Below, piece by piece: positions 1 through 64,000 of a DNA stretch of 64,000 nucleotides; the stretch's first letter is position 1; each line of letters starts with the position of its first letter. The stretch spans positions 1,217,001-1,281,000 of the forward strand of contig OU744453.1 of the NCBI GenBank assembly GCA_916610825.1. Direction: 5' to 3'. Source of the stretch: Haliclystus octoradiatus (lineage: Eukaryota; Cnidaria; Staurozoa; Stauromedusae; Haliclystidae). Both the position numbers and the translations under genes were made by a program. The notes beneath the pieces were generated by a model. That model was given only the letters and a program-made list of their open reading frames with translations. It searched no databases and had not been told where the DNA came from.

Positions 1-312
1 GATAATTCGTCTTCTTTTTTATCGGACCAGTCAACGACTGATGATGGCAGTGCTGACTTAAGCATGGAATCTGCTGACATGAACGTGCCAGGTCCCTCCA
101 GGATGCCAAAGAAGGCTAAGTTAGCAAATGAAAAGCAGGCCTTCTTCAAAGAGTGTTTGGGGGTCCTACAGCAGCCCACAGAGAAGACAAACCCCTTCAC
201 GGCTTACCTGGAACAAAAATTAAATGGCCTGGAACCTGATGCAAGGAACTATGCTGAGAAAAAAATACTGGATTTAGTGTTTGATTTAGAATCACATGGT
301 GTCCCTTCTTGA
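1..312 (+). CDS. C-terminal part of a MADF/BESS-type DNA-binding partner protein of the Harbinger element (5' partial)
   Basis: The reading frame is open from base 1 and stops at 310-312, so this is the 3' end of a longer coding region. Residues from about 48 to the end resemble a BESS motif, with KKAK, then FFKECLGVLQQP, then regularly spaced hydrophobic residues up to ILDLVFDLESH. MADF-BESS or SANT-like proteins are the usual second protein of PIF/Harbinger elements and help the transposase reach DNA. A polyadenylation signal AATAAA lies at 326-331. It could instead be an unrelated host MADF-BESS gene that happens to sit beside the transposase. Confidence 0.55.
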   Translation, partial: DNSSSFLSDQSTTDDGSADLSMESADMNVPGPSRMPKKAKLANEKQAFFKECLGVLQQPTEKTNPFTAYLEQKLNGLEPDARNYAEKKILDLVFDLESHGVPS

Positions 313-1084
313 AAAATATAGTGTAAAATAAAGATCATAGTTTCACTATTATTACGTTATTTTAATTATTATTGTAAATCATTTTGTTATTTTTCTGTTT
401 TGAAGCAAATTTAAATTTCAAGTCAAATAAAAGTTCTAAATCAAATGTAAATATTCACTAAGGTAATTTTGATGCTCAAAAAATTTCTTTGCTAGTGTTG
501 CTTGTCGACCAATCACACTGGCACTGGGCCACCATTTGAAGGACGGGGGTCCTAACAAACCCTCCTTGCTCTAACATGTATTTTTCTTTCTCTACATAGC
601 CCATGGAATGGGGCAACATACAATGTGAACTAATGTAGTGAACACAATAATGTTATTCATATCATATTGAATAATCAATTACTACAGAATAAATCATGAT
701 TGATGCAAATAGAAAATAACATTTAGTTACATAGAATGATCACCAGACATGTAAATAATTGTAAAAATCAAGAAAGACACAAAACTATTTTTCAAAAACG
801 TGCAGAAAAATTGTGTGTCTTTTCTTAATTATGTTACTATTTTTTACAGCACTGCTATATATTTCTAACTTATGAATTTAGAATTAAATTTTAAATAACT
901 CATGTAATATATTTATATGTATATAATGGCCTGCAACCTAATGTTAAATTCTATTAAATTGATATCCCAATTTAAATTTTTGAATCCAATTGTAGCACTG
1001 TAGCAATTGTAATAATGTGTCATTGACAGCATTCCATAGTAGTCCATAAATACAGATAAATATAATCCATAATGGTCTTGAATA
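313..1084. other. No gene seen; AT-rich, part of the Harbinger region
   Basis: No open frame looks coding. A short inverted pair around 766..830 (AAGAAAGACAC and GTGTGTCTTTTCTT) resembles the outer ends of the Penelope-like repeats found at 4.6 and 17.4-17.9 kb. Confidence 0.5.
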
Positions 1085-1995
1085 AGTTTCTTCAAGACGA
1101 AATAAAACCAAAACGGAGAACAAGAGATGTGGTTTGAAGGCGCTAAGAGGCACAATTTAATTTCATTCAACTTTAGTCTCTGAACTCAGCGTGGAAGTAC
1201 TTCTTCATTTCGTGACATGTTTCGCATGACAGTGAGCGACTTTCGTACAATTCTAGGCAAAATCGAGAAAGACATTACACCTATGGCTCGATCAGGAGAA
1301 ACTGCAATTATCAATCCAGAAACCAGGCTTGCTCTTACTCTTCGCTTTCTTGCAACCGGCGAGCATTTCGATCTTTGTCATTCACGTTTCGGATATCAAG
1401 AGCAGCTGTCTCGTACATCGTAATAGAGGTATGCAAGGCAATCATCAGTAACATGCAATCTGACTACATGAAGTTACCAACGACATGCAATGAATGGCTA
1501 GAAATTGCAAATGAATTTGAGCAGAAGTGGCAATACCCAAACTGCATAGGAGCTGTAGATGGGAAGCATATAATTCTACAAGCGCCTTCCAATGCTGGCT
1601 CTTTATATTATAATTACAAGCATTCAAATTCCATAGTCTTGATGGCTGTCGCTGGTCCAAACTATGAATGTATGTACGGTATGCTGACATTGGCACCAAT
1701 GGAGGAGTATGAAATAAATGTAGACAACTTGATAACAATAAACTGTCTCTACCTGAACCAAGAAAACTTCCAGGTAGGGATCCGAGCAAGCCAATTCCTT
1801 ACGTTCTGGTTGGAGATGATGCTTTTGCACTCAAACCAAACATGATGAAGCCATATGCTCAAACAGGGTTAACAGATGAGCGTAGAATTTACAACTACAG
1901 GCACAGTCGTGCAAGAAGAATTTCTGAATAGAATACTGGTATCAAGATGGAGAGTTTTCAGAAATGCCATACTACTCTCGCCTGTGAATATTAAT
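1085..1995 (+). pseudogene. Degenerate HARBI1-like transposase copy
   Basis: Most of this stretch matches the open transposase at 2523..3689, but on the opposite strand. Recognisable blocks include the KPKRRTRD-like start near 1105, FRMTVSDFRTILGK at 1217 on, the VDGKHI catalytic block near 1555 and RHSRARRISE near 1900. The frame is broken several times: a stop soon after RTRD, a frame change near 1365-1380, a deletion after the first catalytic block (1670-1700), and loss of the sequence after RISE where the third catalytic residue lies. It cannot make an active transposase. Together with the open copy it forms an imperfect inverted pair. Confidence 0.85.
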
Positions 1996-2522
1996 ACTTC
2001 ACAATGGGGAGAAGCACTGAGTCACAAGGAATTAGGAATGGAACATTAAAGCAAGGTAATTACGACCGTCCCCATTGCCAGGACACTTGCCCTTCGTCAC
2101 AAAAATAATCTTTTAATGTGTCTCTTATTTCCTTAGCCTTAACAGAAGGATTGTGTCCTAAAAATACAAAATAACAAAACAAATGTTAATGAAATGGTAA
2201 TAGCAGCATTTTGCAGATTCATAGTTGTGGCGATATCTTGTTTTATTTGGGTTAATAATAAAAACTAATGGATGATCAACATATGTTTTGACATTAATCA
2301 GTACAACCCATGAAGTCAATTTTGAGTAGCTCTGTGTCATTAAAACCGAAAGGTGTCTCAAGAAGTTGTGTTCAAGAAATCCATACAGATGTGATGACAA
2401 TAAACGTTATTAGGTTGTTTTAAAAACTGCATTACTCTTGAAAAATGGGGCTGTGAACCAGACAAAGTTTTAAAAATAAAAAGGCATTGTAACACCTACA
2501 AATTAAAACATACCTGAGGGTG

Positions 2523-3689
2523 TTACTTGCACAGGAATAAGGCCAGTTGATCCCTCAGATTGGCGCAAGTTCCATTCCCAATACCTTGTGTGCCATCACT
2601 GGAGTCCACAAGTCCAGATGGACAATAAATTCTAGATGACTCAGTGCTTCTCCTTAAGAAATTGTGAAGTATTAATGTTGCCATCAACACTGGTTCCACA
2701 TTCACAGTCGAGAGTAGTATGGCATTTCTAAAAACTCTCCATCTTGATACCAGTATTCCAAATAGATTTTCAGAAATTCTTCTTGCACGACTGTGCCTAT
2801 AGTTGTAAATTCTACGCTCATCTGTTAACCCTGTTTGAGCATATGGCTTCATCATGTTTGGTTTGAGTGCAAAAGCATCATCTCCAACCAGAACGTAAGG
2901 AATTGGCTTGCTCGGATCCCCACCTGGAAGTGGTCTTGGTTCAGGTAGAGACAGTTTATTGTTATTAAGTGCTTGTTGAAATCCACATTTATTCCATACT
3001 CCTCCATCAGAAACTCGTCCATTGGTGCCAATGTCAGCATAAATACATTCATAGTTTGGACCAGCGACAGCCATCAAGACTATGGAATTTGAATGCTTGT
3101 AATTATAATATAAAGAGCCAGCATTGGAAGGTGCTTGTAGAATTATATGCTTCCCATCTACAGCTCCTATGCAATTTGGGTATTGCCACTTCTGCTCAAA
3201 TTCATTTGCAATTTCTAGCCATTCATTGCATGTCGTTGGTAACTTCATGTAGTCAGATTGCATGTTACTGATGATTGCCTTGCATACCTCTATTACGATG
3301 TACGAGACAGCTGCTCTTGATATCCGAAACGTGAATGACAAAGATCGAAATGTCTCACCGGTTGCAAGAAAGCGAAGAGTAAGAGCAAGCCTAGTTTCTG
3401 GATTGATAATTGCAGTTCCTCCTGTTCGAGCCATAGGTGTAATGTCTTTCTCGATTTTGCCTAGAATTGTACGAAAGTCGCTCACTGTCATACGAAACAT
3501 CTCACGAAATGAAGACGTATCCTCCACGCTGAGTTCAGAGACTAAAGTTTCATAAAACCCTCTCTCTCCACGCCTTCGAATCCAATCTCTTGTTCTTCGT
3601 TTTGGTTTTTCTTCTTCGTCGTCTTCAAGAAAATCATGCATGAGCATAAGTGCAACGACCTTCTTCTTATTTGAAGTCGCCATCGCCAT
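2523..3689 (-). CDS. HARBI1-like DDE transposase (PIF/Harbinger), open
   Basis: A DDE nuclease for cut-and-paste transposition. The first ATG is at 3689 (388 aa), followed closely by another Met at 3683; the frame runs upstream to 3722 but starts there with TTG. Catalytic blocks, numbered from 3722, are D189 in GAVDGKHI, D281-D282 in VLVGDDAF and E318 in RARRISENLFG, followed by SRWRVF and LHNFL. The N-terminal third, with basic KRRTRDWIRRR, probably binds DNA. Length fits the family (about 350-400 aa) and no break is seen, so the copy may be young. HARBI1-like host genes are also known, but the neighbouring element end and the dead sister copy favour a transposon. Confidence 0.9.
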   Translation of the reverse strand: MAMATSNKKKVVALMLMHDFLEDDEEEKPKRRTRDWIRRRGERGFYETLVSELSVEDTSSFREMFRMTVSDFRTILGKIEKDITPMARTGGTAIINPETRLALTLRFLATGETFRSLSFTFRISRAAVSYIVIEVCKAIISNMQSDYMKLPTTCNEWLEIANEFEQKWQYPNCIGAVDGKHIILQAPSNAGSLYYNYKHSNSIVLMAVAGPNYECIYADIGTNGRVSDGGVWNKCGFQQALNNNKLSLPEPRPLPGGDPSKPIPYVLVGDDAFALKPNMMKPYAQTGLTDERRIYNYRHSRARRISENLFGILVSRWRVFRNAILLSTVNVEPVLMATLILHNFLRRSTESSRIYCPSGLVDSSDGTQGIGNGTCANLRDQLALFLCK

Positions 3690-3782
3690 GTTTGTAATGA
3701 AAGAACGTTTCAGTGCGTTCAACCTTCAACTGGTGATGGTAAAAGGATTGGGCTCGATAACTAGTCACCAAGCCACAAATCT

Positions 3783-3945
3783 ATGAATGTTGGCGAAAAT
3801 TGTGAAATTCAACAAAATCCGATGAATGTTGGCGAAAATAAAAAGTCATTTGGCCACCCTCAATATGTTGGCGAAAAAACGCAAAAATCCACTCAACAAA
3901 ATCCGATGAATGTTGGCGAAATAAAAAAGTCATTTGGCCAGGGCT
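3783..3945. repeat. Right-end repeat block of the Harbinger element
   Basis: The motif AAAATCCGATGAATGTTGGC and the motif AGTCATTTGGCC recur twice here, and both recur in the MITE at 21933..22364. The block ends CCAGGGCT before TAA, matching the GGGGCT end of that MITE. Confidence 0.65.
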
Positions 3946-5287
3946 TAAGACTTTCAGCTGTGTGTTGATATTGGTCGCGTAACTGCGCCTTGCGAATTGT
4001 GCGTTCTTGATATTTCAACATAGCGGGTATCGCTTTCGTATAATTAGATTATAGAATTTCCCTTGTTGTTTTTCAGGTTAAAAGTGCAATTTCTACTGTT
4101 GATATTGCAAAATGTTCCTTTCCTATCCTAATACCCTTCCACATCAGTTTTCATAAGTGGTATTTGAAGAAATATTAATGGTATATAACGAGGGTTTGAT
4201 TTTCGTTTTGTATTCGTTCAAACAAGATTTTAAAATTCTTAATACTGTAATGGAATGGAACATGTTTTATAGGGTTGCTAAGTATATTTTGACGTCTCCC
4301 ATGGATTTCTTTCTAAGTTTGTTATTCTGTTTTCTAATGCGATTTTCTGTTTGTATACAAATATATTTATATCTTCCACGGTAATGCCGGTATGTGGTCA
4401 CCTACTCAATGGCAATGTCTGTAAAAAATATGCGTGATATGAATATCATGAATTTTTAAGTGGCATAAGCAAATATACTCAAATACTCAAGATTTGCCCC
4501 TCGCCCATGAATTATTCTTTATGTATATATATATATATATATAATAATAGTAGAGTCAAGAAAGACACACCATTTTTGCTGTTATTTAAAGTTTCACGTT
4601 GTTCAACGGTCATCAGACAGAATACAATTAAAAACATACACACATGAAACCTAGTTAAACTTATTTAAATGCAGTGCTTATAATAGTTTCTATAGTTGGT
4701 TGTATATATATATATATAGATATATTATGATAGAGTATCTCCTTGTGATATTTTATTAAGTAGGTTATCATTTTTAATTTTTCTACCATTTCATTTATTT
4801 GCAATTGATTAATGGATTTCTTTGCTGTATTTTGTCTAAAATTTAATTTAACATTCATAGATATGTTACAAGTTTGAGTGAAACATTGTCGTTTATAGTA
4901 ATGTCATCTCATCATATTAATTCGAAATTAAACGTCCCTCAAATAAACAGGCATTTGTGTTCAAGAGGTAAACGTCAGTCAACTGTTATGTGTATTTAAT
5001 ATTTGAATTATGATTGAAATAACGATGATTATAATATTGCTTGAATCTAAATGTGTTGACACGCTTGTGCAGAATAGAATAGAGTTAGTAGGTAGTCTGG
5101 TAAGTAGTCGACAATGACGGAGCATGGGTAGCATAATGATGAAAAGGTGAAATTTAACTTGCTGCAGCCTTATGGCATATTGTTTTTCAAATAAAAATGC
5201 TAATGTGAATCATTTCATCATCTAATTATATAAATTACATATAGCCTAAATTCGTTCGCTTGCATGGGATTGCACAAATAAATCTAG
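3946..5287. other. Spacer with no gene seen
   Basis: AT-rich sequence with no convincing coding frame. It has a TA microsatellite near 4521-4545, a second TA run near 4704-4720 and the Penelope-like end described at 4557..4620. It lies downstream of the 3' exon of gene A and probably holds its 3' UTR. Confidence 0.4.
4557..4620 (-). ncRNA. Hammerhead-ribozyme-like motif in a Penelope-like element end
   Basis: On the minus strand, CTGT is followed by CTGATGA, a short hairpin (CGTT, loop GAAC, AACG), then GAAA, a short AT-rich hairpin and ACAG. CTGT and ACAG can pair as stem I around the CUGAUGA...GAAA core. The outer sequence TCAAGAAAGACACA is shared with the ends at 17363 and 17889. The first stem II position is C opposite U rather than G-C, so activity is uncertain. 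Hammerhead ribozymes are known in the terminal repeats of Penelope-like elements. Confidence 0.5.
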
Positions 5288-5648
5288 TTATACACTGAAT
5301 TTGAATGTCAGTATAGCATCGTCACAAACTGGCCACAAAACAATGTCTGGACTTCTACCGTTGTCGTTTATTTGGACACACATAGTACTATCTCCTGTCA
5401 TGTTGAGATTGAAGTTTTGTTGATATGTTACAAGACTATACGTATCGTTGCAAGAGGAAGAAAGGCTAAAACGAGCATTATTTGAAAATTCTTCTGCTTT
5501 CAGACACATTTCTGTTCCACTCAAATAAAATCTTTCATTCTCATAGGTATATAGCTTTCATCACAGACAGAATGAGCTTCCAATTTCAAAGAAATATAAT
5601 TGTATCTAAAACAACGATTTCCCCAGTCAGATGATGATTGTAACTGAC
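5288..5648 (-). pseudogene. Gene A last exon: lectin-like C-terminal domain, frameshifted
   Basis: The acceptor CTATAG at 5654-5649 starts the exon in phase 1. The N-terminal part aligns with the gene C lectin exon (LQSSS, NRCF, CDESY), but a 2-base TA insertion in a GTATATAG run shifts the frame. The rest (FYLSGTEMCLKAEE, then Cys-rich blocks to a stop at 5290-5288) is open in the other frame. Confidence 0.75.
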
Positions 5649-5935
5649 CTATAGAAATATAGCATAACAATTATTAACAATCAGTAGTTTCATACATAAT
5701 GGATACTATTGATAATTTTAGTTTTGATTGAACTATTGAGCTTGATGGTTGAGATTTTCTGATGCCTTCTCCTTTTTTCCGTCTCGGGGTAGGGTAGGGT
5801 GTGGCGATGAAATTCGCCGACAAAAATGAAATCTAGTGATATTTGCAAGTTTTTTGAACCGAACTGAGATACAAGTGATTGTTTTATAAAGTATTGTAGT
5901 CCGTGGGCCGAATACAAGAAAGTCTGTATAACCGT

Positions 5936-6052
5936 AAAAGGCTATACAGTTTGCGGAGAGGAAGGTTCAAATACCTTATCTTGAAATATATGCTATTAAA
6001 AGTGTTTTCCCAATTTTTAGCATCTTTTAATTCCCCAATTAAGTAGTTATCA
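5936..6052 (+). repeat. Left core inverted repeat of the 5899..9269 unit
   Basis: It pairs with 9125..9241 in inverted orientation, about 98% identical. The coding frame of the enclosed gene begins almost at its inner edge. Confidence 0.85.
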
Positions 6053-6053
6053 A

Positions 6054-8633
6054 GATAAATTTGGATTTTCATCAACTGCTTGCGATCAAACCATCGAGCA
6101 AACTGCAAACCGCGACTCTAAAACTAAGGGTACAGTATTTAACATTTAATTTATATAGGTATACTGAAAATCATGTATAGGCCCGTTAATGAGTCTAATA
6201 AGGTAACATAATTCATGTTGTTCTTTATTATAAGGTGGTTTGATCGGTTTCACACTTAATAAAGCTGCAGTACATCGTTGGCTCCTTGCCCAACCTGAGC
6301 GATCATCAATTATACATCAATGCCAATTGATGGCTGGTATTAAATCTGAAGCAAGGTATAAGCAATAAATCTGTAGTAATGAAATGATAATCTCTATAGA
6401 TGTGAAATGCAATGGATTTACCCAAACGTTTTCCCTTCAACAGAAAGAAAAAGAACCTCGATAAGACACAATGTAAACGACATGAAAATGAAGTACAGAG
6501 TGTTTTATCAACTATAAACTCAATGGTCAACCCATTCGATTTAAATGAACAGCAACTAGTCCAACTATCTAGTGGTATAATCGGCCCAGATGAAGTTGCA
6601 GAAGGTTTACTAAAAGCAGTTGAGATTGGTGAAACGATGTTTCAAAAGTTTGCTAAAGATAATCTGCTCGGTGAAACCCCCGATTTATTTGTACCTTTTA
6701 CTAAAGCTCAACTGCCGACTTTTACGACCAGTCTCAAGCCTACCAAATTAACAACATCGAAAGGAAAGGTGATATCTCTGAAGACATCGAGAAACCTCTG
6801 TGCAAGATTGCTTTTGTTAGCTCGTACTCAGGACATAGACCTCAAGACTGTTCTGTCTTACTCTCTTGATCCGTACCCTCTAAGCTTATCAACTATTGAC
6901 GGCTGTATGACAAAAACCAATAAAGCGAAGCTTTTGCATATTTTAGAAGGTAAATACTTTTAAAGACTGTTTCGTCCTTATATCCAGAAATGTTATATCT
7001 ACATGACATTATTATTTTATGCTCTACTACATTTTATCACCAGATTCATCACCGAATTGTATGGTTCCCTCTGTAGAAGAAAATGGAGCTTTGATGGTCG
7101 ATGCGATGGCTCTATTGCAAAAATTGGGTAAAATCCCAGACACTTTTGATGGTATCTCTTCTATGGTATTATCAATATTAAAATCACAAGCAAAAACATT
7201 GTGCGTTAAACGAGTGGATTTTGTTTCTGATACATATCCGCTTATAAGTATTAAATCCGGCGAGAGAGAACGTAGAGCCGCAAAAGGAGCAAACGTCATT
7301 AAAATATATGGAGGTGATTGATGATTGCGGTATTGTGTCCATTTATGAATGCTTTCAATTATGTACTTCATTCATTCATTTATCCATTTATTATTTTACA
7401 GGTGATCAGAAAAGTCCCGTTCAACGGGCAAAATACCTGAGACATAGGTCAAATAAAGAAGTTTTGATATCTTTTTTGGTTGATAGCTGGACGAAATTGC
7501 AAGATTTGCCGTTTCAGTTCTACTGCACGATTGGCTCAAATTGTATTTGCTTAACTCCAGGCACCTGTAACAGTACTGTTGTTTCAGCATCTGATGTACC
7601 TGAACTTCATTCCAACCACGAAGAAGCTGATACCAGACTCCTTCTTCACGCCCAACACGCATCTGAAGCAGGTTATGGTATAGTTATTATCTCCAGTCCA
7701 GACACAGACGTCCTGGTCTTGATGACTGAGATGCAGTTGAAAACAAAATGCGATTTGTACTTTTCCATTGGTTCTCGTGAAAAAGCAAGAATAATCAACG
7801 TTAGAACATTGTCGCGATCATTGCGCGACGATATTTGCAGGAGCTTGATTGGATTTCATTCGTTTACGGGTAAATGATTAGCAGTCACAAATTAAAGGAT
7901 GATACTCTAATCTATACTCCAATGAAGACGTATTTATTAACAAATGCTCACACTTTTCTTGTAAATTTCAGGTTGTGATTCAGTAAGTTCTTTTTTCGGG
8001 AAAGGTAAAGATAGCTGCTGGAAACTGTTACTTGACCTAGAAATGAATCCTTTTCAAAATCTTGGGTGCCAAAATTTACTCACAGATGAGGTTTTTACGT
8101 GTTTACAAATATTTGTGTGTAAACTTTATGGTCGACATACTCAGTCAAATGTTGACGAAGCAAGATTTGAAATGTTTAAAAGCGGAAAATTTTCGGGCGA
8201 ATCCCTGCCCCCTAATAAAGATTGCCTGGAAAAGCATGCGAAGCGGGCTAATTATCAGGCGTACATATGGAAGCACTGCCTTGAATCCAATATCAACGTT
8301 GGAGACGCTCACAACAATGGATGGATAAAAAGCAACGACGATGCATTAGATATTGATTGGATGGAAAACAACCCCGTTCCAGATGCTCTTTTGGATAACG
8401 TTAATTGTGGCTGCAAAACTGGCTGTGTTACGAATAGATGTTCTTGCCGCAAATCCAGTGTCAAATGCAGCGAGTTCTGCAAATGTTCGAATTGTGAAAA
8501 TTCAGAATTAAGTAGCGTTATTGATGCTGACGAATCGATTAATATTGAAACTCAGCTGCATTATCACGTGGAAGATGAAGAAGAAGACATTGGAGAAGAT
8601 ACTGACACAGAAGATTCTGATCAAGATGTATAA
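6054..8633 (+). CDS. 'HEEADTR'-family protein with C-terminal CXC cysteine motif (multi-exon, 5' partial)
   Basis: Exons read as 6054?-6129, 6235-6355, 6444-6949, 7044-7313, 7402-7869 and 7972-8633, joined by canonical introns of about 90-105 bp. From 6235 the joined frame is open for 674 residues, with no stop or shift. Recognisable blocks in order are DQTIEQTANRDSKTKGG, GFTLNKAAVHRWLLAQPER, SNHEEADTRLLLHA, ISSPDTDVLVL, FHSFTGCDSV and a tesmin/CXC-like cluster (CGCKTGC, CSCRKSS, CKCSNC), then an acidic tail. The HEEADTR and DTDVLVL blocks hold acidic residues reminiscent of a PIN/FEN-like nuclease fold; that is inference. This family occurs as many uncharacterised copies in invertebrate genomes. 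The N-terminus is missing: the frame hits a stop inside the left inverted repeat. It may be transposon-encoded or a captured host gene. Confidence 0.75.
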
Positions 8634-9856
8634 TTTTAAACAATAAAAATGTAACTTTGTTGAATTAGAAATGGTTCAAATTATCATATTATCTGACTCG
8701 TGTTAATTATATGTTATTATTAAACATTATTATAATCAACATTTTAAAATTAAATCCTTTACAAATACAAACTAAATACTTAAATATACATATTTAATTA
8801 AATACTTTACTAATATATAAAACCTTTGCAAGGTTATCAAGAGCAGTTATTGATCTCAATCCTTTCATATCAGATATAAAGCCACCAATTCATTTTTATT
8901 ATAATAATACGCAAATTTATACAAATTAGATCGAGTCTGCGCGCAGGCTATGTTCGCTGGCATTATGTTGCTATGAACGCCGATTGTTGTCATCGAAATG
9001 CAGCCAATCAGATCACCTCCGTTCGTGGAAGCGAGGCACGTGAAGGTGAACCTTGCCTCAAAAACTCAAAAAGCAAGTAAACATGGCGGTAGGAATTGGA
9101 GTAATACTGGCAATATTTAAATGCTGATAACTACTTAATTGGGGAATTAAAAGATGCTAAAAATTGGGAAAACACTTTTAATAGCATATATTTCAAGATA
9201 AGGTATTTAAACCTTCCTCTCCGTAAACTGTATAGCCTTTTGAAATCGTTTCGAAATTGGCCCACGGCCTATTGTAATCATTTTGTTTATAATCATATGC
9301 ATAATATAACCATGATGAATCTCCATTATAAAAATATATGTCAATTGTCAGCATCATCGGCACAAAAGTATTCAACAACGCCTATCCTTCAGCTCGGCCC
9401 AACTCTTAGCGATATCAGCCACATCAATGTCATCAGTTATGTCTCTCTCACAGGATAAATAGTCATCAAATGCTTTAGTCTTTCAACCTGTCATTGTAGT
9501 CCTGAAATGCTTTTTACAAGTTTGAGCTTACTAGACCTTCTTTCTTTTTTGCAGACTGCTACGGGTGCTGTCAAGAGTAATAAGCATTGTTTGTCAGAGG
9601 AAACTCATTTTCAATTTTCAAAAATGTTATAGATTTTCGGCAGTTTATATGGAGAAGGGCTGTCCCGGTTGACCAGGTTGGCTCGGTTACCCGAGATCTC
9701 ACATACCCGATTTTACATGATTTGAGAGATTTATGGAATCATTTTTCATATGCGGTAGTGTTTTAACTGTTGATTTAACATCTCGGTACCATGCTGTCAA
9801 TAATATTTAGCTCTTCCGCTTGCAAAGCTTCTGCCATTTGCTTTGTCTTTGACATA
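8634..9856. other. No gene seen
   Basis: Contains the 3' flank of the HEEADTR-family gene (AATAAA near 8642), the right inverted repeat and its target duplication, then AT-rich intron sequence of gene A. Confidence 0.4.
9125..9241 (-). repeat. Right core inverted repeat of the 5899..9269 unit
   Basis: Inverted partner of 5936..6052. Confidence 0.85.
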
Positions 9857-10715
9857 AGGGCCATTTACACTGCAGCAAAATAGGCACGGTACTCGTCAAT
9901 TAACACATCAAATGTGTGAAGGTGTCAAGTGTTTTTGAGCACGGGCCAAGCAAAAACACTGTCTAAACGGCTTTTTCAGACATTGAAAAGCGGCACCGTG
10001 CCTACTATTTTGATCGGGCCGAGATCATTTCTCGAGGTAGTCTCGGCCCGCTCAAAAAGTGGGCACCGTGCCGTTTTTCAGTAATTATGACGTCATCGTA
10101 GAAGTTGCGTCTCTTTACAGTGGAATTCTGAGGTTTCTAATAAAATCAGTAACAGACTAAAGATTACCAAAGCTAGATAAGCACATTAAGCATATTTTGT
10201 TACGTATTTCTTTTGAAAATTAATAAATTTTGTGTAGTATAAGGTTTAATTATGCAAATTGTAACTACGAGTGCGGAGCGTAAATTTAGATGTGTATTTT
10301 GTCACAGAAATACTGATCTGGCGTGGTAGCATGTTCAGGAGGTGAAAGACTAACCCAAATGTATTTGAATTTTGCTCAATGGAGATAGGAATTTAACAAA
10401 AATGTAACTATTATAATTGATGAAAAACATAGTGATTTTCGGTTCAACGGAATCCTTACAAGTTATTTAACATAATTGAATCTCAATTATTTATCGAATT
10501 TCACCTGTAAAACCATTAATTAATGAGAAACCTATAATTCAGTTTGTAAGTTTTCAATCTCGGCCCGCGTAAAAATAGGTACGGGCGATCTTGAAAACAG
10601 CTTTTAATAAGCTGTGTAAACCCTGGAAAAAACAGCACGGACCGCATTCTTGTTAACACCTCGGGTGTTAATTGGCGAGTACCGTGCCTTTTTTGCTGCG
10701 AGTGTAAATGGACCT
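9857..10715. mobile_element. Non-autonomous MITE-like element, about 860 bp
   Basis: The ends are inverted: CCATTTACACT, then GCAGCAAAA and GGCACGGTACTCG at 9861 on, matched by their reverse complements ending at 10714. Inner blocks (TCTCGGCCCG near 10040, CTCGGCCCGCG near 10559) are also inverted. ATA flanks both sides (9854-9856 and 10716-10718). There is no coding frame. The end sequence resembles the GGGCC...TTTACACT ends of some Harbinger-like MITEs, but the superfamily is not certain. Confidence 0.7.
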
Positions 10716-10718
10716 ATA

Positions 10719-11900
10719 ATATCTCATGTAATATGAGTGATATATGTAAGTGGAAGTTTTACTTTCCTATATAATCCGGTTGGTATTTTTGACAAATAAA
10801 CAACAATAACATGAGCATCAACGGTACTATCAAGTCACTTTTTTATCCCCTTGGCCAGTCCTTCAGATTGAAATGTAGTTGTTCAATAAAGAGCAGATGT
10901 ATGACAGGGTTCCAGAAAATGCTGACAAAGTGCAATTTTGAATTTGCCAACAAAAATTTGGTCAAGGGAATGTTCCACCAACTACCGCCCCCTCCCCCTG
11001 GAAACGGCCATGACTGTTTGGGTTCCTGTTTCAGAGAGATTTTAATCACTCTCCTATTCTAATGACGGTACCCTGAAAAAGCTGAGATGAGAACTAAGCA
11101 GTTCTCTTGTCAATTTCTAGAAATGAATTCAAAGTTGCGAGGAAAATCAAAAGAATAGGTTTGATGTTTTTATTTGAGCCTTTGAATAATCTATCAATCT
11201 ACGTATCTCGGGAATATATAATGTAAAGATATTTATCACGCTTAACTCGTGTCTCCTAACATCACTTGTGCAAGTATATCGTATGAAGCACTGCAACGTT
11301 TTTTGAACTTTGTGATGAACATCATTGATCAGCCTTTACGTATTTTCAAAGTAACTCTATGTGCATTTCAATTCGTTTAAATCCCACGCATATGTTTTAG
11401 TTTGCAGGGCCTCGCCTGTCAGTTTGAAGTTCTATCCCAACCCTTGTATAAAAGCCGTATACGCTAATCAACAATTCGTACATAAAGATTTCAGGAATAC
11501 TACGGGAATCATGTTAAATAGTATTAAAATGGTTCTCTTTACTTTTTTAAATGAAAAACCTCTCAAAGTATCCACCTCATTTGAGTGTATTATTACTAGG
11601 GGTAAATTCGAGAAACAAGAAACATGTTTCTGACAATTCCACCCAAAACGATGTAATTGCTCAAATTTTGAATTTGTCGTTACTGTCGAGAAATGATTGA
11701 TTACTGAATACTGACTTGATCAAATTGTGTCTATTGTCGTGGAAAGGGAATTGGAAGGATTGATGTCACTTCAGTTTTATTTGTCGAAAAATATTACTCG
11801 TTTTCTTAGGAAAAAGATTCAATAAATTCTTCGTATTTGTGAGAAAAAGTTGGTTGTCCGGACACATCAACAACGCGGAGGAAATTACACTCCTACGATG
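10719..11900. other. No gene seen
   Basis: Short open frames near 10811-11062 and 11361-11633 show no domain or paralogue match. Treated as intron or relic sequence. Confidence 0.4.
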
Positions 11901-11904
11901 ATCG

Positions 11905-12430
11905 TGAAAGGGACGTTATATAGGAAAGAGTAATTTGTTCCTTTAGTCGTAATAATAATCAACATGTTGTATTGCCTATTCAGGTTGTAAAATCAACTAG
12001 ACCATTTGGTATATTTGATAGAGATGTTCTTTGTACAAATGCTACTGTAAATGCTATTAATATAGATTCTGCAAAGTAGTTACCTATCGCAAAGGGCGTT
12101 TTCGTAACTATGAAACTAAAACCAGATGCTCAGCTGCGCTTTTTCCAATCACGTCCTTTACAATCTGGCCGCTGCAATGTCAGAACTAAACCGCTCAGAA
12201 GCCATGGGCGTTATAGAACATGTTGAAGGTAGGGGTGCGGAAAATGCGTCACCGATTGTGTGGGTAAAAAGGGATTTGACTGCAGTGTCCACGTAAATAA
12301 TAAATTGTTAAGTGATGCATACCCTATACCAAATATTGAAAGCATTTTTTTCAATTTAGATGTCGCTAAATTCTCTGCAAAAGTTGATTTACAATCTACG
12401 TATTGGCAAACACCGATTAGTTAGACTACC
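11905..12430 (+). pseudogene. Relic of a Ty3/Gypsy-type LTR retrotransposon pol region
   Basis: Read with several frame changes and stops, the plus strand gives blocks typical of the end of the protease linker and start of reverse transcriptase: RPFGIFDRDVLCTN, LKPDAQLRFF, ASPIVWVK, DAYPIPNIES, FSAKVDLQSTYW. The relic stops before the catalytic YxDD box. It is too decayed to work and is cut off by the Mutator-like relic that follows. Confidence 0.75.
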
Positions 12431-12513
12431 AAATAAAGAAGAAAATTTCGCTCAACGAAAATAAGGGATTCTGTGGTAATGCAAATACATCAACAAATAA
12501 CGTTACTTGTAGT

Positions 12514-13905
12514 TTGTTGACTGTAGAAACGGATGAACAGGAGAAAGAAGATCAGTTACCTATTGCTGAACCTGAGAGTGTTGAGAATGAACAACAACCA
12601 ACATCAGCTAACTCAGAAGATGCGCATATTATAAGCATTTCAGAAACAAAATTGGCAGTTTCTACTCTCCCAGACTTTAAAAATGAATTACAATTGTCAC
12701 AATCTTCTGCTGAGCATGGAAAATCAATTATGAACATGTCTCTGATGCTAAAAGTTTCCAACCAAGCCTCCAAATGTGTGAGCTGTTTATCTAAATCGTC
12801 AGCATTTTCACTTGTAAACCTTGTAAGTGATGGCCTGGCAAATCATTTTGCTATCGTTTGTGATAATTGTGGAATGACAACACCTTTAGAAATCAGTGAG
12901 CAATTAAAAGGTTCTCGCAGGGTAGATGAACGTGGTGGACAAGTTGGATATGAGATACACTTTCGTTACGTCTTGGCATTTCTTGGCATGGGACAGGCAC
13001 AACTTGAAAGGTTTTGCACATCAATGAATTTGCCCCAACCTATATGTAGCGAAGCTTACAATAAGCAGATGATTCAACTTGAAACAATTTCAACAACTCA
13101 TGCTGAAAAAGTGATGAATTCATCTGTAGAGAAGTTAAAACAAATTGTACAACAAGAACATCCAGACAAAATTGAAACAATTGATGGTGAAGATATTTCT
13201 AGCGTTGCCGTAACTGTCGATTGGACTTGGCAAAAACGTAGTTATTCATCAAAGAATGGTGCAGTATTTGCTATGTCCATACAAACAGGAGCAGTGTTGG
13301 ATTATGTTCTTTCAATGGTTTGTCATCAGTGCCGTGCTCATGAAAACAAAGACACTAGTAGTGAATCATATCTCACTTGGAAATCCAAGAATGACACTGC
13401 TGAGTGTCCAATAAATCATCATGGATCTAGTGATGAGATGAAATCAAGTGGTGCAGTTACTATGTTTTACGATCCAATGATAAGAGGGGGTTGAAATACT
13501 CAATAATGGTTGGAGATGGTGATACTGGTTGTTATGGGAAAGTTGCAGCTGCTCTTGAAGAAAAATTTTGGAGGAAATTAGAATATTGTAAAAGAGGAAT
13601 GTGTGGGCCGTGTACAAAAGCGTATGGGTACAAGTTTACGTGAATAGAAGAAGAAAATGAGGACCCATAAACTTTCTGATGGCAAAGGTGTTGGAGGAGC
13701 TGGACGTCTAACCAACAAAACAATTGACAGCATACAAATTATTATGGTCAAGCAATTAGAGCTCACAAAGGTAATTTAATTGGAATGGAAAGTGCTATAT
13801 GGGCTATTTATGATCATATGATAAGGGACACAAATAAAAATCTTACAGAGCAGCATTCGTTTTGCCTAGAAGGTTCAGAATCCTGATGCAAATTCAAAGT
13901 TGAAG

Positions 13906-13936
<31 letters not shown>

Positions 13937-14440
13937 CAAAAACATATCCAGAAAGAAGTAGAATGCCATTTGTGTTCAAAGAATCATTGTTACCTATCTT
14001 CACAAGATTATCAGAAGAATCCTTACTCAAAAGATGTCTGTTAGGAGTTACTCAAAACCAAAACGAGGCGCTGCATGGCGTTCTTTGGAAATTGCGTCCA
14101 AAATCTGTTTTAGTCGTAAACGACGCCTAGAAATAGCTGCCAGTCAAGCATTTTATCGTTTCAACCTGGGTGAATGTTTCGTTGCTGAAACATTCAAAGC
14201 AACTAAAGTCAATTGTATTGGTCACAACACCACACAGAGTCTTCAAAAGCAAGATAAAAAGAGATTATTGGCAGCCAGTGAAAAAGTTCAAAAAAATACA
14301 AAGATCGCCGACGTCAGCTACGTAAGATCAAGATGAAGATAAAGGATGCTTCCAATGTCACAGATTATGTATCTGGTGGATTTGGACTAACAGCTGAGGC
14401 TGGATATGCAGAACAGCCAAGCACTAAAAGTAAAAATCAA
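12514..14440 (+). pseudogene. Mutator-like transposase, broken by frameshifts
   Basis: The first 326 codons (12514..13494) are open and match the Mutator-like transposase family: a CxxC pair (KCVSC, CDNCG), FRYVLAFLGMGQ, then VAVTVDWTWQKRSYSS and the Cys block MVCHQCRAHENK. At a G-run near 13485-13491 the frame shifts; the protein continues as LKYSIMVGDGDTGCY. More shifts follow near 13635-13740. An AAAAC repeat lies inside the coding part (13909..13943), and the C-terminus resumes at about 14103 in a third frame, ending near 14440. Such elements move by cut-and-paste; this copy is dead. I could not find its terminal inverted repeats. Confidence 0.8.
13909..13943 (+). repeat. AAAAC microsatellite inside the Mutator-like relic
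   Basis: Six to seven tandem AAAAC/ACAAA pentamers interrupt the former coding sequence. Confidence 0.9.
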
Positions 14441-15150
14441 TCATAAAAAGTCTTGTCAGCGTCAAGAACAGAAGACTATGAAAGAACCACGCCTGAGCCA
14501 AAAATATTATTTATCGAGCCTCTTGAAGTTATCAAATAATATAAAGATATATATATATTCATGATAATCGTTTAAATTTGTGATTTTCTCAGAAGTAACT
14601 TTACACATGTTTTTCGTTTTGCGGAAACCGGGCGGAAACTGTCTTGAGAGTAATTCAAAGACTAGAGCATTGACATTTTCTGTGTAGACGCAGTTTTTTC
14701 TGCTCTGTGCAATGGGTGGATTACTTTTTTAATAAGGGGGTTTGTTTACAATCTGACTTGAAAAAAATTAATATTATTTTTTCGTGTTTTTTTTTGCAAA
14801 CGTGTCATAAAATTAAACTTTCCTTCCACTCATTGCATAGAGAACATGGTATACAAACAGTTCACAAGACTTCATAGAAATTCTTTCAGTGAAACTCAAG
14901 ATATCTTTGCCAACGTTTTTGCTCATTGCGGACAATAGGTCCGTTTCCATGACAACAACTTGACCACACCCAAATTATATCACATTTTTGAATTTATAGT
15001 TTACTTGCCTACCACAATATGAAGTTTGATTGCCCTAGCTACTCAATAGCATGAAATACGATTTTCAACTTCAAGGTTGACTACTACATGAATTAGAATT
15101 ACTTTTGATGTTTGATTTCGATTTATTTTACATGCATTTCGCATTAGATC
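14441..15150. other. No gene seen
   Basis: AT-rich intron sequence of gene A, with a TA run near 14545-14558. No coding frame or paired repeat was recognised. Confidence 0.4.
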
Positions 15151-15596
15151 GAGCGCCACAGTACTAAAACGGCAGGTTTCTCCGGGCAACTTGAAAATCA
15201 CATAAAATTTTTCATAAAAATATGCTAAACAATTACCTATTTCTTGTTTTAATTAAATTCTATTGTAAACCCTTGAAAAATCCAATTTATATTTCATGAC
15301 TCACGTTCAAAGCCTTCTTATCATTTTGAGAAAATGCTACATGTGAGCTTCATGGTCTTTGATTCTTTGTTCCCCCATGATTTTGCGAATCCATAGAAGC
15401 ATGAAGAAAACACAAAATGTATGGATTAAGAAGGCTCTGACCGTGAAATGATTTATAAATTCATCTCTGATGAGCTCCACAATAAAATTGGACTAAAACA
15501 AGAAATAGGTAATTGTTTAGCATATTTTTATGAACAGTTTTATGTGAATTTCAAGTTGCCCGGAGAAACCTGCCATTTTAGTTCTGTGGCGGTTGG
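15151..15596. mobile_element. Foldback MITE, about 445 bp
   Basis: The left arm from 15151 (GCGCCACAGTACTAAAA, GGCAGGTTTCTCCGGGCAAC) is the inverted copy of the right arm ending at 15596. Matching continues inward past ACAATTACCTATTTCTTG and on to AAAGCCTTCTTA and its partner near 15430. There is no coding content. Confidence 0.75.
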
Positions 15597-16341
15597 TCTA
15601 TGACTATGAATAAAAATCAGTTGCCATTGAATTGTGTTATTAAATGTGTAATCCAGCGGCTTCTTATCAATATAAATCTATATGTCTATTTATTACAAAA
15701 CAAAACAATTTACCCAGAATACTGTGGCTAAGCTAATCCCACCACAGTTGAACATGTTTAAGTTGTCAACTTCTTTTATGTAATGATGAAATCAAAGATT
15801 CCTTTCACTCTGAAGGAAGATAGCCAGACAGGAAAATTTAGTTTAATAATTTATCACAAATAGATACGCATAGCATTGATGCAGCTTCTATTATTTCAGC
15901 GAGTATATTCTTTTCCTGGACATTTACGTACTTTCCAAAGTCAAATTGCAGCCTAGATGAGTCCTTCTCCGTGATATTTCTGTTGAGATCTTATATCCTA
16001 GAATATCATCTTCATCATAGCTCGACTAGCAAAAGGTGTGATCGTGTTATATCAACGATGATTCATGCAATTGTTTAATATGCTGCAACACAATATCAGG
16101 TCCTGGAAGAGTATTACTTTTATTTGAGGTTTGAGATTTTGATTTTTAATGCCTCCAAAAGTTGCTTTTAACTGTGCACATATTTTCACTTAATTCCTGT
16201 ATGTATGATGGACATATTTTCACTTAATTCCTGTATGATGGACATTTAGGGGATCTCATTCTTGGAATTCTTATGTATTTCTTATTATACCCTCTTTTCA
16301 ATGTTATTAAGCAATATTTATTTGCATTGATGCCTTTTATT
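15597..16341. other. No gene seen
   Basis: Intron of gene A. A short direct duplication (CATATTTTCACTTAATTCCTG) occurs at 16180-16236. Confidence 0.4.
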
Positions 16342-16384
16342 TACTAATAATAAAATGGAGTCAATTAAGACTACACATTCATTT

Positions 16385-16425
16385 CTGTGACTTTAAGTTT
16401 CACGCTTTATGCGATCATCAGACAG
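16385..16425 (-). ncRNA. Hammerhead-ribozyme-like motif, left arm
   Basis: Same 41-nt sequence as 16450..16490, on the opposite strand. It has the CUGAUGA and GAAA core boxes, a 3-bp stem II, a small stem III ending in GUC, and stem I made of CTGT and ACAG. Confidence 0.6.
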
Positions 16426-16449
16426 TCTGATGATGATCGCACTGACGGA

Positions 16450-16490
16450 CTGTCTGATGATCGCATAAAGCGTGAAACTTAAAGTCACAG
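16450..16490 (+). ncRNA. Hammerhead-ribozyme-like motif, right arm
   Basis: CTGT (16450-16453), CTGATGA (16454-16460), stem II CGC/GCG with loop ATAAA, GAAA (16474-16477), a minimal stem III, a GTC cleavage triplet (16484-16486), then ACAG (16487-16490) pairing with CTGT. Tiny stem III and a GUC site are usual for Penelope-type hammerheads. The stem II closing pair is U opposite U, so activity needs testing. Confidence 0.6.
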
Positions 16491-16743
16491 AAATGAATGT
16501 GTAGTCTTAATTGACTCCATTTTATTATTAGTATTTACGCTCTGTCAATCACTGGCATTGAGCACTATTATCTGCTGATAGACCACTATATGTCATTATC
16601 ATTTACTATGCTATTATCTATGAATTTATCCACATGCATTTATGATTTATCCATCGAGCAAAAGTTGAAAGATAATGCATCTTAAGTTTAGTCCATAATT
16701 TTCATCATTTGCATTAAATCATTAAGTTTTATTGATGTCTTAC

Positions 16744-16914
16744 CACATTGTTGTTTTCTACTGCACTTTGAAAATTCATATTCAACACCATCGCAGCCTG
16801 GTGATGCCGGTGGATGACATTCTCTTTGTCTCGTTGGCTTTCTATATTTCATACATTCGTGGGGTAAATGTGCAACACAATCATCTGACCATTCACTCCA
16901 TGAAGTCCAAATCA
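16744..16914 (-). CDS. Gene A exon: second-type TSP1 domain
   Basis: A 171-nt phase 1-1 exon. It has WTSWSEWSDDC, HECMKYRKPTRQREC and SPGCDGVEYEF, six cysteines and QQCG at the end. It is nearly the same as the gene B exon at 29037..29207 and matches gene C 47652..47822. Acceptor CTAAAG and donor GTAAG are intact. Confidence 0.85.
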
Positions 16915-17157
16915 CTTTAGAAAAGGATGGCGATAAAATATACAGATACATACATATATCTCAATAATGTTAATCCAAAATACCTAGGTAATCTGTTATC
17001 TATATCTATAACTTCTCCAAAAATTGACTGGGAATGAACTTCACTATAGTGATAATGTTTCTATAATCTTACTTTAAAATAAATAATATAATATGAGATA
17101 AGCACATGAATGTGAGAGTGCTTAATGTTTGTTGAAACAGGATTAGGCAAGAGCTTT

Positions 17158-17283
17158 TCCGTAACTCTGTTTTCACGCGTTTATTTTGCGATCAGATGCA
17201 GACGGAGACGATTTACTCTAGAATCAAGGTAAATCGTCTGATGATCGCAAAATAAGTGCGTAAAACTCAGAGTAACAGGAAAG
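17158..17283. repeat. Decayed Penelope-like inverted end pair
   Basis: TTTTGCGATCAGATGCAGACG and its partner CGTCTGATGATCGCAAAA form an imperfect inverted repeat with a degraded hammerhead core (GAAA changed to AAAA) followed by CTCAGAGTAACAG. Confidence 0.5.
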
Positions 17284-17337
17284 GCTGTTGCCTCGTCTTT
17301 GTTCATTTCTAAAATAAGAACGATAAATGTATATAGG

Positions 17338-17925
17338 CCAAAATAATTATAATAATGAGAAGGTCAAGAAAGACACATTCTTTGGTTGTATCTCCGAGTT
17401 TCACGTTTTAAACGATCATCGGACAACAAATACTAACTACAATTACAAACAACAATTAGTAACAACCAACGAGGACAGACATGGCAAGGCTTACATCGGA
17501 TTGACGGAAGGGCCATTCAAAGCACGCTACAATCAACACATGATGTCATTTCGAAACAAAAAAAATGAACACAAAACACAGCTATCAAAGTATGTCTGGA
17601 GGCTCAAGGACAGCAACACCGAAATAGCGTGGAGCCCTATATGTACCGCTGCGTCTTACTCGAAAAGATGCTACCTATGCCTTGCAGGAAAGCACTACAT
17701 CATTTGGACCTAAGGCAAATTATTAAATAAATGGTCAGAGTTGATTTCAAAATGCTGGCATGAAAATAAGTTTTACTTATCTAATTTTAAAACTGCTAAA
17801 ACTTAGCAATTTAGTTTGTGATTGTAGTTAGTATTTGTTGTCCGATGATCGTTTAATAAAATGAAACTCCGATTTACAACCAAATAATGTGTCTTTCTTG
17901 ACCTTCTCATTATTATAATCATTAA
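17338..17925. mobile_element. Truncated Penelope-like retroelement with inverted ends
   Basis: Left (17350-17426) and right (17829-17910) ends are inverted copies: AGAAGGTCAAGAAAGACACA, then GGTTGTA, a hammerhead-like core (CCGATGA, stem II, GAAAC) and TTTGTTGTCC. Between them lies a GIY-YIG endonuclease fragment. Penelope-like elements carry a reverse transcriptase plus a GIY-YIG nuclease; only the nuclease end remains. Confidence 0.75.
17455..17806 (+). pseudogene. GIY-YIG endonuclease fragment of a Penelope-like element
   Basis: Family blocks are clear: GKAYIGLTEGPFKARYNQH (the YIG part), FRNKKNEHKTQLSKYVWRLK, AYSKRCYLCLAGKHYII-like text, then after an in-frame TAA at 17711-17713 LLNKWSELISKC and HENKF. 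The nuclease nicks DNA to prime reverse transcription. The reverse transcriptase part is absent and the stop breaks the C-terminus, so the copy is dead. Confidence 0.8.
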
Positions 17926-18138
17926 CGCTCTGCTATTCATTAGCATTGAGCACTATCCAATTGCCAATATCAAGTTTTAATATTTCTAATATTATTGACA
18001 TCTAAAGTTTTTAGTAACAATTGTCTATACAGTATTACATACAATAATTTATTTATTCATCTGATAGGGGTAATGATCTTTTTGTTCTTGCATACTTAAG
18101 AAACTTAAAATATTTTAAAGTGTTATGCACTTTGACAC

Positions 18139-18363
18139 TGTTGTGTATACGACAGACACAAACCCTCCCGTTGGGTGCGTAATGAGAAAGGCTTGAAATT
18201 CACAAGCCGGAGCGACACAGTCCCAGAACCAGGGCGTGTATGTTTTATTCCAGGGCGTGATCTTCTGAAGCGAGGTTTTGAGAACGAGGAAATTATGACA
18301 CCAGTTATCACCATGTATGAAACGTTAGACATGGAACAACTAGATCAATGTTTTCAAACATGA
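18139..18363 (+). other. Unknown 75-codon open frame inside a gene A intron
   Basis: The frame is open from 18136 to a stop at 18361-18363, with no ATG near its beginning. It contains FTSRSDTVPEPGRVCFIPG and TPVITMYETLDMEQLD. The composition looks protein-like rather than random, but I do not recognise a family. It may be a relic of a mobile-element protein. Confidence 0.25.
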
Positions 18364-18511
18364 AACCTTACTCTGGGACGGAGTCAAATGTCGGCATTTT
18401 TAATCACATCAAAGTCATGATCACACGCTTGAGTTCCATATGCTCTCATGCGGCAGTCATTGATTAACTGTAAAATAGTAATATTATGATAATTTTATAT
18501 TGTTTAATAAC

Positions 18512-18676
18512 CTGGACAATCCTGAGTCTGACAAACCACTGTTTTATGGTAGCCTCCTTCGCAAGGAGATCCGTTACACAATGGACCAATACACTGTCTT
18601 TCCTGTTGTTTGATTCCACCTCCACAGGTCACAGAACAATTAGCAGCATCTTTCCATGCCGTCCATGTTCCATTCA
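18512..18676 (-). CDS. Gene A exon: TSP1 domain
   Basis: A 165-nt phase 1-1 exon. Reads TWTAWKDAANCSVTCGGG, RQC, CNGSPC and VCQTQDCPG, with the WxxW and CSVTCGGG signatures of a thrombospondin type-1 repeat. It is more divergent than the gene B and C repeats. Confidence 0.85.
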
Positions 18677-19629
18677 CTAAAACGATTAATCATTGGAACA
18701 AATCAATCTTTCATCAAATCTTTAAAGTAATAACATAATGAAAAATTACAGATAACAAAAAACGCTCAAGTTTCTCCTATTCTGTACCAAAGCGTTTTTC
18801 CATTCGATTATTGAGCACATTGAAATTTACAGGTCAACAAATATCTTTCTGCGTCTAGGTGGCATTTAAGCACTGTCAAGTTCATATGACATATTCGAAA
18901 GGGTAACATCAATCACCATCCCTGCTCCCAATTTTCTGATACCGTCATTATTACTCATTACAAGGCCGGTTATATATTTGAAGTCATATTGCACATACAT
19001 TGTTTAAATGAAAAATATATGATATGGCTTAAAATTTTGGGAGGGGTACCCCTAAAGTCCCTTGAGGGTAATTCGATATAAGCGCTGTATGGGGAGTTGC
19101 CATTTTTATGGGTACCATTTTGAAATCTACCTGGTTTGTCAAATTTATACCATGGGATACCTTCTGCGAAATTTTCTGGTGCCAGTGGTAAATCCGGCAT
19201 ATTTCATACCTTAAGGTGCCCAGAACGCTGATGTGAGAGGTGCTCAGTTGGCACATCAGCTATTCAACAAATTCAGTAATGGTTTAGTGTGTGTATCATT
19301 TCTAGAAAAACTTGCAATTTTGTGGACGGTGCTAGTAATTATCAAATGGAGCAGCCCACTACAAAAAAAAACCGATGAAGCCCATGGGAATTTCAAAAAT
19401 CTAAAAATAAATTGTTAATTTTTAATATTTTTTTCAAATTTTCTCTATTTCAAAATTTATTTTCCAAAATTTGCCATAAACTCTAAAAGGAACCCAAAAG
19501 GTTTAAATATCTGAAATTTCATAGCCTCAAAAGACTATTTCTGAGTTGGAACATGGACACAAAACGTGACACGTCCCTGCATAGCAGCAAATACGGGAGC
19601 TATCCCGGTGTAAAATTTACAGTCAAGGC

Positions 19630-19860
19630 GACGAATTAAACTTTGATGATATTTTTAGTCTAAAAAAGACAAAATATGACCTTCGCGGACATTCTCTGCA
19701 ATTAAAATGTGAAGAGGTCCCTAAAACCAGCCTCGTCCAGCATGCATTCGCCATACGAACGATTTTATGGTGGAACGATCTTCCTAATAATGTAGTGATT
19801 TGTGGAAATATCTCAAGTCTTAAATCAGTACTGAATAAATTAGACCTGAGTCAATATTGA
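19630..19860 (+). pseudogene. C-terminal fragment of a LINE reverse-transcriptase protein
   Basis: Open frame ending in TGA. It contains TKYDLRGHSLQLKC, RTILWWNDLPNNVV and SLKSVLNKLDLSQY, the usual arrangement at the extreme C-terminus of CR1/Jockey-like proteins (a WN.LP block then a final Lys/Leu helix). It is a 5'-truncated insertion in a gene A intron. Confidence 0.65.
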
Positions 19861-20268
19861 AGTGCCGACTGGAGAAGCCGACATAACCACAATCCAGTAG
19901 TCATACAAAATATTTTCAACTGTAAAATTTCAAAACTAAATATAGCCTATGTTCAGATCACGAAAGAGAGCTTCCGAATGATGTATGATGTTCAGGATTT
20001 CTTCACATGGTTTTTGAGATTAGAGCGTACAAGTTTTGAAGGTCATTTTTTAAAGGTCATTTTAAGAGCTGTGCAATGAACAATTTTTTTATGACCAAAA
20101 CGAAACAGTCCATGCGTGTTTTAAACAAATTTAGACGTGGGGTGTGCACACTTCCCATTCGGAACTGAGATCTATATACATTAAAAAGAGATTTTTTGAC
20201 CTAAAATTTCCAATTTTATAACGTTTTATGCTGAGAGAGTGAGGAAGATATTATTATAATCAAATTAC

Positions 20269-20293
20269 CTGCAGAATGTTCTTCGCATTCAAT
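20269..20293 (-). CDS. Gene A microexon, 25 nt
   Basis: Sits between a polypyrimidine acceptor (ATTTTTCCAG) and GTAATT. Encodes IECEEHSA plus one base; phase 0 in, phase 1 out, like the 31-nt microexons of B, C, D and E. It keeps the single Cys. It is two codons shorter than its relatives. Confidence 0.65.
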
Positions 20294-20725
20294 CTGGAAA
20301 AATAAAAAAATATATTCAATTTCTTATTTTATTCTCATTATTTAGATATATAGTTTATTACTGCAATACATATACACATAGCAAATTAAACACATGAAAC
20401 TCCAAGTGTCGGGAAATGCTCTTTCCTCGTCGATTCACTTCTAATTCTATTCAATATGCTCTGTTCTACAAAACACTGAGTACTCTCAAATACATGTGCT
20501 TACCCTGTATTATTTTATATTTTTATTATTATATAATGTAATACGAGGAAAACCGTAAACACGTGTAAGTGAGAATGCTAAATGTTTGTTCAAACAGAGT
20601 ATAATATAGGGCACGTCTGATTTACGGAAAACGGAAAGAAATTTACGGAAAAATATAAAACGAGGTCTACTGTATTCTGCTTTCCTGTAAACGAGTGCAC
20701 CGCGTGAGAATACATCGTCGTGAGC

Positions 20726-21090
20726 GGAGCATGGTAGTCAAATCTTTTGTAGCCATTTTGAAATATATGTCTTGAATATTTTTGGTATGAAAATGATGCA
20801 GAATTCTTTGTACGACAATATAAGTCAATCCGGAAAGAAAAATATTAGAAATGTTACAACGGAACTAGTGACAGGCTCTTTTGTCCAAATAAAATGGCTC
20901 TTCTTAAAAATGTCGGGTGTAAAATTGCTTTGCACAAATCAATTCAACGATTCAACCGTGTGCTTTTTTTGATTGGTGAAGAAACAAAAAAGTTGTGGTG
21001 TTTTGAAGTTTCCAAATGCAGTCACGCTCCAGCAGTTTTAGAAAGTTTCTATAAAGATCTGATTTAAATAACTTTTCTGCATCGTCTCCC
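20726..21090. repeat. Dispersed repeat R, gene A copy
   Basis: About 360 bp starting GCATGGTAGTCAAATCTTTT. Closely related to 29457..29850, part of which is inside every unit of the gene B array. Fragments such as LIGEETKKLWCFEVSK appear in one frame, so it may be a decayed coding element. Confidence 0.6.
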
Positions 21091-21308
21091 CGGATGGAAA
21101 ATTTCCCGGATCTACAAAAGTCCACTTTCATTTTGCGGCGATATGGCGTGTAAATATTGGCAACTGGCCCTGTTTTAGGATAAAATACTATAGTTTAGTA
21201 AAATTATTCACTGAATATGTTTATACAAGATAAACTTTTCAATAACATGCATTTGAAATGTGTTATCTACAAAAGCAGTGTTAATTAATTTGGAATTTAC
21301 TTACTTAA

Positions 21309-21604
21309 GGCTGGTTCCCATATAGCAAATTTACCTGCGTCATTGCCTGCGACATTTGCCTAGGTCACAGCCGTAAAGCAGTCATAGACATTTAATGATC
21401 TTTTTTCTATTGTTTCGACATGATATCGCTCGTCTTGCCTGGCTGATTTCAAAATTGGAGTGAGTTCAACTTTGAAATCAGCCAGGCAAGACTAATGATA
21501 TCCGGTCGAAACAATAGAAAAAAGATCATTAAATGTCTACGGCTGCTTACGGCTGTGACCTAGGCAAATGACGCAGGTAAATTTGCTATATGGGAACCAG
21601 GCTC
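21309..21604. mobile_element. Foldback MITE, about 295 bp
   Basis: GGTTCCCATATAGCAAATTT at 21313 is matched inverted up to about 21602. The arms stay complementary almost to the centre, through GACCTAGGC, AATGATCTTTTTTC and GAAATCAGCCAGGCAAGAC. No coding content. Confidence 0.8.
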
Positions 21605-21639
21605 TATGAATAACAAAAGTCATTTCGAATGATTTATTT

Positions 21640-21846
21640 AAAGGAGCAAAAATTACTGGCAGGCTCTACGCACTTAGGATCACATGCAATGCTTATTGTT
21701 TATAAAACGATATTCATTGTTGACATGAATTTTATTACAAATTAGGCCTACGTATAACAATTGTTTCAAAGCGAGACGGTTGAATTACGCTAAGCATAAA
21801 TTCAACTTGTGCTCGCAGCGGTCGCCGGTCAATTTTTCCCTTTAAA
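21640..21846. mobile_element. MITE 'GGAGCAAAATTGAC' family, gene A intron copy
   Basis: Ends AAGGAGCAAAAATTACTGGC and GCCGGTCAATTTTTCCCTTT are inverted relatives. Other copies lie at 30591..30782 (and once per array unit), 45928..46108 and, truncated, 50014..50105. Confidence 0.6.
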
Positions 21847-21932
21847 ACATATCAATCTGGAGCTACAGAATCGAAGAAGTATAAAAATCTAATTTCAACG
21901 AAAAACCGATAACGAAAGGATTAGTGGTGTTA

Positions 21933-22364
21933 AGCCCCGGCCAAATGACTTTTTATCTCGCCAACATTCATGAATTCAACAAAATCCGATGAATGTTGGC
22001 GAAATAAAAGGTCATTTGGCCACCCTCACCTTTTCGGATTTCGTTTGCTCTTGGCTGATGTTGAATTTGGATTTTGAATACATTCAAAAATTTCGCCAAC
22101 ATTCATCGGATTTTGTTGAGTTCTATTGTTCTCTACTGATGTTGGCGAAGTGGCCAAATGACTTTTTATTTCGCCAACATTGTTGAATTTTGTTGAAAAT
22201 ATGAACCTTCCTCTGATTGGTCAACAATGACGTAGCTTGTCTCAGGATTGGTGGGCTCGATTGACTAGCCTCTAAGCCTCAAAATACCATCCGCTGTTGA
22301 CGAAAATGTACTCAACAAAATCCGATGAGTGTTGGCGAAAATAAAAAGTCATTTGGCAGGGGCT
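21933..22364. mobile_element. Harbinger-derived MITE, about 430 bp
   Basis: Left end AGCCCCGGCCAAATGACTTT, right end AGTCATTTGGCAGGGGCT, flanked by TTA on both sides (21930-21932 and 22365-22367). The inner motifs AACAAAATCCGATGA and GTTGGCGAA match the right end of the Harbinger element at 3783..3945, so that family's transposase is the likely mover. A further inverted copy of the motif near 22085-22200 shows internal rearrangement. Confidence 0.8.
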
Positions 22365-22367
22365 TTA

Positions 22368-23762
22368 CAGTGTTTTATTCAGACAAAATAGATAAATCTA
22401 GCCTTGTGATATTGATCGCCTACGAACGATCACCGTTGATCAAACACGAGTTAGCAGCATCAATTTTTTTATTATTCTATAGCTATCGAGATTTGAACTC
22501 TTAAAGCGAAGCATATTTATGATCTTTGCAAGCCTGAGAATTGCCTTTATTTTAATGCTACAAAGATTTTTGAAAATTTTTTGTAAGTGCTTTCTCTAGT
22601 TAGATGTTTTCATTTGAGGACTTGAATAATGTTTGCATACTTTAATTATAAACTCGCAGCAAATTTATCACGTAAATCGGTATTTATGAACATGGAAATG
22701 AAGACATTATCTCCAATGTTAAATCATATTGCCGTCTGTTCGTTCAACTAACCTTATAAATTCAGCAAGACGACCAGCAAGACTATAGCATAAGAATGTA
22801 GTTTACATAATTCTTTTCACTCTTCCTTCTTTGTTAAAAATGATTGCAACAATTTTACATAATTTTACATCATTAGTCGTTTTGTTTTGCATGTTAAATA
22901 ATCTAATTATTTCTTATAGCAATAAAATCTGTGTAAGGCTCCAAACGATTCATGTTATGATTTATTATTCGCTGGAATGCTTATTCAAAACGTCAAGGCC
23001 CTCAAAGAGCAAACTACTTTAGTGTTTTATTAAAGGTTTATTTTCCCTAGGCTTTTCATTTTCTTAAGAAAACAGGCAATGGATTTTGATTGGTTATGTC
23101 GTTTTTCTCGTGCGAGGAAAATGAATAAAGACACTGATTGGCTGGCTTTTGCATAATCAAAAAACTGACGGAAAACATGTTCATGGTGTTTTACTGACAA
23201 ATATCGCTGGCTATAGAATAAAGATATTTATATAGCTATTAAATACAAAATCAATTCCTTTAATTATTACATATAAACAGAAAATCTATGCACGACATTG
23301 CGTTGTTTGCATATAAATTCTGTCAGTCGATGTGGCGATAAGACGATCACAGGTATTATCCGACAAATCAGATGTATTTCTAAAGAAAAATTAATTTTAT
23401 TGCCATGAATATATTGCAATCGATATTGAAAATTATGTTAATTACAAAACATTTTTCAGAGATAAATGAGTACGAGAGCATTTCATGGCTCAGGAACGCT
23501 GACTAGCTCAGACAGATTTAGAACATCCGACGGAATATTCGCGAAGAAACAAACGTAATTCCGTGACTAATAGATACAATCTGCTCTTGAAATTATTCTC
23601 CTGTTGTAATAAAATGGTATCTTCACGTGACAGTACAGTTGCAACTGTCTTATGAAGAATATTTTGAACTTTGATATATCACAACATTAAAAAAAATTAT
23701 GATGAGATGGCAAACGTTAGAGTTAAATAACTCCTAAAATGGCATATGATAGGTTAACTCAC
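22368..23762. other. Gene A first intron, no other gene seen
   Basis: AT-rich with no coding frame that resembles the cluster exons. Confidence 0.4.
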
Positions 23763-24125
23763 TTTTTGATTCAGGATGACATTACATTCTCCATTTTGTT
23801 GAAATTGGTTCTTGATATTTGTCAGATTAAATAAACGACATTCTTTAACTTCATTATTGCAGTATTGAGAGGCAATACAATCTTTGGTTTGACGACATTT
23901 TGCAGCACATATGAATTCATTATTATATTGAAATTGGCCGATCTTAGAGTTTGAATTTACTTTTGTATTTTGAAAATAGCGTCATTTGTATACATCTGTT
24001 GATACGGGGTAACTGTTGCATGGTTGACTTTGTTCTTCACAAAATGATAGAGATAATGAAAAAGAGGAATAAATGAGACAATAAATTAATATAAACTTCT
24101 TTGTGAAAATATATTCTAGCGCCAT
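23763..24125 (-). pseudogene. Gene A exon 1: signal peptide and PAN/apple-like domain, with in-frame stop
   Basis: ATG at 24125-24123 is followed by a hydrophobic signal segment (FILIYCLIYSSFSLSLSF). The domain has ICAAKCRQTKDC and EVKECRLFN, matching the C-H-C-L-C pattern of the B, C and D exons. The exon is 121 codons, ends in phase 0 at GTGAGT, and has TGA at codon 48. Confidence 0.75.
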
Positions 24126-27100
24126 GATCAAATAGACGAAGACTAAACTAGATTTGTCCTATTTCCTCTTACTGTTTATGAGTTGTTCTTGAGCAGGTGC
24201 ATAGTATTAAGACTTTGTAGTTTGGATCTCTCCTAAGCAACTCAATCAAGCCCATCGGTGTCATACAGAGCTTCCTCGCAGTGTTAACAGTCAATTACAA
24301 CGTTAACAAATGAAAATGCAATCAATAGTCGTGTGTTATGTGTCTGGCCACAATGATTCACACGGGAATATTTATTACGATCGGATTTAAAGATTAATCT
24401 GAAACGCCTAGCTATATTGTGGACGGGCTACTTGTTATATTTCGTTTCTCGAGACTTTTAACAAATAAAAACCATTTATAGGGAAATTAACACAATAACT
24501 GCTTCAACCAAGATTTATGAACCAAGATTGTGGACACGTTTTTATTTGTGTAATAACTAACTTTGTTGAGAATAATTTTGTCATAACATTAAGGAAATAA
24601 AATCAATAATTTTAAAGTGATTTAAAAAGCTTTGCTCTAGGTTGTTCTTCGCTCTCCTACATTTGCTTCAAAAATGATATAATAATTTGAGATTCTGTTT
24701 TGGCTATAATGAGGACTGTATAATGTTTTTCTAAACTCAAAAGATCAAACGTTAACAGGATCAATACAAAGGAACATATCCAAATTATTGACATATTTCG
24801 CTTTCTTTCTAATGAGGAGTTAGCTCAATCTTAGGCATAGCAGCATAACTTGGCATAATTAAGTAACAAATACGAAATCAAACTATTTAATTTACATTAT
24901 TACGTCATTACAAAAGGTTAATTATTACAATATTACGCGTGATTACATGAAAAGGAGGTTAAATTCTTACCAAACGAGGCTATTTGAATTATTGTAAATA
25001 CTGTAATTACTTAATAAGTGCAGTTTTCGCCCAGACACCCCTGCATAATTTACCATCATAAATTCATGAGCCTGCAGGACCGGTGTCTAGCGTAGAAACA
25101 ATAAAATATTGCAAATGCAGCCTAATTTTACAATTAATCAAGAACTATTAATCGGCCTAATTAACATATTACTTATCTACATAAGAGTAAATAATATTTT
25201 TGTTGAAAAATAGGGCCTCTGGAGTAACTATTATTATTCTGGCGTAAATTCATGTTCAAAGCGACATATCACAAGCGAGGCTCTGCGAGCTATTTCCATA
25301 TCGAGCGAGGCTCTGCGTTTCAAATCATATCTCCAATTACTCAGGAGTTATTATTTTTCAATTTCAATATACAGTCGAACTTGCTTTATATTCCTCACCG
25401 GGTACGGATAAAAAATGGGCATTAAGCAAGGACGGAAGGAATATGATAGTCTGTATGGAGATTTGAAAATTGAATTCAGTTCTACGTGGAGATATTAAGC
25501 AAGGTGGGACATTAAAGGAGGGGATATTAACCAGGTTTGACTGTGTAAGAAAATTCCCCCAATGTTATGCTGAAGTTCTTTTGCCTTTGATAGATTCATT
25601 TAACAACAGTAAAATCATCAATGAGTACAGTTGCAAATGTAACGTTTTCAAATTGTTTACATGTATAAAGATTTCAGATTTAAAATTGAGTTTGATTCTA
25701 TCTTCCAACAATCAACAATAATCATTCCCGGCAACAATAATGTCAACATAGCTCTTTAAAGTGTTTACACTGCGAATAAACATCTTTTACGGCTGCTAAA
25801 CTTCTGTCTTGATCGGAAACGTCAGCCCTACTTCAAAACTTTTTTCAAGCAAAAGAGAATGTTTTAAACATGGTTTTTATGGTATTTAAATTTATCAAAT
25901 TTGCATAATGTATTGTACTGCTTGCGGTGACCTCATGAGACGTGTTGTTTAGCTGTTGAGCTCTATGTTGTATTTTTTAGTGAATCTGTTGTCTCCAACC
26001 TTCGAGCGGAGCAGTCGCTTCTCTCATTAGTCGTATTAGCTATATTCAACTCAATTAACTGAGTAATTAGTATGAGTGTGTAATACCTGTCGAGCCCATC
26101 CCCATCGGGGGGCTCTGGGGCATGTACTCCCTCGGAAAAAATGTTCAAAATAGAGCTGCTTAGATGGGCTGAAGAAGGGTTTCCACTAGACGGCATTTTC
26201 GCTGTAGCGAATCTTTCGCTAGATCATTCACAGTTAACCATTGAAATGTACCAGTCGTTTTCTGTGTCTGAACACTGTCTTCAATAATAAGTCTAATGTT
26301 TTTTCAAAATTTTATTTTCTCCGGAATTTCTTCAATTATTTTGCCAGACAAGGAAGAACGATGATTGAACACATCAATATCCTCACATGTGAGAAAAATC
26401 GAACGCGGCCTTTGATTGAACTCGACGTTTTCTTCGTATTTGAGATATTGATACGCGTCACTAAGAGGGTGTTTATACGAGTCGGAATAAACCGGTTGAC
26501 GATGAGACGGGCTGTTTATGTCGACTATTTATGCGGCAATTTCATCCCACTTTCAGCAAGACATAAGTTGCAATAAGACTAGCCCCGCTTTTCAAATGTC
26601 TTATCAACTTCATTTTGATATTTTCATTTTTTACAACGAAAATAGCAAATAATAAATTACTGCTCTATTTGATATCAATTTTTTATCTAAATGTTTGATT
26701 TATTCCAAACAATAATTAAATATTTTAAAGCAGACAATGCTATTCATTCGGAATTAATTGACGTCCCTAATTGATCAAGAGCACCATATACGGATACAAG
26801 ACATGCCAAACGGTGTGGATCCAGCCGTATACGGATCTAGCCTCATTCCATCGCGGCCCTCACCGGAGCGCCGCGCAGAAATGAGGGCCGTGATGGAATG
26901 TGGCTAATACGGATCCAGGATGCAGATCAGGGTACAGGTGTCTCGTAGAGTGCAGAAGCATTATTAATGGCGTATATATCGAAGAGAAACTTCTCTCGAT
27001 TTTTTGTTTGCAAAATTAAATGACGCTGAGATTGTGAACTTCAGGGGTTTGTTAGTAGTTTGAGTTAGCAGTTGGACGACTGTCCGTCCATGAGTTGACT

Positions 27101-27834
27101 GAACCTTGACATCTGGTTCAATTGCTTTTATGTTTCTACTTACAATGTCCTAATATTAAATAAAAATTTCACTCTGCTATCCTTTCTTTCAGAGACAAAG
27201 TAGTCAATGATGTTAGCTCTTCAATAATGCGTTGCAGTTTCCGATTTGTCTTCAGATTTGATACTCTCGAAAAATCTATGCAATAAATTTTGTACAATGT
27301 TTACCCCATAGAATTTGTAGACACACTAACCAAACAATAATATTGGAAAATCATGCTAGATTATTAAGTCATATGTAATTGGCACTTTTAGTTTCACGGT
27401 ATATGAAGAAACACAAAAATCATTTATGCTCTCGTAGGCCCTCATAGAGGAAGCCAACAAGTAAATGTTTTTAATAATTTTTCTTTATACATACTTAGTT
27501 AAAAATAATGGCATTGTAATAATAAGCATATGTTATGTACATGTGTAGCTATTTATACTTTTTTTATACCTCAAGTATTCAAAGCGTAATGTTAGTAAAC
27601 CGCATGGGTTTTATTAGTGGGTAATATTCTACAGTTAAATTAACTTGAATTTGAATTTAATAAAACGTCACTGTCATATTTTTATATTATGTGTTCTTAT
27701 CTGCCCCATATCGTTTATACACCATATATATATTGTAATCCAGAATGCATTTTTTTTTTGTAAATTCTATTTTACAAATTTTGAGGGATTATGTATGTCC
27801 ACAAATTACACAAAATGATAGCACTTGTAATGTT
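24126..27834. other. Intergenic region between genes A and B; no gene seen
   Basis: AT-rich. Short frames (for example 25470-25721 and 26241-26576) show no domain. A strong hairpin lies at 26838..26906. The stretch should hold the promoter of A and the 3' UTR of B, but I cannot point to their elements. Confidence 0.4.
26838..26906. repeat. GC-rich hairpin
   Basis: CATTCCATCGCGGCCCTCA and TGAGGGCCGTGATGGAATG are inverted with one mismatch around a GC-rich loop. GGATCCAG and ACGGATCC blocks outside extend the symmetry. Confidence 0.7.
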
Positions 27835-28187
27835 TTATACAAATCTAAATGCACCATGAGGAATGTTGCATGATGGATAAGTAACGATTTCTGGTCCTGT
27901 TCCTCCATTGTAGACATGAATACACATGTTCGTTGCTGCCTGCAGGCGAATGTTGAAATCTGATAAATATGTTAATAGACTCATGGTAGTGCCACATGAT
28001 GTACTAAGGGTGAAATAAGAATGAGTAGTTGTTCCAAGTGCTAATATACATTGATTTGTACCACTTAAATAAAATCTATTATTTTCATACATATACACTT
28101 CTATGCATGGATACTGTGACACTACAACCATTCTTCCACTTGCAGTATCGAATTTCAAGCATCGTCCATAATGATGTTTGAGATGAC
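27835..28187 (-). CDS. Gene B last exon: Cys-rich lectin-like C-terminal domain
   Basis: Phase-1 acceptor TGATAG, stop at 27837-27835. Blocks in order: GRCLKFD, NNRFYLSGTNQCILAL, HSYFTLSTSC, TNMCIHVYNGGTGPEIV, YPSC. Three Cys-bounded segments suggest a ricin-type beta-trefoil, but the classical QxW motif is not visible, so this is a tentative call. Confidence 0.75.
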
Positions 28188-31100
28188 CTATCAAAAAGGT
28201 GAACAGCAGTATTAAAGCATCAAATGCAGATGGAATTAGTTTCAAGATGTAGAAATTGACACATCCGAAGCTGAATACTGTATAGGTGTTACTGGCATAA
28301 TAGAAAGTTGATAACCCATTTTCATTCATTGAAGGAAATAATTTTTCAAATTCGTTCAATGATAATCAATATGTAATCATAATTCTCTGTTTGATTATAT
28401 TGAAAAAAGTTCTTGATTCTGTTTTTGAAGTTGAATAGTCAATATTACATTCTTTCTAAATGTTGATAAAAATAGGCAAAACAATCTGTTCTATCTCAGT
28501 TCCAGTTCCTAAAACCAATCTTTCCAATAAATACTGTAATGAAGGCAATTCACAAGGCAGAGTCAAGGTGTTGAATATCTCAAGCAATAGAATCACTGCA
28601 AGGACAGCATTTTTAAGGAAAATGGTTTGACTCAGAAGTCGTAAAAGAAAAGTGTGAAGAAGATTAGAAAAACGCTAGTGTCCATATTTTTATAAATTAC
28701 AATGCCGTTATCTAAAGAAGGGATTGGACACGCAACGAATGTAAATGGGGAATAAAATGGACAAAATTTAGCCAAGCATTGTATTTGGAGTGTTAGTTAT
28801 TTCACCAAGAATTGCAGGTGTATATCTATATTGGTCGCTTGACTTCCCCAAGTGAAGTTTTACGCAATCATTCAGGCCTAAAGAAGCTGTTTATTTGGTG
28901 ATCCTGTTTGTATTGTTCCTGTAAGTTCATGTTTACTATTTGTTCATTTCGTGTCTTTGCTAAATCACCAGAGCTTGCTGCAGTACGTTCAGTAAGTGAA
29001 TTTACATTTATAATTACCAACTCGAGAATGCCTTACCACATTGCTGTGTTGAAGGGCACGTGAATTTATCATATTCAATACCATCGCAGCCTGGTGATGC
29101 TGTTGGGTAACATTCTCTTTGTCTTGTTGGCTTCCGATACTTCATACATTCGTGGGGTAAACGTGCAACACAATTATCTGACCATTCACTCCATAAAGTC
29201 CAAATCACTGAATAAAATAACATTGTTTTTATAATTTTACAAATTGCAATTCAATTTCAGAAGCTAATCAGAATCACGGATTGATCATCAGGATTATGGT
29301 ATATCATCTATCATCTATATAGTCATGCAAAGGATGGTAATAGCTATATTGTCTTAAACATCCATTTTTGTTACTTTAGAAAGAAATGGAAATTAGGAAC
29401 AAAACAAATCAGAGAGGAATGAGCCTTAAAATGCAAGCCAACTCATATCTCATGATGAGCATGGTAGTCAAATCTTTTGTAGCGATTTTGAAATTTTTAT
29501 CTTGAATATTTTTGGTATGAAAATGATGCAGAAATCTTTGGTATGATAATATAAGTCAATCTGAAAAGAAAAAACATTAAAAATGTGACACCGGAACTAG
29601 TGCCAGGCTCTTTTCGTTCAAATGAATGGGTCTTCTTAAAAAGGTCGGGTGTAAAATTGCTTTACATAAATCTTAATTATTTTTGCTGATAATTGTACCT
29701 TGACATATTTGCTTGGATTCTACCGTGTGTTTTTCTTGATTGGTGAAGAAACAAAAAAGTTGTGGTGTTTTGAAGTTTCAAAAAGCAGTCACGCTTCAGC
29801 TGTTTTAGAAAGTTTCTAAACATCTGATTGATTAACTTTTTAGTATCGTCTGTATATTGGTTGTATTTTGAAACGTAGATTTTTAGAATAAAGAAGCGGT
29901 TGTTTTGTCATTGAGAATTTCTTGATATAGTTATATCCGTTAAAATAAGAACTTCAATTTGCAATCTTCAACGTCAATTTGCACAGAAGAAAACCACAAT
30001 TGAATGTTTGATAGCGTGACCCCATAATTTACAATATCTAGCCTAAATTGAGCCCATAAATGGTAAGCCTCAATACAGCACATTACATATAACGAAATAA
30101 CCTTAGGATCAGATGAAATTATCTAAAGATGTCGATGATCAACTTGAAAGTTATTACCTGGGCATGGCTGGGTGTGGCATGATAAAATTTTTTCATCATC
30201 TCCAAAGCATCTAATTCCTCCATGATTTGGTGTTGGATTAGAACATGATCTGGTATCAGTTTGAGATCCTCCGCCACATGAAACTGAGCAAGGCCCATCA
30301 ATCCATGGAGTCCAGCCACCGTGAACTGAAATTGAGATTTTTATAAAGAGATGTCAAAAATTGAAATGTAATTAGTTAATGTATCAAATAATATATTTAG
30401 TTTTGATGGACAGTACATAAATGCAAGCAAATTACAATTGAATAATGTGCTCTTGCAGGCCTTTTATCTTTGATCCGGCAGCTACAGTTAGAATCAAGCT
30501 TCAACGAAGACCATCGTATCAAATATATGTTGACGTCATAATGACAAAAGCTATCGAAGGGGTAAAATCAACTAAGGTATGAGTTATCTTAAGGGAGCAA
30601 AATTGACTAGCTGGCTGTACGCGCTTAGAGTCACATGCATGTTGGTCGTTTGTATTGTTTCTGTGCTTGAAACCATGCTGAAACTGAAATTTGAAGCCAT
30701 GTCTGACGTTGATAATTGAATTTACCCTTAAGCTTAATTTAAATTGAGCTTGTAGCGACCGCTGGTCAATTTTTCTCCTTCAAATCGCATAATAATGTTA
30801 CATAAGATTGAATGAAAAAATATTCGGTTCTGATTGGCAGAGGAAAAATCATTATTCTCCAATTAACTGCTTCGTTTGATTATTGAAAAATCCAATTAGG
30901 TAGAGTACTCCCTAATCGAATTCAAACCGTATGATATATTTATATTAAGGTATATTTGAAAAACCTTGCTGAATTCTGGCTACTACCAAAGCAAAGCAAG
31001 GAACACTATTAAAAGGTAAAACATATTTTGAATTGAATCTGCTGTTGGGAGACGATCTGGGCAAGTAGCTCAATGGTATAGAGTGCTAACATTACATGCA

Positions 31101-34100
31101 GGAGACCGCGGCTCGTTTCCTTGTCGCTCACAAATTTATTGTCTCTGTGCGTAATTGTGATGTAATAAATTATTCCTTGCAATTTCAAATAATTGTCCAT
31201 ATAAACGCGTATGATAATATAAGTCAATCTGAAAAGAAAAAACATTAAAAATGTGACACCAGAACTAGTGCCAGGCTCTTTTCGTTCAAATGAATGGTCT
31301 TCTTAAAAAGGTCGGGTGTAAAATTGCTTTACATAAATCTTAATTATTTTTGCTGATAATTGTACCTTGACATATTTGCTTGGATTCTACCGTGTGTTTT
31401 TCTTGATTGGTGAAGAAACAAAAAAGTTGTGGTGTTTTGAAGTTTCAAAAAGCAGTCACGCTTCAGCTGTTTTAGAAAGTTTCTAAACATCTGATTGATT
31501 AACTTTTTAGTATCGTCTGTATATTGGTTGTATTTTGAAACGTAGATTTTTAGAATAAAGAAGCGGTTGTTTTGTCATTGAGAATTTCTTGATATAGTTA
31601 TATCCGTTAAAATAAGAACTTCAATTTGCAATCTTCAACGTCAATTTGCACAGAAGAAAACCACAATTGAATGTTTGATAGCGTGACCCCATAATTTACA
31701 ATATCTAGCCTAAATTGAGCCCATAAATGGTAAGCCTCAATACAGCACATTACATATAACGAAATAACCTTAGGATCAGATGAAATTATCTAAAGATGTC
31801 GATGATCAACTTGAAAGTTATTACCTGGGCATGGCTGGGTGTGGCATGATAAAATTTTTTCATCATCTCCAAAGCATCTAATTCCTCCATGATTTGGTGT
31901 TGGATTAGAACATGATCTGGTATCAGTTTGAGATCCTCCGCCACATGAAACTGAGCAAGGCCCATCAATCCATGGAGTCCAGCCACCGTGAACTGAAATT
32001 GAGATTTTTATAAAGAGATGTCAAAAATTGAAATGTAATTAGTTAATGTATCAAATAATATATTTAGTTTTGATGGACAGTACATAAATGCAAGCAAATT
32101 ACAATTGAATAATGTGCTCTTGCAGGCCTTTTATCTTTGATCCGGCAGCTACAGTTAGAATCAAGCTTCAACGAAGACCATCGTATCAAATATATGTTGA
32201 CGTCATAATGACAAAAGCTATCGAAGGGGTAAAATCAACTAAGGTATGAGTTATCTTAAGGGAGCAAAATTGACTAGCTGGCTGTACGCGCTTAGAGTCA
32301 CATGCATGTTGGTCGTTTGTATTGTTTCTGTGCTTGAAACCATGCTGAAACTGAAATTTGAAGCCATGTCTGACGTTGATAATTGAATTTACCCTTAAGC
32401 TTAATTCAAATTGAGCTTGTAGCGACCGCTGGTCAATTTTTCTCCTTCAAATCGCATAATAATGTTACATAAGATTGAATGAAAAAATATTCGGTTCTGA
32501 TTGGCAGAGGAAAAATCATTATTCTCCAATTAACTGCTTCGTTTAATTATTGAAAAATCCAATTAGGTAGAGTACTCCCTAATCGAATTCAAACCGTATG
32601 ATATATTTATATTAAGGTATATTTGAAAAACCTTGCTGAATTCTGGCTACTACCAAAGCAAAGCAAGGAACACTATTAAAAGGTAAAACATATTTTGAAT
32701 TGAATCTGCTGTTGGGAGACGATCTGGGCAAGTAGCTCAATGGTATAGAGTGCTAACATTACATGCAGGAGACCGCGGCTCGTTTCCTTGTCGCTCACAA
32801 ATTTATTGTCTCTGTGCGTAATTGTGATGTAATAAATTATTCCTTGCAATTTCAAATAATTGTCCATATAAACGCGTATGATAATATAAGTCAATCTGAA
32901 AAGAAAAAACATTAAAAATGTGACACCGGAACTAGTGCCAGGCTCTTTTCGTTCAAATGAATGGGTCTTCTTAAAAAGGTCGGGTGTAAAATTGCTTTAC
33001 ATAAATCTTAATTATTTTTGCTGATAATTATACCTTGACATATTTGCTTGGATTCTACCGTGTGTTTTTCTTGATTGGTGAAGAAACAAAAAAGTTGTGG
33101 TGTTTTGAAGTTTCAAAAAGCAGTCACGCTTCAGCTGTTTTAGAAAGTTTCTAAACATCTGATTGATTAACTTTTTAGTATCGTCTGTATATTGGTTGTA
33201 TTTTGAAACGTAGATTTTTAGAATAAAGAAGCGGTTGTTTTGTCATTGAGAATTTCTTGATATAGTTATATCCGTTAAAATAAGAACTTCAATTTGCAAT
33301 CTTCAACGTCAATTTGCACAGAAGAAAACCACAATTGAATGTTTGATAGCGTGACCCCATAATTTACAATATCTAGCCTAAATTGAGCCCAGAAATGGTA
33401 AGCCTCAATACAGCACATTACATATAACGAAATAACCTTAGGATCAGATGAAATTATCTAAAGATGTCGATGATCAACTTGAAAGTTATTACCTGGGCAT
33501 GGCTGGGTGTGGCATGATAAAATTTTTTCATCATCTCCAAAGCATCTAATTCCTCCATGATTTGGTGTTGGATTAGAACATGATCTGGTATCAGTTTGAG
33601 ATCCTCCGCCACATGAAACTGAGCAAGGCCCATCAATCCATGGAGTCCAGCCACCGTGAACTGAAATTGAGATTTTTATAAAGAGATGTCAAAAATTGAA
33701 ATGTAATTAGTTAATGTATCAAATAATATATTTAGTTTTGATGGACAGTACATAAATGCAAGCAAATTACAATTGAATAATGTGCTCTTGCAGGCCTTTT
33801 ATCTTTGATCCGGCAGCTACAGTTAGAATCAAGCTTCAACGAAGACCATCGTATCAAATATATGTTGACGTCATAATGACAAAAGCTATCGAAGGGGTAA
33901 AATCAACTAAGGTATGAGTTATCTTAAGGGAGCAAAATTGACTAGCTGGCTGTACGCGCTTAGAGTCACATGCATGTTGGTCGTTTGTATTGTTTCTGTG
34001 CTTGAAACCATGCTGAAACTGAAATTTGAAGCCATGTCTGACGTTGATAATTGAATTTACCCTTAAGCTTAATTTAAATTGAGCTTGTAGCGACCGCTGG

Positions 34101-37100
34101 TCAATTTTTCTCCTTCAAATCGCATAATAATGTTACATAAGATTGAATGAAAAAATATTCGGTTCTGATTGGCAGAGGAAAAATCATTATTCTCCAATTA
34201 ACTGCTTCGTTTGATTATTGAAAAATCCAATTAGGTAGAGTACTCCCTAATCGAATTCAAACCGTATGATATATTTATATTAAGGTATATTTGAAAAACC
34301 TTGCTGAATTCTGGCTACTACCAAAGCAAAGCAAGGAACACTATTAAAAGGTAAAACATATTTTGAATTGAATCTGCTGTTGGGAGACGATCTGGGCAAG
34401 TAGCTCAATGGTATAGAGTGCTAACATTACATGCAGGAGACCGCGGCTCGTTTCCTTGTCGCTCACAAATTTATTGTCTCTGTGCGTAATTGTGATGCAA
34501 TAAATTATTCCTTGCAATTTCAAATAATTGTCCATATAAACGCGTATGATAATATAAGTCAATCTGAAAAGAAAAAACATTAAAAATGTGACACCGGAAC
34601 TAGTGCCAGGCTCTTTTCGTTCAAATGAATGGTCTTCTTAAAAAGGTCGGGTGTAAAATTGCTTTACATAAATCTTAATTATTTTTGCTGATAATTGTAC
34701 CTTGACATATTTGCTTGGATTCTACCGTGTGTTTTTCTTGATTGGTGAAGAAACAAAAAAGTTGTGGTGTTTTGAAGTTTCAAAAAGCAGTCACGCTTCA
34801 GCTGTTTTAGAAAGTTTCTAAACATCTGATTGATTAACTTTTTAGTATCGTCTGTATATTGGTTGTATTTTGAAACGTAGATTTTTAGAATAAAGAAGCG
34901 GTTGTTTTGTCATTGAGAATTTCTTGATATAGTTATATCCGTTAAAATAAGAACTTCAATTTGCAATCTTCAACGTCAATTTGCACAGAAGAAAACCACA
35001 ATTGAATGTTTGATAGCGTGACCCCATAATTTACAATATCTAGCCTAAATTGAGCCCAGAAATGGTAAGCCTCAATACAGCACATTACATATAACGAAAT
35101 AACCTTAGGATCAGATGAAATTATCTAAAGATGTCGATGATCAACTTGAAAGTTATTACCTGGGCATGGCTGGGTGTGGCATGATAAAATTTTTTCATCA
35201 TCTCCAAAGCATCTAATTCCTCCATGATTTGGTGTTGGATTAGAACATGATCTGGTATCAGTTTGAGATCCTCCGCCACATGAAACTGAGCAAGGCCCAT
35301 CAATCCATGGAGTCCAGCCACCGTGAACTGAAATTGAGATTTTTATAAAGAGATGTCAAAAATTGAAATGTAATTAGTTAATGTATCAAATAATATATTT
35401 AGTTTTGATGGACAGTACATAAATGCAAGCAAATTACAATTGAATAATGTGCTCTTGCAGGCCTTTTATCTTTGATCCGGCAGCTACAGTTAGAATCAAG
35501 CTTCAACGAAGACCATCGTATCAAATATATGTTGACGTCATAATGACAAAAGCTATCGAAGGGGTAAAATCAACTAAGGTATGAGTTATCTTAAGGGAGC
35601 AAAATTGACTAGCTGGCTGTACGCGCTTAGAGTCACATGCATGTTGGTCGTTTGTATTGTTTCTGTGCTTGAAACCATGCTGAAACTGAAATTTGAAGCC
35701 ATGTCTGACGTTGATAATTGAATTTACCCTTAAGCTTAATTTAAATTGAGCTTGTAGCGACCGCTGGTCAATTTTTCTCCTTCAAATCGCATAATAATGT
35801 TACATAAGATTGAATGAAAAAATATTCGGTTCTGATTGGCAGAGGAAAAATCATTATTCTCCAATTAACTGCTTCGTTTAATTATTGAAAAATCCAATTA
35901 GGTAGAGTACTCCCTAATCGAATTCAAACCGTATGATATATTTATATTAAGGTATATTTGAAAAACCTTGCTGAATTCTGGCTACTACCAAAGCAAAGCA
36001 AGGAACACTATTAAAAGGTAAAACATATTTTGAATTGAATCTGCTGTTGGGAGACGATCTGGGCAAGTAGCTCAATGGTATAGAGTGCTAACATTACATG
36101 CAGGAGACCGCGGCTCGTTTCCTTGTCGCTCACAAATTTATTGTCTCTGTGCGTAATTGTGATGTAATAAATTATTCCTTGCAATTTCAAATAATTGTCC
36201 ATATAAACGCGTATGATAATATAAGTCAATCTGAAAAGAAAAAACATTAAAAATGTGACACCGGAACTAGTGCCAGGCTCTTTTCGTTCAAATGAATGGG
36301 TCTTCTTAAAAAGGTCGGGTGTAAAATTGCTTTACATAAATCTTAATTATTTTTGCTGATAATTATACCTTGACATATTTGCTTGGATTCTACCGTGTGT
36401 TTTTCTTGATTGGTGAAGAAACAAAAAAGTTGTGGTGTTTTGAAGTTTCAAAAAGCAGTCACGCTTCAGCTGTTTTAGAAAGTTTCTAAACATCTGATTG
36501 ATTAACTTTTTAGTATCGTCTGTATATTGGTTGTATTTTGAAACGTAGATTTTTAGAATAAAGAAGCGGTTGTTTTGTCATTGAGAATTTCTTGATATAG
36601 TTATATCCGTTAAAATAAGAACTTCAATTTGCAATCTTCAACGTCAATTTGCACAGAAGAAAACCACAATTGAATGTTTGATAGCGTGACCCCATAATTT
36701 ACAATATCTAGCCTAAATTGAGCCCAGAAATGGTAAGCCTCAATACAGCACATTACATATAACGAAATAACCTTAGGATCAGATGAAATTATCTAAAGAT
36801 GTCGATGATCAACTTGAAAGTTATTACCTGGGCATGGCTGGGTGTGGCATGATAAAATTTTTTCATCATCTCCAAAGCATCTAATTCCTCCATGATTTGG
36901 TGTTGGATTAGAACATGATCTGGTATCAGTTTGAGATCCTCCGCCACATGAAACTGAGCAAGGCCCATCAATCCATGGAGTCCAGCCACCGTGAACTGAA
37001 ATTGAGATTTTTATAAAGAGATGTCAAAAATTGAAATGTAATTAGTTAATGTATCAAATAATATATTTAGTTTTGATGGACAGTACATAAATGCAAGCAA

Positions 37101-40100
37101 ATTACAATTGAATAATGTGCTCTTGCAGGCCTTTTATCTTTGATCCGGCAGCTACAGTTAGAATCAAGCTTCAACGAAGACCATCGTATCAAATATATGT
37201 TGACGTCATAATGACAAAAGCTATCGAAGGGGTAAAATCAACTAAGGTATGAGTTATCTTAAGGGAGCAAAATTGACTAGCTGGCTGTACGCGCTTAGAG
37301 TCACATGCATGTTGGTCGTTTGTATTGTTTCTGTGCTTGAAACCATGCTGAAACTGAAATTTGAAGCCATGTCTGACGTTGATAATTGAATTTACCCTTA
37401 AGCTTAATTCAAATTGAGCTTGTAGCGACCGCTGGTCAATTTTTCTCCTTCAAATCGCATAATAATGTTACATAAGATTGAATGAAAAAATATTCGGTTC
37501 TGATTGGCAGAGGAAAAATCATTATTCTCCAATTAACTGCTTCGTTTGATTATTGAAAAATCCAATTAGGTAGAGTACTCCCTAATCGAATTCAAACCGT
37601 ATGATATATTTATATTAAGGTATATTTGAAAAACCTTGCTGAATTCTGGCTACTACCAAAGCAAAGCAAGGAACACTATTAAAAGGTAAAACATATTTTG
37701 AATTGAATCTGCTGTTGGGAGACGATCTGGGCAAGTAGCTCAATGGTATAGAGTGCTAACATTACATGCAGGAGACCGCGGCTCGTTTCCTTGTCGCTCA
37801 CAAATTTATTGTCTCTGTGCGTAATTGTGATGTAATAAATTATTCCTTGCAATTTCAAATAATTGTCCATATAAACGCGTAACTGCTGTTCAGTCCCTCC
37901 TTCCCATGTGAACATGAGCTCATGTTTTCTACAGTACATTATGAAGTAAAAGAAAATAGCATCTTATATTGCAGAAGTTATTTTGTTATGTAGAAATATT
38001 CTTTCAGGCAATCTCAAAAATAATGTTCATGTTTGCCTTTGACATTTCAGCTTACCTGGGGGATCCACAGAACATATATCTTTCATCTGTTAAAATAAAT
38101 AGATTGATAGACTGATAATTTGATTTGAACAAACAAATTCTTGATCAACGTCTTTATTAAAATGCCATATATAATTCCAGCATGATCATTAGTAGCTTAT
38201 TTTGCAATACAAATAGGGATCAATGGATGAGGTTTACCGTCTGACATGTTCATCTATTTATTTCTATAGTTATCCCGTAAGCAAACTTATGAGGGATTAT
38301 TTCAGAGATTCTTCAAATAAAAGGCTTTATGGGTTTATGATAACTTACATGATTATGAAACGTTAACGACAAAGAAAATATCTATTTACAAAACAATTTT
38401 CAAAATTATCCTTAATTTTTGATAAATTGCCATCCGACAATAATAAAAATAATGGTGCTACCTAGCAGTTCCGTTTTTCTGATCATGGGAAGGCAACTTT
38501 ATGTCTGATGTTACACGATTTACCGTATTCGTAACCAACCAAAGGCTATCAAGCAAACTTACTATTATAGCCCTTTTCACACTACACACATTTAACCCGG
38601 GTTCGACCCAGTTAAGCTAACCAGGGTTAGTTTTGTTTTGTTCACACTAGCTCTTGTGAAACAAGGTCAAACTAGGGTCAGCTAATGCATATAAAAGAAT
38701 CCGACTTCACGTTTTTAATAATTCGTATTTCTTTCATATTAAAAACAATATCCGATAAAAGCTTACAAAATTGCCAGAAATGCATTACATTTCAAAAATA
38801 GAAGCTGTTTCGATAAAACAATTTTGAAAAATCGTGTTTACTGGCTTTTTCAGCATTACTGAAATATACAACATAAATTAAAAATAATTGCAGAAATTCT
38901 TGATAATGATATTCTTTTATACTTTCTCGACTAGAAAGTGTTGAAATTTGATGTTCAATAACCTGTTTTAAAAGCATGTTTATCTCATCTAATGCTATTG
39001 CCCATGCGCATGTAAAAAACTAACCCAGGTTTGACCCTAGTTTGCATTCACACTACAACTAACCCAGATCGAACCCATTTTAACTAGAGCGAACCCACCT
39101 CATGAAGGTGGGTTAAAACTAACCCGGGTTAGCGCTGTTAACCCGGGTTAGTTGAATTCACATTACTCACTTAACCCGGAGTAAAAGTGTGCAGTGTGAA
39201 AAGGGCTTATATAACATTTCTTTGATAATGTATGTCTGCAATCAATATATATCCTACAATAAATAGCATCGACAAGAAATATACAATCGTAGAAAAAATT
39301 CTTCAGGTGCTTCTATTTATACTCTTTGGGAAATTCGATGCAGCTTGAGATCAATCGATTACAGTTATGGGAGGAAATTGATTCAATGAAATTAAAAGTT
39401 ACTGAAAGTTTAACAAAGAATAAATTCAAAGCAACAACATATAAGTTTGATACGAAGACAAGTGATGGAATAGACATAATTTTGCGACGTTTCCGTCATT
39501 ATAATAATATGAAATTTTCAAGCGATAAAATTAAAAGGATAGAAATTTTAAATATATGAGTATTTATATGTCTAACTTAGCTAATTTGCAATATGTGATA
39601 ACAAATTTTTAATATAATATGATAAAATACATAACGACGAAACGTCGCAAAATTACGTCTATTCTATCGCTTGTCTTCTTATCAAACCTATTAAGCAAAA
39701 AGTTTTTTTTATTAAACAACATAAAAGAAGAGCATTGTAATGTGTGCCAACTGGTGAATACAAGAAACACCAAGTCTACATACTATACAAATACAATAGA
39801 ATTGAAGCTATAAATAGTTAGTTAGGTTATAAATCATATGACAAAAACAAAAAAATTGGATAAATGGTCGCGATCTGTAATTGAGTTTTGAAAGTTTGTA
39901 AAGTTTCTGTTGGTCATATTGAATAATACAAATAAGATACTAACCTCTACCATTGTCGATGGTTCTGCCTCAAAGATACTTTCATATCCAATATGAGAAG
40001 AATATATTGGATTCCTTGCAAATAATAGATGGCAATTATTTTGAAGTTTCGTTTCTTTGAAAATCATGGCATCACACTTTCCATCCAGTTTACATTTATG

Positions 40101-40280
40101 TGCACAAACTGTAAGCGAACTACATGTAATAGAGAGAAGTAAAGTCATATTTTTTGAACTTCCAGATTGTGTGGGATATATTTGCCCTTCAGCGTTTTCA
40201 CTAGCTGAGGCACATATTCTACAATATCCACATTTTAATACAACATAAAAGACACATATTAGTAAAGTAAGTCTTTTCAT
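27835..40280 (-). CDS. Gene B: secreted PAN - five TSP1 - TSP1-like - lectin-like protein, 576 aa
   Basis: Nine exons: 40280..39945 (signal peptide and PAN), 38086..38056 (microexon), TSP1 exons 36995..36828, 35327..35160, 33660..33493, 31992..31825 and 30325..30158, second-type TSP1 29207..29037, lectin-like 28187..27835. All sites are GT-AG. Exons sum to 1731 nt, 577 codons with the stop, with no break. The protein should be secreted; PAN, TSP1 and lectin-like modules all bind proteins or sugars outside cells, but the ligand is unknown. The five TSP1 repeats are almost identical because their exons lie in a recent tandem array. Short frames of 66 codons overlapping these exons are out-of-frame shadows. 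The gene is head to head with gene C. Confidence 0.85.
28188..29036. other. Gene B last intron
   Basis: No additional exon or element recognised. An open frame runs from the lectin exon to 28359 but has no supporting paralogue match upstream of the acceptor. Confidence 0.5.
29037..29207 (-). CDS. Gene B exon: second-type TSP1 domain
   Basis: 171 nt, phase 1-1. WTLWSEWSDNC, HECMKYRKPTRQREC, SPGCDGIEY, TQQCG. Almost the same as gene A 16744..16914, which suggests A and B are closest relatives. Confidence 0.85.
29457..29850. repeat. Dispersed repeat R, gene B copy
   Basis: Related to 20726..21090. Everything from 29543 on is also the first part of array unit 1; the first ~86 bp occur only once in gene B. 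Confidence 0.6.
30158..30325 (-). CDS. Gene B TSP1 exon, array unit 1
   Basis: 168 nt, phase 1-1. GGWTPWIDGPCSVSCGGG, DTRSCSNPTPNHGG, RCFGDDEK, CHTQPCPG: six cysteines and the WxxW and CSVSCGGG signatures. Donor GTAATA, acceptor TTTCAG. Confidence 0.9.
30591..30782. mobile_element. MITE 'GGAGCAAAATTGAC' family, array unit 1 copy
   Basis: Ends AAGGGAGCAAAATTGACTAG and CTGGTCAATTTTTCTCCTTC are inverted. The same copy recurs in units 2-5 at the unit spacing. Confidence 0.65.
31059..31131 (+). repeat. tRNA-like segment in array unit 1 (repeated in units 2-5)
   Basis: GGGCAAG, then TAGCTCAATGG (A-box match), a central arm, GGCTCGTTTCC (near B-box) and TCGCTCAC. The anticodon arm pairs poorly, so this looks like a tRNA pseudogene or SINE head, not a working tRNA. 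Copies start at about 32726, 34394, 36061 and 37729. Confidence 0.55.
31825..31992 (-). CDS. Gene B TSP1 exon, array unit 2
   Basis: Appears identical in sequence to the unit 1 exon, including both splice sites. Confidence 0.9.
33493..33660 (-). CDS. Gene B TSP1 exon, array unit 3
   Basis: Appears identical in sequence to the unit 1 exon, including both splice sites. Confidence 0.9.
35160..35327 (-). CDS. Gene B TSP1 exon, array unit 4
   Basis: Appears identical in sequence to the unit 1 exon, including both splice sites. Confidence 0.9.
36828..36995 (-). CDS. Gene B TSP1 exon, array unit 5
   Basis: Appears identical in sequence to the unit 1 exon. In the transcript this is the first of the five. 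Confidence 0.9.
38056..38086 (-). CDS. Gene B microexon, 31 nt
   Basis: Acceptor TTAACAG, donor GTAAGC. Encodes MKDICSVDPP plus one base (phase 0 to 1). Gene C has NGICSVDLP at the same place, which confirms it. Confidence 0.8.
38570..39206. mobile_element. MITE-like element, 637 bp, TTATA direct repeats
   Basis: Ends GCCCTTTTCACACTACACAC and GTGTGCAGTGTGAAAAGGGC are inverted. Further AACCCGGGTT and CCGGGTTAG motifs are scattered in both halves. TTATA flanks both sides (38565-38569 and 39207-39211). It lies in the first intron of gene B and has no coding content. Confidence 0.8.
39207..39944. other. Gene B first intron, no gene seen
   Basis: A 77-codon open frame on the plus strand (39326..39559) shows no recognised domain. 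Confidence 0.4.
39945..40280 (-). CDS. Gene B exon 1: signal peptide and PAN/apple-like domain
   Basis: 112 codons ending in phase 0 at GTTAGT. Signal peptide TLLICVFYVVLKC, then ICASASENAEGQIYP and the domain core CAHKCKLDGKCDAMIF and NNCHLLFA. Genes C and D share CAS, QI(Y/F)P and the C-H-C-L-C-IF-NC spacing. Confidence 0.85.
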
Positions 40281-41221
40281 TTTGATTATAGAATTTCTAG
40301 AACGATGATGTAGCGCCGCTGAATTTCTACTGAGAATGCAGGAAATCTAAAGAAGCAAAACCTATTCAATATTTGAATGAAAACTTATTGAACATTTTCA
40401 TTATGGTAAACACGTATATAATCATCGTTGTAAACTACATTAATAAACGATAGCGAAGTAAATATAGAATAGCATGCGTGATTTAGAATACACACATACG
40501 AAAGACAGTCAACATACTTACATTGATAATTAATATTGATATATTTACAACGATAGAATTCAAATTAGTCCAATATTCAAATTAGTTAAATATTTATGTA
40601 AACATGTTGACTGTTTACCGATGTGTGTATTCTAATTATACACGCATATTCTATATGTACGTTTATTTCAAAATGCTATTTTTCTTTACAATAATATCTA
40701 AGTCTACTAAGAAAGTTTTCCTTAAGTTTGAGCTTAATAACACACATATACATATGGAGATATATTATGTTTTTATTAATGAAGATTTACTTTTATCAAA
40801 TTTTAAGAAAATGCAATTAAAAAAAACCAATCTGACAATGATTGTTTAATTCTAAAAGCTACAAACTTCATTTCGATCGATCCCATTGAATTTCAATCAA
40901 GATGGAAATATGTATGCTTGTTATTGAGGTAAACTTTCTTGTTTGTATGTTTGTCGTGGTTTAAAATTGGTAAGCATTAAACAAAGCTAAATATGTACAG
41001 GTGGATAAGATGCAGGAAGAAAAACCCTTGCTTCTCATCAGAATCGTATCAACTATTGCGTTTTGTTTAGCGGACGAGACATAATTCGTAATTGAGACTC
41101 TTAATAACCATCCATTGCGCTGTATCTGTCGATCATTTCAAGTTTGGCATTGATGAACCATCATCATGTCACGTCATTACCTAAGTTTTATATTATGTTT
41201 TAGAATTTAATATTTTGTTGT

Positions 41222-41223
<2 letters not shown>

Positions 41224-41256
<33 letters not shown>

Positions 41257-41535
41257 TTTTATTCAGAAACCTTTAAGTTCTACATAACTTTTTTTCAAAG
41301 GACTGATACATAGCTAAGTTAAACAGACATTAAGTAAAAAAGGCATAAATAACAGGAAAGAGCGGTAAGTGTAAAGCTCGGTATAAAGTATATTAAGAAC
41401 GTAAGTGCTTCTCAAGGAGACGTTTGAAAGTAGGCCTGCTTTGGACTTCCTTCATTGCAGACGGTAGAGCGTTCCACTTATGCGCACCAGCATCTTGAAA
41501 TGAATGACGATGGCTCGACCTGATGTAAATTTGCA
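41224..41535 (-). mobile_element. 5'-truncated LINE 3' end with GAT/ATC tail
   Basis: On the minus strand, RSSHRHSFQDAGAHKWNALP then TFKRLLEKHLRS and a stop (41395-41393), the usual C-terminus of CR1-like LINE proteins. A 3' UTR follows, ending in an 11-copy ATC (GAT) repeat at 41224-41256. Confidence 0.7.
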
Positions 41536-42456
41536 GCACAAATAATATCATTAGCACAAATGTTTTTTATACCTTTTAATACAATAACGAAATAGATTCA
41601 AGACACGAACGATTACAATTATTATTAATGGAAAGCTTTTTCGAACGTTTCCTTGCTTCCTATTGGTTAATCGAACACCGACAATTCCTAGTGTCTTCGA
41701 ACGTGACGTAATAATCCGAGACAATAGAGTAGGTTGAGACAATTAGTTCGCGACAATAGCATCTCCAAGGTTTCAAAACTGATGTGATAGAAAAACTCTA
41801 TTTTACAAATTTTTTACTTTTCAAAATAAAGATTTACTACAATACAGAAGCCAGAGTTGTCAAGTTTATTATAGAAAAAAATACGAATAATTAGAAAGAG
41901 GACAACGAAATGCAAGAAGTCTACATCTAATCAAGTTGATAGCGTTAAGGTCTTTAAATTATGAAGACATACTTAAACAAATTTGTTGCGATGAATTCGT
42001 GATATTTATCAAAACGCAGTTGTTCTTGAATATTTCATGGGATTAATCAAGGTATGGATTAATAATAAAACAATTATCAAACTCGATTTTATCCGCCTCG
42101 GCCAGATAATTCTCAGTGTCCTGCTCATTCTCGTTCGAAAATTGTTAACTGTGGTTCAATTGCATCTGATCTCTCTTACAAACGAGTGTACAAACATTAG
42201 CGTACTTACCTGTAAGAGGTGTAGGTTCTACTATACGCTAAAGCTATCACATGATGCTTTACGAGAACAACTTATTGTGATATAATTGACATTATCAAAT
42301 CAATAATAGGTATTCGATTGACCTTGAAAAGTACATTATTTACCTGTCCATACACGAAATTCATATAATTAAGCAACCTGCGTATTTAGTAAGCTGTTAT
42401 TCAGCACACGGAATCTTTTCGCTCGATAAAAACATCAACGACACGCAATTTTAGCA

Positions 42457-42465
42457 CTATAAACT
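42457..42465 (+). promoter_or_regulatory. Possible TATA box of gene C
   Basis: ACTATAAAC lies about 47 bases before the gene C start codon. Position and sequence are plausible, with no other support. Confidence 0.3.
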
Positions 42466-42511
42466 TTCGAGTCTATAGTCAAATTTGAAGTTGAGTTTCA
42501 AGGCCATTGAG

Positions 42512-42853
42512 ATGGAGAGGAGAATTTTTTCAACTGTTTCTATAATTGTCTTTTTCAATTACTTACAATATGGATTCGGAACATTTTGTGCATCAGCTAA
42601 TGACAATACACAGCAACAAATCTACCCGACGGATAATGGTGGGCAATTATCAATGGAATTGCATAAGACTGCATGTAATTCTCCGATGGAATGTGCTCAC
42701 AGGTGCAGATTGAACAACAAATGTATTGGGATAATTTTCAATGAATTTGCTAATGGGGATAATTGCCAATTTTTCAAGGCAGTAGAGGCGAAACTATCTT
42801 TAGCTGATGTTAACCAAAGCTTGGAAGAAAGTTCGCCTTCTGTGCTTGTAAAG
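42512..42853 (+). CDS. Gene C exon 1: signal peptide and PAN/apple-like domain
   Basis: 114 codons, donor AAG/GTATGA in phase 0. Signal segment RRIFSTVSIIVFFNY, then FCASANDN, QQIYP and core CAHRCRLNNKCIGIIF, DNCQFFKA. Confidence 0.85.
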
Positions 42854-45800
42854 GTATGAATAATAAATAGATAACATTTCATTTTGGTAAATGAAACAAT
42901 ACCCAAGATGGTATGCTGACTCATTTTGATTGATATCGAAGGCCAGTAAAATCATCAGCTATTACATTGTAACTTTTAAGTGTTTGTTTTCAATCATTAA
43001 ACTAGCTATAAATTTGATTCTATTTTCAGCTATTATTCCAATAATGAAGACAATGAAGCTTTAAAGAGTAAATATTGTTAATTTCTTTGAAGGACCTACT
43101 AAATTTCTATCTCCATCGTAAAATTCAACACTCTCCGAATTCAAACCTTTACGCCATTTCAAATTTGGAATTTGCAACTCTGAAACATTTTGAATTTTAA
43201 CAGCAACTACATAAGAATCTTCTGTCATGGCAACAAATGAAGCCGATTGGTTCAAAAGTGACGTTTTGAGCCTCAACTTTAATCGAGGCTCATAATTTTT
43301 ACAAGAATTCACCAAAACAGTGCAAAATAAACACCTAATATGTATATAGCTTACCGGAAAAATAATTCAATTTTGCATCAATCCACCAGACGTATTTTGC
43401 TCAATTAAGATAATTCTGGCTATATCGATAAATATAAAACTTTTTTGCATGCGGCATTTTGGCATATAGAAAACAAGATAACAATTAAAAATAGCTTGTT
43501 TCGAATTCTGAAGCTCTGAATGTCAACAAACAAAGTGCCACTGCAGAATGCTCATAGGAATGAAAAATTCAGCATTTTCTTAGTTGATAAGCTGTTACTG
43601 TTTTCCAAGCTTTATAATAATAGTAATAAAGTATTATTCTTGAAGGAAATATCTGATGCTTAACAACTGTTAACATTTTCCAAAGTTGAAAATCGACATC
43701 GCTTCGTATATGCATCTCCTGTGTGTAATAAGAATGACTTTAACGTGTTTGGTCTTCACAACCACACCACATATCTCACGTAATTGCCTTGTGGTACTAT
43801 TGCTCAAGCGCTTAGTCGGCCGATCCGATATTTCCTATAGATCGTTTATTACAGGCTTTGACTCAAATACCCCGCTTGATGTTCTTTTCATTTCATGATT
43901 TGATATTATTTCTTTTTTATTTTTACGTTAATAATATATGACGTTTTTTATAATTGAATTTGTAGGTGAATGGAATATGCTCTGTTGATCTGCCTGGTAA
44001 GTATATACTGTAGAATAATATATTTTTTGTTTTGTGAATGAAGCAGAATCAACATTCAATCCACCTTATTCTTGATCCGATCATATCAAAACTCAAATTC
44101 CATATGTACACTCTCTATACTATCTGTAAGGGTGTGATTTCACTATACAAGACAACCATCCAAATGTGTAATTTTCGTGCTGGTTAGGTATTCGATTTAC
44201 GCATCAAAGTCATCGAGTATGCCAAAATCCAGTACAGTCTATTGAACGTGACGTGATTCGATCGGAGTGTTCGTCAGCATTGAGCTATAGCGTATATATA
44301 CCAATAATCGATTCTGTTCACTTATTAGTCTGATTGCGCAATACTTACCTGGTACGATTCCTATCAATCCCTACTAATGCGTTTATTCTTCGCATTGTAA
44401 TCAGGTCTCATATTTTAATGAGTAAGAATATATTATTAAAGAGAACATTCGCGTCGCTGATGTTTGTACATATGCCATATTAGAGAAGCTACACAAGCTG
44501 TTGGCAATTAGAGTAAACAGATAATGATATTGTTAACCGATATTAAACTTCTTTATTCAAGATTTTTATAGCCAATTTTATGTCGTAATTCAGCATCACA
44601 TGTAACCCACAGATTCTCCATGCTGTAGCATATTCCTGGGAGCATATTCTTACAATTGATTAGATATATTATACATTGAATGAAGTGCAATATTTTATTT
44701 CCTATAGTTCATGGTGGATGGACATCATGGGTTTCTGGATCCTGCTCAATCTCTTGTGGTGGTGGCTCTCTGACGGAAATCAGATCATGCAATAACCCTA
44801 CACCAGAATATGGTGGCATTAATTGCTTTGGAGCATTGGAAAACACAGTGACATGTCAAACACAGCCTTGTCCAGGTAAATGCATATACTTCAACATAAA
44901 AATTATGCACATTGCCATACCTGGTGATATCATCTTAACTGTTAATGCATAACTATACATATGATACTAATCGTATATGTAGATTATACTGGTATATGCA
45001 GCTAGCCAATTTGAGAACTGCATAATGACTGCCATTTGAGACCAGAAAAATCGTGTCTGATGCGTGTGTCCAGTTTTCAGCTGTTTTTTTTATTTTTATA
45101 ATATTTGAATACATCCAGGTCGTGATTCAGAAATGCGTCTGAGTTTTAATCACACTTTTTGTTTCGAATGAAAAAGTATAATGTTTCAATTGTAATGAAT
45201 TTATGGATTAATCTTAACCACTCTTAACCGAGTGTCGAATTCGAATAGAATACATCAATGCAATTGAAAACATTTATAGTGATAATACGCACAGAGTCTC
45301 GGTGATCAAACCACGCAGTATCTGTTTCATGATCCTCAAGCTCCTTCTCCGTGGCGAACGTCAAACTTCTAATACTATTCTGAGGTATCTACTAGCCTTC
45401 AGCTAGCTCCTTCTCGGAAGAGCACTTTTCAAAGTTCTGATACGCTTCTGAGGTATCTACTGGCCTTCAGCTAGCCCCTTCTCGGTGGAGCACTTTCCAA
45501 ATTTCTAATGCGGTTCTGAGGTATCTACAGGCCTTCAACTAGCTCCTTTCTCCGCGGAGCACTTTCCAAACTTCTATTACGCTTCTGAGGTATCTACTGG
45601 CCTTCGGTTAGGTCTTTTTCGTGGCGCCCATGAGAAGGTGATACGCTTCACTTCTAAAATGTGCTGCCTTTTGAGGATAATCAATTTATTGAAAATCAGT
45701 CACATAAAAGATTTCAGAGCAATTGATTTTTCGACTTTTATCATTGATTCAGGTTCACGATGTTATCTTTTGGACCTGGACGTATTAGGGAAATTCTACG

Positions 45801-48542
45801 AAGACGGATTTTTCTTTCTGATGCTGGACTATCAGCTGGTCATGTTACAGTATTTCATTATAATAATTAATATTTTATTTTTGCCAGTTTTTCAAAATAT
45901 CCTGTCATATCAGAAAAATGAGTAGTTCAAGGAGCAAAACTGACCAGTGGACTCTACGTACACGGTTTTAATCACGTTATATTGCTGTTGTCATTCGTGC
46001 TGCTTCTGTTTCTGAGAAATTTATCACTTGAAGCCACGATTGCTGAAATATACATAGCCGGTTCCAAACTTCAGCTTAGTAATGGCCGCCGATCAATGTT
46101 TCCCTTTAAATGTGTAGGATTAAGTTATATGGTGATTTTGTTTGGTTTATTTATATAGTTAATGGTGCTTGGTCAAATTGGGCAGAAAGTGGTTCTTGTT
46201 CAGTGACTTGTGATGACGGAAATGTAGAAGAAGAAAGATCTTGCAACAGTCCTTCCCCGGAATACGGTGGCTTAGATTGTGCTGGATCGTCAACAAGAAT
46301 ATCATTGTGCAATATAGTAGAATGTCCAGGTAGAATATCACCCTTAAAATGTTGTAAAACCTCCATGAAATAGATACCAATTTAGATACCAGAAAATGAG
46401 ACATGTAATTTATATCTAGGACTAAATTTGGTAGAGTTTAATTTTTGGAATACAATTGTTAGTGCATTTGGGGAAACAGTTCCAAAAAAAATAAGCGATT
46501 TGAGTAAGGTTCAAAAGAAATACGTTCGTCGTCATCATGAATGTGAGGCCTAGAACCCGTACAGTGCCGCTTTTTAAACAGCTATATGACTATTACAAAT
46601 TGCAAAACTTCACCACGTAGTTATACACTATCAAACGCACCTCATCAAGCTCTGATATATGTTTCAATTTGTCCCTTCACGTTTCTGCACGAAAAAAATT
46701 CCCTTGTCCAAATTACCAAATCTTCAATCTTTCAGTATCTACACACTTACAAATTCCTTTTGATTTGGAACCAGTTGTTTGAGTTCAAGTTCATCTATTC
46801 GTAGTTGATGGTGCTTGGTCAAATTGGGCAGAAAGTGCTTTTTGTTCAGTGACTTGTGGCGGTGGAGTACTTCAGGAACAAAGATCATGCGACAGCCCTC
46901 CTCCGGAATATGGTGGCTTAGATTGTTCTGGGTCGATAGTAAGAACATCACCATGCAACACAGTAGCATGCCCAGGTATGAATACTTCGTTCAACAGCAT
47001 TAAAAATAATTTTCTGGTTTTAATAATAATGAATATTGGGAACAGCCGAGAGGTGAAAATCATTTGCTCCGGCGTCTATTTCATTTGATGCTTTTCTCAA
47101 GTTATCGTCAAACAATGTCCTCCTTTCGAGTGTTCCAATGCATTTTCAAATGCTTTTTTCATTGAGCCACGCATGACATGTCATAATAAGAAACATATAT
47201 AAGATGAACAAATATTCCTTAAGTATACAGTATATTTGCAGTTGATGGTCATCAATATACGATTTAATCGAAAAATGAACTATTTTTCTATTTAAAATCA
47301 AATTTATTCCTTGCATATCAATACAATATAATTTTAGAATAAAATTTACTAATGCACATGCTTCCTCAAATCTGTAGTCTATAAACAAATACGTTGCACT
47401 ATTCTGAGTAGCGGAAATTCTTGAATACCATTGATAAATTGCAATTGAGAGAGTAAGGCCTTTTACCGAAGGCAGCCGTATTATTCCTCTATTTCTAGAT
47501 GGATGGAATCAGCTATCATCAAAATGCCGATATCATTTATGATCAATAATGTTAAAATCAGTTTTATTATTCTTGGTTGTCATTGTAACATCAAATAATA
47601 CTTTTATTAATAGCACAACACAATTATTCTGATCTTTTCATGTGCTATTAGTGATCTGGACAGCATGGACAGTGTGGTCAGATGATTGTGAGGCACGAAC
47701 ACCACACGAATGTTTGAAATATCGCCAACCAACAAGGGAAAGATCTTGTGCTCCAACTTCCTCACCAGATTGTAATGGAATTGAGACAGATGTATTTACT
47801 TGCACATCACCGAATCCATGTGGTAAGAAATATATATAATAGTTGCCAAAGTATATATCCTGCATATTAGCATTCGGCAGGATTAAAACTGCACATAATG
47901 ATTGTCATCAGCAAGATTGTCCACCTTAAAATACACATACCATAATAGCCAATCACCGAGGTGGAAAAAGACTTTTAATTGATCCTGTTTCTGAATATAT
48001 GAGATATCAACAAAACGAAAAAGCATCCTCGTTTTATGCTGCCTTATTCACAACACCTTACATGTCATCTTATTCTCAACAGATGTGCCATAATAGGCCA
48101 GTTTATATTTCCAATGTTAAATAGTAACGTCAATTTACACGAATTACTACTGAATCATCAACTTCCATATTATCATTTATCTATAGGGTCATTGCAATCA
48201 TCATCAACTTGGAGAAATCGCTGTTTTACATACAATTATGATACATCAAAAATGGAAGTCCAATATGAATGCGATGAAAGCTATACCTATGAAAATGGAA
48301 GGTTGTATTTGAGTGGGACAAATATGTGTGTGAAAGCAACAGGATTTGCAATTCATTCTTATTTCATTCTTTCATTGTCATGCAGCGATAATTTCAGTCT
48401 TATAACACATCAAGCAAACTTTATCCTCAACATGAAGGAATCAAATACTATGTGTGTTCATATTATCTATGGAGGAACAGGTCCAGAAATTGTTACCTAT
48501 CCAGCTTGTGTAAGCCCTATCTTAGAATTCAAATTTATATGA
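42512..48542 (+). CDS. Gene C: secreted PAN - three TSP1 - TSP1-like - lectin-like protein, 469 aa
   Basis: Seven exons: 42512..42853, 43966..43996, 44708..44875, 46159..46329, 46805..46975, 47652..47822, 48187..48542. All are GT-AG; the PAN exon ends in phase 0 and every later junction is phase 1. They sum to 1410 nt, 470 codons with the stop. Order: signal peptide, PAN/apple-like domain, microexon linker, three distinct TSP1 repeats, second-type TSP1, Cys-rich lectin-like domain. Secretion and extracellular binding are inferred from the domains. The ATG at 42512 is chosen because the open frame upstream starts only with TTG. AATAAA at 48664 is the likely polyadenylation signal. This is the cleanest complete member of the cluster. 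Confidence 0.85.
42854..43965. other. Gene C first intron
   Basis: An 84-codon open frame on the minus strand (43315..43061) looks protein-like (SFVAMTEDSYVVAVKI, NSESVEFYDGDRNLVG), but I know no family for it. Otherwise nothing is seen. Confidence 0.4.
43966..43996 (+). CDS. Gene C microexon, 31 nt
   Basis: Acceptor TTTGTAG, donor GTAAGT. Encodes VNGICSVDLP plus one base; phase 0 to 1. Confidence 0.8.
44708..44875 (+). CDS. Gene C TSP1 exon 1
   Basis: 168 nt, phase 1-1: GGWTSWVSGSCSISCGGG, IRSCNNPTPEYGG, CFGALENT, CQTQPCPG. Closest to the gene B and D repeats. Confidence 0.9.
45335..45622. repeat. Minisatellite, about four 68-bp units
   Basis: Imperfect units built on CTGAGGTATCTACTGGCCTT and CTAGCTCCTTCTCGG, with a few point differences and small length changes. 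Inside an intron of gene C. Confidence 0.85.
45928..46108. mobile_element. MITE 'GGAGCAAAATTGAC' family, gene C intron copy
   Basis: AAGGAGCAAAACTGACCAGT at the left and CCGATCAATGTTTCCCTTT at the right are inverted relatives. It ends about 50 bases before TSP1 exon 2. Confidence 0.6.
46159..46329 (+). CDS. Gene C TSP1 exon 2
   Basis: 171 nt, phase 1-1: GAWSNWAESGSCSVTCDDG, RSCNSPSPEYGGLDC, VECPG. It has DDG where other repeats have GGG. Very similar to exon 3, so one is a duplicate of the other. Confidence 0.9.
46805..46975 (+). CDS. Gene C TSP1 exon 3
   Basis: 171 nt, phase 1-1: GAWSNWAESAFCSVTCGGG, RSCDSPPPEYGGLDC, VACPG. Acceptor TTCGTAG, donor GTATGA. Confidence 0.9.
47652..47822 (+). 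CDS. Gene C exon: second-type TSP1 domain
   Basis: 171 nt, phase 1-1: IWTAWTVWSDDC, PHECLKYRQPTRERSC, DCNGIETDVFTC, NPCG. Same Cys plan as gene A 16744..16914. Confidence 0.9.
48187..48542 (+). CDS. Gene C last exon: Cys-rich lectin-like C-terminal domain
   Basis: Phase-1 acceptor CTATAG, stop at 48540-48542. NRCFTYNYD, ECDESYTYENGRLYLSGTN, MCVKA, HSYFILSLSC, TMCVHIIYGGTGPEIV, YPAC. Shows the intact form of the domain that is frameshifted in gene A. Confidence 0.85.
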
Positions 48543-49129
48543 TATTTTAGTTGGCACTTTGGTTAATTTTTCTTCTTTTTAAAATCTTAAATGATAAACG
48601 TGGAAGTTGATATATAAATAATACCATATAACTATCATCGGGGCTAGTATTATTTAAAAGAATAATAAACACCTTGTGTATGCAGATGTATGTCCATGCA
48701 TTTATTTGACCATATGAAAAAAATTGTTATTCTTCAAGTAGAGTTATAAATATTAATCTGTTTTCATACATGTAGAGTTCATGGGGAAAAAAATGTTTTC
48801 CTCCCGATAATGAGATATTCTCCGACATGTTCCATTTGTGACTAATCGATATTAATGGTGCTCACCAGACCTTCGTGTTCGGACCCCATTTCATTTTTCA
48901 TAACCCCACTTTCAAATGTTAGTTGTGACATCCTCAAATCGACTTTGTGTAATTTCAAATAGTCAGGAGTTACTAAGAAAAAGATTAGGAAGAGCTTGCC
49001 CACTTAGCCATTCATTGCTCTCTAAGGCGTAGGCAACATATTCTCCGAGGTGCGATCAGTAGGTATACATATATGGGTAATTTCTTGTTAGGTTTATTTA
49101 TTGATGAAGCTGTAGATGATACAACATCG
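48543..49129. other. 3' region of gene C, no gene seen
   Basis: Polyadenylation signal AATAAA at 48664-48669, then AT-rich spacer. Confidence 0.5.
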
Positions 49130-49930
49130 TTGCTTGATCACATCAGCAAATATTTGTGAAAAATTTGAAGTCCTCTCCTTGATCGTCTATGCTTGATCGG
49201 ACACAGCGATCTGGGGAGTCGATGAATAGCTTTTGGCAGCGCTTTTAAGGACCATCTTTCACAGCAAAATTTTGTGGAGGAACCGTTTGCAGAGTTCACC
49301 CTTGGAAGAGCCGTATATATATGTCGGGCAATGGAGGCCATTAAGGAACGACAACTGCATTTGAACACTGCCTCGGCAGAATTAAACTCATGTGTGGACC
49401 CTATGAAACATCAAGCAAAAGGGACAGAACGTCTTTTCAGAAAGACTGACCGCCTCGCAAGAAACGCTACTGAGTTATAGCTGCAAATTACCTCCTGGTG
49501 ATGACTGTCGTGACGGTTTCCGATATACACATGATGCAGCAAGCATATGTCTTGTGATGTATGGAAGCTGCTTTAAATGGAACGAAGCAGGCCATTATCA
49601 CAGGTATTGCCCAAATAAACAGCAGAAGACAGTCAATGAAGTTAAACGTATCCGGATTTCTCGTTCCCCCTTTTTGCTGACAGTATACAATCACAAGGTA
49701 AAGCGAAAGCTCTCGTACAAACGTCTCATAGCTCTAGAAACACGAATGGTTCTTCTTGGCTGCTGGACTCTGGTGCATTTTGTGGTATGATGATCGGAGG
49801 AGGATTTGCATCGCAAGGAGGAACAGACACATTTTAGGTAGTGGAAGACACTGATCAATTTGTTGGAGCAGATTGCCAGAGCATAACAAGCTATGCACTT
49901 GAATACTATCTTACTCTCAGTTAACATGTT
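49130..49930 (+). pseudogene. Relic of an LTR-retrotransposon gag region
   Basis: Frames near 49274-49480 and 49554-49790 carry a helical stretch (RRAVYICRAMEAIKE-like) and a damaged CCHC zinc knuckle, CFKWNEAGHYHRYC, where the second Cys is replaced by Trp. Stops and shifts separate the pieces. The knuckle points to a Gypsy-like gag; no LTRs were found. Confidence 0.55.
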
Positions 49931-50013
49931 GCATATTGACTAAATCAATTGCAATGGAGAATCATCTCCTACTTTAGTATTATGATGATTCAGCACTAAT
50001 TTACACTGTACTT

Positions 50014-50105
50014 AAAGGAGCAAACATGAACGTTTAGAGTCTCGCTCTACTCGCTTAGAGTCACGTGCGTGTTTGTCGTTCGTATTGTTTTGTGCAAGAA
50101 ACCAT
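50014..50105. mobile_element. MITE 'GGAGCAAAATTGAC' family, truncated copy
   Basis: AAAGGAGCAAACATGAACG, then CGCTTAGAGTCACGTGC and GTATTGTTTTGTGC follow the left half of the copies at 30591 and 21640. The right half is missing. Confidence 0.45.
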
Positions 50106-50554
50106 CATTTTTTTTCTTTTATTCCTACAACTTGCCAGCTAACAAAGAAGCTGCAGTCAATATAACCAAGGATTAAGGATAAATATTATACCAAAGGCAG
50201 CCAAAAGCACAATACTTTCAGAGTTCAGCAAATTTAGGCCAATCGGATTACTCACTATCGAATCTATCATTACTGTAATACATTGATTCGCGAATATTGT
50301 CATGAGTTCATTGCTTTGAAATACCTTAATGCTATCTATGATTTGGATCAATTGGTTTAAACAAGTATAATTATTATGATACAGTCATACAATGTTTTGA
50401 AATGTTATCAAACGGGTATTTGCATTTATAGTATATACAGTTTTCTAAGTACCAGCGCAACGTTCCCCCGTCAATATTCTCGGTTTGAGTGATAATTATT
50501 TTTAAACTTTTATAATAATATTTTGATAGATGTATCAGTGCAATATGTTTCAAA

Positions 50555-50584
50555 AGAAAATAAAATAAAATAAAATAAAATAAA
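50555..50584 (+). repeat. AAAAT microsatellite
   Basis: Five to six AAAAT/AATAA pentamers just downstream of gene E. Confidence 0.9.
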
Positions 50585-50600
50585 AGCATTTATTAATGTT

Positions 50601-50959
50601 TTATACAAATGTAAATACAGCATGAGCAACGTTGCATACTGGATAATTAACGATTTCTGGATTCCTCCGACGAGTTCCTCCATTGAAGACATGAATACAC
50701 ATATTCGTCGATGCTTGCAGCTGAATATTGAAATCTGTTAGATATGTTAATAGACTCATGGTACTACTACAGGAATTACTAAGGGTGAAATAAGAATGAG
50801 TAGTTGTCTCAAGTGCCAAAATACATTGATTTGTTCCACTTAAATAAAATCTACCAGTTTTGTAATCGTATTCTTCGTTACACGTGTTCTGTACCTCCAT
50901 TCTCTGACTTGCATGGTTATATTTCACACATTTCCCATTAGCCGCGCTCTTCAAAACAC
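50601..50959 (-). CDS. Gene E last exon: Cys-rich lectin-like domain
   Basis: Intact from phase-1 acceptor ATAATTAG to the stop. GKCVKYNH, NTCNEEYDYKTGRFYLSGTN, CILALETTTHSYFTLSNSC, TNMCIHVFNGGT, YPVC. Closest to the gene B exon (HSYFTLS, FNIxLQAxTNMCIHV). Confidence 0.85.
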
Positions 50960-51547
50960 CTAATTATGTAGAATAAAATTCAAAACTACAAATTGATCTA
51001 TTACAAGTGATTTACATGTCGTCAAAATCATAATATCTTAAAAACGAATCTACAATAAAATTTTACTTATAGGCAGAAGTTAGCTACAACTGAAAGTGAA
51101 CAATGATGGTTCTGGCACGTTGTATAGCATGATTGAAGACCAGGCGTAAATGCCACTGGTCACTTGTTTTGAACTAATTAATAAAATATTGAATATTGGA
51201 AAATTTAGATAGTGAATTAGTTACGATTATAAACGCATGACAAAATAGTGGCATTAAAACATAAATATTTTAGTCATTTATCATCATATTGGTTCGAAAC
51301 TTTTATGAATCAATTTTTGCAGTCAATATACATCAGAGTTGATAATTTATTTCAAAAACATTTTTTCAGTACAATCTCCTATTAATTGATTTTCTCCGTA
51401 AGTTAATCATAATTTTCATGAATAATCGTTGGCAAATCTTTGTATCTCAAAACAAGTCCAGCTCGTTGCCCTCATATAAATAGAAAAAACTTTCAAAATG
51501 ATGTACCATACATGAGATATATACATTTACTATGAAAGCGTTAATAC

Positions 51548-51578
51548 CTCTTTTAATTGTTTCTGTTGGTCTTATCAG
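51548..51578 (-). CDS. Gene E microexon, 31 nt
   Basis: Acceptor TTTCTTTCAG, donor GTATTA. Encodes LIRPTETIKR plus one base, the same length and phase as in B, C and D, but without Cys. Confidence 0.55.
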
Positions 51579-51872
51579 CTGAAAGAAAAATTGCAAATGT
51601 ATAGTGATTAAAGAAATTACGTCAACAAATAATTAATCTATTTTTTGTTGTTGGGAGAATAAAATTTAAATATACTTTAAACAAAATATAGAAACTTTCA
51701 CAAAATCACAATTAACTAGAGATTTTTTTAGAGATTTTTTTTCATGGCGGCAAGACGTGGCAGATAATGACTACATTTACAGTGATACTTCAGTAGAATA
51801 ATAGGGGTATAATAACTAGCAATTATAACTAAATCTTTCAAGTTTCTAAAGGATTTAAAAAATATAAGAAAC

Positions 51873-53285
51873 ATGGATGGTACAGTAAAAACTAGTGAAG
51901 AAGTGTTAGCTTCATTGGAAAGTTCAGTAACAAGTGACATTTATACTAAACCAAAGAAAGACGGAAAAAATATGGAAAACATGAACTTTAGCACAACAGC
52001 TTATGATACATGGAAATCGATGCTTCTTTCTTATTACAGAAGCAAAGGATTAACAACAACGCAAGAGTTAAAATCAAGGAACACAGTTACTCTTCAGATA
52101 TACGAAGATAAACACATGAAAACGAAATACCTCAACTTTGACATGAACAGTTTCAATGGCAATGTAACTGTAACTTGGAGCAGAGGTATGGCACTGTTTA
52201 AATCAACCCAATTCAATGAGCTCAGAAAGCTAGTTGACGAAAGTGTTGCTACTGCATTAGAACTTGATAAGAACAGTGCAAAAAGCGTTTCCAATATTTC
52301 TTCAAGAGCAGAAAACTTCATCGATGAAGACGCCATCTTGAATGGCACCATGTGCTCAAATTGTCAAAAAGAGGCTACCACAGAAGAAGATCCGATTTTT
52401 TGCCATGGCTGCAAAATCGGGATTCATAGACTGTGCTTCAAAGATACGGATGGAGAAGGAATTAACATGGAAGAAATTGAAATAATCAGAAGATTCGTTG
52501 GAATAAAAATAATGTGCAATAATTGCATCAATAGAGAGCAAGCAGAATCTGACGAGGTGATCAACTCTAATTCAAACACGCAAAAGATTATTAATAAAAT
52601 TGATGAGATTAAGGTTTTGTTTTCAGCCAAGTCAAACAATTCAACTGACAAAAATATTATATATGAAGACGACTTAAACGAGACAGGAACTTCTATTAAT
52701 ATGGATACTACATACGCTGACATTGTGAAAATCCATAGTCAACAAAAGCGTCATGAAAAGGCAATCCAACATTCCAATGAAAAAGAGAAACGTAAGCATA
52801 ATTTAGTAATACATGGACTGGCAATGAATTTCAATTTTAATAGTGATTCTGAATTGGTTGCAAATATGGCATATGACCTTCTTGAAGAAGATATTGGCAT
52901 TGAATTTAGTCAACGAATTGGCAAAAATACCTCATCAACGCGTCCCCAACCTCTCTTAGTAAAATTCTCCAATATGAAGAGTAAGCTTGCAGTATTAAAA
53001 AAAGGAAAGCTTTTTCAATCGCATGATGACTTCAAAAATGTATTTGTCACACCAGATTACACGATAGATGAGCAGAAAAGCCTCTCTAACTTAAGAAGCG
53101 AGTGCAAAAAACGGAATGAGAATTGTAGCATCCAAGCAGAGAAATGGGTTATCAGAGATTTCAAACTCACACAAATAAAGAACATAAAAAAAATACACCA
53201 AACCATTGGGATGACTACCAAATCAAAAAGATTACATAGAAACCGAACAAATCCAGATACTATTAAAATGCAATGCATCAAGTAG
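51873..53285 (+). CDS. LINE ORF1: zinc-finger and RRM-like nucleic-acid-binding protein, 470 aa
   Basis: Open throughout from ATG at 51873. A Cys/His cluster at residues about 165-218 (MCSNCQ, FCHGC, HRLC, IMCNNC) resembles the PHD-like finger of CR1 ORF1. Residues about 305-440 (RKHNLVIHGL, LLVKFSNMKSKLAVL) resemble the RRM-like domain. ORF1 coats the element RNA in the retrotransposition particle. ORF2 begins soon after its stop. Confidence 0.8.
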   Translation: MDGTVKTSEEVLASLESSVTSDIYTKPKKDGKNMENMNFSTTAYDTWKSMLLSYYRSKGLTTTQELKSRNTVTLQIYEDKHMKTKYLNFDMNSFNGNVTVTWSRGMALFKSTQFNELRKLVDESVATALELDKNSAKSVSNISSRAENFIDEDAILNGTMCSNCQKEATTEEDPIFCHGCKIGIHRLCFKDTDGEGINMEEIEIIRRFVGIKIMCNNCINREQAESDEVINSNSNTQKIINKIDEIKVLFSAKSNNSTDKNIIYEDDLNETGTSINMDTTYADIVKIHSQQKRHEKAIQHSNEKEKRKHNLVIHGLAMNFNFNSDSELVANMAYDLLEEDIGIEFSQRIGKNTSSTRPQPLLVKFSNMKSKLAVLKKGKLFQSHDDFKNVFVTPDYTIDEQKSLSNLRSECKKRNENCSIQAEKWVIRDFKLTQIKNIKKIHQTIGMTTKSKRLHRNRTNPDTIKMQCIK

Positions 53286-53430
53286 GCCTACATCCACCTT
53301 TGACACAGGCAACATATCTGCAAACAACGCCCGACCTTCAGAGGCATCACCCCAATTCCCATCAAGTAGCCATGACACAGGACCAATACTAGGTAAATAC
53401 TTAAAATGCTGTTGCATTAATGCACGATCA

Positions 53431-56256
53431 TTGATGAATAAATTACCTGACTTTGACTGTTTTCTTTCGTCAAATTATTATGACATTATCGCTGTTACTG
53501 AGACCTGGTTGAAACCTGCTATTCCTGATTCTTTAATTGTGGGACAAAGGCTTAATTATACCTTACTAAGGAAAGACAGACCTACTCCATCTGCAGGAGG
53601 CGGAGCTGCTATACTATTAAACAAAGATATTGATTTTACTGTGGTTACTATTCCTGACACATTTGAGTTGTTAGAAGCTATTGCTGTAGACCTTGACTTT
53701 TGTGGATTTGGTTACCGTTTTGTTAGCGTTTACAACCCTCCGTCATCGTCAATATCTACTGCCTGCGTTCAGACATTATGCTCATTTATAGACTTTTGCA
53801 GTACAACTACAAACTTACCGTTAATCTTGACAGGGGATTTTAACTTCCCACATATTGATTGGTCTATTCCACAATCAATTGGATCGGAAGCAACTTCAAT
53901 TTTTCTTGATGGTATTGTACGAAATGGTCTAGATCAGTTTGTCCAATCACCAACAAGAAATGAACAAATTCTCGATTTAGTTTTGTGCTCACAGCCTTCC
54001 ACTATTTTTGGTACAACGGTCACGGAGTCTCTAACCTCCCGCTGTGATCATCAAATCGTTGAATTTAACTTAGTGAATGACTTTGTCCATCAAACACCCA
54101 ACAATGGCTTTGCCTACTCTCAGACAAATGTTCCAGATAAAATTCGCAGGAATTTCCGTAAAGCTGACTATGAATCGATTAATGAACATTTTTCACATGT
54201 CAATTGGTTGGATATTTTACATAAAAGTAATGATGATGTTGAAACTTATTGGAATTATATTTGTGAAGTCATCGATACTTGTATTATAGACCATGTACCC
54301 ATATACAATGAATCAAGACGTCGGAGATGTAAATACCCCAAGAATATCAGATTATTGGCAAAAAAGAAGAAATCTGCTTACAAATTGTCCAAACTATCTA
54401 TACCTAACAAAACACATTATATTCAATTATGCAAGGAATATGAGAGTGTTGTAAAAAAAATTCATGTAGACCAAGAAAATACAATCATAAAAGACCCTTC
54501 GCCAGCTAAATTCTTTTCATTTGTTAATGGAAAGCTACAAACAAAACCATCTATTCCTGCTATCTTCAAAGACAATTCAACATTTACTACTAATGACCAA
54601 GAAAAAGCTACAATAATAAATGAGTATTTTTCCAGTGTATTTACAAAAGATAATGGCAAAATACCTGATATCCCACCTTCAGTACAGGAAAATATATCAT
54701 TAAACACTATTGAATTTTCTTATGAAAAAGTACGATCTGTATTGTCTAGCTTGCCTACAAAAACTTCACGTTCACCTGATTCATACCCAGCTTTATTTTT
54801 CAAATCTACTGCAAACGAGCTTGCTATCCCTTTATCATTTCTCTTCGAACTCTCTATGAGGACTGGCACATTACCTGATATTTGGAAACACGCCTTAATC
54901 CGTCCCATATTCAAGAAAGGTGATTCATCTCTAAAGAATAATTATCGACCAATATCCTTGACGTGCATTTGCTGCAAAGTTATGGAGAGGGTTATTGTCG
55001 ACCAAATGTTATCATTTCTACACGAGAACAACATTATTTCAGATCGTCAGTATGGTTTTTTTAAAAAAGCGCTCCACCTGCTGTCAACTTTTATCAACAT
55101 TGAATGAATGGTACAACGCAATCAATGCCAAAGCTCGCGTCGATGCCGTATACATAGATTTTGCCAAAGCATTTGATACCGTTACGCATACAAAGCTTAT
55201 AGCAAAACTAAATTCCTATGGCATAAACCATGAACTATTATCCTGGATAAAATCCTTTCTTTCTGGTCGTTTACAAAGTGTCGTTATTGGAGAATTCACA
55301 TCTAATTCATTACCTGTTACAAGTGGAGTCCCCCAGGGGTCGGTCCTTGGACCATTGTTATTTTTACTATATATAAATGACATTTGTGACTGTCTGGAAA
55401 GTGGTTGTGAAGTACGTTTGTTTGCTGATGATGCAAAGTTTTTTGTTTGTCGGCACAATTCGATTTCAGCCAGTTCTCTTACTACAACATTAACTCGTTT
55501 TGACAAGTGGGCTCAAGATTGGCAGCTTAGAATTGCACACACAAAATGTATGACGATATCCTTTGGAAATTTAAATATAATGGAACATTCGTTTTACCTT
55601 GCAGACCACACCCTACAACGTACATCCAAAATGCGCGATCTTGGACTTATTCTAACGTCAGACTTGAAGTTTTCAAGCCATTGTTCATCTATAGTAGCAA
55701 AAGCAAACACTAGAGCATACTTGATTTTAAAATGTTTTAAATCCAATTGTCCAAAAAATCTCATGAATGCATTCAGCACATATGTACGACCATTGCTTGA
55801 AGCTGATACTCCACTATATGGAGTCCGTCACTAATCAAGGACATTGATCTTGTTGAAAAGGTACAACGCCGCTTCACGAAGATTGTGTGTCAGCGCTCTA
55901 ATATTAAATTTAGTGGTTATCATCATCGATTACAACTGCTTAACATTGATTCTCTAGAATCCAGGAGAATAAAAACTGATTTGCACATGTTATTCAAAAT
56001 TGTAAATAAAATAGTTGACATTCCAACCACTTTATGTGAGTTCAGAAACATCGATCGTCAACTTAGAGGTCACAGTAAGCAGGTAGTACCTCGTCCTGTA
56101 CCTGTAAATAATACCGTAGCTAATTCTTTCTTTTTTCGTGTTATTCCTTTATGGAACTCCCTTCCGGAAAATGTTATTTTAACGTCGTCACTTATAAGTT
56201 TTAAAAATAATCTGGACATTTTAGATTTCTCAAATAATTGTAAACATAGCTATTAG
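53431..56256 (+). pseudogene. LINE ORF2: endonuclease-reverse transcriptase, two frameshifts
   Basis: An APE-type endonuclease comes first (NARSLMNKL, VTETWL, GDFNFPHIDW, CDHQIVEF), then a reverse transcriptase (NYRPISLTC, DFAKAFDTV, GVPQGSVLGPLLF, FADDAKFF) and a C-terminal WNSLPENV block. The first frame runs 53431..55107. A one-base excess in the T/A run near 55056-55068 shifts it to 54995..55834, and a second shift near 55815-55820 moves the end to a third frame ending at 56256. The frame is open upstream of 53431 back to about 53290 with no ATG there. Confidence 0.85.
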
Positions 56257-56402
56257 GCTGCATGTAAGTGAAATTTATTTTACACAATTTTTTCCTTTGT
56301 TTGCCTGTATATATCATTGATAATATACAAATATACATCAAATCAAATCAAAACTAACAAGCTATAAAAATCCTTAATGTTTTAATGTATTGCCGAACTT
56401 AC

Positions 56403-56709
56403 AATCAGATCCTTTTCAAGATGCCTTGTTGATTGGAATTTTTTTCTTTCTTTCATTTAAGATAGATCGAATTAATTCATATTTTTTTTCTTTTGTAAAT
56501 TTTATGGAATTGCATTTATCTTTGAAGAGGACGCATCTGTGTACGCATTGAATTGATGTAGTCTCATAACCAGTAGATAAAATGTGTTGCTTCCATGAGT
56601 CATCTGAGACGTATTGAACAAGAGAATGAGATGTAGATTCATATGTCATGGACAGGCGTATATGGTAAATAAATACATTGACACTCCAAAGTAGACGTAA
56701 AAAAATCAT
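56403..56709 (-). pseudogene. Gene E exon 1: signal peptide and PAN-like domain, frameshifted
   Basis: ATG at 56709, hydrophobic start IFLRLLWSVNVFIYH, core CVHRCVLFKDKCNSIKF. The Cys of the NC.LF block in the other genes is missing. A one-base excess in an A run near the end breaks the frame before the GTAAGT donor. Confidence 0.6.
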
Positions 56710-57110
56710 TTCAAATTTCTTCTATTGATTTGAAACTATTTCGAAATGGTCAAAAATAAAATAAATTGACTATATTTATATGCGGATGATTTGCATTTTA
56801 ACACAGCTGCAAATAAGTTATTATGAATAGGTGCCTCTCTGTTAACAAATAAGCCTGCTATTTTAATGAAAATTGACACCTCTTTTTCCCATTAGAAAAC
56901 ATGTCTATTTAAAGAGTTTCGAATGACCAGCAGCCTTTGCTTTGTTTTGTTGTCTTGATCACAAGAAACGAGGCTAATCCTCTGGTCAGCGCCCATGTCA
57001 GAAGATTGTCCTCGTGGCTGTTGCTACGGAAAGACACGACAGAAAGCTCGAGAAAATAGTCTGGTTTATCGATTTCAGTTTTGGATAAATCTCAATTCTC
57101 TTGTCGAAAC

Positions 57111-57247
57111 GCAAAGTATATTGCTATAGATAACCAAAAAATGTGTACGACTCAAAAATAAATTGTGGAATGGGACGCAAAGTCTATGGCTATAGATAGC
57201 CAACAAATGTGTAGGCCTACGGCTCAAAAATAAATAGCGGAATGGGA
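57111..57247. repeat. Two-copy tandem repeat, 65-70 bp
   Basis: GCAAAGT.TAT then GCTATAGATA, AAATGTGTA, GGCTCAAAAATAAAT-like and GGAATGGGA occur twice in a row with small differences. Confidence 0.75.
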
Positions 57248-59877
57248 GTCACAGTCTGATCATGTCTGAGAAGTTTGACGCAAATCAAAACAACTTGGAT
57301 AAAATGTGCTTTCAAATCAACACTAAATAAATTCATATGATTCTAAATTTTACAATTTACGTGCATAAATACTGCAGAAAACAATGCAATATAAAAACAT
57401 ACACAGGTATGTAACTAACTATTTTTAGACGAAGCCTACGTGTTTACAAACATAATTCGGAGTCAATGATCAAATTATCCGCATTAAAAATCGAATTCAC
57501 CTGGTGTTATAATTTCATTTTGTTTTGGCGATAAATTTCGATTTTGAATGCTGACAAATCTCTTCCCGTTCTTTCAATCTCTAATATTCTTATATCAAAT
57601 AAACACCGACATGAAATTTTGAATCAGTCGAGTTCAGTTGCAGCTTTCAACTCTGTCTTTCTTCCTCAATTTGTATGACGCTAGTAGCAAGTGAATTGAT
57701 TTTCGTTGTACACATTTATTCAAGCGTCGAAAGCCCTTACGACGTCCACCTCTATTGCTCTTGTAACTTTCCAAACCAGCTCGTTGATAAATAACTTGGC
57801 AGAATGCTTCCATGTTCGTTTTACGAAATGTTTTGCAAAATCGCGCGTGTGTGCAAAGGAGACACAAAGGTGGGCCGTGTATCATGAAAACGAGTGATTG
57901 AAATCTGGGTCCAGATTTCAAAGACAAAACTATGCAAAGGCTGCTGGTCATTTTATGGTCTTTAATTGTAGAGCTTAATTGCCAGTGGAATGGGAACTAC
58001 ATATATGATAATCAGTCTTTGTGTCATCGTTTAACGGGGTATTTACATGAGCTAGGCTATCCCCACCAGATTAGATCTCACCTGATGGGGTTGATACCCG
58101 AATAGCGTGAAAACAGAAATTCCCTATATAAACACAATTTGGTGGGCCAGCCCTGGTTGTCTTTTCATCTTCACAAGCACACTAAATAAAACATAACATT
58201 ACATTATTCATCTTTGCACCATGCAAATAACATTAAGTTCAAATTCAGATGCAATTTATCATTTGTTATTTTCATTGGAACATTAAAACTTGAAAATTTG
58301 AAAACTAAGTCGATATGAGGTCGGACAATTGAGGTCAGCGTGGTGATTTATGCCGGGGTGAAAGGGGAACAAAGCTCTTATATAAAGAGGTGGCATACAA
58401 CATCCCTTCTCACCATCAACCATACTATACCGATTCATATAAACACCCCTTAAATGTCTATGGATGTTTATACGACAATCACATGATATCTTATCCGAAT
58501 TTTTCTATTTAGAATTGTGAGAATCAACATCACTGGACATAGATGATGAAGTATATAGGTTTTACGCGTTGTAAAATGTTTATGTTGAACTGACTTCTTC
58601 TCTGATCTTCAAGAAGCGCATAAATAAAATTCAATAGTTAATTATTACTTTTATAATTGCTATTGTTGTATAATAGAGCGCTAGCAATTAAGAAGATTGC
58701 CACTGACAGAGATCGCCATTCGAGTGCAATCAAAGCATTCCGAATCAATCTCGCATAATTATATACAGCTCAAACGAGAAACATACATTATAAAAGTGTT
58801 TGGAGATTTGTTGTACCAGATAAAAGGCCAATAGCAAGAGGCATTTTACGAAGTAATTGAGCAGAAATCACTGCAAAAATAGTTGAATATGCGTAAATAT
58901 TGTCAAGTGTTTGTTCGTTGTGTAATTATGTATAGTACGGTAAAGCAGCTGCAATTTGACTCAGCTTATTCAGGCCTTTCAGTGGTGTTTGATAAAACAT
59001 CAAGCAAACTCCAGACCTATAAAGCTTTTTACCACTTCCCTCTATATATCATCTCGTTGAACTTTCAATAATGGATTATATGTTCTGATGTTCAATAGAC
59101 ACTCAGAGTGTTATCGATGAAATTTTATTTTTAAAATTACAAACATAAATAAAATAACTTGTTTCTTGTTTTTCGATTTTAATGATAAAACCAACACGAG
59201 AATTTGACATAATTTACATATAAAATTTGCTTCATCTTATCCTGTGGTCTTGCTGCCTCACAAAGGGTCATTCCTGTGCACTCCCTATAATAATTCGCTC
59301 CATTTCTCACCTCTTACACAATTATGACGAACCACTGTGCATAAGTCTGATACTCTTAGTACAACATGTACCAGCAGCTTATCGAACAAATCTAGATTCA
59401 AACATAAATGCTCAATGCTCGTTCTCAAGTTGTTCAAGTAGCATTACAGGTGTTTTGTCAAAAGTTATAGTAATTGAGTAATATGTTCACAATATAGATA
59501 TAGATGTTTTTTTGATCATAATAACTTCTTAATACAGGGTATAGTGTTATAATAATATAAAGAAATGAAAGGTTACATGATTTATTTTTGTATTCACATA
59601 TGTTGTATCTAAATTAACATTTATTGTTGTTTTACAGAAATAAAAGAAATTCATTCATTCATTCATGATCAGGTCATCCTGTAAGAATTGAAAGCTTGTT
59701 TATTTGGGAGACCTTATATTTACAGTTATACGGTTTGAAAAGGAAAAAACAATTAGTTTGAGGCGGTTAGAAATTAGAGAAGTAATATAAGTAATATAAC
59801 AACGAATGGAAATGCTTTTAATTTATAAAAACAATCACACGTACAGGTAGTTTTACTTCTTTCTATCAACATGAGGC

Positions 59878-59884
59878 TATAAAT
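59878..59884 (+). promoter_or_regulatory. Possible TATA box of gene D
   Basis: TATAAAT, 50 bases before the first in-frame ATG (59934) and 173 before the ATG preceding the signal peptide. Sequence match only. Confidence 0.25.
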
Positions 59885-60056
59885 AATAACTTACACAATA
59901 TTCTGACTGTGACTTGAATAAATTAATTATTACATGCGATACAACATATGTTTGAAAATGCAAAAATCAAACATATCAAGCTATATACATATTACACGAA
60001 TATGCGGTTCAATTTATAGACCATTCGTGAAACTGAAGCGGAGTGCTCAAGATATA

Positions 60057-60392
60057 ATGAATCGACCATTATTCAATAACATCCTGGCTTTATTTGCATT
60101 TTTTGCTGTTGTACGAAACTCATTTAGTGAATTATGTGCGTCTCCTAGTGGTTCACAGTTTCAAATCTTTCCGTCTGGATTGGAACCTGAAGATCATATT
60201 GAAATACGTTCTCTCATCGTCAATTCTCAATTGATTTGCTCACACAAATGTAAATTACAAGATGGATGCAATGGATTGATATTCGATGAAACTAAAATTA
60301 CAAACAATTGTCGTTTGTTTACTGCTAAAATATTGTATAATACGGAAAGTAGCAACCAGTTGATAAATATTAAACCGACAATGATCCTAAAG
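60057..60392 (+). CDS. Gene D exon 1: signal peptide and PAN/apple-like domain
   Basis: 112 codons, donor AAG/GTATTT in phase 0. NNILALFAFFAVVRNSFS, then LCASPSG, QIFP and core CSHKCKLQDGCNGLIF, NNCRLFTA. Confidence 0.85.
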
Positions 60393-62381
60393 GTATTTTG
60401 TTTACGCATGCTTTTTATCTTTTTTTTCTTTGATTGCTTAGTATTCTTAAACACATTTGATTTACATCATTAGGATTGTGAAATTCTAAGGCCATTTTGA
60501 ACATGTGCCAATCTTAGTCCTCTTAAGAATGCCTTCAGACCGATTAATAACTAATTTGGCTTTAATCGTCGTTTTACGAATTTCAAGCATAAGTTCACAC
60601 CTAATGGAGTCGTCCCGAGCCTGTTGGATGGCGCGCGAAACGCCTGAACACGATCCAGTTACTGAAAGGCGTTCTTATTCCCTTTTATTCGCCATTCTTA
60701 AGTCCATATTGAATCTGTACACGTATAGAACGCGTATTGCACCAAGCCTAAACAAGCAACCATTTCAAAGCAGGTTCAAGATATGTAAATTCATATAAAC
60801 AACGATTTAGTTTAGTATTAATAGGAACCTTTTTTACTATTATATTTTAGACGAAGGAAATCTGCAAAATATTTCCACCCGGTTAGTATACGCAATTATT
60901 GAATGAGAATAATTACTTTCAACCACAATGTTTTTGGGCCTTAGATTTGATAATTAGAATGAATAGTATCAGAAACATTCAAAAATTAAAATATGTGAGC
61001 ATTTTAATTTATTTTATTTTATGTTATGCATGTGAATAGTTATGTAAATTTGAAAAGAAGAAGAAAAAATCGAATTCTTGTTTCCATTTATTAGACAATA
61101 TAGAGATATTTCACATGGGCAATGTTCGTGTTGCCAACATCCATGACTTATTAAAATATGGCCTTGTGTACGCAATATTTGACTTTGTTTTTCTTATTTA
61201 TAATATTGATGATATCACATCGACCACAAATAGAATGTATATATGAACACTACCCTCGAAACAATATCGAACAACATCTGTGACCTTATGTATTTGATGT
61301 TGTCATAGCGTACCATGTATATATAATATCTCCTCTATTTCCGATTGATTTAAAAATATTATTTCATGGAACGTGATTTCTAGTTTTATGGTATAAGCCT
61401 ATTCAGGATTACTGGTCGATTTCATAATTCTCATTGTTCATGCCAGTCCCTAGAGCTATAGGGAGTTAGCTGGGTGGATTTCATAGGATAATTGAATTGA
61501 ATACATTTTGTTTATTATATAACAATCAGTGTTATAGTGGGTTTTCCACCACTCATAAAAGCCATATGCAATAAAGTTGATATCTTGAAAAAATTATGAA
61601 GCTTTCTTGCGTTTGCGTTATCAATGAAACTCCCGCCTTCGAAACTAAAACGAACATGTTTACAAGGTTTTTAATTTCTTCAACTAAAATTCACTTCTAA
61701 ATTCTCTCTTGAAGTGCTGGTCAACCGGCCTTGACCATAAACCGGCCTTGACCATAAACCGGCCTTGACCATAAACCTGACTAAGCAGAGCTCAGTAGTT
61801 GATGGATTGATTTCCACTTAACATTTTTTTCCCATGCCGCAAGTTTTATTTTTCAGGAACAGTAATATCGGAGCGGAGTAGGAATTAATGTAAATATTTT
61901 CACATTGTCGTTTTCTGCTTATAACACCAGTACGATGATTACCGAAAGCCCAAAGAGAAAGAGAGTATTTCGTATTTTATACAGTGACAACATTCAGGAA
62001 TAACATTATATTCGAAAATAGAAGATAATTGAACTTGCTTATACAAAACTCTTGCGTTAATCTTCATTGTGTTTTAAATTCTTAATAAGTTCTTTTTCGA
62101 AGTCCTACATGCTCGTAAGTTAACTGTTTTATATAATAATCAGAATAATTCATCGGCGTGCAGAGATATGGGATAATCATACTATTGTCTGAACCTTTAT
62201 TTATGATTCACAGTTCATGGAGGTTGGACATCATGGAGCCTGGGATCTTGTTCAGTTTCGTGTGGCGCAGGATCTCAAACTGATACCAGATCATGCACTA
62301 ATCCAACACCAAACCATGGAGGAATAAACTGCTTTGGAGACGATGAAAAAACGTTATCTTGTCAGACTCAGTATTGTCCAG
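60057..62381 (+). CDS. Gene D: PAN-TSP1 paralogue (3' end not found in window)
   Basis: Three exons: 60057..60392 (signal peptide and PAN), 60851..60881 (microexon), 62214..62381 (TSP1). Splice sites and phases match B and C. The ATG at 60057 stands right before a good signal peptide; an in-frame ATG at 59934 would add 41 residues and hide it, so 60057 is preferred. No further TSP1, second-type TSP1 or lectin-like exon was found up to 64000, so the gene either continues beyond the window or is truncated. No lesion is seen. Its TSP1 repeat is very close to the array repeat of gene B. Confidence 0.75.
60851..60881 (+). CDS. Gene D microexon, 31 nt
   Basis: Acceptor ATTTTAG, donor GTTAGT. Encodes TKEICKIFPP plus one base; Cys and the proline end match B and C. 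Confidence 0.75.
60882..62213. other. Gene D second intron
   Basis: No exon recognised. A 17-bp tandem repeat (ACCGGCCTTGACCATAA, three copies) lies at 61724..61778. Confidence 0.5.
62214..62381 (+). CDS. Gene D TSP1 exon
   Basis: 168 nt, phase 1-1: GGWTSWSLGSCSVSCGAG, DTRSCTNPTPNHGG, CFGDDEKT, CQTQYCPG. Acceptor TTCACAG, donor GTAACC. Confidence 0.9.
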
Positions 62382-64000
62382 GTAACCAATTTCCCAGTTA
62401 GAATCTTTATCCTTAAATCCTTATATAATTATCAACATATATTTTAGCAACAATTAGCCATTTAGTGACGATAAAGGAATTTGTTTGTAAAAAATTTAAT
62501 CCTGTATATCTTACGTTTGTAATGAAATACATTTATGCCTTATAGATGTTGAGCTAATGCCTCCAGTTAAAAGACATCGAAAGTAATATACAACTTGGAT
62601 GTTTTCATTTTGTGGTATTTTGACATCACACCTAAACCAACGGACGTATTACCGAAAGATAAATTCTACAAATGTATTCTTTTCATATAAATGTTGGCCC
62701 GTTAGGCCAGCTGTGTTCGCAGAAATAAACATTTGTTGCCAGATTCGACGAATAAACATCATGTTTTCTCAAAAGCAAAAACATTGTATGTTCGATGGAT
62801 ATGATTGTGTTGAAACATAACGAAATTGATTCGATCAACCTGATTGATTTCGAGTTATGACATTAAATCATAATAGCGAAACGAGGTTCGAAAAAAACAA
62901 TTCATCTAAAAATTTGAACTTGACATCACGAATGAGAATTTACACTTTGTTAAGGAGATAATAAAAAAACATTTTATGGGCAAAAAAGTCATGTTAATGC
63001 TTGTAAAAGTTGTGTAAAATATACTACAAAGCAATTGATGCACAGTTTTTTATGAACTATTGATATTTGGCGCACGATAGGCACGTAAGGAGAAAACAAA
63101 AAGGCATCAGAAAATCACGAGCCACCACAGCCAGAGCCATCTATTTACAAGAGTTGGGACACGCTTTTATGTGCTGCTATCGTCTCCTATAGGACAGATG
63201 CCATTCACGTGATTTATTGGACGCCATTTTCGTACTTTCGGCACCAGGGTTCTTGTTCTTTTGGCACTAAGTTTCCTGTTTTTAAGCAAAGTGCGCGGAA
63301 AAATACAACTTTTATCAGTGAAAACAAACATAGGCTATTAAATTATTAATTGTTGTGTTAATAGGCACAATAGTAATCGAAATAAAAGTATTGTTTACTA
63401 TTCCAACTGGGGACAACAATTAGAAAAAGTTGTCTTTGACTGCAAAGAATAAGCATAACGTAAGAGCGTAAGAGATACTCCACAAACTCCTTGTCCATTT
63501 AGCAATTCCAATAGTATTGCTCTGATTTACTCTCGAGCAACATGTTGATGAGATCGATAACAAAGTATACATTGAAGTAAATTTTTATCCTTATTTTGAG
63601 AGTCCAGCAAATAAATATTGAGGAAGACAACTAATAAATGGTTATATTACTCTTGTTAAAACGATCGCAAACCACTTAACACAGTTCCAAAATGGCAGAA
63701 AAAAACACAACATTCTCTTGCACATGCGCACTGCTGTTAAAAACGTGCTCGGGTCCAGGCCAAAAAACAAAAATGGCATGAGTGTCCCAACTCTTGTAAA
63801 TAGAAGGTGTAAATAGATGGCTCTGGCCACAGCGAGTGATTTCCCTTACGAGTATTCTCCTGGAGTGACTCATGCGCGTCAAATATCAATAGCTCATACG
63901 AAACTGTGCGCCAACTGCTCATTAGTGCTATTTTACGACGAATCTTTGACATTATCTACCAAAACATTAATGGCTATTTATTTTGTAATTGGTTATTTCT
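62382..64000. other. No gene seen; possible intron of gene D
   Basis: Contains an inverted pair: 63114..63171 and 63781..63844 share AGAGCCATCTATTTAC and AAGAGTTGGGACAC in opposite orientation. No coding frame resembles the cluster exons. Confidence 0.4.

Follow-up and report, generated by a model that had tools for sequence, protein, structure and literature searches.

How did one gene of the staurozoan Haliclystus octoradiatus come to hold five nearly identical copies of a DNA segment that carries a coding exon, and what would such copies mean for its protein? The gene, which I will call gene B, lies within a window of 64,000 nucleotides (the whole stretch of DNA analyzed here), and positions given below are positions in that window.

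Gene B and its repeat units

Gene B was modeled on the minus strand as nine exons encoding 576 amino acids, with a continuous frame and GT-AG introns. Exon 1 (39945..40280) begins with what appears by eye to be a signal peptide, continues with a PAN-like domain, and ends in phase 0; its Pfam matches are weak and below threshold (PAN_1 at 16.6 bits against a cut-off of 21.4, MANEC at 19 against 25.5). Exon 2 (38056..38086) is a microexon of 31 nt that starts in phase 0 and ends in phase 1, and the neighboring genes C and D each have a counterpart. Then come five identical TSP1 exons of 168 nt, phase 1-1: exon 3 (36828..36995), exon 4 (35160..35327), exon 5 (33493..33660), exon 6 (31825..31992) and exon 7 (30158..30325). 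The sequence matches Pfam PF00090 with an E-value of 2.4e-10 (40.9 bits, curated cut-off 21.6). Exon 8 (29037..29207) is TSP1-like, has no Pfam match and is kept in paralogs, and exon 9 (27835..28187) encodes a predicted beta-trefoil domain and the stop codon. Exons 1, 2, 8 and 9 all have counterparts in neighboring genes.

The beta-trefoil assignment comes from a structural model (AF2, mean pLDDT 93.2), whose top Foldseek matches are CBM13 and other trefoils, with a TM score of 0.85 to 1knl. QxW repeats are the mark of R-type (ricin B) lectins. No Pfam family, ricin-B included, matches exon 9 at E <= 1, and no W was seen by eye among its 117 residues. The domain is predicted to share the fold of an R-type lectin and does not share its sequence signature.

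The array as a whole occupies 29541..37881 and consists of five head-to-tail units of 1667 or 1668 bp (unit 1, 29541..31208; unit 2, 31209..32875; unit 3, 32876..34543; unit 4, 34544..36210; unit 5, 36211..37881, its final bases overlapping the right flank). Self-BLAST finds the units 99.7–99.8% identical at offsets of one to four unit lengths, and five copies so long and so alike cannot be the product of chance. An earlier note, made from the sequence alone, had recognized five near-identical tandem units and placed them at 29543–37879; self-BLAST bears out the array, and its limits are here amended. The phase 1-1 assigned to the exon in that note also holds, in that the frame of the gene model runs unbroken through all five copies. 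Each unit contains one TSP1 exon that is symmetric and hence frame-neutral: since the exon is 168 nt long and of phase 1-1, gain or loss of a unit leaves the reading frame untouched.

The units also carry parts of two dispersed elements. The first is a fragment of a palindromic foldback element (29458..29851, plus strand). Three copies of this element read elsewhere have a length of 684 bp, each arm taking up about 305 bp. The left edge of the array falls 83 bp inside this element, at a 3-bp overlap, and because the edge lies within the element, the fragment is 83 bp shorter in units 2 through 5. The overlap, GTA (29541-29543 and again 37879-37881, read by eye from the unit alignment), is common to both flanks and to the internal junctions. 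That the array edge might be the end of a dispersed element was considered and ruled out, the element beginning 83 bp further left; the coincidence was only apparent, because the first query started near the unit edge.

The second element, present once per unit (in unit 1 at approximately 30594..30778), is about 185 bp long, with inverted ends of roughly 20 bp; its ends were judged by eye. It takes the place of a tRNA-like piece that had been proposed for the unit. Aragorn reports no such piece either in the window or in the dispersed piece, trials of A- and B-box patterns on the latter found none, and Rfam gives no tRNA, its five matches (four snoRNA, one CRISPR repeat) all falling below threshold.

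Evidence for exchange between units

The aligned units of gene B differ at seven columns, six substitutions and one 1-bp indel, not counting three more that come only from the overhang with which unit 5 ends. The exon has none of the seven and is the same in all units, and given the low number of variable columns overall (0/168 in the exon, 7/1500 in the rest; p 1.0), this invariance provides no evidence of constraint. All five variant words listed in the earlier note occur in precisely the units it named, and its contention that the variant sites clash with any single tree stands up to the four-gamete test: 6 of 10 pairs of informative sites (five sites only) show all four combinations, which supports exchange between units. 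One of those sites is the 1-bp indel, in a G run, and with it set aside 4 of 6 pairs are incompatible. The assembly was polished with short reads, by which a few sites could be altered.

The further suggestion that a two-unit block was duplicated is a fair reading, yet many models that add single units do equally well on the raw count, which is four. Under the block model, a three-unit array acquired a two-unit block whose edge lies between columns 517 and 1200; the model leaves two private changes and two adjacent changes in unit 4, the latter explicable by a single conversion tract. Block duplication has independent support, because two other TSP1-exon arrays in the genome (C7 and C4, considered below) show, respectively, an ABAB order and a three-unit block.

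The explanation I favor, at a probability of roughly 0.8, is that the array arose by duplication at GTA and then by exchange between units, each of them frame-neutral. To judge from the junction, a stretch of 1.67 kb with one TSP1 exon would first have been duplicated, when a break or a replication slip joined two places sharing GTA alone, the left one inside the foldback element. The site patterns suggest that the near-identical units would then have recombined by unequal crossing-over and conversion, so that units were gained singly or in blocks and differences were evened out. According to the gene model, each unit gained or lost would mean one 56-residue TSP1 domain more or fewer, and the stretch between the N-terminal PAN-like and the C-terminal beta-trefoil domains would change in length and valency.

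TSP1-exon arrays elsewhere in the genome

Further TSP1-exon arrays were found in C1 (six units of 3295 bp), in C4 (20 of about 1013 bp) and in C7 (nine at 395 bp), with one more at 320 bp. There are at least five regular arrays of three or more units (gene B, C1, C4, C7 and C2) and, besides these, three two-copy cases. Their ages range from fresh (99.8% identity) to old (about 88–90%), and the arrays in C1, C4 and C7 each have a diverged end unit. In C1, 13 changes occur in end unit 1 alone, and four of these sit no more than 11 bp from the edge; the opposite end unit is not diverged. In C4, units 1 and 20 are 91–94% and 91–95.5% identical to the rest, respectively, and units 2–19 are 95.3–100% identical to one another; the three-unit block is seen in units 13 and 16 and units 14 and 17, identical at ungapped columns, and in units 12 and 15, at 99.2%. 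Incompatible site pairs number 368 of 1081 informative pairs in C4 and 52 of 210 in C7. From these sequences, other TSP1 genes in the genome appear to have undergone the same process.

As for whether TSP1 exons are specially prone to such arrays, I sought by eye pairs of matches on the same strand, no more than 10 kb apart, with equal E-value, bit score and matched span, in separate exons. PF00090 gave no such pair among the best 150 of 1432 candidates; equal-scoring TSP1 copies inside one exon occur at C4:29.838 Mb and at C1:35.072 Mb, each time within a long open frame. One pair was found for Sushi (C7:8253417 and 8257261) among all 73 matches (109 candidates), one for fn3, 8.6 kb apart, among the best 150 of 254, and none for EGF_CA among the best 150 of 431, where several neighbors have equal bit scores by coincidence and differ in span or E-value. 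TSP1 lists picked by likeness to the array exons (the best 150 of 1088, 1113 and 1171) contain several regular arrays, but these queries depend on the finding itself, and TSP1 exons greatly outnumber those of the other families. A unique proneness of TSP1 exons is backed only in part; the samples are top-scoring matches, and I claim no enrichment.

The arrays bear on the value of the extra units, which might be mostly passengers, their exons skipped or the protein non-working, and kept as harmless. One exon in C7 is frameshifted and C1 unit 2 has lost a conserved TSP1 cysteine, so that some copies may be of no use, and the exon in C1 is no less variable than its surroundings (2/174 columns versus 21/3128). 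Against this, splice sites and frame are intact in all five array exons of gene B, and in C4 all 20 exons are open, with variable columns scarcer inside the exon (14/174) than outside (137/860; Fisher p 0.0065, a rough test given the relatedness of the units). On this evidence, it seems unlikely that the units are mostly passengers. Passenger units are compatible with duplication at GTA and later exchange, and both can hold.

Could a single burst of replication-based template switching have made all five units, the site conflicts reflecting repeated mutation or polishing errors? The junction is one of microhomology, only seven sites vary, the indel in the G run is among the informative ones, and the array in C1 has no incompatible pairs (0/3). 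Most pairs in gene B nonetheless conflict, with or without the indel; independent mutation would require repeated hits at several sites; and the block structure in C7 and C4 indicates that later block duplication does happen, all of which makes one burst quite improbable. It is most improbable that the assembler expanded a one- or two-unit locus or strung two haplotypes together, despite the closeness of the units and an odd/even pattern that a haplotype mix could yield, for the assembly was built by HiCanu from 68-fold HiFi reads (QV 56.6) and went through both purge_dups and curation by hand (PMC9975415, which cites an alternate haplotype assembly), the array measures 8.3 kb in a window without N, and like arrays elsewhere have clearly diverged units. 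Duplication and exchange are read here from one haplotype of one animal.

Known systems and the meaning of the arrays

The array of gene B consists of tandemly duplicated exons within one secreted-protein gene and is in structure a coding VNTR: units of exon plus intron lie head to tail, the unit is symmetric and its variant sites are mosaic. Whole-domain coding exon arrays appear to have been treated mostly through individual examples, LPA among them. The kringle-IV-2 repeat of that gene, as described in PMC11462820, comprises 1 to about 40 highly homologous units of 5.6 kb, with two short exons per kringle; in both LPA and gene B the head-to-tail unit within the gene is an entire domain along with its introns. 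Gene B, a cnidarian gene, differs in that each 1.67-kb unit holds a single TSP1 exon and in that several other TSP1 genes of its genome carry such arrays, known here from one haplotype. By analogy, the gene B array would work as the LPA coding repeat does.

Rhamnospondins end in a C-terminal SUEL lectin domain. Gene B ends in a predicted beta-trefoil rather than a SUEL lectin, for which its C-terminal exon has neither a Pfam match nor the modeled fold, and it begins with a PAN-like domain. PMC5446238 describes the rhamnospondins of Hydractinia, with eight TSR domains and a proposed role in binding microbes, and a large cnidarian repertoire of the anthozoan TSR superfamily, with new domain combinations. 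The word "exon" occurs 0 times in its main text, so exon arrays are not a subject of the paper. Among the papers listed from the open PubMed Central literature, none had anything on such TSP1-exon arrays in Staurozoa or other cnidarians, and within the searchable text of that literature Haliclystus and thrombospondin came together in a ctenophore genome paper alone.

To judge from the units and their phase, the array proteins can probably gain or lose length in whole blocks. A broader view, which I regard as possible and put forward tentatively, is that TSP1 exons make up a set of coding VNTRs throughout this genome: many genes for secreted TSP1 proteins, lectin-like domains included in some, would carry arrays of near-identical symmetric exons, and these arrays would expand, contract and homogenize by unequal exchange. 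A whole class of recognition proteins, surface or secreted, would then vary among individuals in length and valency. With several arrays in one small genome, unequal crossing-over can be read directly from the divergence of end units and from the block patterns. Should the number of units differ among animals, the arrays would offer a ready system for relating repeat number to recognition or adhesion in a secreted TSP1 protein.

The five-unit array of gene B

The array in gene B, a minus-strand gene for a secreted TSP1 protein, is a real and recent tandem exon array, one of several in the genome of Haliclystus octoradiatus. Comparison of the window with itself places it at 29541-37881, with matches (99.7-99.8% identity) at offsets of one unit, 1667-1668 bp, and of two to four units, which bears out the extent described in the earlier note to within 2 bp; the words of sequence quoted there also proved correct when checked in the window. 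The five aligned units differ at seven columns, setting aside three extra columns that are the end overhang of unit 5 only. Unit 2 alone differs at 29593 and unit 3 alone at 31163, units 2 and 4 share a 1-bp indel at 29628 and a variant at 30878, units 3 and 5 are set apart at 29695 and units 2 and 5 at 30740, and the column at 30057 separates units 1 and 2 from units 3, 4 and 5. On average, pairs of units show 3.8 differences per 1667 bases (0.23%), and 0 of the seven variable columns lie in exons.

An array of this kind might be the product of misassembly. HiFi reads are typically 10-20 kb long, and since the 8.3-kb array lies within the span of such reads, an artefact is unlikely. The window is C10:1217001-1281000 of a genome that comprises 262 Mb in 33 contigs; on the mitochondrial contig, COX1 and COX2 are divergently oriented neighbours, which is the medusozoan arrangement. 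The assembly, jrHalOcto1.1, was made with HiCanu from 68-fold HiFi coverage, has a QV of 56.6 and was polished with 10X reads, as described in PMC9975415.

Exchange between units and the first duplication

Five columns are informative, and all four combinations are present in 6 of the 10 pairs of these columns. The mosaic sites do conflict with a single tree, as had been claimed, and exchange between units is well supported. The odd/even pattern had also been read as a hint that a two-unit block was duplicated. If a three-unit array gained such a block, and the block edge lay between columns 517 and 1200, four extra changes are still needed: two are private, and the other two are neighbours in unit 4, where one conversion tract would cover both. 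Many one-unit models likewise leave four extra changes, so the count is a tie and the two-unit reading is favoured by the neighbourhood argument only.

The first duplication step is inferred from the junction. The left edge of the array falls within a foldback element, of which three copies read elsewhere are each 684 bp long and have arms of some 305 bp; in gene B, what is left of it (29458-29851) is the centre and a single arm. Because the array starts inside this element, the element is 83 bp shorter in units 2-5. Another dispersed element, roughly 185 bp long, is present in every unit. At the join, the left flank, internal junctions and right flank have only GTA in common (by eye), which would suit end joining or template switching in the first duplication, rather than recombination between long repeats.

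The window contains other repeated sequences. Part of a transposase-like gene (presumably Harbinger-like) is present at 1072-3725 as two inverted copies with 90% identity, with a 400-aa open frame at 2526-3725, and open frames at 51816-56253 resemble, by eye, a LINE with endonuclease and reverse transcriptase. A 68-bp minisatellite lies at 45362-45605; sequence near 4364 of L018 (a separately read genomic stretch), at the edge of a two-copy duplication at C10:2.838 Mb, resembles it by eye.

Other TSP1-exon arrays in the genome

The array exon was sought genome-wide, 150 of 1088 candidates being scored, and the fetched stretches were then read. The array at C1:6247239-6267025 has six units of 3295 bp, 99.4-99.7% alike. 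Its end unit 1 carries 13 private changes, four of them no more than 11 bp from the edge. The opposite end unit shows no such divergence, and in unit 2 a TSP1 cysteine has been lost. At C7:3340014-3343346 there are nine exons (one frameshifted) at a spacing of 395 bp. Units 2, 4 and 6 are 98.7-99.7% identical among themselves and units 3, 5 and 7 are 98.5-99.7%, as against 93-95% across the two sets, so the order is ABAB; unit 1 is 90-91% identical to the rest. Three further stretches occur in two copies: 1620 bp at an offset of 1606 bp (C10:5.15 Mb), 1103 bp at an offset of 1604 bp, covering part of the spacing only (C2:11.32 Mb), and 1120 bp at an offset of 2999 bp (C10:2.84 Mb).

A second query found 20 TSP1 exons at a spacing of about 1013 bp at C4:19929120-19948535, and six exons, the last four spaced at 320 bp, at C2:23415448-23418080. 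The match list of a third query added two regular sets: six exons spaced by about 711 bp at C1:15410343-15414060 and, with a spacing of 274 bp, three exons at C4:19844104-19844819. Known marks of unequal crossing-over are ends that have diverged, a middle that is homogenised, and copies of blocks. In the 20-exon C4 array, identity to the rest is 91-94% for unit 1 and 91-95.5% for unit 20, and 95.3-100% among units 2-19. Units 13 and 16 match fully at ungapped columns, as do 14 and 17, and identity between units 12 and 15 is 99.2%, which shows that a block of three units was copied; incompatibility was seen in 368 of the 1081 pairs of informative sites.

Fourteen of the 20 C4 exons encode the same protein sequence, and variable columns are scarcer in the exon than around it (14/174 vs 137/860 columns, p 0.0065), with 10 nonsynonymous and 5 synonymous changes. 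This lower variability suggests that the copies are in use. In the six-unit C1 array the exon shows no such reduction (2/174 vs 21/3128 columns), and in gene B the comparison has no power.

As a control, I counted by eye neighbouring matches with equal E-value, bits and span, in separate exons no more than 10 kb apart. Sushi gave one such pair among 73 matches and fn3 one among the best 150 listed; there were none among the best 150 listed for EGF_CA or the best 150 for canonical TSP1 by Pfam. Enrichment of arrays in TSP1 exons is not proven, because these exons are far commoner and the queries were picked from array-like exons. Among the open PubMed Central papers listed, none was found to describe arrays of this sort in cnidarians; the LPA KIV-2 repeat, as described in PMC11462820, has the same build as the gene B array.

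The gene B product and its relatives

The gene B model, put together manually with open frames, splice sites and paralogues as guides, has nine minus-strand exons: 39945-40280, a 31-nt microexon (38056-38086), the five 168-nt TSP1 exons of the array, 29037-29207, and the last at 27835-28187. All 8 introns have GT-AG borders, and the product predicted from this model has 576 residues with no internal stop. Between exon 1, which ends in phase 0, and the array exons, which start in phase 1, the microexon bridges the phases; genes C and D, neighbours of gene B, have counterparts of it near 43966-43996 (+) and 60851-60881 (+), counted by eye. Against Pfam, the TSP1 exon scores above the cut-off, exon 1 has PAN/MANEC matches that all stay below it, and the last exon matches no family. 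With 22 sequences of the last domain, all from the same genome, as the alignment, this domain is confidently predicted to be a beta-trefoil (pLDDT 93.2), closest to CBM13 and other trefoil lectins. It lacks the QxW repeats of ricin-B domains. In protein type, gene B resembles the rhamnospondins, cnidarian TSR proteins (described in PMC5446238), but the C-terminal domain differs.

Related genes with a PAN-like first exon, TSP1 exons and/or a beta-trefoil last exon form a cluster, at 16739-18677 (-), 27835-40280 (-; gene B), 42479-48539 (+), 50604-50936 (-) and 59922 to C10:1285757 (+), with a second, partial copy at C10:2.834-2.847 Mb. Gene D has five diverged TSP1 exons; a TSP1-like exon is 91% and the last exon 87-89% identical to those of gene B. 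In a tree of 21 TSP1 exons (16 distinct sequences), those of gene B are identical and group together, separate from the exons of gene D. Two genes on C8 (10532000-10551800 and 10560700-10580500) end in an exon that resembles the last exon of gene B at 78-79%; a six-sequence profile found no TSP1 exon in these fetched stretches, so the TSP1 number in the gene B family may span none to five.
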